From Gracilariopsis chorda (Eukaryota; Rhodophyta; Florideophyceae; Gracilariales; Gracilariaceae): a DNA stretch of 64,000 nt. Both the position numbers and the translations under genes were made by a program. The stretch lies in contig NBIV01000037.1 of the NCBI GenBank assembly GCA_003194525.1, positions 248,001 through 312,000 of the forward strand, written 5' to 3'. A model generated the notes under the pieces. The model ran no database searches, had not been told where the DNA came from, and saw only the letters and a program-made list of their open reading frames with translations. Shown here piece after piece: positions 1 to 64,000 of the stretch (its first letter is position 1; each line of letters starts with the position of its first letter).

Positions 1-954
1 ACGAATTGATTCGTGCATCGCTTTGCGTGACGAATCTTCGAGCTGGAAAAGAACTTGTCTCGGTTCAGATAAAGCGGACATGATACGAAGCTCAAAACGG
101 CCATCACGTACGCTGCACGTCAAGCACTTTGTAGAGCAACGAAATTGCCGCGAGAGAGGAACGGCGAAGCTCTGAGACGTTCGCTTCACATCTGATGTGA
201 TAAGTTATTGCTTTGTTCTTTTCCTTCCGCGAGATTGAAGAGCACTCACTGTATCTACCACGGTACCTTTGGTACCAAGGGAGGGCGGATGAAGCGCGTC
301 ACTGCCAGTCGACGAAGGAAGAGGAGTTCACGCGCAACTCAACTCGTCCTCCTCGACAACTGATCTGCGCCACTCCACTCGCTTGCATAGCAACGAAGCA
401 AATTGAACTTCAGCGCAACAAATGATCTAATTACCTTTCGAATATCAAGCAGTACAAATACGCGACCCTCCGCTAGCGTCGCGCGGCGGCGGCTCTTCCG
501 GTAGCGAGCCGTTCGTTCTCCTTCGGGAAGCGCGCGGTGAGCACCTGACAAGTTTCTTTACTTTCTCTCCCAATCGTTTCTCCCCGCATTCCCAAGAAGA
601 GTGTTCTTTTTGCACGCGGAACGATCTTCGTTCCAACGACTGACAATGGAGTTATATATGTCCGTGTTTATTAACAGGTTCGATAGAGTTATACACGCCG
701 TAAAAAGGATCCAAGAGAGCTACACTACTTGATGTATCAGTCAAGCCACACAGGATGCTCAACACAAGGTTCATACCAGATCCCATCACGGCTGCCGCCA
801 CGTATCGTCGCCTCCCTGCAGGCCAGCCGTGGAAACCGGCAGTGATGACAAGACGGCCAGTTACGACGCAGCAAGGTACAAAAAGTTTCTAAATAAAAGT
901 GAACGCGTCAAGCAAGAGCAAAAAGAGAAACGCGGGGAAGGAGCAGAGACGTGT
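1..954. other. Intergenic, downstream of the MINDY gene
   Basis: No convincing gene. The open frames are short and of low complexity. Positions 259-282 hold a GGTACC motif repeated on either side of TTT, which recurs in other intergenic parts of the window. The right part should contain the 3' UTR of the minus-strand MINDY gene. Confidence 0.5.
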
Positions 955-2097
955 TCACTGGATGATACACTTGTCATCACGTTTCTTCCTTCCCGCGGCA
1001 GTGCGCAAGCCGCCGCTTCTGTCACAGCCAGTACGATCGTTCACTCCGCCCGACACAGACGTAGGTTGCATAGGTCGGGGGCCCAATCGACCAGAACGTG
1101 TGGGTTGAGCTGTTGTGGAACTGTTGGTTGTTGACGACGGGGTTGTTTTGGCAGCTTCGACGACGAAGCCTTCAGGTGAAAGCTTGCGGAACTCGGCGTT
1201 GTAAAACGTGCTGTCTCCATTAATATCGCTAAGCTTTTCCCACACACAGTTCTCCCTTAGATAGCCCTCATCAGTGACCAGTGTGTACATCTCAGAGTTG
1301 TGTTTGCGGATTACATAGTAATGTGAGTTGCGGAATAGAATGGCGGTTTCGTTGTGCGTCATTATGGAGTGTAATTCGGTGAGACCATAAACGGTAAGTT
1401 GTGTAGGGTTAGATTCGAAAAAGTCCATAACAGCAGGACGAATTTGGCGAATGTGGGCGGTTGCAGGCGATTCTTCTTGTAGAGCAGTGGGCTCTTCAGG
1501 CTGTTCAAACGCCTCGGGTGGGGGGGCGGAGGGGTCGTCGAGTGGGGTTGAATCCGGCGCTGTTGCTACCAGCTCATCGACTACTTGGTTGTAGGTAAGG
1601 TTGCCCAGCGCGGCGGCCAGTCGGAAGTCCTGGGGGTCGACGAGCCAGCCGTGAAGAAGGCGCAGCGGAAAGATGTCGAATACACCCAGCTCGCGAGTGA
1701 ACTCGAACGCTGTCGGGGAGGTGAAGCGTACGTTGATGGTCATACCGGTGGTGAGACGCGGAAGCAAGTCGAGAAAATCAGCAACTGCATGCTGACGTTG
1801 CGGGTTGTCGGGCTGGGTTGGATTGGACGCCCAGTCGGCCAGTAAGGCCATGAGATCGGACTCGGACAGGTGGGTGGTACCGGCTTTAATAGTTGTGTGT
1901 GCGGTTAGTAACATGGCGTTGGCGAGGGCAAGAAGAGCGCATGGTCCGTTCTGGTTCTGTAGAAGAATTGGGGTGCAGGAGGATGGTGTGACGAGCCACT
2001 TGACGCGGTACGAGCTTGGAGGGGCGGGGGCGGCGGAGGAGGCGGCTGCCTGAGACGAGGACGTCTGTGGCGCGGATTGGGGGGAGGCACGCGACAT
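955..2097 (-). CDS. MINDY-family deubiquitinase (FAM63-like cysteine protease)
   Basis: Predicted cysteine deubiquitinase of the MINDY family, whose characterised members trim K48-linked ubiquitin chains. The domain starts near residue 30. The segment LLQNQNGPCALLALAN holds the oxyanion Gln and the nucleophile Cys near residue 53, and FRNSHYYVIRK supplies the catalytic His, followed by the family's TDEGYL segment. The ATG at 2097 gives 380 residues. The frame stays open to 2298, but that extension starts with a non-ATG codon and would run into the shared promoter of the divergent TFIIH gene, so I prefer 2097. The last 60 or so residues are low-complexity and unlike the family. They may be genuine, or may mark a missed splice site. 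Confidence 0.92.
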   Translation of the reverse strand: MSRASPQSAPQTSSSQAAASSAAPAPPSSYRVKWLVTPSSCTPILLQNQNGPCALLALANAMLLTAHTTIKAGTTHLSESDLMALLADWASNPTQPDNPQRQHAVADFLDLLPRLTTGMTINVRFTSPTAFEFTRELGVFDIFPLRLLHGWLVDPQDFRLAAALGNLTYNQVVDELVATAPDSTPLDDPSAPPPEAFEQPEEPTALQEESPATAHIRQIRPAVMDFFESNPTQLTVYGLTELHSIMTHNETAILFRNSHYYVIRKHNSEMYTLVTDEGYLRENCVWEKLSDINGDSTFYNAEFRKLSPEGFVVEAAKTTPSSTTNSSTTAQPTRSGRLGPRPMQPTSVSGGVNDRTGCDRSGGLRTAAGRKKRDDKCIIQ

Positions 2098-2438
2098 CGC
2101 GGCGGTAATGGGACGATGGCGACCAGCGCGTCGCAACGTGAGCAGCGGCTCTCTTTTGTAGACAAGCGCGCGGATGAAGAAACGGCGCATTGCTGGACGG
2201 CGAGCAACGCAGTGGCGAAGGTACTGTACTGTTGTAAGATAGACATACATGACGATTGAACGCAGGTAACTCCTTTCACAACTGTAGCGTAGAAACACGA
2301 GTAGCGCCGCCAGCTGCTAATGCTGCGTGGCGACGTGCCGTGCTGCCATTGGCCGCCGCTTCCAAGCATCGCCAAATCGATCAGCGTCCGCCCGTCTCGC
2401 CCGCGCCTTTGCGCGCGCGCACCGCCTTCGTCGCAGCC
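2098..2438. promoter_or_regulatory. Divergent promoter region, MINDY / TFIIH p62
   Basis: 341 bases separate the two divergent start codons and must carry both promoters and 5' UTRs. The TFIIH side is GC-rich. I see no obvious TATA box. Inference from layout only. Confidence 0.5.
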
Positions 2439-3680
2439 ATGAGCGAATTCGAGATTGAGCGACGGTGCTCCTTTGAGAAGCGTCCCGGCATTGTCCACCT
2501 CTCCGCCACTCATCTAGTATGGACGCCCAATTCCGCCGCGGACGGCCGCGAGCTCCGCGTCCCCTTCACCGCCATCTCGCAGTTCCAGGTCTCCAAGGAG
2601 GGTTCCGCCAAGAAGGCCATGATCCGCCTCACCTGTTCGGACCGCCCCAACAAGATTACGCTCGACTTTGCCACTAGTTTCACCGACCGTGACGCCGTGC
2701 GCGACCTGCTCAATAGGCTGCAGTCCGCCCCTGCGCCGGCGCCACCGCCGATACACGCCCCGCCCGCACAGCCTCTTACCGCCAGGCAGCGCCTTTGGCG
2801 CACCGCTTTGCTCAAGCGTAAGGACGTTCGCCAAATGCATCAGCGTCTCGTGCTCTCCCGTGCCGTCTCGGAGGACGTCTTTTGGAAGGGCATGAAGTTT
2901 CGTTACACACCCAAGGCGGAGCCAAGAAACCCCACCGAACCGCTTGAACACGCTGACCTACTCCATGAGACAGGCGTTCCTTCGGATGCATTCACGCCCT
3001 CACCCTCCTGTGATGACCTCAAGTGGGATACTGTTCCCACACCCGCACAGCGCCACCACATCTTTCTGGCCTTTCCCGCAGTCAAGCGCGCTTTTCTGCA
3101 AAGGAACGCTACTTTTGATGATCACCACTTGTGGGCGTTATTTTCCGCCTCCAGTATGGCCCCGCGGAGCGCTCGTGTACGCTCAAAGCGCGATACGGTT
3201 CGTGCTGGAGAGGCTGATGCGTTTTTCGCACCGTATCAGGCCAGAGAGGCTGAGAGAGCCCAAAAAGAGCGCGAACAGAGCGTGCGTAACCTGCATTCTG
3301 ATATAGCAATTAATCGTTTCGACGACCATCGAACTGAGCATGTGCAAGATCCGCACCCCCCTAAGAGAGCCCGCGTCTCCGATGCTCTACGTTTGATGCG
3401 CATGGTTAATACTCATGGCAGCATGATTGTCGGCGAAGGATGGAAAGACACTCTTGAACGTCCGCTTGAAGACCTTGTCGACCAACCTCCACGCCCGTTT
3501 ACAAAGCTTGCTGTTCAAGAAAGTGCCACAAAGCGAGAGGCGCACGCTATTGATCACGGTATCGCTCTGGCTTTCTCAGATGCTATGACCCACTGGAGTG
3601 CAGATGTTGCGCGCTTTTCAGAGCCCATACATACAAGCGGACAAATTCTGCACAAACTGGTTAAGTCTATGCGGCCGTAA
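2439..3680 (+). CDS. TFIIH core subunit TFB1/p62 (GTF2H1-like)
   Basis: Structural subunit of general transcription and repair factor TFIIH. Residues 1-95 form a PH-like domain that starts MSEFEIERRCSFEKRPGIVH, typical of p62/Tfb1. A first BSD-type helix bundle lies around residues 118-155 (LWRTALLKRKDVRQMH through VFWKGMKF). A second lies around 200-240 (FPAVKRAFLQRNATFDDHHLWALF). The C-terminal helical region ends in a short conserved-looking tail. The protein is 413 residues, shorter than the human protein (about 550). The frame extends upstream to 2256 without a natural ATG context; the ATG at 2439 sits exactly at the family's N-terminus. Intronless. Confidence 0.88.
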   Translation: MSEFEIERRCSFEKRPGIVHLSATHLVWTPNSAADGRELRVPFTAISQFQVSKEGSAKKAMIRLTCSDRPNKITLDFATSFTDRDAVRDLLNRLQSAPAPAPPPIHAPPAQPLTARQRLWRTALLKRKDVRQMHQRLVLSRAVSEDVFWKGMKFRYTPKAEPRNPTEPLEHADLLHETGVPSDAFTPSPSCDDLKWDTVPTPAQRHHIFLAFPAVKRAFLQRNATFDDHHLWALFSASSMAPRSARVRSKRDTVRAGEADAFFAPYQAREAERAQKEREQSVRNLHSDIAINRFDDHRTEHVQDPHPPKRARVSDALRLMRMVNTHGSMIVGEGWKDTLERPLEDLVDQPPRPFTKLAVQESATKREAHAIDHGIALAFSDAMTHWSADVARFSEPIHTSGQILHKLVKSMRP

Positions 3681-4286
3681 CCTTTCATTTCTGCAGCTGA
3701 CACGAACGCTTGCACGCAATTTGACTTGAAAGCTGCTTGCGCACCGCAGAAACTCATATCTAGCGGAATGTGATGCGCTTGCGTGTCATTAAGCCCAAGT
3801 TCTAGCAACTCAACGTGTTCGGGCCTTGGTGCCGCTGCTCAGGGCTGGCTTCCTTTCGAACGTCATGAGTTTGTCCCGTACAGTGAATCTTTGACGCAAA
3901 CATTCGAAAGTCCAGTTGCTGATCAGTGCATTCGTGGGCCATTTCGCTGCTTGAGAAGAGTCATCGGTCACTTTCATTGTCTTTCGTACATCTCGGTTGA
4001 GCCTCGGGTTTTGATGGTGTAAGGAACTGTTACAGCTCAGGGGAGAGTTATTACTCCTCAACCCCTTGTTCTCACCAGTGACGCGGCCCGTGCCTCTCCA
4101 ACGTGCCTGGTCGCCTTTGGCCTCAGCCTAATACGCTTAAAGCAAACAGGCGGCTTTGGACCTTCATTGGCAGTAATACACCAAGAAAGTCCTGACTGCA
4201 CCGAGGTGTTGCACTAGCATCTTGGATGCCGACTTCGACCCCCATCGACTTCGCTTCAACCGGAAGGAAGGTGCCAGAGTCATACC
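3681..4286. other. Intergenic
   Basis: About 600 bases between two same-strand genes, containing the TFIIH p62 3' UTR. Short frames on both strands have no recognisable content. Confidence 0.5.
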
Positions 4287-4937
4287 ATGCATTTTGCGGC
4301 GGTGCTTGTTGCCACCGCGGTGGTCATAACTACTACTAACGCCCAGATTGCATCGGAAGAACCCCTATTCGAGTTTAAAACCACGTACGGTTGGGTTGAA
4401 GCATCGAATTGCCTTACATATGAAGAACTGAAAGACGAACTGCTAGGGGTTGCGCGGAAGATAGTGTCGTGCGGACTTTCATATGACACAGCATCTAATT
4501 TCACTGAATGGATCGTCACAGAGAATGTGTACAAGGCTCTTGAAGATGCTGACATAGTCTGCATCCCGCCGGAGCTTGGTTCGGAAATTGGTACCCGTCT
4601 GGGTGATCTTCTCTTGCACCAGCGTGGTCCTAGGTGGTTGGAGAAACGACGTCGCGACGATGCTCCCAAGTTTGAGTTTGATGGAAAGGATAGGGATAAT
4701 ACTATTGCTCAAAAGTCGTGCTGCCAGTGTAGCAAGGATGAGTTTCCTCGAGGAAAAGGGCAGTGTAGAGCCGGTCCTTGCTGTCCGCGAGCTTGTCTTT
4801 CGCTTACTCAGCTCTCAGGTGGAAGTGCCAAGATGGTGACCTCTTGTTGTGAAAGAAGTGTAACCAAGTGTTTCCATAAAAGGAAGAAGGGTAACTCTGA
4901 AGGTCAACGTGGACGCCGCCCGCCTGCGTTTACTTGA
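4287..4937 (+). CDS. Small secreted cysteine-rich protein, unknown function
   Basis: 216 residues. The first 20 or so (MHFAAVLVATAVVITTTNAQ) look like a signal peptide with cleavage after Asn-Ala. The mature part carries 13 cysteines. Three are scattered in the N-terminal half and ten are packed into the last 90 residues, including SCCQC, PCCPRAC and SCCERS, which suggests a disulfide-bonded extracellular or vacuolar domain. The C-terminus is basic. The ATG at 4287 is the only sensible start. I do not recognise the family. The composition (Glu/Asp N-half, Cys/Lys C-half) and signal peptide argue for a real gene. Confidence 0.65.
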   Translation: MHFAAVLVATAVVITTTNAQIASEEPLFEFKTTYGWVEASNCLTYEELKDELLGVARKIVSCGLSYDTASNFTEWIVTENVYKALEDADIVCIPPELGSEIGTRLGDLLLHQRGPRWLEKRRRDDAPKFEFDGKDRDNTIAQKSCCQCSKDEFPRGKGQCRAGPCCPRACLSLTQLSGGSAKMVTSCCERSVTKCFHKRKKGNSEGQRGRRPPAFT

Positions 4938-6238
4938 AGGTTTATTTGATATCGCCTCCCGTATGGTGTTGATATGTGATATAGTTTATAATACGAAAGG
5001 CGTGGATGAGTTGTCTGCGTTTGTGATGGGATGTAATGTGTACTGGAACAGGTACTAACGTCCAGACGGTACTTGTTTGTATGCTTGTCTCGGTAATTAT
5101 GTACATTCTGCTCTTTTGAAGGTTTTGACCAATTGTGAACTGGTTGCGTTTGATGTCTTTCGTTAATTAAAACATTGATGTTTCTTGCGCAGTATTGTCC
5201 TTCGTCATGCTATTCTATGTCGCGTTACAAGACTATCGTTGCGAGGGCAAGAGAATGATAGTCGATTCTAATCGAAGTAAAGACAGAATAGAAGTTTATG
5301 TTGCTTGCTTGCATGATTCAATTTGTAACGCTCTCAGAGAGGAGAAGTAGAGGGGTTCTGCAGGCAAATGTGCTTGCTAGTGTACATTACGGACAGCACA
5401 TGACACATTATTCCAGTGAAAGATCTCGCGAGTGAAGTCGTTTAGGAAACAAGCAGTACGTGCAGGGCTACATGCTGGTTGGGAGAAGTGGGCATATCCT
5501 ATTGTGCTATCTCTGGTGCGGTACCACGATCGAGAGCATATAGCTGGTTGACGATGGGATACTGGAAGTGTGTGGATGCGGAGCAGAGCAGCCAGCACAG
5601 CCGGATGCAAATCTAATTCTCTGGTAGCTTGTAAGAGAAAGCGATGCAGAGGGACAATACTCTGGAGCTGATGAAATGGTGCAAAAGTGAGGAAGAATTC
5701 AAGGGGAATAGAACGGAGTGGAAAACGGAGGGTTTTGTTAGTCACGACTCGTGACGAGACATGGAGATGACACATCATGTGACGATGATGATCCTTATGA
5801 TGAGGTGAGCGGTTACCGAAAAAGTTAAAATTGATGTAGAGCGTTTGTGAACAGCAGTACACCAATTGCGCCGCCTGCAGTGTGGTATTATGAGGTGTGT
5901 GCCACTCCTTGTGGTGCGAAGCGTACGAAGAGGTGCATAATGGCAAGCATGCAAATTAAGGGGTGACTTGATGATTGGTAGATGATGAAGTTTGGTACGG
6001 TGCGGGCTGTAAGAGGGACGCTGTGCTGTATGTGATTTTGAATGAAGCTCGAGACTTAGACTGATTGGGATACACGGCAGTAGTTGAGGTCGACAAAAGG
6101 AAGAATGCATAAGACAATGTGCTTGGCTTGGTAGGGGGGTACGCAAGAGGGAAACAGTGGTGTGCACTAGGATTTGGGTGAGAATAAGTTGTTGCTGTTG
6201 TTGATGGTGGCAAAGTACATGCAACAAGAAATAGGTAT
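4938..6238. other. Intergenic, 1.3 kb
   Basis: No recognisable gene. Minus-strand frames at 5377-5946 and 5775-6227 are long but His/Ser/Leu-rich without domain character. They lie just downstream of the zinc-finger gene, so part may be its 3' UTR. Confidence 0.45.
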
Positions 6239-6802
6239 CTAGTCTACAATGGGCGGGAGCTCGGGATGCGAGGGCCGGGGTGGATGGTTAGTACTGACGG
6301 GATTGGACAGAGATTGTGTGGTTGGAGGATGAGTTGAATTTGGGTTTGGTGGTGTGGAAGGTTGAGTATTCTTTCTCTTTCGGATGGTGTTGAGTCGTCT
6401 TCTGGAATTGGTGCGCATGTAAACCCAGCATTGAGCGCGAGTGAGTCCGGCGCAGCCGTTGTTGCAATGCGGACAGATCCAGAGTGCGTCGTTGTTGATT
6501 TCGTTCCAGGCCCATCCGGCGTCGTGTACACAACGTTGGCAAACCACTTTTCGACAGGTGCCATCGCGGATATTGGCGCACACCATGACGGGCTTGGTAA
6601 GTGCCGGTCGACAACATATGTGACAATGTGAGGAGGGTTTTGCTCTGTGATAGCGCTTGCGACGTGGATGGGCAGGCGAGGAAGAGGTGAGGAATCGGAG
6701 CAAAGCGTTGAGCGAATTGGTGGCCGATTGGAGCTGAGCATGAAACGAATTGGCGTGCGGGTCTGAAGAAGTTTGCAGGCTGGTCATGATCTCCTCGTAC
6801 AT
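6239..6802 (-). CDS. Cys-rich zinc-finger protein, zf-4CXXC_R1 / CDCA7-like
   Basis: From the ATG at 6802 the protein is 187 residues. Its core is a Cys/His cluster with pairs CHICC, CANIRDGTC, CQRC and CPHCNNGC, ending with a conserved Trp before the last CxxC. The spacing resembles the zf-4CXXC_R1 finger of the CDCA7 / MAO-A-repressor R1 family, which acts in chromatin. The flanks are basic and then Pro/Ser/Thr-rich. The reading frame stays open upstream to about 7126 (Pro/Ala-rich, about 100 codons) but without an ATG; this is either 5' UTR or an exon joined by an unseen splice. Family assignment rests on Cys spacing only. A PHD or RING-like finger is the alternative. Confidence 0.5.
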   Translation of the reverse strand: MYEEIMTSLQTSSDPHANSFHAQLQSATNSLNALLRFLTSSSPAHPRRKRYHRAKPSSHCHICCRPALTKPVMVCANIRDGTCRKVVCQRCVHDAGWAWNEINNDALWICPHCNNGCAGLTRAQCWVYMRTNSRRRLNTIRKRKNTQPSTPPNPNSTHPPTTQSLSNPVSTNHPPRPSHPELPPIVD

Positions 6803-8074
6803 GCAGTCAAGCGGCTGGAGGTGAGGGGGGGAGGGTGCTGCGGGCGGGCGTATCTGCGCGAGAAGGGCGGTGATGAGAGAGGCGCGATGCACGCCGGCGA
6901 GGGCGGCGTGGGTGGGCAGCGGGAGGCGGGCAGCGGGGGAGGGCAGCGGGGGGGGGGGCGAGGCGGCGGCGCTCGCCGCAGGGGGAAGCGAAGCGGAGGA
7001 AGCATTGCGGTTCGACGTGATGGTTGCGACTGGGTGGGGTGGGGGCGGGGGTGCTGCGGTTGGCGAAGGATTGCTTTTCGGACGAAGTGGCTGAGGCCTC
7101 ACGTGATTCGAGGCGGGGCTCTCGCTTTATGCGCCCGGCGCAATGCGCTGCCACTGTCAGAGCGCGCCTTGGCGGCGGTTGCGCTCTGGGAAGGCGTGTT
7201 ACGCGGGTGCGCGCTGCCAGCGTGCTCTCACTGTCAGCACGGGCCCGTTGCGCGCCTTGCGCTTCGGTGCACTGTAACCGAAGCGCAAGTTTGGCAGTTT
7301 GGTTGCGTTTTTGCTCCGCTTGTTCTCACTGTCAGTATCCGTTTTCGCCTTCGTTGTATACGTGTTGCGTTCCGTGCGTGACGCTTGCTCATACCGAAAC
7401 GTGCCGCTTTCGTTTCGGCGCTGCCTTTCTGTCTTTCGTTCCGCTCTCGCCACGTGGCCACGTGGTCACCCACTGATGCCCTGCTGCGCGAAGGTACAGT
7501 ATGTAGATAGATGCCTAACAACTGTAGTTGAACGATAGCGAGAGCGTGGAGACACACTCGGCGATGAGTCAATAGGGACGAGAGATGGGAGACGTTACCT
7601 ACCGCACCTGATCAGATAAACGAGTACTCTGACTGATAGTTGATCTTACGGGAAGACACGATTCGGCACAAGTCGCCGGCTGCCTCCTATACTCTCTTAC
7701 TTTTATAGACAACGAACCCCTCGCTCAGCTCCGCAATACCGGAGCGTCCTCAAGTGCCTCTTGCACTTACGATACGCGATTTTCACACCCACTCCGGATG
7801 TTCGAACGCAACTCTGCATTCCTCGAGACGAGCATCTCTCTACGACCTTTCATTCATGTCGCGCTCGTTCTACATTGTGCGATGTAGCGTAATGCCGCTT
7901 TACTTGCATGCAACAATCGCCCGCTCCATCTCGTATCGTGTCCACACGTTCAACGTGTTCGAGACGATCTAATCAACAACTTTATGCCTCAATCTTGTCC
8001 GCCAGAGCGCCACCCCATACAGTATCTACGGCGCCCTACATTCCTGCAGCAAATAATCATGTCGTACCTCATGC
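6803..8074. other. Intergenic, GC-rich region with short repeats
   Basis: Upstream of the zinc-finger gene. Holds a perfect 12-bp inverted repeat with an 8-base loop (arms 7257-7268 and 7277-7288) and three copies of CACTGTCAG near 7152, 7229 and 7327. No gene seen. Ends at the target site of the DNA transposon. Confidence 0.5.
7257..7288. repeat. Perfect 12-bp inverted repeat
   Basis: Arms TTGCGCTTCGGT and ACCGAAGCGCAA are exact reverse complements separated by GCACTGTA. They lie among the CACTGTCAG repeats. Function unknown: a hairpin or a dimeric protein site. Confidence 0.8.
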
Positions 8075-8077
8075 AGT

Positions 8078-8100
8078 GGGGCGCTTCTGAAAAAACAAAT
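8078..8100 (+). repeat. Left terminal inverted repeat of the DNA transposon
   Basis: Reads GGGGCGCTTCTGAAAA and continues to ACAAAT. It matches the reverse complement of 34894-34916 in 21 of 23 positions. AGT precedes it. Confidence 0.87.
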
Positions 8101-8128
8101 CACATTTTGTGTTTGCGCAAAACGCGAT

Positions 8129-8218
8129 TTGTGCATGCACAATTTTCCATTTGTGTATACACAAACACGGTTTCTCTCCGAGGGTCGAACACGGATGAGT
8201 TTGATTGTGCATACACAA
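8129..8218. repeat. Subterminal palindromes of the DNA transposon
   Basis: Three related palindromes sit just inside the left end: TTGTGCATGCACAA (8129-8142, perfect), TTTGTGTATACACAAA (8150-8165, perfect) and TTGTGCATACACAA (8205-8218, one mismatch). The right end has CACAAATTTGTG at 34889-34900. Subterminal repeats of this kind are commonly bound by the transposase or its Myb-like partner. That role is inference. Confidence 0.7.
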
Positions 8219-8399
8219 ATCGACAGAAGCGCAACGCCACCCAACGTAATTCGCCTGCGCTCCTCCACGCTGCTGGCCGAGATTCCGGGAGAACCAATTG
8301 CCAACCTGAACGTTTGCACCACCCTCACGTGTGTTTCAACCACACCAACGCGCCAAACGACACAGCCGACAACTACGGCGCAACAAGGATTAACAGCCG

Positions 8400-8945
8400 C
8401 CACACCGCGCGAATTGTTTCCACGCCATCATTGCGTGGTGCTGCCAACCTTCGCGCGTCGCTCTCGTGCCATCACCGCACGGCGTGGTCACCCCTCGCGC
8501 ATCGTTCTCCCGCCATCACCGCGTGGCCCCGCAATCCTGCGCAGCTTTTCCCCGTGCTTTCATCTCGTGACCCTGCCACCCTACGCGAATCTGCCGTGCC
8601 ATCAGCGCGTGGCGCTGCATGGAGTCGCCACAAAGCGCATCGTGCTCGCGCTGCCCACTTGCGACGGCGTCACCCCGTTCACAACGTACCTTCGCCATCA
8701 TCGCGTGGCGCCGCTACCCAACGGGCATCATTCTTGAGTCATAGCCGCGTGAAGCCATCACACCGCGGCTATTCTTCCCCCGCCTTCACTTTGTGGCGCC
8801 ACGACACAGCCCGGATCGTGCCCCTGCCCCCATTGCCTGGCACTGCTAGACTGCGCGCATCTTGCCCACGGCATCAACGCCCGGCGCTGCCGCATCGGGC
8901 GCATCGTGCCTCCGCCATCACGGTGTGGTGCCAACTTATTACGCT
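8400..8945. repeat. Degenerate 44-bp tandem repeat (about 12 units)
   Basis: The motif GCCATCA followed by a variant of CGCGTGGC recurs near 8424, 8468, 8512, 8556, 8598, 8653, 8694, 8736, 8782, 8826, 8870 and 8914. Most steps are exactly 44 bases, and the first and last runs are the most regular. The period is not a multiple of three, so the open frames running across it are not evidence of coding. It lies inside the DNA transposon, between its left end and the Myb-like gene. Confidence 0.85.
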
Positions 8946-9173
8946 TGGTTCTTTCTTGCACCACCAGCCGAAACTCAATCTCACTAGATCTCCTTCATCG
9001 CTTGGTACGCACTCTTTTTTACGCAGTGTCGTGAACTGCAGAGCACAACGCGACATAGCTTGCAAAGATCTCAACCTCGTTTTCCGCCAATGCCGTATCT
9101 GAGCTCCACCCCTCACCGGGTAATCACGAAGCGAACCCAGAGGATATCGAGAAACAGAAGCAAGGCGCACAGA

Positions 9174-10421
9174 ATGAGCGCTCCGCCAAGCGACAGTGAT
9201 ATTTGCTCGCCCTTTGGGACAATCCGAGCTATTCAAACAACACAAATGGTCTCGACTCCTACGACAAATTTGTTGCAACAATTTGCAGCCTCACCGCAGA
9301 CTCGCGTATTTTCCGCCGTACCGGACCCATCGAGTGATCGTGACACCCTCAATTCGATCCCAAATAGTACCAACCTGTCTCATCTGGGTAGTGCGAATCA
9401 TTCTACAACATGCCCACCACATGATGCTTATTATCGCCAGAGTGATTCGAGCAATCAGCACAGAATCTCACAAAACGGTCTTGCGCCACGTGCTCCCCAG
9501 CACTTCGAAAGCGCTGCTCCAATGCCCACTGCACCCCTGAAAGCGAGCAAAGGTGTGAGAAAGCCAAAGCACAAGGGTGGTAAGAGTACCGCAGGGAGAG
9601 GCAATGGATTCAGCAAAACCGAAGTTGATAGTCTCTTGGATGTGCTTGAAGAGCACCTACCTATTGGCGCCATGGAGTGGGACACAGTAGCACGAATTCA
9701 TTCGTCTAGGTTTCCTAGTACTCAAAGGAACGCAGACTGGTTGAAACGTAAGTTCTCAAGCTTGCACCGTCAAACGGTTCCAACTGGTGATCCGACCATT
9801 CTGCAGGAGGTTAAAAAGGCCAAAGCAATCAGAGAAGCAGTGAAGGAAAGAGCGGACCTTGGTGATGGGACGGAACAAGAGAGCGATGTGCAAGAGGGTA
9901 CTCACGTTAACTCCATAGCGCAAATATATCAACCAAACGATTGCCATCATGCAGATGTTAACGAGGAAAGGCAAAGCCTCGACAGGGTTCTGGAAGATCC
10001 TTTTCACATTGGAGTTACAGACTCTGAAGTGCCGGAGACAGCACGTACTCCGCCATCAAAATCAATGACCCCTAGACCTTTAGTTCTTAAACGGAACACT
10101 CGAGCCAACGCTGGGAAAAGAGAAAGCCAGTCCACAGAGCAAGATTTAATTGAGCTATACCGAATGAACATGCTCCATGAACAGAGTCGACGAGATGACG
10201 AATACCGCATGCGTATGATACAGAGAGAGGAGGACAGGGAGAGACGTGAGGAGGAACGACGAGAACGTGAAAAGGAACGTCATGAAGAGAAGCTGCGTCG
10301 GGAAGAGGAGCGTGAAAGGGCAAAAGAAGACGGACGCCGTCAGGACAACTTTATGTGGATGATGATGCTTGCTATGTTTCGCGGTCAGGACTTGGACAAC
10401 GTCGATAGCAATAAGAAATGA
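9174..10421 (+). CDS. Myb/SANT-like DUF6818-type protein of the DNA transposon
   Basis: 415 residues from the ATG at 9174; a non-canonical extension reaches 9060. Residues 140-235 form a Myb/SANT-like domain beginning GFSKTEVDSLLDVLEEHLPI and continuing with a Trp-containing helix, WLKRKF, and VPTGDP. This is the pattern of DUF6818 proteins, abundant in oomycetes, fungi and some algae. The C-terminal part (about 340-390) is a highly charged Glu/Arg coiled coil, followed by a Met-rich stretch. It converges on the transposase with 11 bp between stop codons. In Harbinger elements a Myb-like partner recruits the transposase to the element ends and to the nucleus; by analogy this protein could bind the subterminal palindromes. 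The ORF is intact although the transposase is broken. A domesticated host gene is the alternative. Confidence 0.75.
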   Translation: MSAPPSDSDICSPFGTIRAIQTTQMVSTPTTNLLQQFAASPQTRVFSAVPDPSSDRDTLNSIPNSTNLSHLGSANHSTTCPPHDAYYRQSDSSNQHRISQNGLAPRAPQHFESAAPMPTAPLKASKGVRKPKHKGGKSTAGRGNGFSKTEVDSLLDVLEEHLPIGAMEWDTVARIHSSRFPSTQRNADWLKRKFSSLHRQTVPTGDPTILQEVKKAKAIREAVKERADLGDGTEQESDVQEGTHVNSIAQIYQPNDCHHADVNEERQSLDRVLEDPFHIGVTDSEVPETARTPPSKSMTPRPLVLKRNTRANAGKRESQSTEQDLIELYRMNMLHEQSRRDDEYRMRMIQREEDRERREEERREREKERHEEKLRREEERERAKEDGRRQDNFMWMMMLAMFRGQDLDNVDSNKK

Positions 10422-10432
10422 TTATATAATCC

Positions 10433-10914
10433 TCAAAGGTGCAGCTCATCGTAAAGGAACATATTTGCTTCGACGCTTAACGTCGGCATAAATGTTGTTT
10501 GAAGCTGGTTCAAGCCAACCATCCTTGCCCTCAGATTATATAGCATTATTGTGCTGAGTATAATTCTCTTCCTCTCTCCGCTAATTTCGTAAAAAAGCGA
10601 TCCTTCATTCGCGGAAATGACCCCTGGAAAGCCCGCATGCCCCATTCTGCAGACTGGCGTACAGATGTCGCCTGCCTCATCTGAATTATATCCGCAGGAC
10701 TCTCAGAACGCGTGACATGATCTTGAACGGATTTGATCAGGAACGGTTATTTTCCCATAGAGAAAGCCGAGTCTACCACACATCTACCCCCGCATCGACC
10801 AAAAATTGTCTGTAACTTTCCATACACACCGCCCCACTCTGCGATAGTACTATCATGCATTGCGCTTGAAGCATTGATTTCACATGCTATTACGCAACCA
10901 TTGGGTGCAAAAAC
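10433..10914 (-). pseudogene. DDE transposase, C-terminal fragment
   Basis: Third piece of the Harbinger-like transposase. It continues directly from the fragment at 22342-22787 once element 1 is removed. It starts with VFAPNG, then HDSTIAEWGGVYGKL, then CVVDSAF with the second catalytic Asp, then RQSAEWGMRAFQGSFPR with the catalytic Glu. Two lesions are visible: an in-frame TAA at 10747-10749 and a frame change at a T run near 10600, after which the family's C-terminus (NLRARMVGLNQLQTTFMP) is read to a TGA at 10433-10435. Confidence 0.8.
10910..10914. other. Target-site duplication of element 1, left copy (AAAAC)
   Basis: AAAAC immediately before the left LTR; the other copy is 22342-22346. 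Five bases, as expected for a Ty3/gypsy integrase. Confidence 0.9.
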
Positions 10915-11738
10915 TGTGGTGCAATGCCCCAAAGGGAAAAAACACCGAAAGACGTTCGGGATCTTCCTCCCACGAGGTGAACCCAGTTGGGTAGAGCCCT
11001 CCCAGGGGTGTCACGGCGAAGCCGGTTGTAAGACCAGGGACACCTGTCGCGACTCGCGCAGGGAGGTGAAGGCGAAGAATTGGTATCTGCGTGAGTGGGG
11101 TGTGATCCTCAGTAGAGGTATGTTTCCACGTAAGTGGGGGTGTGTGAGCGGATGCGCACACGAGGGCCGCGGATAGCGGGAGGTGCTACCCTAAAAAGGG
11201 GGAAAAGGAAGGGCGAAGAGGAGGAAGAGAGGACGAAGTGAGTCGCCAGAGCGACGGGGGCGAACGGCGATGCCGGTAACAATATACCTATACAGGGCGA
11301 AACACCAATGCAATTGGAATAATATGACTCCCAAGGATGGGCCTCTTTAGATGTGCAAGGGGGTTAGATGTCCCGTGGTTTACGGCGTTTCCCTCCAAGG
11401 AGGAGTAGAGTACGCGCGCAAGCGGCAACAATTAGAGCCAATTCCCCAGGTTGGGGTCTCTTTTTGGGGAAGGTTTACTGGTGCGACGGCAGTGCGCCGT
11501 TGCACTAAGTACTAGCTTCCCAGAAATGGGTGTGAAAATAATAAATAATATTAACTAAAATACTCCACATTTCGTGGCAACATCTACTACTGTGGCCAAC
11601 CGCCAATTGACCGAAAACCGTGTCCCACGTGTCCATACCCACCATTGTGAGGCGTAGTTCATACACACACTACACAACCGATAATATCGGGAAAACGATC
11701 AAGTACCTAGAATCCCTCCCTGAGGGCGTTGCACTTCA
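10915..11738 (-). repeat. 3' LTR of element 1
   Basis: 824 bp, matching 21515-22341 throughout, with divergence concentrated near 11240-11330. Like the rest of the element it is packed with short hairpins such as CCCAGTTGGG and CCACGTAAGTGG. Confidence 0.93.
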
Positions 11739-11749
11739 TATCCCCCCCT
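11739..11749 (-). other. Polypurine tract of element 1
   Basis: Minus strand reads AGGGGGGGATA directly before the 3' LTR. The same AGG...GGGGATA ending precedes the 3' LTR of element 2, supporting a plus-strand primer role. Confidence 0.8.
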
Positions 11750-11793
11750 AAGACGGGAAAACGACCGCGGACGCGGAGGGTTCCCAGACGAAA

Positions 11794-13581
11794 ATGGGTT
11801 ATAAAAGCGCGTACGCCGTCTCTGGTTCTCCGGTAAATCCCTCTGCATCAGAGTCACCAAGCGCACAAACGACAACAACAGCCACCCTCGACAACGGAGA
11901 AATGAACGACGACAACAACATCAACAACCACAGCCAACCTCCGAGGCTTCTCGGGCGATACACCACCGGATTCCGGTCAGTTCCCCTGCCTCAGGGCGAT
12001 CGACATCCGGTACAACCGGGGAATATGGCTGCTGCAGCCGACCATCCCTTCGCACTACCACCTTCGGTGGTGTCCTCCGGAACCACTCCGGCGTTCAATT
12101 GGCCAACCTACAACACCCTGGTGGGGCTCAACCCGAAGAATCGGAATCACGCGTCGCGCTTGCGCCTTGCCCCGTGGTTCCACCCGGTCGCTGTCCTCAA
12201 TGAGGGATTGGTCACCGCTTATTCGGATGGCTCAGACACCCTTCCGGGGGATCTGCCCAGAGCAGTCACCACATCGTGGGATTGGCGTCACCGGATTGCG
12301 ATTCCGCGTCACCACCTCCGAAGAAATTCGGGCGAGACCGTCGCTGCAGCGCAGACCGCGTTGACGCGCATGGCGTACCAACGGCAGAGCCGGGCTCCAT
12401 TCGATGTACCGGTCCCACCGGAGTTTGGATTCGACGTTAGCTACTTCCGCACTCGCGGGGAGATTGGGTACGGCGAGAACCTGTTCCGCCTCGAGACCCT
12501 CGCTTGGAGGAATTTCCCCGCAGCGCGGCAAGAAGCCCTTTGCTCGGAGCGACCGATCATTCGGGCGGAGTTCAGGTACCTTCCCCGGCAATACCGGTCC
12601 AACTTTCTCCAAAACTTCATCCGCTACTAGCGGCGTTGGCGATCCCGATTCTGGTATTTCATCCCGTATCAGAACGTGGAGATAGAGCGGATTGCGCCGC
12701 CTCACCGACTAGGTCGGTATGTAGCACTCCCCGAGTGGTGGCGCTTCCATGACGCCTGCCGGGGGTGCTACATAGAACTCCCGCCGGTACTTACGTACCT
12801 CGGTTCGCTGCTCATGCAGGATCCCCGGTCGGGGTTGTGGTCCGTAGTGGTTACGGAGTGGGCGGCCCGCAGTGCGGCTTATATCCTCAACGAGGCGTAC
12901 GACCAGTATCGTCTCTGGTTCCTTCAACCGCGTGTGCGGGCAGCGATCCGAAACCTGGATCTTCGCATCCCCCTTGGGGGCCAGGCCAACAATGAAGAGG
13001 TCCTCCAATTACTTGGGTACATCGACAGCGTTAGCTGGAGTGAGGTCCCGCTGGAGCAAAGCGGGCGTCTGGATGGCGGCAGCGGTAACACCGGTGGCCC
13101 GGGACTTGGTAGAAACACCGCCCTTGCGGGGGATTTTATCTACTTCGACCCCTGGGAGTTCCGGGAAATTTCCTCCGAGGAGGCGCGCGAGCTTCGCGAT
13201 ACGCCCCGGCATGTGCCCGAAGACCACCCGGTGGGGTACGTCGATTCCGACGACTACTACCGCGCATACGGCGGGGATGACCCAATGGTCGATAACGAAC
13301 CGGAAGAACCCGGGGAGATGGACGTAGAGGAAACCGGCGCTAGCGCGGAAGCTTTCCCAGAGGCGGTATCTCCGGCCGAGCCGGCTGCTGACCCTTCGGT
13401 GGCAAGTGCCGGACCTTCTATCCCCAGCGGGGTGACGGCGAATGAAAACGAGATCATCGCACGTTTTCTCCGGGGTGCCGGTCTTAGCGCTGCCGAGGTA
13501 TCGGGGGATGTCACCACCATGGCGGACGCGTTGGCCTACCGCCTTGCTGGGGGTTACGCCCCGGACGATGGGGGTGAGTGA
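11794..13581 (+). pseudogene. Antisense accessory ORF of element 1 (unknown protein, one stop)
   Basis: Lies opposite to gag-pol, between pol and the 3' LTR. The ATG at 11794 is 55 bp from the LTR edge. A single in-frame TAG at 12628-12630 splits it into 278 and about 316 codons; both halves stay in one frame. The protein is collinear with the intact product of element 2: Asn/Ser-rich N-terminus, then RLAPWFH, VTTSWDWR, RPIIRAEFRY, FIPYQNVE, ACRGCYIELPP, GLWSVVVTEWA and YDQYRLWF, an acidic middle, and a C-terminal helix region with the shared tetrapeptide SGDV. AATAAA follows 87 bp after the stop. I recognise no known domain and do not assign a function. Confidence 0.8.
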
Positions 13582-13668
13582 AACCTCTAGTCCAGTTTCC
13601 TGGTTCTTCTTTCCCTGGCTATGCCAGTTAGTGTAGTGTAGTATTGTGGGGAGCTAGCTGCTCCCTTG

Positions 13669-13674
13669 AATAAA
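13669..13674 (+). terminator. Poly(A) signal AATAAA for the antisense ORF (element 1)
   Basis: AATAAA in the 190-bp gap between the convergent stop codons of the antisense ORF and pol. A signal at the equivalent place exists in element 2. Confidence 0.6.
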
Positions 13675-13772
13675 CTTTCCCGTTTAGAACGGTGCTTCTC
13701 GGTTGAGTTCCCCGTCTTCGACGGACCTTGACTTGTTATCCTTTCCTATCGCTCTCCGCTCGCGCGGCAACG

Positions 13773-16700
13773 TTACCCAACTTGGGCATTAACCAGCGTG
13801 ACTGGGGCTGCAGTTCCCGTTTGACGGTGGTATCGCAGGACCTGCGACCGTGGGAGGTGTTCAATTGGTTCCCACGTATCCCCACTGGGGTCGTACCCGT
13901 ACCAGCGGACGCGGTATTGTAGAATACCATCCCGGTCCCAGGTGTGTCCGACAAGTCGGTCTACTACGAACTCTCGTTCGTAGACCTGCCGGCCGTGCCG
14001 GGTGGCGGTTGTACTTCCTTGCGGGGGCTGCCCGCTGTGCGGTATAATGTCCCTTAGCAGGGTGTTCGGCGATAACTCCGGCGTTGCCGTGCGCTGTGAT
14101 AGCGGCCGCTGCTCATGCGGGAAGATATCCCTCAAGAGGGTGTGTGGTGTCACGGTTTTCACCGGCAAGTCATTCCCCATTGGGGCAGGTTCATTTCCGC
14201 TTTCGCGGTATTGCGGGCGAACCACCAGTCGGCGGGGGACTTGGGCTCCGCCTTCGCGGTTGAGCTCACGAACCGCGAGTTTGCGGGAAGATGGCCGCTC
14301 CTGCGGAATCGGCATTTCCACAATCCCCTGGGGGGTCCCGTGCGACAAGGTGATTGGGTGGCAAACCGCCTTCCTGCCAGGCGCACGAGCGCTCTGCACT
14401 ATACGTTCCGGCGATGCCGTGGTGTCCCCTGCTACTGAGGGGTTGCCTGGGGCTAACTCCGGTACACCTGTATTTTGGTCAAAATTCCCCTTTGGGGGGT
14501 GCCAGGCAGGTGCCGATGACACCCTTTTCAGGGGCTTGGCCGCTAAGTGCGGTGCACCGTCTCCACGCGGAGGAGCAGCGTCCGGTATGACCGGTTTCGA
14601 GCGTGCGATGGCGTGCGCTTTTTCCGAGTTCCTCGGTTCTTCCCCGCAGCGTTGCGGGAGGTGGCGCACATTTTTCCCCAGAACGTGGGCTTTAATTCCG
14701 TCGACGACGGGAGGCGTTTCCGGCACTTGCGTGCCAGGGCCTGAAGCTTCGGCTGCGGCTTGGCTGCCTTTTTCCCCAGGTTGGGTGTGGGGATTTCCCA
14801 GCGGCGCTGGTGTATCTGGGCGCCTCTTCTCCGCAAGGCGCGGGTCTGATCGGCCTGATTGAAAGGCTTCCGCGGGGGCTTCCGCCAACGGCGGCTTCGA
14901 GGCATCGCCCTGCTCAGGGGATTGAGGGCGATCGTCGCCGTACTCCCGTAACGGGGATCCTTCCCTGACAGGGGTGTGCGGTAGCTGCGTTTCAAATTCC
15001 CGTTGCGACGGCGATATCGTTCCTCGAAAACGAGTGTTCTCCTCCCCCTTCTTAGACGGATTGGCGGGATAAGGGATAACATTCCCCGCCTGGCGGGTGT
15101 AAATTCGCGCCAGGGGGGCGGGCGCTGAGAGGCCCAAATTACCTGGCGGAGCCGGTGAGTCCGACAGGGTCAGTAGGTCTGAGAGTCCCCGGCTGGGGTG
15201 TGGTAGTACCGTAGGCCTAGTACTCCCGGAGGATTTCGGTGTTGCAGAGTCCGTAGAAACGTGATGTTCTGAATCCAGGATTACCTCTGAGGAGGGAGGG
15301 GGGGCGAGTACGACACGATCGCGGGAGATCCGCTCGTGTGCTCCACCTATCTCTACAACGACAGTGTCGGCATTAACAGAGATGACCTTGAAGGGTCCAT
15401 CCGCCACAGGCGAGAGTTTGTGACGCTTCTCCCGTTCCGGGTTGTAGTACTCCTTCCTGATGAAGACGTAGTTATTTGCCCGAATCGGGGGGGTCTTTCC
15501 TCGCAAGCGAGCGTCAAAATCCCACTTGTAAGCGGCTTGGGCCCGCGCCATCGACATCCGCGCAGTGGGGACCAGCTTGGAAAGCCATTGCTTCCATTGC
15601 GGCCGGTAGATACCCACAGATGGGAAATTGTCCCAGGTAGCTTGGGGTTCCAGCGCCACAGGCGGGGGTGTTCTAGATAGAACCAACTCGAATGGCGAAA
15701 CTCCGGTAGTCCGGTGTACCTTCGTATTGTACGCGTAGGTTACCGCATCAGCGTAGAGATCCCAATTCGTTGGGTGGTCAGCGACGTAGGAACGTAACGC
15801 CGCGAGTAACGTCCGGTTAAACCGTTCAACTTGCCCATTACACTGGGGGTGGTAGGTAGTCGTGAACAAGTTCTTGACATCCAGGATGCGACAAACATCC
15901 GGGAAGAACTTGCTCACGAACTGTTTCCCGTTATCGGAGAGCACCTCCACAGGGGGACCGTAGACAAAAATCCAGTGCGTCACCAGAGCCTGGGCCACCG
16001 TGAGAGCGGTTATCCTCCGAAGGGGGACAGTCCGTACCAGCTTAGAAAAGCGGTCGGTGATGACAAGTAGAAACTTGTTTCCACGTTTTGTGGTGAGTAG
16101 TGGTCCGAGAAGATCAATTGCGATAAACTCGAGTGGCGCCCTTGCGGGGAATAGTTTCATCTTCTTCGCATTTTTGCGGAGCTTGACGCGATTCTTCGCG
16201 CATTCGCTACAGAGTCGCACAGTTGCGTAGCAATCCACTGCCATGGCGGGCCAATAGAAATCCCTTCGCAGGGTTAGGTAGAGTTTCCTCCCACCTGGGT
16301 GACCTCCAATGGGGGCGTAGTGTGATAGATGTAACACCCGCGACTGCAGGGAATGAGGTACCGCAATCTGTGGGCGGGCTTCGACCTTCCTTACGAGGTA
16401 GCCTTTGTCGTTTACCCCGAAAGGAAGATCTTCACCACCGTTGATACGGGCACGAATCCTCGTACAGAATGGGTCGCCGAATTGTTCTCGGATCATTTCT
16501 TCCGGTGATACCGGTACAAAGTTTCCCGGTAACGGGTTCTCAGATTCATCTCGCGATGCGAGTAGTTCGTCAAAGTCAGCATCCTCGTCCCAGTTTTCTG
16601 GCCCAGCCTGGACGGCACATTCCGGATCATCCGGGTCTATGGCCATGAAACATGGGACTTCATCATCCTCCGTTGGGAGTGCTTCCCCACTTGTGGGTAA

Positions 16701-19217
16701 CCGCGACAAGGCGTTGGCTTGGGTGTTCTGCGCGCCCTTTTTATAAATGACTTGAAAGTCATATTCCGCGAGGCGGAGTCTCCAGCGCTTGGGGCGTCCC
16801 GACGGGTCGGAGATATTCATTAACCACCTCAATGAGGAATGATCCGTGTAAACGGTGAAGTGAACTCCCATAAGGTAGGGGCGCACAGTGTTCATCGCCC
16901 ATACGACGGCGAGGCACTCTTTCTCCGATACGGAGTAGTTCCGCTCATGAACATTGAGCGAGCGCGACCAATAACCAATTGGATGTCGTTCCCCCTCGGG
17001 GGTGGTTTGAAAAGGAGCACACCTGACTTGGTAGTCGCTCGAGTCCGTATCTACGGAGTATGGCAACCCAAGTTTTGGGAGATGTAGGATTGGTGCTGAT
17101 GTGACAGCCTCCTTCAAGGAGTTAAAAGCTTCCGATTGCTCGGGCGTAAATGTTCCCAGTTTTGGGGGGTTCCCCTTTCGCAACAACGCGTTCAGGGGCG
17201 CCGCAGTATCCGAAAAGTTCGGGATAAACCGTCGATAGACGTTGACCAGCCCCATAAAGGAGCGCAGTTCCGTTTGAGTACGGGGCTCTTTCGCCTCGAC
17301 GAGGGATTTGACTCGAGCTTTCTCGATCGCTAACCGTCCAGGACGGATAATGTGACCCAGATACTTCACAGTATCTGTGAAAAACTCGCATTTCCTCAAC
17401 TTGAGGGTAATTCCCGCATCGCGGAGTACGGTCAACACGTCTCGGACGTGAGTGTGATGGTCGTCCAACGAGTTGGAGAAGATGATAATATCATCAAGGT
17501 AGACCAGACAACTCCGCCTTTTAAAGCGGTTGAGTAGAATATCTACTGCATGCTGAAAGGTGGCGGGGGCGTTGGTTAACCCAAATGGCATCCGCTTGAA
17601 GCGGTACGTTCCTGCGTGGCAGGTGAATGCGGTTTTGTCGCGATCCTCTTGTCTGACAGGTACTTGCCAGTATCCCCAATTCGCACCGAGGGCCGTGAAC
17701 ACGGCGGCGTCTCCAAAGGAGTCAATACAATCGTCCATACGAGGGATAGGGTACATGTCCCTAACAGTCACGGCATTGAGCCGGCAGTAGTCGACACAGA
17801 ACCTCCAGGTTCCGTCGGCCTTCAAAGCCAGTACCACTGGGGATGCCCAGGGTGATTGAGCGGGCTCAATCACACCTGCGCGGAGCATCTTGTCCACTTG
17901 GGACTGCTCCTCTTCCCGAGCTTTCGGACCTGCCCTGTGAGGGGGTTGTGCAACCGGTCGCGCACCGTGGATTAAATCGATCCGGTGTTCCGTTGCGTTA
18001 ATCTCGCCAAGCGAGCCATCCCACATTGTGGTGGATTCCCGTAACATGGTACGGAGTTTGTCGCCGTGCGACTCTAGCACGTGGCTAAAGTCCAGCACTT
18101 TAAGTGCCTTTTCCGGATCAATCCGGTCGTTGCTCGATGGAGCATTGTCCTGTGGAACAGGTGTGGTTCGCAATTCCGAGTTACTGGGTATGTTCGACGC
18201 TGAAGTAGCGGTTTCCTCCCCCTCCTTAGACTTGACGTCTTCGGACGGCGGGGCGAACTCCTCAGAAGAGGTGGTAACTCCGAGTACATCGGCGGCTGTC
18301 ATCTTCGTCGGCAGCATTCCCATAGGATGGGGGTTACACTCCCAACTATTTGGTGTTTTACCAGATACTGGGGGTGTTTGCCAAGGTTGGCAACCAATAT
18401 CCGGAAAGGAACATCCGGGGAAATGGAGACAATTCCATTAGCCAGCACCAGCTGGGATTTCTCGTACAACGAGGCGAGGGGTTGTATAACCCGAAGCCCG
18501 TGTTGACGGGAATTTACCTGCACCCAGACTTGGGACTCAGCCGGTATAGAAACCGAGGCAGCGACGCGGAGCTTGGTGGACTGGCGGGACGCGGGCGGTG
18601 GTTCCTGCGCAGCAGGGAGCGGAACTTGTTTCCGAGAGGACCGCTTTAGCGGGCGGCGAACAATCGGAGCCGACGATCCGTCGTCAAGTTCTACACGCCT
18701 GAGGCGGGGCCTGATTGCGTCGACAAATCTGTCGCAGTAATCACATCCCAGTATGACTGGTGCTGCCAATGAACGGCAAACGATGAAGTCCAACTTCACC
18801 ACAGAGGTACGAAGTCTCACGACGAGGTCCAATGTGCCCACCGTTTGTAACGGATTGTTGTTTGCATCCGAAATGTCGGGGACCGCGTCAGAGCGGATAC
18901 GAGACCGCACAAGCGGGGGGCAACAATGATTCCACAACAAAGTTGGGGCCTGCACCTGTATCCAGGACGGTGAGAAACCTCACCATAAACTGGGGATCAA
19001 GGCCAAGGTCTGCATAGACCTTATAATTGCGCTTGGCCAAGACCAAGACTCTACCGGGGTTCCGGGGATATTTACTCCGTATCCACGGGCGACGCAACAC
19101 ACCGAGGTGCGCAGAGTCCGCGTCAGCGGTGTCTTTCCTCGAGAGGACTTTCACCGGGGTGCGAGGCGAGGACGCCTCGGGCGCCAACAGCCTCGTTCTT
19201 GAGGACGCCTCTCCCAA
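13773..19217 (-). pseudogene. pol: Pro-pol polyprotein of element 1 (protease, RT, RNase H, integrase, chromodomain), frameshifted
   Basis: Lies in the -1 frame relative to gag and overlaps its end. The N-terminal part holds the protease motif LDTGAGPN. Two frame changes, one in a six-base run at 18915-18920 and one in a run near 18328-18333, cancel each other, so the intervening 590 bp is out of frame. From 18323 the frame is open for 1516 codons: RT (YLDDIIIF near residue 277), RNase H (VDTDSSDYQ, YTDHSSLRWL; 420-500), integrase with an HHCC finger (about 670-705), the triad in AIDLLGPL, LSDNGKQF and QVERFNRT (740-835), and a GPF motif. A Ser/Pro linker of over 400 residues leads to a chromodomain (about 1446-1500, DTWEPIEHLP). 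The RT motif-A residue that should be Asp is Gly (FTALGANWGYW), so RT is probably inactive. Confidence 0.93.
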
Positions 19218-19234
19218 AGGGGAGACTCCCTCAG

Positions 19235-21409
19235 TTAGTTTTCGGCCTTCGGCGGTGGGTTGGTTTCCTCGACAACGAGTGCTTCATCCCGTTGACGGGG
19301 GTTTCTATCCGCATAAGCGGGAGTTGCAACGGATGGTTGCGTGATCTCCCGAATCGGGGTGTATGAAGCTTGCCGCGCACGCGGGGTCTGTGGTAGGGCA
19401 TGGGAAAAGTCCGTTTTAGCACGGAGGTAGGAAGCCGTCGGGACGGAACGTTTCTCCTCTGGAGTGAGGGTCTCATAATTTGCCACCACCTTGGCCATAT
19501 CCTTCAGTGAACAAATACACTGAGGTAAGGTATGGCCATGGGCATAGCACAAGTGGCAAATGAGAGCCAATACCGCGACACGCGGATTATTATTCCGAGT
19601 ATCGGAGAAGCGAACCGCAGGGCGGGTGTCAGTCCACCCAGGCCGTTGATAACGGGATTGACCGTTTGAAAACGGGAATCGTTGGGGTTGAACCCGACTG
19701 CTACCACCGTACAAAACGGGGTCTTCCGTTCCCGAATCACGGGTTATCTCCGTCGTTGACGGTAAATCACTGGTGGGTATCGACACACCATCCTCCTGCA
19801 CCAAATGCACGGTATCCAATCCCTGTCCAGGGTTCCCATCCGCGGTGAGCGGGAGTGAGGAAGCTTCGCTTTCCAGCAACAACGCTTTGGCAGATTTAGA
19901 CCAATTTTTCGGAGTTCTTGCACGAAGTGCATCCCCTTCCGCTCGGGCGTGTTGGACCAGCTCGAGATAGGTGATCCTCCGCTTCTCCTCCCGATAACTG
20001 GTAACTAAACTCCGGATTACCGGGTCAAGACCATCGATGAACATGGTACTGCGCTCCCCAGCGGGGTATACGTTACCACATCTGTGGAAAGCCTTGTTAA
20101 GGCCCACCGAGTAATCGGTCTCGGTCTCTCCAGCACGCTGGCGTGTATCTCGCAAAGCGAGGATAGCATGATAAATAGCGGTGTTTGTGGCGTAGGAGCG
20201 CAGTAGATACTGCACAGCCTCCGGCCAGCAAGTAACTCCTCCCTCGGAGGCACGAGAAGATCCTCTGACAGAGTTGTATTGGTCCTCCGCCATTCCCCGT
20301 AAGAAATACGGTAAAGCCAAATAGGCTTGTCCCTCATTCATACCGAGGATATCGCCCTCCGCTACAAAGCGGGATAAAGAATCCAGTACTAGGACTGGGT
20401 CCTCTCCAGTAAAATGCTGGTTGCGGAGCGAGAGCTGCATTCGCTTAATGCATTCTCGCACCTTTCCCGTACCACGGGGCGTACGTCCAAGTGACGAGTC
20501 TTCGAGCTGGTAGTACCGGTATGATAAAAGCTTCCGGTAAGCCGGGTTTGTCGGTTTCAATTCCCGGAGACCGGTGTGTCTTCTCCCCTTCTGACGGGTT
20601 CGGACCACACCTTCAGTGGCCCATGACCGCTTCGAGCGGGAGGAGTAGCCTCGCTTCTCGTCCTCCGAGTTGGAGTCCGGGGAGCTCGAGCTAACCGAAT
20701 GGTTTCGGGATGAGTCCGACGATGTCGAAGAATCGGAGTCCGAATATTTTCGGTGGTGTTTCCGTCGATGACGGCGTTTCTTCTTCCCAGCAAGCTGGTC
20801 GTTGTGCGATGCCTCGTTTACCGGATCACCGGGGGATGGTTTGTCCATGAGGACGAACTGCTCCAGCGTCTCCAGGCGGGCACCAATCCGATCAAATCGG
20901 GCTTCAACTCCTTCGATGAAGGTGGCGGGTTGTCCCAAACTCTCCAACACGGAGTTGACGTCAGACCGTAAAATACGGAGTTCCTCGGCGACCTCCTTTA
21001 CGGGGGTTGCCAAGACCACCTCTTGGAGGGATTTTAGTTCCCCTACAAGGGTGTCATGGGCGGTCCACAGAGCGCGGACCTGGGATTCCAGGGAAGTCCC
21101 CTGGGGGTTGTTATCGCCCGTTCCACGGGGGCTTGAAGCCGCGACAGCGGGAGCAGGCCGGGGTGCCTGGGGCACTGCGGCAACAGCCGGAGTCGATGCT
21201 GCATTCCCCTGCGGGGGTGATAACGAGGGCAAAAGGAGGTTCCGGGGTTCCCGGTCGGGGGTATCATTCCGCGATGAGGCGGCGCCAGTACGGCTGGAAC
21301 TTGTCCGTATAGGGATACGGGGTACGAACCGAACTTCGGAAGTGTTCGCGTTGTCTCGGGAGCGACTACGCGTAACCACTGGGTCCGCATCGGAGGGATT
21401 TCTCGACAT
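19235..21409 (-). CDS. gag: Gag polyprotein of element 1
   Basis: 724 residues, intact, with ATG at 21409. A Ser/Arg-rich N-terminal third is followed by a retrotransposon capsid region (MNEGQAYLALPYFLRGMAEDQ through FIDGLDPVIRSL). A canonical CX2CX4HX4C zinc knuckle (CHLCYAHGHTLPQC) binds RNA. The frame closes with GAA AAC TAA; the same GAA AAC precedes the stop in element 2, and the -1 frame is open across this point, so pro-pol may be expressed by -1 frameshifting. The slip site is not a textbook heptamer. Confidence 0.93.
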   Translation of the reverse strand: MSRNPSDADPVVTRSRSRDNANTSEVRFVPRIPIRTSSSRTGAASSRNDTPDREPRNLLLPSLSPPQGNAASTPAVAAVPQAPRPAPAVAASSPRGTGDNNPQGTSLESQVRALWTAHDTLVGELKSLQEVVLATPVKEVAEELRILRSDVNSVLESLGQPATFIEGVEARFDRIGARLETLEQFVLMDKPSPGDPVNEASHNDQLAGKKKRRHRRKHHRKYSDSDSSTSSDSSRNHSVSSSSPDSNSEDEKRGYSSRSKRSWATEGVVRTRQKGRRHTGLRELKPTNPAYRKLLSYRYYQLEDSSLGRTPRGTGKVRECIKRMQLSLRNQHFTGEDPVLVLDSLSRFVAEGDILGMNEGQAYLALPYFLRGMAEDQYNSVRGSSRASEGGVTCWPEAVQYLLRSYATNTAIYHAILALRDTRQRAGETETDYSVGLNKAFHRCGNVYPAGERSTMFIDGLDPVIRSLVTSYREEKRRITYLELVQHARAEGDALRARTPKNWSKSAKALLLESEASSLPLTADGNPGQGLDTVHLVQEDGVSIPTSDLPSTTEITRDSGTEDPVLYGGSSRVQPQRFPFSNGQSRYQRPGWTDTRPAVRFSDTRNNNPRVAVLALICHLCYAHGHTLPQCICSLKDMAKVVANYETLTPEEKRSVPTASYLRAKTDFSHALPQTPRARQASYTPIREITQPSVATPAYADRNPRQRDEALVVEETNPPPKAEN

Positions 21410-21490
21410 GAGAAAATACCGTTACGACGGGAAACGATCACGGAACTCCCGCTAAATAAAAACAAACCTCGTAAGAGGGAAAACAAAAAC

Positions 21491-21511
21491 CGATTCTAGG
21501 TCGGGAGACCA
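21491..21511 (-). other. Primer-binding site of element 1
   Basis: Three bases (AAG) after the 5' LTR the minus strand reads TGGTCTCCCGACCTAGAATC. It starts with the TGG that pairs with tRNA CCA. Its complement ends like a real tRNA: a T-loop CGATT, a stem CTAGG, an acceptor strand TCGGGAG, discriminator A, then CCA. Element 2 has the same site. The tRNA is not identified here. Confidence 0.85.
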
Positions 21512-21514
21512 CTT

Positions 21515-22341
21515 TGTGGTGCAATGCCCCAAAGGGAAAAAACACCGAAAGACGTTCGGGATCTTCCTCTCACGAGGTGAACCCAGTTGGGTAGAGCCCT
21601 CCCAGAGGTGTCACGGCGAAGCCGGTTTGTAAGACCAGGGACACCTGTCGCGACTCGCGCAGGGAGGTGAAGGCGAAGAATCGGTATCCGCGTGAGCGGG
21701 GTGTGATCCTCAGTAGAGGTATGTTTCCACGTAAGTGGGGGTGTGTGAGCGGATGCGCAAACGAGGGCCGCGGATAGCGGGAGGTGCTACCCTAAAAAGG
21801 GGGAAAAGGAAGGGCGTAGAGGAGGAAGAGAGGACGATGTGAGTCGCGAGAGCGACGAACAGATACGGCAATGCCGGTGGACAAGACTCCCGATACAGAG
21901 CGAAACAATAATATGATTGGAACAATTATACTCCCAAGGATGGGCTTCTTTAGATGTGCAAGGGGGTTAGATGTCCCGTGGTTTACGGCGTTTCCCTCCA
22001 AGGAGGAGTAGAGTACGCGCGCAAGCGGCAACAACTAGAGCCAATTCCCCAGGTTGGGGTCCCTTGTTGGGGAAGGTTTACTGGTGCGACGGCAGTGCGC
22101 CGTCGCACTAAGTACTAGCTTCCCAGAAATGGGTGTGAAAATAATAAATAATATTAACGAAAATACTCCACATTTCGTGGCAACATCCACTACTGTGGCC
22201 CACCGCCAATTGACCCAAAACCGTTTCCCACGTGTCCATACCCACCATTGTGGGGCGTAGTTCATACACACACTACACAACCGATAATATCGGGAAAACG
22301 ATCAAGTACCTAGAATCCCTCTTTGAGGGAGTTGCACTTCA
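21515..22341 (-). repeat. 5' LTR of element 1
   Basis: 827 bp, TG...CA ends on both strands, followed on the plus strand by target duplication AAAAC (22342-22346). Confidence 0.93.
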
Positions 22342-22787
22342 AAAACTAACACATTACTAATACAATGATCATGAACCCATCCATTGTAGAACATGTTTTC
22401 AATTACAGTATCTCCGCATTGCTCTAAGAACAGCTTCACACCATCGGCGACACAATAGACATCTGGCAACAGGGAATACTGCGCGGAAATAAAACTTTGG
22501 AAAACCTGTATTTCCTGGCTCGACGGAAGCCTAATCTGTGCCTTGCAATCAGCATGAAGCATTTTTAGCAAGCATCGTCTCCCAAAACGTAAAAACAGGG
22601 AGCATACAGACGACGCTACTCCGAATAATAGGCATAGTAGTATCCTCGATCCTCTAGTACGCGTCCACGCTAAGTTGAGGCCCAAAAATGGTCCAGCATT
22701 CAAGGAACGAGGACGCCCCCTTTTTTGTGTAAATGGGAAGTAAATGTATAAAACCTTTTTTGTCATATGGAGAATACTTGTTATAGA
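22342..22787 (-). pseudogene. DDE transposase, middle fragment
   Basis: 446 bp of host transposon DNA left between the two LTR elements. Minus-strand translation gives GRPRSLNAGPFLGLNLAWTR, then LLKMLHADCKAQIRLPSSQE, then DVYCVADGVKLFLEQC with the first catalytic Asp, then FYNGWVHDHCISNVLVF. It joins in frame to 34440-34709 on one side and to 10433-10914 on the other after removal of the retrotransposons. No stop inside this fragment. Confidence 0.82.
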
Positions 22788-23688
22788 TGAAGTGCAATCC
22801 TCAAGGAGGAAGACTCAGCGATGCCCTGTGGACTTGATGTTTTTGCCGCTTTCGCGTGTTTATGATTACTACCGCTATTAACGGGTGTCTCAGCCCTCAG
22901 CGGATCCGCACTGTGCACCAGGTGCACACCTGTGCATGCGCCGTGTACCGCCCAAGGCGTGAGTGGACCACGTGTGACACGGATAGTCAAGAGGAGGTTG
23001 GCACCACGGTGTGGACATTTATTTAACTTATATTTATTATTTATTATTTATCTACGCTACAGTAGGGAGATTACTACACTATTTAGTGGCTCGGCGACCT
23101 CGCCCTGACACTAAGTAAACTTCCCCACCAGGGTTCTTGGCTCTAAGTCTTTTCCGCTTTCGCGAGTCTTCTACGCTCCTCGGAGGTAAAGCCGCGTTAC
23201 TAACGGTAGACATATCCACCCTGCGTCACTAGGAGTATCACCGCCTTGGGCACTTGTCACTTAATTCACCACCGCCGTGTTCTCGCCCCTGCATAGGGTT
23301 CCTTTGTACCTTTTTCCGTGGTCCCGTTGGCCCACACCCCCGTCGCCCCCAATCGGGCATCCCCCGTATTTCCCTTACCCCACTCTCGTGGTTCCTACCC
23401 CTTTGTGTGGTTGCTCGTCACCGCTGACGCGTGTCTCTCGTGCCGGTATCCCGTGACGTCTTCCCCCACTTACGTGGACTCGTACTCCTTGGAAGGGCTG
23501 TTTTCCCATTCGTGGTGATCCTAATCCTACCGTTTCAACTCTCCCCGCTTGGCGTGAGGGTGAGCCTCGGCTTTACAACCCGACTTCTTCGTGCTCATCC
23601 GGAGAGGCTCAGTTTGCTGTGTTACCCTCCGGAGGGGAAGATTCCGAACGTCTTCGTGTGTTGTCCCGCTTGCGGGTATTGCACTACA
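22788..23688 (+). repeat. 5' LTR of element 2
   Basis: Starts TGAAGTGCAA and ends TTGCACTACA, giving a short terminal inverted repeat. Contains an A/T-rich stretch near 23020-23060. Confidence 0.95.
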
Positions 23689-23691
23689 AAG

Positions 23692-23712
23692 TGGTCTCCC
23701 GACCTAGAATTG
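23692..23712 (+). other. Primer-binding site of element 2
   Basis: After an AAG spacer the sequence reads TGGTCTCCCGACCTAGAATT, matching the element 1 site over 19 bases. Same inferred tRNA primer. Confidence 0.85.
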
Positions 23713-23803
23713 GAAACGGTTAGGTTTTGTCTTACCTCTCCTCGGAGAATCACTGTCCAAACTTTTGGTTTCTTACCACTTCGTGGGAGTTTTTGGTCTA
23801 CAC

Positions 23804-25918
23804 ATGTCTCGGCGACCATCCTCCGCCGAACCCGTTGTCACGCGGAGTCGTTCCGTCAGTGACGTGGAACAGGCAGAGATCTCGAAGGTCTCCGCTGGCC
23901 ACCCTCGACGTGCCACTTTGAAAAGCAAGTCGAAGGGCCAAGACTCGTCGAGAGCCCAGAAACCCCCGCCTAAGGCGTTGAAGGACGCTCCCAACTCTGT
24001 TGTCGACCCGGCTTCTGCAGATGTAGCTGCACCCCGGAGGGGAGACCCCGATACCGACGCCCCCCGTAGTGTCCAAGCGCAGCTGGATGAGGTGCGTGAA
24101 GCACACAATACCCTCGTGGAGGAGTTTGAAGTCCTGCGTGTCAGGTTTGATACCTCTTCTATGAAGGATTTGGCTGAAGACATTCGCCTTTTAAGGGCAG
24201 ATGTCAACACTGTGTTGGAATGTTTTGGTGGCCCTGCCAACTATGTTGAGAATGTGGAAACCCGATTTGATCGTGTCAGTGCCCGTCTGAGGACGTTGGA
24301 GCAAACTATCTTGATGGATGACGACGTGCCGGGTGAGGCCGCTGCTGTCTCGCAAAAAGCGAAGCGCGAGAAAAAAGATTCTACCCGCCGCACTCGTAAG
24401 AAGTAGCCCAAGCACGATCTCGACTCGTCGGAGTCTTCCCTGTCTTCACAGGATTCTCACCATTCTGATGGTTCGGTGTCGTCGGATTCTTCGTCGGACG
24501 ATGATCGTCGCCGACGCCCGTCCCATTCTAAACGGTCTTCTTCCACCCAAGGTGTGATTCGCCCCCGGAGGAAGAGGAGGAAACACTTAGGATTGAGGGA
24601 ACTCAAATGTACGAATCCCCTCTACAAGAGGTTGGTATCGTACCGATATTATCGGCTTGAGGACTCCTCATTGGATCGTACACCCCGTGGTACGGGTACG
24701 GTGAAGGACTGCATAAAGCGTATGCAGCTTTCCCTTCGTAACCAGTCCTTTTCTGGAGAGGATCCCATATTGGTGTTAGACTTCCTCGGAAGGTTCGTTT
24801 CCGAAGCGGACATACTTGGTATGAACGAAGGACAGGCGTTTATTGCCCTACCGTATTTTCTACGTGGCCTCGCCCAGGATCAATACAACTCTGTAAGAGG
24901 TTCTTCCCGAGCCTCCGAAGGAGGTGTAACGTGCTGGCCGGAAGCGATTCAGTACCTCTTGCGATCCTACGCGACGAACAACGCTATTCAAGCGGCTATT
25001 CTCGCTTTACGCGATACCCGCCAGAAATCTGGAGAGACGGAAACCGAATTCTCGGTACGCCTTAATAAGGCTTTCTACAGGTGCGGCAATGTTTACTCCT
25101 CTGGAGAGCGCTGCACCATGTACATCGATGGATTGGATCCGGCAATCCGTACGCTGGTGGCCCGATATCGGGAGGATCGTCGTAACATCACCTACCTGGA
25201 GTTGATTCAACACGCGCAAGCGGAAGGTGATGCACTTCGAGCTCGAATCTCTGCATCGAAGTCTAGTTCCGCCAAGGCGTTGATGATGGAAGCCAGTTCA
25301 CCATCTTTACCGCTAGCAGCGAGTGGACGCCCTTCAAGGGACTACGATAACGTTTACCTCGCTCAGGCCGGTGCTCAGTCTATTCCGACCACGGAACTGC
25401 CGTCCACGACGGATGCGTCCTACGACACAGCTCAGGAGAATTCCCTGCTGTATGTTGACGGACCCCGTGTTCACGGACCTCGCATTCCGTATGCGAATGG
25501 TGCCCTCTGGCAGAGTCGTCCCGGATGGAAGGATACCCGCCCAGCGGTGAGACACACGGATGCTCGTTCCGGTCAGCCGCCGCCACGCTCTGGAGTCATA
25601 TGCCACATATGTTACGAACACGGTCACATTTCACCGGACTGCATCCTCACTTTGAGAGAAGTAACCCGAGTGATCAGTAACTATGAAGCCCTTACTCCAG
25701 CGGAGAAGCAGACCGTTCGGATTGCATCGTACTTACGGGCGAAGACGGACTTCCCCTGGAATATCACGGATACGAACCCGCGACACGCGTTGATTTCCCC
25801 TGCTGAGCAGGTGAATAACCCCCGTCTTGTTCGACAAGACACCCCCGCTAGCGCTCCACTGCTAGTGGTTCAGGATTCTGAGACCCCGCCTCAGGCGGAA
25901 CGGGCTCAAGAAAACTGA
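23804..25918 (+). pseudogene. gag: Gag of element 2 with one premature stop
   Basis: ATG at 23804 (MSRRPSSAEPVVTRSRS, matching element 1). An in-frame TAG at 24404-24406 interrupts the charged N-terminal third. The frame resumes through the capsid region (MNEGQAFIALPYFLRGLAQD) to the CX2CX4HX4C knuckle CHICYEHGHISPDC and ends GAA AAC TGA. No frameshift. Confidence 0.92.
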
Positions 25919-28900
25919 TTTCGGGAGTCTCCCCTACCGGAGAGGGGCCCTCAGAGCTGAGGTTGAACGCGCCCGAGGCGTCACTGCCTCGCTCCCCGGT
26001 CAAAATCCTTACTATGAAACAGGCCGTCTCAGACGTGAACTCTGAACACTTTAGTGTTCTGCGTCGACCGTAGAAACGTGTTCGAAACAACCGGTTCCCG
26101 GACAAAGTTTTGGTAATGGCCAAGAGAAACTACAAGGTATATGCTGACTTTGGCCTTTCCACCCAGTTTATGGTGCGAGCTCTCACTGTTTTGGACACAG
26201 GAGCAGGCCCGAACTTCATCGTTGAGTCGCTCCTGCCACCGTCGTTGCAGTCTCAGATCCGCCATGGCGTGATACCGGATGTCGCGGATGCCAATGATAA
26301 CCCGTTATCAACAGTTGGGACAATCGACCTGGTCGTGCGCCTTGGCTCCTTTCTTGTGAAACTCAACTTTATTGTGTGTCGGAAACTTGCCGCCCCTTTG
26401 ATCTTGGGATGCGACTTCTGTGACAGATTCGTCGATGCCATCAGGCCCCATCTAAGACGTGTGGAAATGGAAGACGGCTCCTCCGTTTCGATCGTACGTC
26501 GTCCTCTACGACGTGCCTCGAAGAAGCACGTTCCATTACCTGCTGCGCAGGAAGCCCCACCGGCTTCCCGGGACTCTACAAAGCTCCGCGTTGCCGCGTC
26601 TGTCCAACTTCCACCGGAATCCCAAGTTTGGGTACGAGTCACTTCCCGTCAACACGGTTTACGAGTAATTCAACCCCTTTCATCCTTATATGATAGGTAT
26701 CAACTCGCCGAGGCGAATGGAGTAGCTCAAATAGAGCCCGATAAACCGTTCAACGCGCTGGTCGCCAATCTAAGCTCTACGCCCCAGTCACTGGTGAAAA
26801 ACCAAGTCATTGGTTCGGTAATGCCCCACCCCACCGCGATGGTTCCCACGATAATGACCGCCACCGATGTCCTCGGTCTCGTTCACTCTAAGGAGGGGGA
26901 GGACACTGCCGTCCAAATGCCGAAATGCTCGGATGCTAAGCCGGTTCCAACGAGTTACGACCGGATTGATCCCGTGAAAGAACTCGAGGAACTTGACCTC
27001 GGTCATGTGCCGGAATCGCACCGTGAACGTCTCCGTGAGATGCTACGGAATTTCACCACGATGTGGGATGGCTCCCTAGGGGAGATTACTACAACGGAGC
27101 ACCGGATTGACTTGCTACCTGATACCAGGCCGATCGCTCAGCACCCCTATAGGGCAGGCCCTAAAGCTCGAGAAGAGGAAGAATTCCAAGTGGATAAGAT
27201 GCTCCGAGCTGGAGTAATAGAACCGGCTCAGTCGCCGTGGGCATCCCCAGTGATACTGGCTCCGAAACCAGATGGATCCTGACGCTTTTGCATCGACTAC
27301 CGTCGACTGAACGCCGTAACCATCAAGGATGTGTACCCGATCCCACGAGTGGATGAGTACATCGATTCACTCGGAAATGCTACCGTTTTCACGGCTCTAG
27401 ACGCCAATTGGGGATACTGGCAGGTGCCTGTCAGGGAACAGGACCGCGACAAGACTGCTTTTGTCTGTCACTCCGGACTCTACCGTTTCAAACGAATGCC
27501 TTTTGGTTTGACCAATGCTCCCGCTACTTTCCAGCGTGCTATCGACATACTACTGGCTCGCTTCAAATGGCGCACATGCCTCGTATACCTGGACGATATC
27601 ATAGTATTCTCAGATAATCTGGATGACCACCTCACAAACGTAAGAGATATCATGACCACGCTACGTGAGGCTGGAGTTACTCTCAAGTTGATGAAATGTG
27701 AGTTCTTTACAGGTACAGTGAAGTATCTGGGCCACATAATCCGCCCTGGGCGTGTGATGATCGAGGAAGCTCGAGTTAAGTCGCTCCGTCAAGCGAAGGA
27801 ACCCGCCATTCAAACGGAACTACGCTCCTTTCTAGGATTAGTCAACGTCTATCGACGGTTTATCCCGAATTGCGCGGATATCTCAGCACCCTTGAACGCA
27901 CTCTTGCGGAAAGGCCAACTACCGAAATTGGAACCCTTTACGTCAGTCGAGACGAAGGCGTTTAACACCCTCAAGGAGGGTGTAACGTCAGCACCGATCT
28001 TATCGTTACCGAAACCCGGACTACCGTTTACCGTAGACACGGATGCTAGTGACTACCAAGTAGGTTGCGCTCTCTTTCAGACAACTCCCGAAGGAGAACG
28101 AACCCCTATTGGGTACTGGTCACACTCACTGAATGTTCACGAGCGGAATTACTCCCTCTCGGAGAAAGAGTGTCTTGCAGTTGTGTGGGCACTCTCCACT
28201 CTCCGCCCCTATCTTATGGGTGTGCACTTCACCGTTTAAACGGATCACTCGTTACGATGGCTCATGACAGTCTCTGAACCGTCAGGCCGCTTAATGCGTT
28301 GGAGGCTCCGCCTTGCGGAGTTCGACTTCGAGGTGATCTACAAGAAGGGCACAAAGAACGCTCAGGCGGACGCGCTGTCGCGTTTACCCACGGATGGTGA
28401 AACTCTACCCGCTGGGGACGAGGACATTCCTTGCTTCGTCCTCAACGGTCGAGAACCGGAGGCCCCGGACCGTGAACCCGATAACTCGGATGAAGAACCG
28501 GAATCGGATGATGAACTGGACGCACTACTCGTCTCGGACGATGCTCAGAAACCCCCACCGGGTAATTTCGTGCCAATACCCCCGGAGGAGATGGTCAGAG
28601 AACAACAAGGTGATCCCTTCTGTACTCAGATTCGCGCCCGACTTAATGGCGGTGCGCAACTCCCTTTCGAGGTGAATGATGTTGGATACCTCGTCAGGAC
28701 GGTTCAAACAACCCCACAGGTAGTGGTACCACATACTCTACAATCTAGAGTGTTGCACTTGTCGCACTATGCGAAACTTGGTGGACATGCCGGTGGACGG
28801 AAACTTTACCTCAGGTTGCGACGGAGTTACTATTGGCCAGCCATGGCTGTGGACTGCTACGCGACTGTGCGGTCATGCACGGAGTGTGCCAAAAACCGGG

Positions 28901-31497
28901 TCAAACTCCGGAAGCACTCAACGAAATTGAAGTTATTTCCAGCACGGGCCCCTCTCGAGTTTGTCGCAATTGACCTCTTGGGACCGCTGCTCACCACAAA
29001 GCGTGCACATAAGTTTTTACTCGTTATCACGGATCGTTTCTCCAAGTTGGTTCGCACCGTACCTTTACGGAAGATATCCGCTTTCGCGGTGGCGCAAGCC
29101 TTCGTCACCCATTGGGTATTTGTCTACGGACCACCGGTTAACATTTTATCCGATAACAGAAAGCAATTCGCATCGCGATTCTTTGAGGACGTGTGTCGGA
29201 TTCTCGATATCAAGAATCTGTTCACAACGACCTACCACCCCCAGTGTAATGGGCAAGTCGAGCGGTTTAACCGAACGCTGTTAGCCTCTCTCCGTTCTTA
29301 TGTTGCTGATCACCCCAAAACATGGGACCTGTACACTGACGCCTTGACGTTTGCGTATAACACACAGGTACACCGTACAACGGGTTTGACTCCATTTGAA
29401 TTGGTACTTTCGCGTCATCCGCCCGCCGTAGCGTTGGAACCCCAGCCTACCCTGGCAAACTTCCCTTCCGTGAAGGATTATCGCCAACGATGGAAAGCGT
29501 GGCTTACGAAGTTAATCCCGGTCACCCGGAGCTCCATGGCACGAGCACAGGCCGCGTAAAAGCGTGATTTTGAATCTCGTGTACAAGGTACAGCACCGCC
29601 AATTACGGAGGGTGACTACGTCTTCGTCCGTAAGGAGCACTGGAACCCTGATAAGGAGAAACGGCATAAGCTCTCACCCGTCGCGGACGGTCCCTACAAG
29701 GTCATATCAGTGGATAACGACACCTTAGTGGTGGAAATGAACGACGCTCATGAGCGGATTTCCCGCGATCGCGTTGTTATGGCACCGCCACCCTCCGTAG
29801 AGGTTGCTTACCAAGATGAGAACCAACACACCCCAGTGGAACAATCCACATCTGTGGTTAACAGGCCTTCTGTGTTGCCACACCCTTCAAGGGGACTCTC
29901 AGATATACCGTCCTCATCGGACGCAGGCCCGAATGGCCTTTCTTCTCTAATGCCACCGCGCGGTGTCTATCCCCGCAGTTTGGGCGCTTCTACCACTCCC
30001 CATGCCGCTCCATCTAAGGAGGGGGAGGAGAACCCTAACTCTCGTCGAGAGACTGAAACTGCTTCGTCGCGTCATGACAACCGTGGTGCACGGACCTCCG
30101 GACACATCGAAAAGGACAATAGTGGACCGAGAGTTCCGTGTACTGACGTGCCATCTTCGCATTTGCGCGCTACAGCTCCCGCTGAACCCTCTCGAGGAAT
30201 TTCTACCGCATCTGCGCCAGATCGCACTCCCCACCGGGATTCTAGTCGTCAAAATGCACCACGCAGTGGGAAGTCTCTCGCCAAAGTGAAATCGTCGCAG
30301 GAAACTAATCGCGTTCGCGATACCGAACCGGCTGTGCCGTCGAGCGTTGATCCGCATTCCGTGGGTGACGGTTCGTCAACAACAGCTACGCTGGATAATG
30401 CAGAGCAGGCCCTCGCGGGATCCTCTGAGCCGACTACACCGGACGTGGTAACTCCTACTGCACGGCAGAACACACCGGCCAGGCCGGGCAAGCACACCGT
30501 ACAAGACGGTAGGAAAACGACCAGCAAGCTGGATTCTGGTTTAGGACCATCGCGCAGTCGCGAACTCACTCCGAGTGTCTCGGTTGATCCCGACAGTGTC
30601 GCCGAAGTCGCACCGGTCACTCTGGAAGGAAAGCACGTCAAAGACGGAAATAATTCGTCGCCGAAGCGAGACAACACACCGGCAGCGCCGTTGCAACCGC
30701 CCTCACGTGAGGAGGCGGAACGCAACATGGCGCGGACAACCCCCGACCATCCGTTGCAAACGACACGTGACCCCGACACCGTACGGACGGCAAAGGCACC
30801 AATTACCGCCCGAGGCGAGTCGACGCGTACTGTACGACGCACCGTGGCGCAACCGACTTCGTCGTCTGAAGCACCCCCGTCAAGACGGATATCTGCACAC
30901 AAACCTGTGGTTCGCGACCCAGATGCTCATCTTTCAGATGCGTTAGAAGCCCCTCAAAGGGTGTCGTCAATAGACGCCCCCTCAAGGAGTGAAGAAAGCG
31001 CGAAGCGGGATACTTTAACCGACAGCAAGGGTCCCGATACGCACCATCAAGTGGTCGACGCAACCGGCCGTGCCGAGGACCTCCAGGCCCGCGAAGCGGA
31101 TGAATCTACCCGGAAACCGGTTGATGACCCCTCTAATGGCATGGAAAGGCAGTACCAAGCCATGCCCCTTCCGGGGAAGACTGTCCAACACCCACCAGTG
31201 GTGGTAAAGCCTGCCGTGCAGGACGCGATAATGCGAACACGGCGAGGCCGGGAAGTCTACAAACAGGAGTTTGTTGTTGACCACATTGTGGAACATTCTT
31301 ACCATCCAGATGGTTACATTCAGTACCGCGTAGGCTGGTACGGTTTCGGGCCCGAATATGATTCGGATGAGCCGATAGAGCACCTCCCACGTTCGAAAGT
31401 GGTTTCATATCATCGCAGAACGCGAACGGGAATCCCAGCATCGGTGATACACGCCCAGGTGGATAAGCAAGCCACTGCGGTGGAAGGAAGGAAATGA
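25919..31497 (+). pseudogene. pol: Pro-pol of element 2, four premature stops
   Basis: Open -1 frame relative to gag, with the same domain order as element 1: protease (LDTGAGPN), RT with intact FTALDANWGYW and YLDDIIVF, RNase H, integrase, long Ser/Thr/Pro linker, chromodomain. Stops are TAG 26071-26073 (Trp in element 1), TGA 27280-27282 (Trp in element 1), TAA 28237-28239 (Tyr) and TAA 29557-29559 (Tyr), all without frame change. The integrase motif reads LSDNRKQF, with Arg where Gly is usual. The chromodomain has lost its conserved Trp (DSDEP versus DTWEP). The element cannot be autonomous. Confidence 0.93.
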
Positions 31498-31565
31498 AGG
31501 ATCGAGTTGTGGTGTGGAAAGGAAGAAAGGAAAGGAAAGAAGAAGAAACACAAGTCAACTTGGAT

Positions 31566-31571
31566 TTTATT
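31566..31571 (-). terminator. Poly(A) signal AATAAA for the antisense ORF (element 2)
   Basis: Plus strand TTTATT, so AATAAA on the minus strand, 108 bp past the antisense stop codon. Same placement as in element 1, although the flanking sequence differs. Confidence 0.6.
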
Positions 31572-31679
31572 CGATACGATCGATGGAACACCGACTAGTC
31601 CAAGGGCTACACTACGTCATAAGGTTGCACCCCCATGGTGAGGGAACACGCCCCCTTACGGGTTGGAACTGCCCCCACC

Positions 31680-33503
31680 TTAGTGGTTATTTCCCTGGAG
31701 TCGGGCTATCAGAGCATCCCGCATCGCGGTGACATCGCCACTGGCCTCGTTACCTCCCAGCCCCACTTGGCGGAGGAACTGAGAGATCACGGCAGCCTGA
31801 CCCGCAGGGGCCACGTTCGCCTCACCTGGCGTAGAGGACCGACCAGTGGGAAGACCGACCGACGGATTGGACGGCTGACTCGCAGGGGCGACTCCGGGAA
31901 CATCCATACCATATGGTTCTCCATCTGCCCCGGCGTGACCGGCACCTTCGTTGGGCTCGTTGTCGAACATCGGATCCTCACCGTCGTAGACGTTGTAGTA
32001 CTCATCGGCGTCAACAAAACCGGTCGGATGCCCCTCGGGGATATATCTCGGTGCAAACCGGAGCTCGTTTGCTTCCTCCGCGGAGATCTCATGCCCCTCA
32101 CAAGGGTTGAAGTAGATGAAGTCACCCGCGAGCGGAGTTCGAAGCCCTGGCGACAGGTCCTGTATCCGGCTACCGGCAGTACGCCCACTCTGCTCTAGAG
32201 GAACCGAAGCCCAGTCAACCTGGTCGATGAAATCGAGGAGCCCCGCTACTTCGTCAGCGTTTGCCTCACCACCTAGTGGGATTCGTAAGTCCAGCGCTCG
32301 GATGGCGGCACGGACCCGCAACGGGATGAACCACAGTCTGTACTGGTCATAAACCTCCCAGAGGATGAAAGCCGCTGTGCGGACCGCCCATTCGGTGACC
32401 ACCACGCACCAGAGCCCGGACTGAGGATCCTCAATGAGGTATGAGCCGTAATACGTGATCACGGGAGGCAACTCGATGTAGCAACCTCGGCACGCTTCGA
32501 GATGCGACCACCACGGTGGAATCGGAACGTACCGACCCCGTCGGTTGACCACGCGGATGCGTTCGACTTCTACGTTCTGATACGGAATCAAATACCCGAA
32601 TCGGGACCGTGCTCGCTGCTCAAAGCGTATCATCGACAAGAAGTTGGCCCTCGCTAAGCGACGCATATAGCGGAATTCAGCCCGAATGATCGGTCGTGTC
32701 CAGCACACCGCGTCTTGGCGCGCCGCAGGAATGCTTCTCCACAAGAGTGGTTCCAAACCCGCGAGGCGGTCGAGGTACCTCATTTCACCTTGGGTGCGAT
32801 ACAATCCGATGTCGGAGCCCATACCATCGGGGATGGGATACTCAAAGGGAGCCCGGCGAAGCCGTTGATGAGCGAGTAAGACCAACGCCGCGTGCGCGGA
32901 AGCTGCTGATTCCCGACCCCGTCGGATTACCGTGTGCACGGGTATCGCTACGCGATTGCGCCAATCCCACGAAGTGGTCACGATTGCCGGAACGTCACCC
33001 GGGAACATTCCGTTTCCATCGGTATACATCGCCAGAAGCGCATCATTCAACACCGCAGTCGCGTGGAACCACGGGGCCAGCCGGAGAGTCATCGCATGTT
33101 GCGAAGGCTGCAGCCCAACCAGCATGTCGTACGACGGCCACGCTGCCATTAGATACCCTCCCTTGGGAGCCGCACTCGCATTTGCGCCTGTTTGTTGCGA
33201 AGGAGTCGAGAGACCGCTCTGCGGTAGAGGCACGGATTGAAATCCGGAGAAGTACTGTAACGGTGTGTTGCTGCCGGCGTTGCTGTTGTTGTTGCCCTTG
33301 TTGTTGTTGTTGTTCATCGTAGATGAAGGAAGCCGAGTAATCGGAGAAGAAGGCCGCGAAAGCGTACGTGTTGTTGGAAGAACCTCGGAAGAGTTGGTTG
33401 CAGATTCGCTGTTCGCAGCTAGGTGCTCGTTACCCAGAGTGGGATGGAGAACCGGCGAGCCGGACTTACATTTAAGGACCTTTCCCGGTGCTTCCGTCGC
33501 CAT
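31680..33503 (-). CDS. Antisense accessory protein of element 2, intact, unknown function
   Basis: 607 residues from the ATG at 33503, only 35 bp from the 3' LTR, on the strand opposite to gag-pol. Its promoter must therefore lie in the 3' LTR read backwards. Order: Ser/Thr-rich head, poly-Asn segment (near 33265-33320 in DNA), then a dense aromatic region with LRLAPWFHATAVLNDALL, VVTTSWDWRNRVAIPV, RPIIRAEFRYM, YLIPYQNVEVERI, CRGCYIELPPVITYYGSYL, LWCVVVTEWAV and LDLRIPLGG. An acidic Pro-rich part follows, then a C-terminal segment containing SGDVTAM. There is no signal peptide or clear membrane span. It is intact although gag and pol carry stops, and it aligns along its whole length with the element 1 copy. 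No known family recognised. Confidence 0.85.
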   Translation of the reverse strand: MATEAPGKVLKCKSGSPVLHPTLGNEHLAANSESATNSSEVLPTTRTLSRPSSPITRLPSSTMNNNNNKGNNNSNAGSNTPLQYFSGFQSVPLPQSGLSTPSQQTGANASAAPKGGYLMAAWPSYDMLVGLQPSQHAMTLRLAPWFHATAVLNDALLAMYTDGNGMFPGDVPAIVTTSWDWRNRVAIPVHTVIRRGRESAASAHAALVLLAHQRLRRAPFEYPIPDGMGSDIGLYRTQGEMRYLDRLAGLEPLLWRSIPAARQDAVCWTRPIIRAEFRYMRRLARANFLSMIRFEQRARSRFGYLIPYQNVEVERIRVVNRRGRYVPIPPWWSHLEACRGCYIELPPVITYYGSYLIEDPQSGLWCVVVTEWAVRTAAFILWEVYDQYRLWFIPLRVRAAIRALDLRIPLGGEANADEVAGLLDFIDQVDWASVPLEQSGRTAGSRIQDLSPGLRTPLAGDFIYFNPCEGHEISAEEANELRFAPRYIPEGHPTGFVDADEYYNVYDGEDPMFDNEPNEGAGHAGADGEPYGMDVPGVAPASQPSNPSVGLPTGRSSTPGEANVAPAGQAAVISQFLRQVGLGGNEASGDVTAMRDALIARLQGNNH

Positions 33504-33526
33504 CGTGGATGTCGTATTCACACCTC

Positions 33527-33538
33527 AGGAGGGGGATA
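33527..33538 (+). other. Polypurine tract of element 2
   Basis: AGGAGGGGGATA directly before the 3' LTR. Confidence 0.85.
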
Positions 33539-34439
33539 TGAAGTGCAATCCTCAAGGAGGAAGACTCAGCGATGCCCTATGGACTTGATGTTTTTGCCGC
33601 TTTCGCGTGTTTATGATTACTACCGCTATTAACGGGTGTCTCAGCCCTCAGCGGATCCGCACTGTGCACCAGGTGCACACCTGTGCATGCGCCGTGTACC
33701 GCCCAAGGCGTGAGTGGACCACGTGTGACACGGATAGTCAAGAGGAGGTTGGCACCACGGTGTGGACATTTATTTAACTTATATTTATTATTTATTATTT
33801 ATCTACGCTACAGTAGGGAGATTACTACACTATTTAGTGGCTCGGCGACCTCGCCCTGACACTAAGTAAACTTCCCCACCAGGGTTCTTGGCTCTAAGTC
33901 TTTTCCGCTTTCGCGAGTCTTCTACGCTCCTCGGAGGTAAAGCCGCGTTACTAACGGTAGACATATCCACCCTGTGTCACTAGAAGTATCACCGCCTTGG
34001 GCACTTGTCACTTAATTCACCACCGCCGTGTTCTCGCCCCTGTATAGGGTTCCTTTGTACCTTTTTCCGTTGTCTCGTTGGCCCACACCCCCGTCGTTCC
34101 CAATCGAGCATCCCCCGTATTTTCCTTACCCCACTCTCGTGGTTCCTACCCCTTTGTGTGGTTGCTCGTCACCGCTGACGCTTGTCTCTCGTGCCGGTAT
34201 CCCGTGACGCCTTCACCAACTTACGTGGACTCGTACTCCTTGGAAGGGCTGTTTTCCCATTCGTGGTGATCCTAATCCTACCGTTTCAACTCTCCCTGCT
34301 TGGCGTGAGGCTGAGCCTCGGCTTTACAACCCGACTTCTTCGTGCTCATCCGGAGAGACTCCGTTTGCTGTGTTACCCTCCAGAGGGGAAGATTCCGAAC
34401 ATCTTCGTGTGTTGTCCCGCTTGCGGGTATTGCACTACA
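33539..34439 (+). repeat. 3' LTR of element 2
   Basis: 901 bp, collinear with the 5' LTR without length change. Most differences between the copies are C/T or G/A transitions. Confidence 0.95.
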
Positions 34440-34709
34440 ATAGATGTTAGAGAACTTTGGGAGAATATAGTAAAACATTTTGTAATCAAAGCCTGTCAAA
34501 GTTATCATGGACCTCTCGCATTTAGAATTGAAAAGAAATGAAAACGGAGACATAGTCGGAGACTATAGAGCTCTTCTGGTTATGTGGCGATCTCTCCGCC
34601 GGCGACCTTGTTGGTTTAGGCGATTTTGGATGTTGGCTTTGTTGTTAGCATCAACAAGTCTTCTTCTTCTTAGTTTGGTAAGAATAAGAAGTGTGATACC
34701 CTGTGACAT
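34440..34709 (-). pseudogene. DDE transposase, N-terminal fragment
   Basis: First piece of the split transposase. The ATG at 34709 is followed by a basic stretch (RRRRLVDANNKANIQNRL), an in-frame TAG at 34563-34565, then SMITLTGFDYKMFYYILPKF and a segment that runs in frame across the ATAGA duplication into 22787. The helical N-terminus before the DDE fold is typical of PIF/Harbinger transposases. Confidence 0.75.
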
Positions 34710-34893
34710 TGGATGGAGTATAATCGTTAGGCCTCGGGTAAGCAACGTATTATGAATTGATACGAAGCCCCACAGAACTCGAAGCTCTTGGATATTACAT
34801 TGCGGCGATGGAGGGTTTGCGTTTGGTGTCACTGCATTTCCGTAGCCATGATGGTCATTTTATGTACAAAGCACCTAAAATACGTCAGCACAA

Positions 34894-34916
34894 ATTTGTG
34901 TTTTCAGGAGCGCCCC
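34894..34916 (-). repeat. Right terminal inverted repeat of the DNA transposon
   Basis: Reverse complement starts GGGGCGCTCCTGAAAACACA. AGT follows at 34917-34919. Confidence 0.87.
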
Positions 34917-35123
34917 AGTATTCCATTTCGCTTTTTATTAAAATCATTCTTTTGTTCTCCGCACAAACACGTAGATGATCGTATCCAGCTTGTGCGAACA
35001 CCGCAAACCGCTCCAACACACAAGTGCACCACCTTTACCTCTGCACATCTTTCGTGTTGCTGCACCAACCATGCTTTGGTCCTACCACAATCGTCCCAAT
35101 CCCCCCACAGCTTGAGCAAAACC

Positions 35124-37115
35124 ATGCCCCGTCCCCGTCGTCGTCGCGGTATTCTCAATGCCTTACGTCTGCTCGAAACGGGCCACATGTCTCGCCACGC
35201 CTTTCAGAAAGCGCTCTACTCCGCCCTCGTGCCCAGTTCAACTTTCATCAAAGTGCAGTCCGTTCCCGTCGTGAATTTCCGTCGCTTCACTCCTTGCGGC
35301 CAGTATCTCATAGCATTTGAGCAGAACATGCGCGATCTGGCCGTATTTCGCCTCGAGCCCGGCGGCAGAAAAGCGCCCCCCTTCGCTCCGAAATACTCTC
35401 AACATCCCGTCGATTATGAAGCCTCTGCCTTTCCTCTCGCCTCTCATAAAATGGAGCACGACTACTCCACCATTTTGGCACAACCCGACATCCACCCTGG
35501 CACCCATCCCCCGCACCACCTGTTTGCTGTACGACCCCAGCGAGCCAGCGGCTTACTTTCGGCGATAACTGTTCCGCTTGCACCTGTACCACAGCCTAAC
35601 AGACAACCAACTCAAGCAACATCCACTCCCAAGTACAGCTGCCACTTTGAGAGGTTCTTCACTCATATGTATACAATGCCGATTGCAAGCGGCGGCGAAA
35701 CCATAGTCTCAGATTTGTCAATATGCACTACCAGTGGTCGATACCTCATCTTGGCCACGTACGAGCTATCGCAACAAGCGCCCATTGCAGAGCAGCCTCA
35801 ACTTCCTTTGCCAGCCATTGTGTGGGTTGTATCTATGCACATTACTTTTCACCTGGTCGAGGTTGCATCTGGTACGATTGTCGATCGCTTCGTTTTGAAG
35901 AATGATAACATTGATATGGCGGCACATGTTGGAGTGCATTTTTACGCTGATATGCTTTGCGTTTTGTCGACGAGGCATCAGTTGTTGCATATTATCAGGG
36001 TTGAAGAGGCCATGGGTCGCTTCACTGAAGAGAGATGTATAGGCGATATGTGCAATCGTGAAGACGATTTGGTCATTGCGCGCGCTAGAGAGGCTGAGAA
36101 CGAACACATTGCTCGACACGGACAACGGACTGAAAGGGGCGGTGGCACCCAGAGAGAGCAGGATGAAAACGCTCCAGATCACGCGTCACAAGATGAAGAT
36201 GGTGAAGAAGCTGATAATGAAGACGCTCCGGCAGTGCCCAAAGAAAGGGGGTTAGGAAACGGAAAACTGCAGAACCGGTTTTACACGGGCTTGATGCACA
36301 GGTTGTTGGTGTATGTGTATCGCTGTATGGTATCTGAAGGAAACGCGTCGTCGTTTAACCGCATGATGGGGAATTTTACCTTGCTGATCATGCAGAAAGC
36401 ACAGTTTCTTGACGAGGATCACCTGCTTATCAAGCTAGGATCGTATAGTAATAGAGCGCAGCTTGGAGGAATGACATGCTTTTTTGTGGTGTACTGCATG
36501 TCGAGTAGCCGCATTTTGAATCTATTCGCGAATACGTCTGAGCAATTGTTGCTTACGTTTCAGAAGTATCGAGAGGCATTTGTGGCGGATGCTATGGTAA
36601 GTGCGGCGTTACCGCGACCACGGATGAGTGTGGCGCAGGAAGAGGACGGTGTCGTAGAGAGGAGACGACGACGAGAATGGAACCGTGGGGGCAGGGGCGC
36701 GTCATGGTCCAATCACAGCCATCGACAAGGAAGTGAACGCGTTAGACGAACTCAAACCGAACTTGGACACATTCCGGTTTCTAGTCAGACGCGACATTCA
36801 TCGCCATACTTGGACCGGTCGATATTTTCGTATAACGGGGATAAGATTGATGCGCTGACTGGGTGCGGATGGGTTTCCGCGAAGGATGTTAGTAACGTGA
36901 AGTTTATGAGCGCGGAAAGCGGGGAGTTACGTTTTAAGCTTAGCTCTGAGGTTACGCTGTTGGACGAAAATGAGTTCAGACAGGCTGTTGGAGTGGATGT
37001 GGAGGAGTTTGGAAGACGGCGACGAAAGTTTCTGTTTCACCCGATGTTGCCGTTTGTTATGGCGATGGAAAACAATCGACCGGTGAATTTTCACGTGTAC
37101 GGACATGTTGACTGA
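35124..37115 (+). CDS. DET1: DET1 homologue (COP10-DET1-DDB1 complex)
   Basis: 663 residues from the ATG at 35124. DET1 works with DDB1 and an E2 variant in CRL4-type ubiquitin ligases; in plants it represses light responses. Family features: Arg-rich start, HMSRHAFQKALYSALVPSST, then VNFRRFTPCGQYLIAF near residue 52, a central IGDMCNREDDLVI, and a C-terminal domain with FYTGLMHRLLVYVYRCM, FLDEDHLLIKLGS and TCFFVVYCMSSSRILNLF. It is longer than plant and animal DET1 (about 545), mainly through an acidic low-complexity insert (about 320-375) and an Arg-rich one (about 500-550). The frame is open upstream to 34788 but without ATG. A transposon end lies about 205 bp upstream of the start, so promoter elements may come from it. 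Confidence 0.9.
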   Translation: MPRPRRRRGILNALRLLETGHMSRHAFQKALYSALVPSSTFIKVQSVPVVNFRRFTPCGQYLIAFEQNMRDLAVFRLEPGGRKAPPFAPKYSQHPVDYEASAFPLASHKMEHDYSTILAQPDIHPGTHPPHHLFAVRPQRASGLLSAITVPLAPVPQPNRQPTQATSTPKYSCHFERFFTHMYTMPIASGGETIVSDLSICTTSGRYLILATYELSQQAPIAEQPQLPLPAIVWVVSMHITFHLVEVASGTIVDRFVLKNDNIDMAAHVGVHFYADMLCVLSTRHQLLHIIRVEEAMGRFTEERCIGDMCNREDDLVIARAREAENEHIARHGQRTERGGGTQREQDENAPDHASQDEDGEEADNEDAPAVPKERGLGNGKLQNRFYTGLMHRLLVYVYRCMVSEGNASSFNRMMGNFTLLIMQKAQFLDEDHLLIKLGSYSNRAQLGGMTCFFVVYCMSSSRILNLFANTSEQLLLTFQKYREAFVADAMVSAALPRPRMSVAQEEDGVVERRRRREWNRGGRGASWSNHSHRQGSERVRRTQTELGHIPVSSQTRHSSPYLDRSIFSYNGDKIDALTGCGWVSAKDVSNVKFMSAESGELRFKLSSEVTLLDENEFRQAVGVDVEEFGRRRRKFLFHPMLPFVMAMENNRPVNFHVYGHVD

Positions 37116-38154
37116 GGGGTGAGCGTGCTCGAGAGGGCTTGTGATTGCCAACTATATGAAAGCTGTGGGGGTGCGGACGCTGAAGTGGGTGGTGGGATGA
37201 CGGGGCCGGCTTGGGTGGCGGGCGTACTCGTGGGTACATATGGATGGCGGTTGTACTCACAGGTGAAGGGCGGGACATGCCGCAGATATCGGACAGACAA
37301 GGCGAATGGGTATCTAGAGGTGGGAAGAAAGTGCGGGTGTGCTGTGCATTAATGTGACAGACGATATCTAGCTCTATGTAGAAGGGCGCTTATCTTATCC
37401 AGCGGGGTAATGTTGGGTTTGTCTTACGGGGCCGGAGAGTGTTTCTTGCGTGGTTCAAAGCGCAAACTTGAGTTTGTGAGATAGTGCGCTGTTTGAGACG
37501 GGGTGAGGCTGACGGTTTGAATGGACAGCAAACGATTTCAAGTTTGAACAGGGGTTTACCGATTTTGAATCTCCGGGGCGAGATACGAAGCAGGGCGGAC
37601 GTTGTCCAAGTTGACCTTACCGTAACTTTACCCCGGCTTGGTAGACTGCAGACAGTATTGGCATTGAAGTGCGAATGGTCGATGCGGAAGCAGTTGCCGA
37701 AACGGGCTGCTCGTTTTAAAAGCAGTCTGGCAGATGGAACGGGACGTTAAGGCAAGGCTGCGCGCGGCCGGGCGAGGGGGTCGGAACTCGCGGAGCGGCG
37801 TGGGAGGCAGTGCGCCACGCGCGGCTGCCGTTACGGCGCCAATTACGGAGGCGCACGTGTAAGCAGCGTGTGCGCGTCTGCAACGCCATTGGCGCTTCTG
37901 ATCCGCACGTGGCACCGCGCCCCGCTCCACGCGCCGCACAGCCACTCACGGCACACGCCCCCCTCCTCAAAGCCGCCCGCGAAGCTCCGCTGTGCACCGC
38001 GCTGTAGCCATTCGCCCCACATCTTACCCGCTAAGCTGCCGCGCCCGCTTTTGCATCCCTCGGCCCCCCCTCCGTCCTTCCGTCCGCTTCCACGCCATCT
38101 CCCCCGCCCTTGTTCACCTCCGTTCTCCTTGCATCTCTCCCTACCCCTTACACC
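37116..38154. other. Intergenic, DET1 3' region and promoter of the coiled-coil gene
   Basis: About 1 kb without a gene. The right half is GC-rich and contains two E2F-like half sites (GGCGCCAAT at 37835-37843, TTGGCGC at 37889-37895) upstream of the coiled-coil gene. Confidence 0.5.
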
Positions 38155-41100
38155 ATGTCCTCCGGAGCAGGCGGCATTTTACGCTCGCTTAGGCGACACA
38201 AGACCGAGAAAAACGCCTCAGTTCGTCGCACAACCCCCCGAAAACGCCCGTCCAACGAGCAGCTTTCCACCACTTCTACCTTATCCGTAGGCACCGACGA
38301 TGCCGAAGATTCCCCCCAAAAGCATCCGCGCTCCCGCTCAGCCTCCTCCCTGGGCAATGACCCACACGTGCCCACAGCGCTGCCATCCCCATGGCAGGAG
38401 GGAGCCTCCATGTCTACCGACGTCTCAGACTCTTTCAAACGCGCCTTTCAGCAGATGGCCACCGAGCGAGAAGCCCTAAAGGCCCAAGTCCATAATCTGA
38501 AGGCCGCCGCTAAAGAGCCCGACCGTCTGCGAGAACAGTCTGCCACACTCACGGAGCAACTCGACGATGCCACCGCCGCTTTACAGAAGGAGCGGCAACG
38601 TGCCGATTCTGCCGCCAACGCTGTACGCTCTTTGCAGAACTCCCTTGCCGACTTGAAGTCCGAACTCACAGCAAAGACCTCACAGGTCGCAAAGCTGAAC
38701 AAGGAGCTCGAAAACGGCGATCAGAAGAGTGTGAAAGAACTCATGCAGCGTGAAAAGGCTGCAGAAAGTGCCATGTTACGGAAGAGTCGAGAGATCACAG
38801 ACCTCAAAGCTCAGATTAATGCCCTTGAAAACAAACTTAGAAACGCTCGCAATGACTCTATTGGCTTGCAGAAGTCTGTCGATCGCGCGGCGAGGGACGT
38901 CCAAAAATTGCAGGATAGCCTTCGACAGGAGCAGCTCAAAGTAAAGCAGAAGGCTGCTGCGCTTGAGCGCATGGAGACTGTTGCTGCTGAAAGACTTGGC
39001 AGCCTTAACAAGGCAACCGAGCACGTTCAAAAGCTTGAACAGGAGAATGCGCGAGTTCAACGAGAGGTACTGGCTTTGGAGAAAGGCTTGGAAAGCGCAA
39101 AGGGTAAGGGCAGTGACGCCGCCGCTCGAGTATCTGAGTTGGAACGCCAGCTCTGTCTTCGCACTGAGGAAGTCAAGGCAGCCGAAAAAGCTTCAAAGTC
39201 CGCGCAGCAAAGTCTCGAGCAAGCTTCGGAGACGGTCAAGTCGCTCAAAAGCGAACTTGAGGATGCTGAGAAAGCAGCAAAGGAAGCTGAAGACAAGGGT
39301 AAGCATATCGCACGACAGTTATCACAGTCTTCTGATGACGAGCTTGGACATATGAAACGGGAATTGGAACAACTTACAAAGCAGCTGGAAAGAGAAAGAA
39401 GTGCTTTTGAAACGGAGAAAGCTCATATTCAGGCTGCAAAGGTAACTGAGCTAACTCAACTTGAAAACAAGGTTGAGATGGCTAGGTCAGAATATGCCGA
39501 CGCTAAGTGCTCCTATGCTCGCGAGCGCCGTGAACTCACTCATCAGTTGGACCTGGCTCAGAACTCACTTGCTGCAAAGACTAGAGAGGTTAAGAGCCTA
39601 ACAAGCAAAGTGGAAGCGAGTCAGCAGGATGTAGAAGATGCAAACTGGCACCTTGAGCGTGCTCAATCCAAGATGGCAGACTTGAAGGCAGCCACTAAGC
39701 AAGCTGAGGATGAACTCACCAAGGAGATTATGGAATTGCGTGGCAGGCAGATTGAATTGCAGGCGTCTACCAGAGAAGCTGAACGACGCGCGAGACTGGC
39801 CGAGTGCACTACGGAAGACTTTAAGGCTGAAGTGGAAACTCTTGCCCAAAAGCTCGCCACTGCTGATCGTGAGGTTGTCGACTCAAAATCAGCCTTGAGC
39901 AAAGCACTGTCTGCAACAGGAGAAAAGCAGCAGCGAATCGACAGGATCTCCACTGAAAAGGAGAAGCTCGATGTGGAACTGGCTTCTTTGCGTAGGGAAC
40001 ACGAGAGGGCGGTTGAAAACGTCGCGGGAGTCGAACGGAAACGTGATGAGCTTGAACATGAACTCAACAAGGTGAACACTGCTCTCAAGGAATCGCAAAA
40101 ACTATTGGTTGATACGAATGCTCAACTTGACTCGGCGATGGAGGACGCATATACCGCTAAATCCGAACTTCGAGCACGCACGCTTGAACTCGACAAGCGA
40201 AACCGAGATCTAGAAGAGTTCAAAGCTACGGCCAATCAAGCAGAACGTCTTCAAATGCTTGTTGAGGAGCATGAAGGAACCATTCAGCGAATGGACACCG
40301 AACTCTCTGAAAGCGCACAAGAATCGTCAAATATTCAGTCGCGAAGCATCGAAGCTGACCAGCGAATTGCATCCATTTCGGCGGAACTGAAGCAGGTCGA
40401 AGATGAGCGAGCGGAATTAAGCGAACTGGTGCTCACGTTGAGGACTGATCTTTGCCATACTCAGACTGAACGCCAAGAGTTTAAGGAACTTAGCGAGTCA
40501 CTAGAACCGGAGCTGTACAAGTGTCGGGATCAAATCGACTGTCTTGAGGGTGAAAAAGTGCGTTTGCAGAGTCAGATAGAAAGCCTGGAGAAAGAAGCAG
40601 AGGTCGCCGCCCAACGTCGTATTGACCTTGAGAACCGGCATACTGAACTAGAGGCGAATATTTCGTCTCTGGAGGCTGAGAGAGAGAAGCACAATTCGGA
40701 GAAGAACGGCCTGGAAGAAGACATTGACTTCGCAAAGGCAAAGGCTGCGGATTTGCAAGAATCTTTGGAGGAGTCCGTCGGTCATGTCGCGAAACTGGAA
40801 GCTGAACTTCGTTCATCTGAAACAGCATTGCAACATGGCGAGGATCTTCGTATTTCGATGCAAGGTGTGGTGGTAGAGAGAGGAAAACTTATCGAACAAC
40901 TCAAGGATTCTATGCGTGAAGAAGAGAAAACAGTGCAGAATCTTAAGGAAGAACTGACCAAGCTTTCTTCTGAATTGGAAAAACAGAAGAGAACCACTAA
41001 TGACATGACAAGAGAAGTTGAGAACTTGACGACACGAAACGAAGATCTTTGCCGGGACGAAGATGACCTGAAACGCTCTCTTGAGCATTCTCAGAAAGAG

Positions 41101-42933
41101 ATTGAGTCATTGAAGCACCAAGTTGAGGAGTTTGAGCAAGACAAACTGACCTTCCATGATCAAATTGAGGACCTGAAAGTCGAAATCACTACTGAGCGTA
41201 AGGAGAAGGAAGTGGCGATGGCTTCCGCAAAGGAGGCACTGGACAAACTTGAGGAAACGATCGTAAGCGAAAAAGAGCTGACACATAATCTGCACCGTTC
41301 GGAAACTGCGGTCTCAGAGTTGACCAGGAAATGTAAGGACACGGAGGAACAGATAATTGAACTCCAGACTGCGTTGCAGGACAAAGACAGCAGTGCTGAA
41401 GGTCTTCGCAAAGAGCTCGAAGATTTGCAAAACCAAGCAAATCGGGCTGCATTCGAACAATCTGAACATCTGGCTAAGTCTGAGGCAGAGAAGACGAACC
41501 TTGAATTAGAAAAGGGAGATCTTTTGCGAACACTGGATACCATCAAACAAGAGTTAGGAACTCTCGAAGAAGAAAAGATGCGTGGAGAGGAATTCTACAA
41601 CGGCGAGGTCACCAAGCTCAACAACGCACTTGGCGATAAGGAAGCTGAAGCACACTCTGTATCGCAGCAGCTTTCCGAGCTTGCTGAGCAAATGAATCAA
41701 CGGGAGAATGAAATCAAGTCGCTAACGGACGAGAAGGAAGTGCTATCAAAGCAGATAGAGGAACTTTTAACAGAGGCCGAAGCAAAAATCGAGTCATTAA
41801 CAGCTGATCGCGACGACCTTGCAGCAGAGCGTGATGAACTAGTCGCAACTAGAACTGAGTTAGAACAGCAAACCATGCAAGCTGATGAAGAAAATGAGAA
41901 CCTGGCAGCTGAGCTGGAGAAGGTGCAACAAGCAGCTCAAGAAGCTGAAGCCAAGTCCAAGGATTTGGACGAGGAAGTTAGTAGAGTTACTAATGAACTT
42001 ACTGAATTGGAGTGGGCTCTTAACGAGCAGACACTCCGAGCAGATGAGGCCGAAAGGGAGGCCGAAAGCCTTAGAACCCAAGGCCGATCAATATACGCGC
42101 AGATCGAAGAATTTGGGGAAGAGGCTGAACAGAAGATCGTTGAGGCTGAGAATGAGGTCCAGGCCAAGGTCGAAGAGATTGTTGCATTAGAGTCACGTGT
42201 ATCGGAAATGACCGAGGAACTGAGTACTGTCAAAGAACAATCTGCGGCTCTCAACACACAACTGAGCACCTTGCAGAGTGAACAAAGTCGACTTGTTGTG
42301 GACAAGGAGACCGCTGAACGCAGACTTGAAATGGCAATGTCCGAAGGGAAATTCCACAGTGAACGTTTGCTAAGCCTTGAGTCACGCAACAGAGACATGA
42401 GTGCCAACGCGGATTCTCTGAAGAGCAAACTTCGCGATGCGGAAGATAAGATCACAAGACAAGAACAACGAACCTCTGAAGAGCGCCAGAAGACAAACGA
42501 ATTACAGAACCAAGTGGAAAGGCTACGTTCTGTGGAGAACCAATACAGCAGTGCGCAGCTGGAAATTTCTCGTCTGAGATCGCAGCTTGACGAAATGAAC
42601 ATAGCGAAGACAAGACTGCTAATTGAGAAAGAAACGGTCGGTGAGAAGCTTCGCATTGCCGAAGAACGGTTCAACGTGGAGAAACGCTCATTGCTGGCGG
42701 AGCACAAACTGGAGCTCGAAGATGTTCGCAGAGGATCTGACCTTTCTTACGGTGACCTGAAGCGCCCCGGAGGAAGCACAGTCATGTCAACGAGTCATGG
42801 TGCAAGTGACAGGCATCATAGAAACGCAGTGAAGAACAATCTGATGATGGGAGCATCTGCTGTACTCGGTGGCGTGGGCTTGTTTGCTCTGAAACTACTT
42901 GCGAAGGCGACCGAAGGAGGAAGAAGGAGTTGA
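38155..42933 (+). CDS. Giant coiled-coil protein with C-terminal membrane anchor
   Basis: 1592 residues, intronless, ATG at 38155. The first 100 residues are basic and Ser/Pro-rich with PRKRP and PRSRS patches. From about 110 to 1540 it is almost unbroken heptad-rich Glu/Lys/Leu coiled coil. Near the end, residues 1563-1582 (MMGASAVLGGVGLFALKLLA) are hydrophobic and are followed by a short basic tail, the look of a tail-anchored protein. This architecture is found in golgins such as giantin and in some nuclear-envelope or kinetochore tethers. Coiled coils match each other by composition, so no orthology is claimed. E2F-like half sites upstream would fit a cell-cycle role, which is weak inference. 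Confidence 0.8.
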   Translation: MSSGAGGILRSLRRHKTEKNASVRRTTPRKRPSNEQLSTTSTLSVGTDDAEDSPQKHPRSRSASSLGNDPHVPTALPSPWQEGASMSTDVSDSFKRAFQQMATEREALKAQVHNLKAAAKEPDRLREQSATLTEQLDDATAALQKERQRADSAANAVRSLQNSLADLKSELTAKTSQVAKLNKELENGDQKSVKELMQREKAAESAMLRKSREITDLKAQINALENKLRNARNDSIGLQKSVDRAARDVQKLQDSLRQEQLKVKQKAAALERMETVAAERLGSLNKATEHVQKLEQENARVQREVLALEKGLESAKGKGSDAAARVSELERQLCLRTEEVKAAEKASKSAQQSLEQASETVKSLKSELEDAEKAAKEAEDKGKHIARQLSQSSDDELGHMKRELEQLTKQLERERSAFETEKAHIQAAKVTELTQLENKVEMARSEYADAKCSYARERRELTHQLDLAQNSLAAKTREVKSLTSKVEASQQDVEDANWHLERAQSKMADLKAATKQAEDELTKEIMELRGRQIELQASTREAERRARLAECTTEDFKAEVETLAQKLATADREVVDSKSALSKALSATGEKQQRIDRISTEKEKLDVELASLRREHERAVENVAGVERKRDELEHELNKVNTALKESQKLLVDTNAQLDSAMEDAYTAKSELRARTLELDKRNRDLEEFKATANQAERLQMLVEEHEGTIQRMDTELSESAQESSNIQSRSIEADQRIASISAELKQVEDERAELSELVLTLRTDLCHTQTERQEFKELSESLEPELYKCRDQIDCLEGEKVRLQSQIESLEKEAEVAAQRRIDLENRHTELEANISSLEAEREKHNSEKNGLEEDIDFAKAKAADLQESLEESVGHVAKLEAELRSSETALQHGEDLRISMQGVVVERGKLIEQLKDSMREEEKTVQNLKEELTKLSSELEKQKRTTNDMTREVENLTTRNEDLCRDEDDLKRSLEHSQKEIESLKHQVEEFEQDKLTFHDQIEDLKVEITTERKEKEVAMASAKEALDKLEETIVSEKELTHNLHRSETAVSELTRKCKDTEEQIIELQTALQDKDSSAEGLRKELEDLQNQANRAAFEQSEHLAKSEAEKTNLELEKGDLLRTLDTIKQELGTLEEEKMRGEEFYNGEVTKLNNALGDKEAEAHSVSQQLSELAEQMNQRENEIKSLTDEKEVLSKQIEELLTEAEAKIESLTADRDDLAAERDELVATRTELEQQTMQADEENENLAAELEKVQQAAQEAEAKSKDLDEEVSRVTNELTELEWALNEQTLRADEAEREAESLRTQGRSIYAQIEEFGEEAEQKIVEAENEVQAKVEEIVALESRVSEMTEELSTVKEQSAALNTQLSTLQSEQSRLVVDKETAERRLEMAMSEGKFHSERLLSLESRNRDMSANADSLKSKLRDAEDKITRQEQRTSEERQKTNELQNQVERLRSVENQYSSAQLEISRLRSQLDEMNIAKTRLLIEKETVGEKLRIAEERFNVEKRSLLAEHKLELEDVRRGSDLSYGDLKRPGGSTVMSTSHGASDRHHRNAVKNNLMMGASAVLGGVGLFALKLLAKATEGGRRS

Positions 42934-43497
42934 ACGAAAGACGGGGAATGCGAATTATTGTGGTCAAGGTAGATATATTTTATTCGGATGTTTCGTAGGT
43001 GACATGTGCTGGGAGCGGATAGTGGAAAGGAGGAAACTAGTAGTATTATGTGTATCGGTAGCAGCTGTCACTTGCATTTTGTTCTTTTCTCTATGTCCTG
43101 TACCAATAGCTTTTATGATTGATTTCTGTTTGAACAAGACCGAAGATGTACAAGATTGGTGTGCGTTTGTTTCCACAAGACAATGTCCTTAAGTGTAACA
43201 AACTAAGCCAGCGTGTTCAAGTACATGATCTATCTAGGGTTGAACACCAGCCCATACAAGACACGGTAACTGCCGAGGGTACGAGGGTATAGGGATAAGG
43301 GTTGTCCTGAACCCTTTGAAGCGTACGCTCCAATTGAGAAGTCGCAAAATAAGGCAACAGAACTGAAAACGTACGATACGAGGTTAAATCAATGTGTGTT
43401 ACCAAGCAAATGAGACGCAGTCTGCAGTGATGGTAACAACACAATTTTACAAGCCGCCGCCGAGCGTCTCTATTGAACGACATGAACAAACAGGGAA
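42934..43497. other. Intergenic between convergent genes
   Basis: 564 bases between two convergent stop codons. No gene. Only 3' UTR sequence and a G/T-rich stretch near 43255-43320 with GGGTA repeats. Confidence 0.5.
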
Positions 43498-44823
43498 CTA
43501 GTCCGACGAGGAGGAGGCGATTCTGTCGTTGCCTCGCAGCAATAGGGCATTACTTTCAAAATCCTGGAGTTTCCGTTCATAAAGCGGTTCATTCGCTGTC
43601 TGGGTACGATGGGGAAGCGAAGGGGCGACATTAGACGTAGGCGGAAGAACAGCTTTTGAATTCTTTGTGTTCTGCGCTTCGGCATACTTTTGGCTCGCAA
43701 ACAAGAGTGAACCAAAGAGGGCGACGGCCAATCCGAAAAGATTGAGAGGAGTAACTACGTAACCAAACGCGAAAATTCCAAGAATGGTTTGTAGTACATT
43801 CTTCATCTGGCCAGTAATAGCGGTAGTAAGTGGCGAAGTAAGCTGCGTGCACATATTTGTGAAAAAGTTGATGAGAAATGCGGAAGCGGCGGAAAGAGTA
43901 AGTGCAAACACAAAAGAAAGGGAATGTAAGTCCTGTCTAGAGTAAAGATCGGAGAGAGCGAGTGCGAGCTCGCCTGAAAACACACAGAGAACACAAACAA
44001 TGGGAAGCGAAATGAGCGAGACGTAATAAAACAGAGCAAGTGCATCGAGATGAACAATCTGAGTTGCCTTTTTGATGGAGACCAAGTTGGCGGCGGTGAT
44101 GAGATTATTGAGAAAGACGAGACAATAGCCGAGAGGATCGAAGGCAAGGTCTCCAAGTGCGGCCAGAAAACTACCCGCAACCATGACGAAAACTGTGACG
44201 ATGATGGGAGTGGAAGCGCTTTTTCGTAGCACTAGGTACTCCAAGAGCATGACAGAGAGGACGGTGAGACGACGGAAGGCGGAAAACATGGGGATGTTGA
44301 CGAGTTTGAGAGCGAGTAAACCGACGGTGACATTGGAAATGAAGAAGACTGCGGGGAGAAGCAAAACGGCTAATTGACGGGGTGTACGCTGCGGAATGGA
44401 GATGACGCGCATGAGACGGAGCAAGGTCAAAGCTGAGACGGATACGACAAGCTGCAGGAGCATGAGAGTGATGGTATGGGTGAACTGAAAGGCGGAGAGA
44501 CATGCCTTGTTAACGAAGACGCCGCTCAGCGAGGAAAACCCATAGCTGAAGACGACGGCCGTCACGTAGGTGTTTGAAGGCGGAGCATCGTGCGTCGCCG
44601 TCGGCGGACGGGGGGATGTTGAACGGCCGTGATGGCGAATGAAGTATGTTGAGAAGCGCGATGTGCGCGGACCGCGAAGGTGGAGGGGAGGGTTTACGCG
44701 ACGACGGCGACGGCGATGGCGACGAGGAAGATGCGGGGTGTAAAGGAGGGCTCGGGCGGGAGCGAAAAGGGAGTTGGGTGCGGGAGGCGGGAGGCGGGAG
44801 GCGGGATGAGCGGCATTGAGCAT
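43498..44823 (-). CDS. Nucleotide-sugar / triose-phosphate translocator family transporter (SLC35-like)
   Basis: 441 residues from the ATG at 44823; the frame continues to 44982 without ATG. A basic, Pro/Arg-rich N-terminal region of about 95 residues precedes a polytopic domain with roughly ten hydrophobic helices. Family segments: YVTAVVFSYGFSSLSGVFVNK, then VNIPMFSAFRRLTVLSVMLLE and GYCLVFLNNLITAANLVSIKK, and near the end TTAITGQMKNVLQTILG with the conserved Lys. The FRRLTVL segment resembles the SLC35D-type UDP-sugar transporters of the Golgi/ER. The Arg-rich leader could instead be a plastid transit peptide. Substrate not predictable from sequence. Confidence 0.87.
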   Translation of the reverse strand: MLNAAHPASRLPPPAPNSLFAPARALLYTPHLPRRHRRRRRRVNPPLHLRGPRTSRFSTYFIRHHGRSTSPRPPTATHDAPPSNTYVTAVVFSYGFSSLSGVFVNKACLSAFQFTHTITLMLLQLVVSVSALTLLRLMRVISIPQRTPRQLAVLLLPAVFFISNVTVGLLALKLVNIPMFSAFRRLTVLSVMLLEYLVLRKSASTPIIVTVFVMVAGSFLAALGDLAFDPLGYCLVFLNNLITAANLVSIKKATQIVHLDALALFYYVSLISLPIVCVLCVFSGELALALSDLYSRQDLHSLSFVFALTLSAASAFLINFFTNMCTQLTSPLTTAITGQMKNVLQTILGIFAFGYVVTPLNLFGLAVALFGSLLFASQKYAEAQNTKNSKAVLPPTSNVAPSLPHRTQTANEPLYERKLQDFESNALLLRGNDRIASSSSD

Positions 44824-45037
44824 TGCGCGGGCGGCATTGGTGATGCGTGGCTGACAGGCGCGCAAAGCGCCACTCGTTTCTGCACGTAACTGCGAAACGA
44901 AACATGGAAAAGACGCCGCGTGAAGGAAAATAACAGACGTGGCGCAGTGCGGGCGCCACGGCGCTTCCCGCCGGGGCCACACGGCGGCTGTCAGCGCTGT
45001 TGTAGTCGCCCCGCTAACAGCCCTTTCACTTCAGTCC

Positions 45038-45928
45038 TCACTTGTACACGGCCTCGTCGCTGCCACGCTCATCATCTTCGTCATCCCCTTCAATCTGCTG
45101 CGCAAGCATGACGAATTCCACAAAGCTGCGATCTTCCACGGCGGAGCCCTTCAGGCGACACAGAATGCTCAGAACGCCCGCTTCATTGAGCACCAGCTTG
45201 ACGCTTTCCGCAACTCCAAGGGCGCGCGTCGCCCTCAAAACGTGTTCCGTTCGGAATGTCGCATTCTGCTCGCCGTCGCAACGCACCGCTTGAAACCCGC
45301 TAGACTGCGCCACGAGTTCAACCATCACGCGTGCCTGTCCGTCAGCACAGCTTGCCGGCGCGACGAATCGCACGCTTGGTTGCTCCGGTAGAAACGAAAG
45401 TTGCACCGTTTGAGCGGATGCGTAATCCAGTTCTGTTAGCGCGTCTCGAAATGCATCTGCGCCGATTATAAACGCTGCTACGTCGTTTGCATCCGCCGGT
45501 TCAATGAGTTCGGAACTCTGTTCAGCTGCGTGGAGAGCGGCCAGTTCAGCGTGAATGGAACACTCATCCGCGGCGGTACAGTGCACGCGAACACGTGCAT
45601 TACTGAAACTGAGTTGCACGTCGGACGGCGTCGCGGCGGATAGAACGGCCAGACAATCTTGCAGCGCGGATAGGTTGAGACGGATGCGAAGGTCGGCCGG
45701 GTTCACACGAAGAGTTGTGAATGCAGATGGTGGTAGAATTGCACTGGCTTGATGTGTGGGCGTGGCTGTGCTGAAACGCAGTCCGGCTGTACCTTGTGAT
45801 ACGATTACGTCGTGCGCGCGAGATGGCTGAGTTAGACACGCGAGCGCGTCCACCAGCGGTTTGATGCTCGTCATCGTCCCAAACAGCGGTGCGTCCTCCG
45901 CCGCGCTTCCCGCCTCCGACATGACCAT
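45038..45928 (-). CDS. RAD1: RAD1, subunit of the 9-1-1 checkpoint clamp
   Basis: 296 residues, ATG at 45928. Two PCNA-like halves are recognisable. LFGTMTSIKPLVDALACLT is the opening beta-alpha unit, RIRLNLSALQDCLAVL is the first-half helix, and FRDALTELDYASAQTVQLSF is the matching unit of the second half, with FVEFVML near the end. RAD1 pairs with RAD9 and HUS1 to load onto DNA at stalled forks and activate the checkpoint kinase. Length fits the family (about 280). The TTGGCGCCAA palindrome 128 bp upstream of the start suggests S-phase control. Divergent from the Tim17/22-type gene. Confidence 0.85.
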   Translation of the reverse strand: MVMSEAGSAAEDAPLFGTMTSIKPLVDALACLTQPSRAHDVIVSQGTAGLRFSTATPTHQASAILPPSAFTTLRVNPADLRIRLNLSALQDCLAVLSAATPSDVQLSFSNARVRVHCTAADECSIHAELAALHAAEQSSELIEPADANDVAAFIIGADAFRDALTELDYASAQTVQLSFLPEQPSVRFVAPASCADGQARVMVELVAQSSGFQAVRCDGEQNATFRTEHVLRATRALGVAESVKLVLNEAGVLSILCRLKGSAVEDRSFVEFVMLAQQIEGDDEDDERGSDEAVYK

Positions 45929-46055
45929 TTGACGATCGGATCAATGGCCGCACGGCATGGCCTCTCCTGGCAGCACTCCATTCGGTAGTCTTAGGGTGAA
46001 GAAGAGTACAGTTGGTAGATGAGCCATCTTGGTCTTCGTTTGCACGCAGGCCGAT

Positions 46056-46065
46056 TTGGCGCCAA
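46056..46065. promoter_or_regulatory. E2F-like palindrome between RAD1 and the Tim17/22-type gene
   Basis: TTGGCGCCAA, inside ATTTGGCGCCAATTT, matches the E2F/DP consensus TTTSGCGC. It lies 128 bp upstream of RAD1 and 48 bp upstream of the divergent start. A nearly identical palindrome lies in front of DHFR-TS. Confidence 0.55.
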
Positions 46066-46112
46066 TTTGGCAAAGTCGCCACGTGCACAGCGCCGGCCGC
46101 AGTGAGCACTCC

Positions 46113-46841
46113 ATGCGCAACCAGGCTGCTCTTCGTCAGCGCCCACCGCCTCCCCGTCCACCGTCGTCAGCCGTCGTCATGCAGCCGTGCCGCGAGTGCT
46201 CCGACGCGCTGCCGCACTTTTCGCGCTTCGTCCACGTCCAACACTCAGATCCGCCCTCTTTGCTTCAAGCCGCCTTCACGCCGTCCGCTCAGTCTCCACC
46301 AGGTCTCGCCTCCGCGCTGCACGAGCGGTCCACGGCGTCCACAACGTTGCCGCTCGCGTATGGCTACGGCTACGCTCCGCCCTCATGTCTCTCGCTAGCC
46401 CTTGCCCACGGTATTCGCGGCGCTGTAATAGGTTCCGTCTTCGGCGGAGCAATGGGTAAGTTATTCCTCCCATAACCCCCCTGTCAACATTCACCCACTC
46501 TGACTTTTGTACAAATGCCGTGGTGAACAGCCTTATCAACCGCTGTGTCCGGTCGCTATCCGCGTGAGGCCGTACTCTCCCAAACCGCTCACGGAGCTGT
46601 ACGGAGCGCCACCGGTTTTGCATCATGGACATCTCTGTACGCGCTCACAAACTGTACGCTACGTCGCACCCGTCGTCGCGATGACTTGCTCAACCCTGCT
46701 ATAGCAGGTGCTTTCGCGGGTGGTGCGCTCACATGCTTCTCACTTCGCGGTCATTGGCGTTTTCACCGCACTCAAATCGCAACAAACGCAGGCGCGTCTG
46801 CCGTATTCGCAATCGTCTTCGACGCCATGAACCGCATGTAG
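46113..46841 (+). CDS. Tim17/Tim22/Tim23-family (PRAT) membrane protein, two exons
   Basis: Exon 1 is 46113-46455, the intron is 46456-46530 (GTAAGT...CAG, 75 bp), exon 2 is 46531-46841. The phases match: the single G left by exon 1 completes the codon with CC of exon 2. Exon 1 supplies a Gly-rich helix (HGIRGAVIGSVFGGAM). Exon 2 carries YALTNCTLRRTRRRDDLLNP followed by AIAGAFAGG, which fits the PRAT signature Y-X10-R-X3-D-X6-AG-X3-G. Proteins of this family form inner-membrane translocases or plastid amino-acid/protein channels. Spliced length is about 217 residues. Start is uncertain: 46113 and 46179 are both ATG in frame. Subfamily (Tim22 or plastid HP/OEP16-like) is open. Confidence 0.72.
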
Positions 46842-46851
46842 ATCCCCAACG

Positions 46852-48732
46852 TCACAGCTTTAGTACAACATCACCACCAGCTCTTTCTCCACTGCCTCCC
46901 GATTCTGAAATCGTTGCTTCTCCACTGCCGCTTAATTCGTACGCCTGCGTTCGTTTCCATCGCATCCAATGCTCGTTGTATCGATCCGGGTTGGCATGTC
47001 CTTTCAGGATATGAACCGTTGGCTTGTTCTTTATATAATGTCGTAACATGTGAATCACAAGTGGAGAAATTTCCATCGCTGTAGTGAACGATGTTCCAAA
47101 AGCAGTTGCTGGATCTTCACATTGACAGTTTCTTTCTCCAAGGAACCAACATCGACTCTGGGCAAGTTCATCAAGATAGAACGACGCTTGCATTTCCCGC
47201 TTTGCACGTTCGCGAAGTGCCAGGAAAACGTCAATAATTTTGGGGTTCACATCCCATGTGCTCTTCATTTCTGAGAAGCATGCTTCGTATTGCTCGTTAT
47301 CTTCTTGTCCGAGCTGTAGTAATATTGAAAACAAACCGGTTACAATCTCCGCCTTATAAATCTGCAATCCGGCTGTCTCGTAATCATGACGCTTGAGTTC
47401 GGATTCTAGTGCTTTTCCTAGCAACTTTTCCGCTATATAGCCGGATCGATATGACGCTCTGATTAGTTCAATTAAGCTCAATCCCACTATGTCGCCTTGA
47501 AAACCGTATTCTTTGGATGTTGCCTCTTGCAGTGCGAACACGCCTTGTCGCACGATTTCGAATATCTCTTCTTTCGGAGGTGACGGTCCATGCAATGTGT
47601 ACGTCGGCATCACTTTACACACTGCATCTGCGCAGATCTCTGACATTTTGTTCCATACCTTGAGGTTGGCCACGTCTCTTCTCCATTCCAGCACGGGAAG
47701 AGATAGAATCCAGTTCAAACCGTCATCAGTGGGTCGCGGCATTTCGCACAAGATCAACGACATCACTAGTTCAAACATCAGTTGCTTTCCGTTTTGAGTC
47801 ACACCGCGCATCCATCTCGGCGGCATTTCTGCCAGAACTTGACTCATTTCTTCGACGCCCATTTCAGAGGCGATCCAAAAGAAGCCGATACCGGCCTCTG
47901 TTAGTGCATGTTTTCCAAACTTGTTTAGTAGCACTTCTGCGGGATTCAGATTTGCATGTGCAGGTGCTTCTTTCGCGCTGCCGTATGTAATGAGTGCTCG
48001 CAAAGCCTCGCCGAGTCCGGCACGATAGAGCTGCCCTTGTACAAGCGGACTGGTGGATGTGAGCAATCGCCATGGCTCACTGCGTGGTCGTCTCAGTACG
48101 AGTCGCATCCACAACGCGACTCGCGAGGCACATTCGTCGGCATCATCTTGTAAGACGACAACACGGCCGCCAAAACAGGCCAGCCATCGAATTCGAGCAG
48201 CGGCATCTCCGGGGTAATCATCGTCAAACAAAGAAGATGATATGAAATCATGACGCGATTCATAACGCCAATGAGTGTGTTGCAGTCGCAACGGAAGCAC
48301 GGTACGCGGATGACGGAACAAATGGTACTCCAAACCAACCGGTTGAAGTCCTGTTTCAGCGGCCAATGAACAGTCAATACGCTGCAAGATTTTGACGAGC
48401 GAACGATGAGCAATGATGATTCTAACAAGACGTACAAGACGCCAGGCGCCGTATGTACCTAGAATGAGTGCGAGTGCAGAGGCACCAACTTCTTTGTAGT
48501 CCTCGCCGTATCGGGCTTGGACAACGATGTAGAAGACTAAACCTGAGCCGGCGCATATGTAGAGAAGAATGTATGCGACTAGATAGCGGGAAAGTCGCCA
48601 GACTGGACGCCACCTTCTGTCGAGGATGTCGTGGTAGACGTAGAGGGCGAGGGGAGTGAGAACAAGAGCGTATACCGGAAAGACGAGCTCGGGACTGTCC
48701 GCAAGCTCTGTCATCCGCTCTGCGGATGTCAT
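46852..48732 (-). CDS. Membrane protein of unknown function
   Basis: 626 residues, ATG at 48732. Three hydrophobic spans lie in the first 110 residues (about 15-35, 50-72, 82-102), followed by a roughly 500-residue soluble, helix-rich region with many Trp and Leu and no recognisable motif, then a Gly/Ser-rich tail. The layout suggests an anchor with a large cytosolic or lumenal domain. The stop codon lies 10 bp from that of the convergent Tim17/22-type gene, so the 3' UTRs must overlap. I do not recognise the family; coding character is convincing. Confidence 0.75.
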   Translation of the reverse strand: MTSAERMTELADSPELVFPVYALVLTPLALYVYHDILDRRWRPVWRLSRYLVAYILLYICAGSGLVFYIVVQARYGEDYKEVGASALALILGTYGAWRLVRLVRIIIAHRSLVKILQRIDCSLAAETGLQPVGLEYHLFRHPRTVLPLRLQHTHWRYESRHDFISSSLFDDDYPGDAAARIRWLACFGGRVVVLQDDADECASRVALWMRLVLRRPRSEPWRLLTSTSPLVQGQLYRAGLGEALRALITYGSAKEAPAHANLNPAEVLLNKFGKHALTEAGIGFFWIASEMGVEEMSQVLAEMPPRWMRGVTQNGKQLMFELVMSLILCEMPRPTDDGLNWILSLPVLEWRRDVANLKVWNKMSEICADAVCKVMPTYTLHGPSPPKEEIFEIVRQGVFALQEATSKEYGFQGDIVGLSLIELIRASYRSGYIAEKLLGKALESELKRHDYETAGLQIYKAEIVTGLFSILLQLGQEDNEQYEACFSEMKSTWDVNPKIIDVFLALRERAKREMQASFYLDELAQSRCWFLGERNCQCEDPATAFGTSFTTAMEISPLVIHMLRHYIKNKPTVHILKGHANPDRYNEHWMRWKRTQAYELSGSGEATISESGGSGERAGGDVVLKL

Positions 48733-51620
48733 TTCGAAAGTAGTCTATGTACCGGAAGGGAATGTCTTGGAGTTTACGTTTGGAGTTAAGTTGGGTGTTG
48801 GGGGAGAGTGGACTGGGGTGGAAGGGCGTGGGGGTCGGCTTGTATAGTGGTTGTGCAGCTAATTGACTGCAAAGGTACAAGAGTGGGACAGGGGTTGAGG
48901 GTTCGGGACACGGGGAGTTGATATGCTTGGTCTGATCCGAAGGTACGATGGTACCGAAGGTACCAACGGCACCTGAAGGCGTTTTCCAGCAATGAGCACG
49001 GCAGACACCAGCTGGAGCACTACACGTGTAGGGCTCTGAAACGCACCGTGCCGAAGTTGCGCTGTTTGAGCTGCATCGAAGACATCGAAGATCCTCTTTC
49101 GGCAACAAAGCGTAGCATATGCCCATGCGCTGCGTGGACGACATTCGCTAATTTTTTCGGCAGCCTCCACGCTGAACGTTCACTTCACTGTTCTTCACTT
49201 AATGCCAACTTTCATATCGGAAGAAGACGTATCTGCCATCGTTCTTTTCGTGCTTGTGAATTTTGCACATGAAGTGCAATAGCTGTTTCGACTTGCAGCA
49301 CCTGTCGTGTATGTCTCTCCGCTACAATTCGACGATGGGTGCTACGTGCTTGCATTCTTCATGCAAAGTATGTTAGACAGGCCCCAAACTGTCGTCGACA
49401 GCGCTTTTCGGGAGAAAGTCTCCTACCGCCGGAGTGGACGAACGTCAATTTGCCACCTGGCGAGATTTGTGTCCCATGGCCCAGATTTGTGTTCCATGGC
49501 CCATCTTCCAGTCTGTTTTTTCAAGCTCCAGCTAATCTTTTAGCGCAGAACGCACTTGTTCTGCTCAAGTTACAGAAAGGACGTCGTGCTCACTTTCTTA
49601 CTGCTCTCCGATATGTAACTTATGAACGAAACATCAAGATAACGTGATCGAACACTGCGCCACTCTAATGTGTAACGTGTCTGAAATGCTTTTGTAGGGC
49701 GCTGTGACACGCCTGAACGCTCTTCTGATTTACACCACTTTTTCTTTCCTTCCACTAGACTGGGGATCTGTTGCCCATGTGCAGCAATGCAACGTGCACA
49801 ACGATCTATTGTGAAAGTTGGGCAACAGGATCTCAGCACAATTCTCCGGGTGTGCGTAGCACAGCACATACGAACTTCGTATTACGAAGGTATAGTGAGA
49901 AAGAGCTATCGACGCTACCTTTGGTGCCGTTGGTACCGTTGGTGTCTGCTTGAATTCATTGTTCCCTTTGTCAGAACGCCAACAGCGTACTGATTCTCGA
50001 GTTGCATGATCTACTCAACGTCGAAACCTTAATCCAGTGCCTCTTACACATTTTTTTTACCGATTTCAAACATCCCTTATGGACTTCACGTGACTACATG
50101 TTTGTTGCACTCCGGTTTCTACATTTCTTCGAATCGAAGAGTTAGTCCGCCAGTGGCCACAGAAGTTGTTAGCCTTTCTTAGGAGAGAGAGGTTTTTCTC
50201 ATAAAAAGAAAAAACCTCTATCAATATGCCGTAATCAGACATATTGAACCCAAAATAAAGAAAGAAAGAAGAAGAGTTGTTCGGTCCTCCACTGTAACCG
50301 GAACCAGATTAAGAGTTGGTAGGAATCGGAAATTTTCGTTTGGTTCTTGTTTGGTTACACGTGCTTCATAGATAGCTTCGCATAAGATGCGCTAAGCCTA
50401 TGAAAAAGAGTAAACGTTGTCTTCGTTAATGGTAACACCCAATCATGTGAACAAGAGTGTTTTACTGCATCATTGAACTATACTAGAAAAACATGAGCCA
50501 ACTCATGTTCTCGTTCACAAGAACGTGTCGTCTGGTTCTTTCGAGCATTGTATCTAGTCTTATCTATTCTCCTATTTTGGAATGAACCTTTCTTGTTGTA
50601 TCACTCTTTATATTTGAGAAAGTCAAGCCCTCGACGTCGAATCATCAGGTGCAACACGGCCAGATAGGTGGCTGACTTGTATGCAAAGACAGGGATTTCT
50701 CACAGATCACCAATCCCAGCCGCAGTCTCAGATTTAGAGACACGAGTCCCTTATGTAACGACTCAAGGGGATAGCTCCCTCTTCGTCAACCGCTGATCGT
50801 CCTCGAGCTCCCCTCGACCCACAGAAAAAACGTCGGCTCTGTCACCCTGCTAGTCGTTGCCACTAGAGAGCGATGCCTTTATAGCCCGAGCCCAAAGGCC
50901 CGGTTGTTTTTCACTAGTCACGTCAAGCCAAATCGGTGTCGCCCGATTACAGCACTGTCGAACGCACCCGAAGGGTTGCGTGCTAGTTCACAATTAAAGG
51001 TAGATATGTAGCGTCTGTGTCAAGGTTGTTTGGCGGATGCCCAAGCCTTGACCAAATCGCCTGCATCCCACAGATAGTTTGGACACAACAAAAGTCTAAA
51101 ATGCAACCAGTGGTTACACTTATAAAAACACTAACACACATAATCTTTATGACATGTCGTTTTGTCGAACGTTTGACTCATAGAAATATCACAATTCCAA
51201 GTACTTGATTATGTGGCGGTAGCCTACCCGAGGTAATGATTACTGTTCGTGCCTTTGTACTTACGATCATCGCTCTCCTCCTGGATTTGGTGTCGATGAC
51301 AGAGAGCTAGTGCACTGTGCATTGTTCTATGTAGGTGACAGCGTGCATTTGCTGTGCGTCCTTTATCAGAACTTAAAACACTTGGTTCCCTGAGGGTGAT
51401 GTGTACAGCACTTCCTTAACCCATTATCTCGTGACAGACCGTCTTTGGCACAAACTAACATATAACATATGCAAGGTGCACCATGCTAATATAAGTGATC
51501 AGTTTTGGATCAGAATTTGATCTAACCCATTAACATGATACTGAGACGCCATCAGTTTCTGGCTGCACTAGAGGATGTCAGTTTGTGAATTGAAATACGT
51601 TGCGCGCGGCAACAACGATC
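48733..51620. other. Gene-poor region with hairpin cluster
   Basis: About 2.9 kb without a supportable protein gene. It contains a GGTACC-rich repeat (48944-48976) that recurs inverted at 49920-49951, a 20-bp tandem duplication near 49463-49502 (AGATTTGTGTCCCATGGCCC), and clustered short inverted repeats between 50185 and 50530. One has arms AGAGGTTTTT / AAAAACCTCT at 50188-50219, another AACATGAG / CTCATGTT at 50490-50509. Confidence 0.5.
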
Positions 51621-51740
51621 ACATTCGGCCATACCAAGTTGCCAAGCGCCGCTTCCCATCCCGCACAGCGAAGCTAAGTCACTTTGGGCAGGGCTAGTAC
51701 TGACATGAGGGATCGGTCTGGAATCCCCTGTGCCGAATGT
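51621..51740 (+). rRNA. 5S ribosomal RNA
   Basis: 120 nt. The ends form a perfect 9-bp helix I (ACATTCGGC at 51621-51629 with GCCGAATGT at 51732-51740). Typical landmarks follow in order: GGCCATACC, the loop CCCATCCCG, the box-A-like GCGAAGCTAAG (51668-51678) and a GCTAGTACTGACATGAGGG box-C-like region. A T run follows directly. The gene stands alone in this window, not in an array. A few positions in the box C arm differ from plant 5S, so a divergent or ageing copy cannot be excluded. Confidence 0.88.
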
Positions 51741-51744
51741 TTTT
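51740..51744 (+). terminator. RNA polymerase III T-run terminator of 5S rRNA
   Basis: TTTTT directly at the 3' end of the 5S RNA. Confidence 0.75.
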
Positions 51745-52685
51745 GCTTAGATACTCCGCCGTTGATCACTGAATAAAGAATAAGGCTTTTTTTTGGCATT
51801 AATCGTTTTCTTTTCACTTTCACTTCCACATTCACGTTATTGTTGTCCGCAAACAGGTGCATCAATTAGTAGTTCCTTGCGCAAAGAATTTGGCTTTCTT
51901 CCGGAGAAATGTGGGGGACATTCAGGATACGACTGATAGTCAAGACGGTGTTTCTGTGCCGCGTCCTCTGTTCTGAACTGATTGCAACCCATCATTTTCA
52001 ACATGGAAGCAGCTTGTAAATACCTAGGCTCACTGGTTGGAAACTCAGCTCATGTGTATTACTATCCTTTTGTTCAGCTTCAACGAATGTACAGAGCTGC
52101 ATACGAATTGTTATGCTTGTGCTTCGCCCTAGACCGCCGGTGTTACCTATTGTATCGTCGTTGAAACTTTGAACTCTTCTTTTGCGACGACGGCAGTTCC
52201 ATATGAAAGCCTTACTAAGAGCAAAAGCGTGACAGGCGCATATAGCAGAGAATACAATTACCATGTCTATTCTTCTTGTTGCACAACTTCGTGGCATCCA
52301 AAATTTGTTCAGATATGTTTTCAACTGGAACAGCATGGGGAGCCGTTCCAACTCAAAACCTGCTCTATTCCAGGGCCTACCTTTTGATTCCTCAGATTTC
52401 CGTGGTGAGGGACCTCAGTAATGTTGGCAATGTCGCTGCTAACTTACTACGTGTAGTAGAGTTAAAGTTCGCCTTCCGTGGACAAAGAAGCGGATGCGTC
52501 ACAGGTATTCGTGGACACTTGTGCACCGTGTACGGGTTGGCAACGATTGCAGACATGAGTCATTTGAATTTAAATCAGGGACTGAACTCTACAGGCGCCG
52601 GCATTTAAGCTGGACGGCGGGGCAGCGGTGACGTTGTGCAGTCCCTTCGAAGTCTGAGCTACCTCGCCGAAATCTAGTCCCTGTA
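51745..52685. other. Intergenic
   Basis: No gene recognised; small frames on both strands lack coding character. Confidence 0.45.
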
Positions 52686-53385
52686 GAGCCTTGCTCCGGG
52701 TAAGAGTAGAGCTTTGCTCCTCGACGTTTTGATGGTTGAGCCTTGTTCCCAGACATTTTTACGGTTGAGCGTTTGCTCCCAGACATCTTGCGGTTGAGCC
52801 ATGCTCCCAGACATATATCTTTGTTTCGAGCCTTGCTCCTGGTCTTCGATGAGCCACGCTCCGTGTTACACCTTGCTGCTTCGCAGCCGAGTTGCTGCTG
52901 TCTGTGAAATACAGTAGTAGGCCATCGATTGTTCACTGACTTCATCAGTTAGGGTCTTCTGACCCCAGTAGGCTGGACTTACAAAAGAAGGCATGAGCTA
53001 CTAGCGCGGTGGGACGGGAGAGCCCATCATGGAAGCGCTGCCGCGACCATTTTTTCTCTCTGTGCCTCTCCCTTTCGCCTCCCTTCCCTTCTCCATCCAG
53101 CATGCTTCCTATTCCCTCGTCCTTATCTCTTTCCGTGCACCAGCTAGTAGCAGCTGCAACGCTACAGAGCGGTACACTCCAGATTTCAGTTGAGCTTTGC
53201 TCGTAAATCCCTTAACACCATAGAGCCGTGCTCCAGATATTCAGTTGAGCCTTGCTCCCAAAGCCAAGAAGCCACGCTCACGACTAAAATGGAGCGTTGC
53301 TCTCAAAGCCGTAGAGCCGTGATCCGAGTATTACGTGATCCGAAAGCTGTGCTCCGGATTGGTGTTGAGCCCTTGCTTCTTGCTA
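52686..53385. repeat. Array of GAGC-nnn-GCTC micro-hairpins
   Basis: At least 14 variants of GAGCCTTGCTCC, most preceded by TT or TA and followed by CAGA or CCAA, occur in two clusters: 52686-52870 and 53190-53385. Spacing is 20-35 bases. Arms GAGC and GCTC are complementary around a 3-base loop that varies (CTT, TTT, CGT, CAC, CAT). Several variants alter one arm only. No coding function. The 300 bp between the clusters is Pro/Ser-coding-like low complexity (CCTCTCCC-rich). Confidence 0.75.
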
Positions 53386-55298
53386 GAACAGTCGGAGCTT
53401 TTGAGCTCAGAACACGAATAGGGAGATACACAAAAGGGGACCCCTAGTTGTCTGTTAACTTGTTTATGTTGAGCGCACATACCTGGTTCCAATAACATGG
53501 TATCTAACGGTTCTTTCACGAAGAACGCGAGTAGTGTTCTTAGATAAACTGGAGACTATGGAAAGTGAAATGGCTGGCGGTCTATCATACAATACTTGTT
53601 CAGAAAGTTGTATACTGCTATGATGTGAATGCTAGCGAAAGAGCAGGCGGCAAGATGGCGGCTGCAGCTTCGGGTGCCGTACCCACGAAGCGTTCTGAGA
53701 AGTGCGAACAAGTTGTTGCGAAACAAGCTGCGGGAGTTGCGCAAGTGGACCGGACGGAGGAAAGCACAGCAACTTGCAACGTCACTTGGGCCGGTTCTTT
53801 CGATATAGAGCAAAACAGCCATGTTGAGGATAGAATTGCAGCGTGACCAATGGTACGCTGCATTAGGCGAACGCTGTTCGAGCTGATGCACCGAGGGAGA
53901 GAGAGAATGAAAAGTTGTCTCTCCTTGTGAGCTATATAAGCGAGTCGCGTTATCGGTGGTAAACACGGTATGCGTGGTTTTGTGAATCATCTGGACTGCA
54001 GACTGTGGAAGTTGAAGCAGTTGTCATGGGGTGTTGCGTCCATACTTGAGGTCGGAAAGCGTGGGAGGATAATGGTGTGGCATGGACTGATATCGAAGGG
54101 ATACTGCACCAAACGGTAACCCTTACCCTGTTACGGTTGTATATGTAAGATATGGAAGTGCGGGTGTATGCCAGTTTTGTACAACTGGTGAGTGAGCGCT
54201 CAATTGACGATTGTGCGCCACCCGTATTACGAGTCTCGTAACGGAGTGCGGATAATTTGAGAATGACGCAGTGAATAGATATGCGAAGGGATTGTACCAG
54301 CGTTGGAATTGAAGGAAATGAGACGGGTTGTGGAAGCAGCGAGGGAGCAGGGCTGAGGCGCGAATCGCATGAGCCAACGGCAGCGCGAGAAGAAGAGAGT
54401 TGATAGAGCATACGGGCGCTCTGAGGGAAGTGCATGTAAAACAAATCGTCACGCAGATAGTTGGGCATTGAAACGAGGAGATAAAGGGATAAGCGTGTAT
54501 GTAATGTGCTTTGCGTATGGGCGCACTGGGCGGGGTTGTGGACAGTTGCACTGGAAAGAAATAGTGTAGATTGTTGCTTTCCAGGTAAAGTAAGCTGGAT
54601 GTAGCAGTTTGTGAAGCACGTGTATTCGCTCTGGGAGGTACGGCAGCATGGAGGCAATAGCGTTGTGCAGGCACTTTGCTAGCGCCAATAATCATACATT
54701 CAGAGGGGTGGTTGGATTGAAGAGATCGTTTGTTGTTCGCATATGTCGGGACTAAGCGAATATGGGGGTTGACGACGACGCTTTAAACGTCGACCACGAA
54801 GGGGAGGGCGGGTGCGACGATGGTCTAGTACGTGAGATAGCGGAGATAGAGACGGAAGGCAGCCGCGACGATGTGTGAGTGGGCTATGCGGCTGACTGGC
54901 GGACTAGGGTAGCGCCGTTTAAACGCGAGACTACAGAAGTGTGGCGAAAGAGGTGAGTGGCGGAGAAGCGGTGCGTATATACCTTCAGAAAGAAACATTT
55001 CGTGAGGGGGCAGTGCCCGCCAGGGTTTTTTTGGCTTTTTGGCGTGTGATGCACAGCGCGCGCACTCGCTTTGCACGCGCGCGATATTTTGCATGCGCCC
55101 GAAGCGTGGAACGAGCGCGCGAGGCGAAGCGAAGGCGCGCTGCCAGTCCACCGCACGGGGGTGAACACAATCCATCGCGCTCGTTTCTCTCGTAACGGTG
55201 GCGTTGTGCTGTCCGGTAAGGTACACCTCATCATGCATGCGGTCGCTCCCATGCTCAGATGCCTCTAAAAGCCGTCTTCGTCCGCTGCGCGCCCCACA
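53386..55298. other. Intergenic, upstream of N-acetylglutamate synthase
   Basis: About 1.9 kb. Minus-strand frames at 53950-54657 and 54825-55252 are long but show no domain features. No supportable gene. Confidence 0.45.
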
Positions 55299-55315
55299 CC
55301 CCCCCCCCCCCCCCC
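55299..55315. repeat. Poly-C tract (17 C)
   Basis: Uninterrupted run of 17 C about 35 bp before the start codon of the N-acetylglutamate synthase gene, probably within its 5' UTR or promoter. Confidence 0.85.
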
Positions 55316-55348
55316 TTGCAGCCCATTTGCTCGCCGTAGCTTTCCGCT

Positions 55349-57139
55349 ATGCATTGTCCCCTGCTCTCAGCGACCTTTGTCGCTTCCCCAGCGTGGCTAC
55401 CGCCGCCAATTCGCTCCATACCCCCCCTGCGTCAGCTGCGCCCCCTCGCGTGCCCAGGCCCGCTTTCGCCGCATCTCTACCGCACCTATAAGCCCTACAT
55501 ACGCGCTCGCGCCTCCTTGGAAGGCAATGGACGCCCCCAATCCACTCATGTGCTCCCCCTTGCTACCCCCACCCCAACCCCCCAAGACTCCTCTGCCGAC
55601 AGTGATGAGATCTACTTTGATGGACTGTCATACCCCACCGAGGTGCTCGAGTGGTGCACCACCAACCCTGATTCCTTCGATACCGCTCCCTACCACACTA
55701 AACGGCTCAGAGTTCCCCACGAGTCACGCCCTTCTCCGTTTTCCGCCGACGCAATGCTGGGCCGCATCTGCGCCGGCGACCACCAGTTCTACACCCCGCG
55801 AGTTCAACAGTCCTTTGTGCACACCTTCCGAATGAGCTCGCCGTACATCTATGCCCATCAAGGGCTCGTCTTCGTCATTCACATTCCCGGCGCCCTGCTT
55901 GAAGAGCGCTTGTTTAATTCCGTCATGGAGGACATTGCCCTAATGCACATTGTCGGCATCAAGCTCGTCCTCGTTCTCGGACCTGCGGCCCAGATTGATC
56001 GCCGCATGGCCTCGGAACAAATCCACTCCACCTTCATCGACGGCATCCGCGTCACCGATCTGCGCACCCTCCAGCTCGTCAAAGAGGCTGCGGGCAGCAT
56101 GAGGTTTGAAGTCGAAAGTACCCTCAGTCGCGGCCTCAAGAACATGCCCAGTGCTAGCCGCATTAGTGTTGTCAGTGGCAGCTTCTATTCTGCCCAGCCC
56201 GTTGGTATTATCAATGGTCAAGACTTTGGCTACTCTGGAAAAGTGCGTCGCATCGATGAGGAATCCATCAATCGCAGACTGGATGATGGTGATATTGTCA
56301 TCGTTCCCAATGTTGGTTTCTCTCCTTCCGGTCAAACATTCAACTGCCGTTCGGAAGAGCTTGCAGCCGCCTGCGCTGGCCAACTCAAAGCTGAGAAGCT
56401 CATCTTCATGGGAAGTGGTGAAACGCTTTACGATACGCGTACCGATCATACTATTCCCAATCTTTCGCTCAAATCCGCTGCCCGTTTCTTACGGACTAGA
56501 GGCGGTGAGTTGCCCTCACATTTCAAGAAGGCCATCGAATGTGCTGTCGCTGCTCTAGACAACGGCGTCCGCCGCGCTCACCTGCTAAACCGTTTCCTGG
56601 ATGGTGTCCTGCTTATGGAGGTCTTCCACCGTGATGGCGTTGGGCTGATGATTTCTCGCGATTTGTACGAGGGATTTCGTCGTGCCCGTTCGTCTGATCT
56701 AAATGGTTTACGAGACATCATAAAGCCTCTGGAAGAACAGGGCATATTGAAACCTCGTTCGCGAAGAAAGCTTGAACAGGAAATTGGTGAGTTTGTGGTC
56801 ATAGAGCGAGACGGAATGATCATTGCGTGTCTTTCGTTATCCCAGATGGAAGATGATCCTACGTGGGCTGAGCTCGGTTGCTTAGCAGTGCACCACGACT
56901 ACCGAAAACTTGGAAAAGGTGATGCCATGCTTGGGTTCACAGAACGAATGGCATATAACATGGGAGTGCGTAACCTTTTCATCCTGTCAACGCAAAGCTT
57001 TGAATGGTTTCGCGAGCGCGGATTCTCGGAGTCTGACATCTGCGATTTGCCCCTCTCAAGGCAAGCGAGATACGACAAGACCAGAAAGTCAAAAGTGTTT
57101 TTAAAGCTTCTCGAAGGAAGCAGAGCGGTACGTCCATGA
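55349..57139 (+). CDS. N-acetylglutamate synthase (amino-acid N-acetyltransferase)
   Basis: First step of arginine synthesis: acetyl-CoA + glutamate to N-acetylglutamate (EC 2.3.1.1). 596 residues. The N-terminal 90 or so are Pro/Arg/Ser-rich with few acids and look like a plastid (or mitochondrial) transit peptide. About residues 165-420 form an amino-acid-kinase fold (GIKLVLVLGPAAQIDRRM, NGQDFGYSGKVRRID, GSGETLYD), the arginine-binding regulatory domain of ArgA-type enzymes. Residues 475-590 are a GNAT domain with the acetyl-CoA loop HHDYRKLGKGDAML. This ArgA-like two-domain form is the plant/algal and bacterial type rather than the animal one. ATG at 55349 follows the poly-C tract. Intronless. 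Confidence 0.92.
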   Translation: MHCPLLSATFVASPAWLPPPIRSIPPLRQLRPLACPGPLSPHLYRTYKPYIRARASLEGNGRPQSTHVLPLATPTPTPQDSSADSDEIYFDGLSYPTEVLEWCTTNPDSFDTAPYHTKRLRVPHESRPSPFSADAMLGRICAGDHQFYTPRVQQSFVHTFRMSSPYIYAHQGLVFVIHIPGALLEERLFNSVMEDIALMHIVGIKLVLVLGPAAQIDRRMASEQIHSTFIDGIRVTDLRTLQLVKEAAGSMRFEVESTLSRGLKNMPSASRISVVSGSFYSAQPVGIINGQDFGYSGKVRRIDEESINRRLDDGDIVIVPNVGFSPSGQTFNCRSEELAAACAGQLKAEKLIFMGSGETLYDTRTDHTIPNLSLKSAARFLRTRGGELPSHFKKAIECAVAALDNGVRRAHLLNRFLDGVLLMEVFHRDGVGLMISRDLYEGFRRARSSDLNGLRDIIKPLEEQGILKPRSRRKLEQEIGEFVVIERDGMIIACLSLSQMEDDPTWAELGCLAVHHDYRKLGKGDAMLGFTERMAYNMGVRNLFILSTQSFEWFRERGFSESDICDLPLSRQARYDKTRKSKVFLKLLEGSRAVRP

Positions 57140-58840
57140 GTCTTGCCGACCACATGCGTTCCCTCAACGGAGTAGCAATTGCGGTTTTTTTTGTTTCGCT
57201 TACATGTCCGGTCTCCGTTTTCGAGTTGTAACAACTCATCCTGACTACTAACACTGACTGCAATCCTTTTGCATTCGCCTTCTTATGCTTCTTATTCCAC
57301 CTCAACAGGTCGACGAAGCAGAGGTTCTTAAACACCTGTGAAGCGCTTTTTCGACTTATCAAAGTTCCAATTGTTAACAATATCGGCTCAAGCTAATGTC
57401 GAAGCACAGGGGTAGTGTAGTGTTTCACATACATCTCCTATATCTTGCTATGAACATGGGTGGTGAAGAATTAGTGCTTTTGTAATATCATCATTATTCA
57501 ATCGGGTATCGCACGCATAATTAGCTCCACTATGTTCATAGCTCTGTGTAGATTGGTTCGTATCAATCATGACGCCAAAGTACGTCAAAACCGGAGAGGA
57601 ATTCTCTGCAGAAGTGTGGTGGTAGTCGTTATCCTCAATGCACTTTGTACCCCTGTACTCTGCATACGAAATGCTCCACTTTCGAGATCTTCTTCTCCTT
57701 TATTGTGGGTTCAGCATGCCTGATTACGGCACGCTGATAGTGGTTTCTCATTTGAAAAACTTCTCTCTCCTCAAGAAAGCTAACAGCTTTTGTGGCCACT
57801 GGCGGACTATCTCCGCTAAAGTCTTACCCCTTCTTTCTGCAGGAGCAGGGAGCTCGCGTCTTCTAGATTCCGTCCGCTTGGTGCAACGCAGCACAAAATG
57901 TTCCACATCATTGGTAGCGTGTGTGTTGCAGTCGCACTGTGACGGCTTTCTTTCTGTGTAGGTAGCAACTGGATGAAGCTTCGGAGTGTAACCTACGTAG
58001 ATTTGCGACAGCGTAACTTCTGTTTCGAGATCGTATTACCCAAACTGACAAAACCGACTGACATGTCCGCTGGAATGCCCACCACTTCTGGCAACCAGTC
58101 TTCGCATAAAATCCTTTCGCTGCTCATCGAATAGCTTTAAACGTCGGAAAGGACAGAGTGCGCTGTACCCCTGTGCTCACGGAGGCGTCCTGTTTCTTGT
58201 TGAGAGAATTGTAAATGAGTTATCTCGGAAACGCATTCGACTTTTGTACCAACGGTATCATAGCATGAGCTTCCGCGTTTTATCCAAAGCAGTATGTTAT
58301 AAACGACTCTCGCTTAGGTTTAAGTAGCGGTCGCTAGCGACCGCTAACCCTTACTATCTACCTACCTACATGTAGTACGAAGATTGTTTGCCCCATTCTC
58401 TAGACCAATATCAGCTACGTGTCTCGCCGGGGTAAAAGACTCAAGGCTCCCTTGGTACTGTACACCAAGGGTAAGGGTTACGAGAGATGAAGGTTTAGGA
58501 TTGGCAAGGTTCGACTCTTCGCACATACTGTTGTTCAGGCTTTCTAAGCCAAGAGAGTCCAAACCTTCGCATCGTTTACAACTTCCAGTGCAGGGAAACC
58601 CAGGGGTGCAACCGCCTCTTTCGGTAATGGTACATCTGGCCCCAGCGACGACATCTATAACGGCGCGCTGCGCTGGATTTAAGTAGTGGTGAGCGTCAGT
58701 ATCTTCAGAAGAGAAAGATTTCGTGCACTCGTTTTCACTGCTTGAAATCCCGCCTCTGCAAGACTGAAGTGCTGAACCAAGGCATCGGGTTCGGTGAATA
58801 TAACACAAGGACAAAGGAGTGTAAGAAAACTGTTCAGAAG
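57140..58840. other. Intergenic, with a perfect 22-bp palindrome
   Basis: 1.7 kb without a supportable gene. Contains the palindrome at 58325-58346 and a GGTAC/CCAAGGG repeat near 58450-58475. Confidence 0.45.
58325..58346. repeat. Perfect 22-bp palindrome
   Basis: Uninterrupted self-complementary sequence centred on GGTCGCTAGCGACC, extended to TAGC...GCTA on both sides. Function unknown. Confidence 0.9.
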
Positions 58841-59098
58841 ATGAGTCAGAAAAAACAAGAAGATAACCATTTCGAGCAAAGTACGAAGGAGTTGGCACAG
58901 TTTTTGGCAGAAAAGGAGAGATTGCGTGATCGAATGGCGCTAGCGTCAGCTGAGATGCACTCATTACGGTCGTTTGTAGATGAAACAAAGAAAGGCTTCG
59001 ACAATCAGATGCTGCAAGTTCAGGCCCAGACTGCGTCTTCGAAATCAAAGGGTAGCGAGACCAGTGGTAAACCAGCACAATCAAAACCTGAAAAGTAA
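58841..59098 (+). CDS. Possible small coiled-coil protein (85 aa)
   Basis: ATG at 58841 (MSQKKQEDNHFEQSTKELAQ). The middle 50 residues are a charged amphipathic helix (FLAEKERLRDRMALASAEMH), then a Ser/Lys/Gln tail. The frame is open to 58742 without ATG, so an upstream exon is possible. It converges on DHFR-TS, 79 bp apart. Composition suggests coding, but there is no family match I can name, and the opposite strand also has an open frame. Confidence 0.4.
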   Translation: MSQKKQEDNHFEQSTKELAQFLAEKERLRDRMALASAEMHSLRSFVDETKKGFDNQMLQVQAQTASSKSKGSETSGKPAQSKPEK

Positions 59099-59177
59099 CT
59101 GGGACGTCCATGTTACTACCGTTCCCACCGCTTCTCTGCATGAACTGGTAAACAGAGAGGACAGGAATATTGCCCCA

Positions 59178-60620
59178 TCACACAGCCATCTTCATCGCAA
59201 TGGACTTGTGTGGCGTGTAATTCTCAAGTGTAAGATCTTCAAAACGGAAATCTTCTATCCGGTCCCGATTCCGAATTGTAAGCGTAGGAAATGGATTCGG
59301 ACTTCGTGTAAGTTGTTCTCGGAGAGCTTCTATGTGATTCAGGTATACGTGGGCGTCGCCCAGAACATGAACGAAGTCACCGGGAACCAAGCCAGTTACC
59401 TTCGCAATTAGACAAGTCAGTAGTGAGTAGGATGCGATATTAAATGGAACTCCTAGCCCCATGTCACAGGAACGTTGATACATCTGGCAAGAGAGTTCTC
59501 CATTGGCGACGTAGAACTGTGCCAATAGATGACACGGTGGTAAGGCCATCTTGTCCATTGACGCGGGGTTCCATGCACAAAGCAAAATTCGGCGGTCGTT
59601 AGGGTTGCTCTTGATGGTATTGATAACGCTCTGAAGTTGATCTACACCCTTTCCGTTATAATCTGCGCCCATATCCGAATACTCTGCACCAAAGTGACGC
59701 CACTGAAAACCGTACACAGGACCGAGATCTCCTATCTCCCGTTCAGTAAAACCACGCGAATTCAAGAACTCTCTAGATCCGTTTCCATCCCAGATATGTA
59801 TTCCCTTGTCAGAAAGTTCATTCGCATTGGTACTTCCTCTGATTAACCAGAATAGTTCTTCAGCAACCCCGCGCCAAAACACTCTTTTCGTAGTCAACAG
59901 TGGAAATGAACGCCGCAGGTTGAATCTCATCTGTGCTCCAAATACAGACAGGGTACCAGTACCAGTCCTGTCACCTTTTCTCGCACCACCATTAATTATG
60001 CGTCGCACAAGGTCAAGATACTGGTACTCTTCATGCCTCAGTGCTGCTTCCGAGGACATTGGACTATCCATTTTGGGTGACCGAGTGTATTCCTTCATAC
60101 GATATGTAACACCATTCTCTGTAATGTCCGCAGAGATAGAGATAGGTGCGAACGGAGAATCCCCCGCCTCCATTTCAAACGGGAAACATCGATCCGATTC
60201 GAAGACTGTATCGATCTCTGTGAAATACACTCTTGAAGACCACTGTGGGCTTTTCAATGCTTCCCTGTAAACTGATTCACCGCCAATAATGTACACTACT
60301 CTTATACCACGAGCCTTTAGCAGTAGCGCGGCAGCAGAAAGTGAACCCGCCACAAGCACGGAATCTGGATACTTCAGTTCATTCCTAGGCTTCGAGGACA
60401 ACACGATATTGAGGCGACCTGGGAGCGGTCTAGACTTAGGCGGGATGGATTGGTACGTAGTGGATCCCATCAGGACAGCTGCACCCATCGTCGTGTCCTT
60501 GAAGTAACGCATGTCTTGTGAAAGGCGGGGCCACGGAAGCTGGCCCTGGTATCCAATACCTTGATTCTGTTTGCAAACAGCAACAATCAAGCGCCCTTCA
60601 ACCTCCATGTCAACAACCAT
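59178..60620 (-). CDS. Bifunctional dihydrofolate reductase-thymidylate synthase
   Basis: 480 residues, ATG at 60620. The DHFR half (about 1-175) has [28 protein letters not shown] and the IIGGESVY loop; it reduces dihydrofolate with NADPH. A short linker leads to the TS half (about 195-480) with [13 protein letters not shown], the active-site Cys in [12 protein letters not shown] (near residue 363), [16 protein letters not shown] and the C-terminal [20 protein letters not shown]. The fused enzyme makes dTMP and recycles folate; the fusion is typical of plants, algae and many protists and absent from animals and fungi. All key motifs are intact. An E2F-like palindrome lies about 260 bp upstream. 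Confidence 0.97.
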
Positions 60621-61395
60621 TGTGTAGAAAAGCTCCTTCGTTAAAGCTTGTTTTGGATTCTCAGGTATCTTGTCACAGGATGCGGTCTTCTTGACGAGCT
60701 CTTCAGAACTCTTCCGAACAACGAACGAACTGGCCCTCTACGCTGATAATTAACGAAAGCCGGAAATGACAGCCTCCTCACCTTTTACGGAGATAGAAAG
60801 CTAGATACATGTTTATCACAGAGCTCTGAATTTGTGGAAATATTGACTCCGTTTCGTTGTTCCGGCTCTGACCGGTTTTGGCGCCAATACCGTATCCATT
60901 TACTGTAACAAGACAGGGACATATCAAACAATGCAGATGCATTTGCATCATAGGGTCTGCAAAACACTCCCCTGGGCCTGACCCCCGACATACTCTACGT
61001 GTAGCACGGTTGCCTCCTTCGTGGCCATGACAGCCGTTGGTGTATTGAAGGTTCAGTGAACCATGCGGTAGAGATGGCCGTAGGTTCCTTGTTCAACGGA
61101 TGCACTTAGCAGGCGAATGCCTCCCCATATTTCTAATACAGTGCTCAAGTAACCTTTACAGAAGTCTTTCAACAGTCTCTTCAATAAAGGACGCCGTTCT
61201 TCTTCTAACTTCTAGGAAATAAGTCATTTCGCACCGCTCAGGTTTCTTTCGCACGAGGACAGGTCCACCGCGATAAGACGCATTGCGATCGTACCCACAA
61301 GACCATCAAGGCTTAGTTTTTCTTCGCAAACTCCATTCATACTGTGGTGCGAATAGCGTACAATATACAGTTTAATATACTTCTACACAGTGAAC
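60621..61395. other. Intergenic, DHFR-TS promoter and helicase 3' region
   Basis: 775 bases with no gene seen. The left half is the DHFR-TS promoter; the right should hold the 3' UTR of the ZNFX1-like gene only if transcripts run past 61396 on the minus strand. Confidence 0.5.
60876..60887. promoter_or_regulatory. E2F-like palindrome upstream of DHFR-TS
   Basis: TTTTGGCGCCAA, a strong match to the E2F/DP consensus. DHFR and TS are classic E2F targets in animals and plants. Confidence 0.6.
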
Positions 61396-64000
61396 TCAGC
61401 CGTATGATCGTCCTTCCACCCAGGCGATTTCTCTGAACTCAGGGTCAACTTCATTGCCACTGGAGAGGCGATGGTGGGTTCCTCCGATTGTCGCCCCGCA
61501 CTCAGGGCATTGAGACTCGATAACAGCTCCGCCGCAGTCCGCAATGGCATACGTATGCCCATTCGGGCAGCGATAGTAGTGACCTCCAAATCCTGCAATA
61601 CCTGTTCCCACATCACTTGCCAATGCATGAAATACCATCTTCTTCTCTTCCATTGACACAGGTCGGTAAGCAATAGAGGAAAGCTTCTCCATCATGTCAC
61701 TGGCAAGCTTTTTCAGGTACGATAACTCTTTACCCAGTTCCTCGACCTCCATCGCACATTCCGTTTTCTGTGAAGTTGTTGAAGAAACATCTGGCATAAA
61801 ACTGAAACCTATGTTGTCGAGATCAGAAAAAATTTCATACAAACTCGAGGCATATGTCTTCACAACTTCTTTCCGTCGTTTCCCATAACTGTGTGAAGCG
61901 GTGTATCGCAAAAGCTCGTGAAACTCCTTCTGCGCTTTCTCACGCAGTGCTTCTGTTCTCTTCAACTGTATGGCTTGTTTTTCTACTCCCTGCAGCTCTT
62001 TTAATGGCTCTTTCGTTGAGCTTTGGTTTCCGTTGTCATTCCCCTGCTGTTCTTCGATAAAATAACATGCGATTCGAACCATCAACAGAATGCACTTCAT
62101 GTTCGATTCACGGGCTAGAAATGTTGGGAGGGGATCGGGTTGCATTTCTTCCAAGCTCTTCTGGTCTAAACGATTCTCTCCTTTCAAGGCATTTGCAACT
62201 TCCATGTTATATAGATCTGTCGTTGGGCCTTTATCCTCCGTGTCCTTTACAAATGATTCCGCTTCTTTGCTCTGATTCTGAGCCTGTTTGTGTATTGCGA
62301 GAATCCGGTTGCACGAGTTGGCTCTAGTAGAACCGATAGAAGTTATACTTTCTGAATACTCGCGAAGAGCTTTCCAAAGCTTATCGATGGAATTCATAAT
62401 GGATTGATATCGAATATGAGCCATCACAACCCATTTCCTTTGAATTGTTACCAGATCATGAAAGGCTATAATCCTCTTGTATCTGTTGATCCCATAGAGT
62501 GCATGCTTACAAACAGGGCATCTTGGCCTTGTTCGTTCTTTCATGTCATATGGACCCTTTTGCAACGACTTCAGCTCATCCAAACCGACTGCAGTAGACC
62601 ACTTCCCTTCAGAATTCCTTCTGTAGAATATTGAGATTTCAAGGATCCCGTCCAACGTTTCCACCGTAAATGCATGACCACAGGGCAACACAATAATGGA
62701 AGAATCTTCTTCAGTTTCTTCCCCAAGATCTTTGAGTTTTCTCATCGTTATGTAATCTACCACTTGGTTCTGTGTCTTCTTCGTGTATTTCTTGTTCTCA
62801 CTGGCGCAAGTTACACAGTACTTTTTGGAAGGGCATCTTTCTCCGCAAATGGAAGGACATTGATGCCCGCAATCGAGAGTTTCCTCGCATCTTGTGTCAC
62901 ATGGTACTCTCAGACATGGTGTTGCGCACAACTGGTTACATTTCAGTTGCGCTTCACACGTGCATTTCCAGGTGCATCTCTCACAGCAAGAAAAGCATAC
63001 ATCGTTGCATTTCAGAGGGCATGTTGAATGCTCGCATTGAGCATCACACGTTGTACTAGAACATGGAGGGCATGAATTCGCATCATGACAAGGGCTCACG
63101 TTACATGTATGACCACATAAGAGAACTCGGCCACAGGCTTCTTTGCAACTGCCGGTATGGACCTTACCGACACCTGATTCCGTGCACTCGAAACACATAT
63201 TTCGACATACATGGCCACACTCACGAATACCCGCACACATCTTTCTGCACTTCTTCGATTCTTTCTCCCAACACTCAACGTCATTAACGTGGCCGCAATC
63301 CTGTACTACGTTGGAAGCAATTATCTCTCTGCATTTGTAACTTTCACCATAATCCTTCCTCTTCGTACAAACAGTATCAACTTCGTGGCCGCATGAAAGC
63401 TTGACGGTAATCGTAAACTGGCAGTTTCCACATGTCTCGTAACATAAACGTCGGCACGGGTGCTTGCAACCGGGAAGGAGTCGCTGGCAGTCTTCCAAAC
63501 AGTCTTGTATAAGGTGTTGTCGATCATCTGGATGACATCTTCTTCTACACATGTGCCCACATATCTTTCTTGCAGAACAAAGAGCTTCGCAACCACCATC
63601 CACAGAAATACATTCAGGGCGTGAGACGAAAATCTTCTTTCCGTGATTCTCGCACCGTAGTGGAATACTAGGACCTACAAGATGCTGACTACTGAGAATG
63701 TCTAAAACCTTCTGAAACATATGTGCCTTGGGAGAAGACCGAATAGTCTCAGCAGACCCAATAATGTACATTCCGTGTTTTGCTCTTGTGAGCATAACGT
63801 TGACTCGATTTCTAAACTTCAGAAACCCAACGCTTCCTCGATCATTGCACCGCACAGTAGAAACAAGTACGATTTCGGCCTCTTCTCCCTGGAAATTATC
63901 CACAGTTGACAGCCTCAGGCACTCCTTGAGGCTTGTAAGCTTCGCCTTTCTTAAGTCTTCAGAAGCAATACTTGCTGGGGAATCCCTGGGGTTACCTGAT
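61396..64000 (-). CDS. ZNFX1-like NFX1-type zinc-finger helicase, C-terminal part (5' end outside window)
   Basis: At least 867 codons, open to the window edge. It starts inside the superfamily 1 helicase core: STVDNFQGEEAEIVLVSTVR is motif V and NVMLTRAKHGMYIIG is motif VI (UPF1-like). A long Cys/His array of NFX1-type fingers follows (CGHMCRRRCHP, CKHPCRRLC, CGHVCRNMCF, CGHQCPSICGERCP), then a helical region with a RING-like CPVCKHALYG. The C-terminal RZ-type finger reads YRCPNGHTYAIADCGGA then CPECGATIGG with a following His. This order is that of ZNFX1, an RNA helicase of antiviral and small-RNA pathways in animals; in algae its role is unknown. Intron-free over 2.6 kb. Confidence 0.92.
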   Translation of the reverse strand, partial: SGNPRDSPASIASEDLRKAKLTSLKECLRLSTVDNFQGEEAEIVLVSTVRCNDRGSVGFLKFRNRVNVMLTRAKHGMYIIGSAETIRSSPKAHMFQKVLDILSSQHLVGPSIPLRCENHGKKIFVSRPECISVDGGCEALCSARKICGHMCRRRCHPDDRQHLIQDCLEDCQRLLPGCKHPCRRLCYETCGNCQFTITVKLSCGHEVDTVCTKRKDYGESYKCREIIASNVVQDCGHVNDVECWEKESKKCRKMCAGIRECGHVCRNMCFECTESGVGKVHTGSCKEACGRVLLCGHTCNVSPCHDANSCPPCSSTTCDAQCEHSTCPLKCNDVCFSCCERCTWKCTCEAQLKCNQLCATPCLRVPCDTRCEETLDCGHQCPSICGERCPSKKYCVTCASENKKYTKKTQNQVVDYITMRKLKDLGEETEEDSSIIVLPCGHAFTVETLDGILEISIFYRRNSEGKWSTAVGLDELKSLQKGPYDMKERTRPRCPVCKHALYGINRYKRIIAFHDLVTIQRKWVVMAHIRYQSIMNSIDKLWKALREYSESITSIGSTRANSCNRILAIHKQAQNQSKEAESFVKDTEDKGPTTDLYNMEVANALKGENRLDQKSLEEMQPDPLPTFLARESNMKCILLMVRIACYFIEEQQGNDNGNQSSTKEPLKELQGVEKQAIQLKRTEALREKAQKEFHELLRYTASHSYGKRRKEVVKTYASSLYEIFSDLDNIGFSFMPDVSSTTSQKTECAMEVEELGKELSYLKKLASDMMEKLSSIAYRPVSMEEKKMVFHALASDVGTGIAGFGGHYYRCPNGHTYAIADCGGAVIESQCPECGATIGGTHHRLSSGNEVDPEFREIAWVEGRSYG

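Follow-up and report, generated by a model that had tools for sequence, protein, structure and literature searches.

Evidence for a selected antisense accessory gene family in Ty3-like retrotransposons of the red alga Gracilariopsis chorda

Antisense accessory genes of LTR elements have been described mainly from flowering plants, with one fungal element and a few retroviruses, and the functions of the plant genes are given as unsettled in the accessible part of PMC7264820. The antisense additional ORFs that lie between pol and the 3' LTR are there called aORF-3R and include gene23 of Grande and the genes of RIRE2, Retand, PvRetro13 and Boty (PMC7264820). The protein of the maize Grande gene, GENE23, is nuclear, and the gene has its own antisense promoter upstream of it (PMC7264820). 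Retand belongs to a non-chromovirus lineage of flowering plants (PMC11963269, in excerpt). HBZ of HTLV-1, a bZIP factor, is made from a transcript that begins within the 3' LTR and carries a polyadenylation signal of its own (PMC3185765, in excerpt). Chromoviruses also occur in red algae, and in the accessible portion of that report the word antisense is absent (PMC3605345). Our literature search, which covered mostly non-subscription papers and is no proof of absence, found no earlier report of an antisense gene in red-algal elements.

In our analysis of a 64,000-nucleotide stretch of the Gracilariopsis chorda genome (the window), we find a real, selected and apparently undescribed accessory gene family in this known kind of arrangement. 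As in the aORF-3R class, the gene codes for a protein, is antisense to gag-pol, lies between pol and the 3' LTR and is present in most copies of its family, the exceptions being insertions without the gene, and it is conserved like other element proteins (class as outlined in PMC7264820). Unlike the aORF-3R genes listed there, it is found in red-algal elements with a chromodomain, is about 600 residues long and has no recognised domain (PMC7264820). The likeness to Grande and Retand that an earlier note on this DNA had proposed holds for position and orientation only. Retand also has an antisense ORF in a long region between pol and the LTR, but it is a non-chromovirus whereas the Gracilariopsis elements have a chromodomain (PMC11963269), and its TRP28 domain (PF04195) gave no match in any of six family members at E values up to 5. 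The Grande GENE23 promoter lies upstream of its gene, whereas the antisense ATG in element 2 of the window is 35 bp from the LTR (PMC7264820). As to homology with the Grande gene23 or RIRE2 antisense protein, our protein searches, which require shared 5-residue words, returned the Gracilariopsis protein alone. The gene resembles that of HTLV-1 HBZ in being an antisense coding gene near the 3' LTR (PMC3185765); an HBZ-like bZIP regulator was considered and rejected, as no bZIP model matches.

Element 2 is an 11.65 kb Ty3 element at 22788-34439 with gag-pol on the forward strand, and is one of two elements in the window with both LTRs (Table 1). Its LTRs align over 22787-23689 and 33538-34440 with 20 mismatches in 903 positions (97.8% identity), and the TG...CA termini set their final ends. 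The hallmarks of Ty3 elements are all present, namely TG...CA LTR ends, a 5-bp target duplication, a polypurine tract and the order RT-RNase H-integrase, and in Pfam the pol of element 2 matches RT, RNase H and integrase. A chromodomain is found at the C end of pol: the Pfam Chromo match of element 1 (E 4e-10) is above the cut-off and that of element 2 (21.5 bits, E 0.00022) is below the curated cut-off of 25.1. From LTR, polypurine tract and domain content, we classify both as Ty3 elements with a chromodomain, putatively of the chromovirus type. The pol frame at 29560-31494 has a low-complexity stretch of several hundred residues from the integrase to the chromodomain-like end, as does that of element 1, and a putative primer-binding site after the 5' LTR (23689-23704; element-1 counterpart near 21501) is common to both families. 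The earlier note had counted five stops in gag and pol. These frames are indeed broken, by four premature stops rather than five, and the gag terminator was probably included in the count.

Table 1. Coordinates in the window of the features of elements 1 and 2
Feature	Coordinates	Strand	Remarks
3' LTR, element 1	10915..11738	-	element on reverse strand; target duplication AAAAC
Homologous antisense gene, element 1	11794..13581	+	broken by in-frame stop at 12628-12630; 55 bp from LTR
AATAAA after antisense gene, element 1	13669..13674	+	87 nt past stop
5' LTR, element 2	22788..23688	+	LTR alignment, TG...CA ends; target duplication ATAGA at 22783-22787
gag frame, element 2	23708..25918	+	one internal stop (24404), terminator at 25916; homologous to element-1 gag; start is frame limit only
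pol frame, element 2	26074..31497	+	RT, RNase H, integrase, chromodomain match below cut-off; internal stops at 27280, 28237 and 29557, terminator at 31495
Stretch missing in six fetched insertions	31543..33344		window-equivalent coordinates; antisense codons 54-607; one insertion has another left end
AATAAA, candidate poly(A) signal of antisense gene, element 2	31566..31571	-	108 nt past stop
Antisense accessory gene, element 2	31680..33503	-	ATG at 33503, stop TAA at 31682-31680, 607 aa
Polypurine tract AGGAGGGGGATA, element 2	33527..33538	+	directly before 3' LTR
3' LTR, element 2	33539..34439	+	LTR alignment, TG...CA ends; presumed site of antisense transcription start
A/T-rich tract	33773..33801	-	270-298 nt upstream of antisense ATG; TATA-like on either strand

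Element 1 (10915-22341, gag-pol on the reverse strand, LTRs 94.2% identical) represents a different family, its proteins being 78% (RT), 74% (integrase), 61% (C part of gag) and 38% (N part of gag) identical to those of element 2. Its homologous antisense gene has the same position and orientation and shares 47% and 55% identity with that of element 2 over its two halves. Copies of the element-1 type (L033, L036, L049 and others) account for at least 131 listed matches to the C half, at 94-100% identity, and many of them are open frames of 609 residues though the window copy is broken. An ORF at 9060-10421 that adjoins element 1 has a DUF6818 match. Host genes recognised by Pfam lie at 955-3680, 34788-37115, 43498-45928, 55349-57139, 59178-60620 and 61396-63903. 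These genes around the elements are Det1, a gene of triose-phosphate transporter type, Rad1, an amino-acid kinase with GNAT, a DHFR-thymidylate synthase, an AAA protein with RZ zinc finger, a MINDY deubiquitinase and TFIIH p62. We had suspected a third retroelement at 34788-42933 but rejected it, since its flanking ORFs belong to the host and 38110-42933 shows weak coiled-coil matches only.

In element 2 the antisense ORF is the sole long frame from the end of pol (31497) to the 3' LTR, and the coordinates first reported for it, for its distance from the LTR and for the AATAAA beyond its stop are confirmed. The true frame is open for 595-638 residues in each of four gene copies, where none of the other five frames exceeds 285. 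The AATAAA stands at the same position in 25 of the 30 fetched copies of the element-2 family (shifted by one base in one, missing in four) and in 27 of 30 of the element-1 family (shifted in one, missing in two), while in a third gene group (L061-L064) it was not seen within 260 nt past the stop at any of the four loci. The signal is thus fixed in place after the stop in two of three gene groups. The antisense strand has nine AATAAA in element 2, six of which are its LTR A/T tract counted twice, and four in element 1; the sense strand has none in either, and since only 1.2 and 1.6 would be expected, this depletion is not significant and was rejected as a signal. Among the listed matches to the antisense gene of the element-2 family, 42 of 67 have an integrase within 5 kb that points at the gene, with a modal spacing of 2,128 bp. 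The other 25 have no listed integrase within 5 kb, and a same-strand integrase within 6 kb was found for none of the 67. This count excluded nine of 76 antisense matches (six of element-1 type, three small fragments) and 39 of 97 integrase matches, all of element-1 type. In the element-2 family the gene therefore opposes the integrase wherever both are listed. The gene is also antisense beyond the chromodomain in L061 and L062, distant kin (54.5% and 56.6%) of the annotated protein BWQ96_03215; for L063 and L064 the flanks fetched end too early to reveal its orientation relative to pol.

The antisense ORF is almost certainly a selected protein gene. Copies were sought in 91.3 Mb of genome on 1,081 contigs, and the samples compared were the best 30 of 76 listed matches of the element-2 type and the best 30 of 131 of the element-1 type, six of the latter being dropped (five frame shifts, one without the expected start). 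Between the families pS is saturated at 0.752, with pN at 0.334 overall and at 0.18-0.25 in the most conserved blocks of a 10-by-10 subset of copies. Within families, pooled pN/pS in the true frame is 0.557 for element 2 (median dN/dS 0.54, a moderate degree of selection, 30 copies) and 0.336 for element 1 (median 0.31, 24 copies). The other five frames give medians of 0.41-1.47, and the low ones among them (0.64 and 0.41) belong to a single reverse frame. The earlier note had named a dN/dS near 1 between copies as the observation that would speak against a gene, and with the medians found the gene is not refuted. Variants shared among copies are more constrained than singletons in both families (0.64 vs 0.82 and 0.42 vs 0.60). 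Nucleotide diversity within families is 0.031-0.036 in the gene, 0.042 in the spacer, 0.039 at the pol end and 0.032 in the LTR. Because the value for the gene is barely under that of the spacer and similar to that of the LTR, we place the main weight on the comparison between families.

For the pair of elements in the window, pN of the antisense gene is 0.34 in the N half and 0.28 in the C half, compared with 0.43 (N) and 0.24 (C) for gag, 0.28 for the chromodomain, 0.12 for RT and 0.15 for integrase. The gene thus falls within the range of gag, near the chromodomain and above RT and integrase. The overall pattern fits selection during replication of the element followed by decay after insertion. 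The intactness of the gene beside a broken gag and pol, first thought special, is ordinary luck of the window copy. In the element-2 family 20 of 38 full-length antisense matches are free of stops, with 28 stops in 38x607 codons, as are 32 of 51 full-length integrase matches (at least 91% identity), with 28 stops in 51x431 codons. From these hand counts the stop density is about 1.2 per thousand codons for the antisense gene and about 1.3 for integrase, in effect the same.

The proteins of three members have 595-617 residues, 66-68 kDa and a pI of 5.2-6.0, and contain 48-56 arginines and only one to five lysines. There is an acidic stretch around residues 400-550, a variable N end and a short conserved C end, and six aligned members all have cysteines at three positions (267, 338 and 341 in element 2). 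The protein is soluble by hydropathy, with no membrane span (highest 19-residue value 1.47). An env-like third ORF was rejected, since the gene is antisense and encodes no membrane span, as was a duplicate of gag, to which no homology is detectable. The antisense protein gave no match above noise in Pfam, none in PHROGs and, with a single-sequence query, none among PDB sequences. The one PDB profile match, to a type III effector chain (E 0.076, residues 35-103) falls in the variable, low-complexity N end and was discounted as chance. Among 5.77 billion proteins, with 8,000 candidates scored, the sole match was BWQ96_03215 of G. chorda itself, and an alignment-based protein search, a method that needs shared 5-residue words and may miss distant kin, again returned this protein only. 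Collections of viral and prokaryote contigs held no relatives of either the antisense protein or pol; metagenome pol proteins with 55-67% identity in the RT region were found, many with a chromodomain. The earlier note had recognised no family in the protein, and as judged from Pfam, PHROGs, PDB sequences and the protein search, the family appears to be without recognised relatives outside the G. chorda genome. BWQ96_03215 is a member of the family and part of its third group (L061-L064). It corresponds to locus L064 (G000:C30:292265-293737), matching contig C30 at 100% over residues 1-491 with its last part in another DNA frame, and has LTR-like sequence on its 5' side. The present annotation, an ordinary hypothetical protein, probably misleads.

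Some insertions lack the gene. In the element-2 family 18 of 58 integrase matches have no listed antisense gene, and five of the 18 were fetched. In one of these, L065, parts of the gene remain on either side of an internal deletion (about codons 262-469), which shows that the listing of antisense copies is incomplete. Codons 54-607 are missing from six insertions, the other four of the five (L066, L067, L070 and L071) together with L068 and L069, the last two found via the junction pattern. The deletion junction lies in an 8-nt purine microhomology and is common to five of the six, L070 differing at the left end and having the same right end. The short copies are unlikely to reflect an intron instead of a deletion, as there is no GT in the left-end microhomology. 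A search with the junction pattern gave nine matches, seven with at most two mismatches, one that is L070 and one (C41) inside the ordinary gene copy L029. Three of the seven close matches, one of which was fetched, are 8.8-8.9 kb apart on contig C3; lying on one strand at about 97,000-115,000 (G000:C3), they look like a tandem array of gene-less elements. The flanks after the LTR are different in all six fetched insertions. The tree built from 33 copies, seven plus 26 of the 30 element-2 loci (the other four being short of a segment), is star-like and the gene-less copies do not group in it. When the five copies with the common junction are forced into one clade the tree is not rejected (AU p 0.167), though such a clade is not supported either. 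L066 and L069 pair with a support of 95 and share three private sites; 4 of the 351 pairs among the other copies attain this number. These two probably owe their deletion to a common ancestor. It would seem from these sequences that either a gene-less copy has transposed again, once or more, or the reverse-transcription jump is a recurrent one. If a gene-less copy did move on, the gene is not needed in cis, and it may act in trans or be dispensable.

We give about an even chance to the reading that a lineage of red-algal Ty3 elements with a chromodomain carries this as an accessory gene and makes from it a trans-acting protein, via an antisense transcript of the 3' LTR region. The distance from the antisense ATG to the LTR, 35 bp in element 2 and 55 bp in element 1, makes a start of the message inside the LTR or at its edge very probable, and transcription from the LTR region as such, judged from position, is in our view reasonably likely. 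The minus-strand transcript would start in or just beside the 3' LTR, run about 2 kb and end near the AATAAA, making gag-pol and the antisense gene convergent units. Like HTLV HBZ or the GENE23 protein of maize Grande, the arginine-rich, lysine-poor protein with its acidic stretch might then target, in trans, the nucleic acid or the transcription of its own element, and so adjust sense expression or some nuclear step instead of taking part in the particle. That it is a trans-acting regulator or nuclear factor is plausible but somewhat short of an even chance; the trans role is drawn by analogy, and the sequence itself does not favour a regulator over another role. A structural or packaging partner of the particle, that is, a second coat or RNA-chaperone protein expressed antisense, would agree with the gag-like rate (pN 0.28-0.34 vs 0.24-0.43) and the arginine-rich core, but the missing gag homology and an antisense expression that uncouples the protein from genomic RNA make it unlikely. 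Another role would be to counter silencing: by the layout, the antisense message would anneal from end to end to a sense genomic RNA, and convergent transcription would give double-stranded RNA over the gene, from which the protein, as a suppressor, would shield the element. We consider this a little less likely again, as Pfam finds no similarity to a known suppressor family.

The remaining alternatives give the protein little or no part in the life of the element. A captured host or foreign gene riding along with little benefit would account for the missing homologue in the searched protein collection and for insertions without the gene, yet purifying selection is seen both between and within families and no copy was recognised outside an element context in genome searches that score the best candidates only, so we regard capture as improbable. 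It is more improbable still that the antisense RNA rather than the protein matters, through antisense or double-stranded RNA regulation. Non-coding antisense RNAs do exist in other elements (PMC7264820, accessible part), but dN/dS and the codon-position pattern indicate selection on a protein. A chance open frame without function might be suspected from a stop density over copies no lower than that of integrase, but it can practically be dismissed, since about 50% protein identity is kept between families at saturated synonymous sites, where a chance frame would lose its reading. Returning to the trans-acting accessory protein, we offer one extension as a doubtful speculation: an antisense promoter in the 3' LTR may yield a new protein family that serves as a shared trans helper, with gene-less derivatives, formed by RT jumps between purine tracts, living off it.

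With a selected gene of about 600 residues, present in a red alga in many copies and several groups, the antisense arrangement now reaches a distant lineage, which points to more than one origin. For annotation, BWQ96_03215 belongs to the gene family of an element. The natural gene-less copies provide a comparison for trans action of such a protein. If the speculation of a shared helper is true, these would be two-strand (ambisense) elements with a helper-parasite economy outside plants, fungi and retroviruses.
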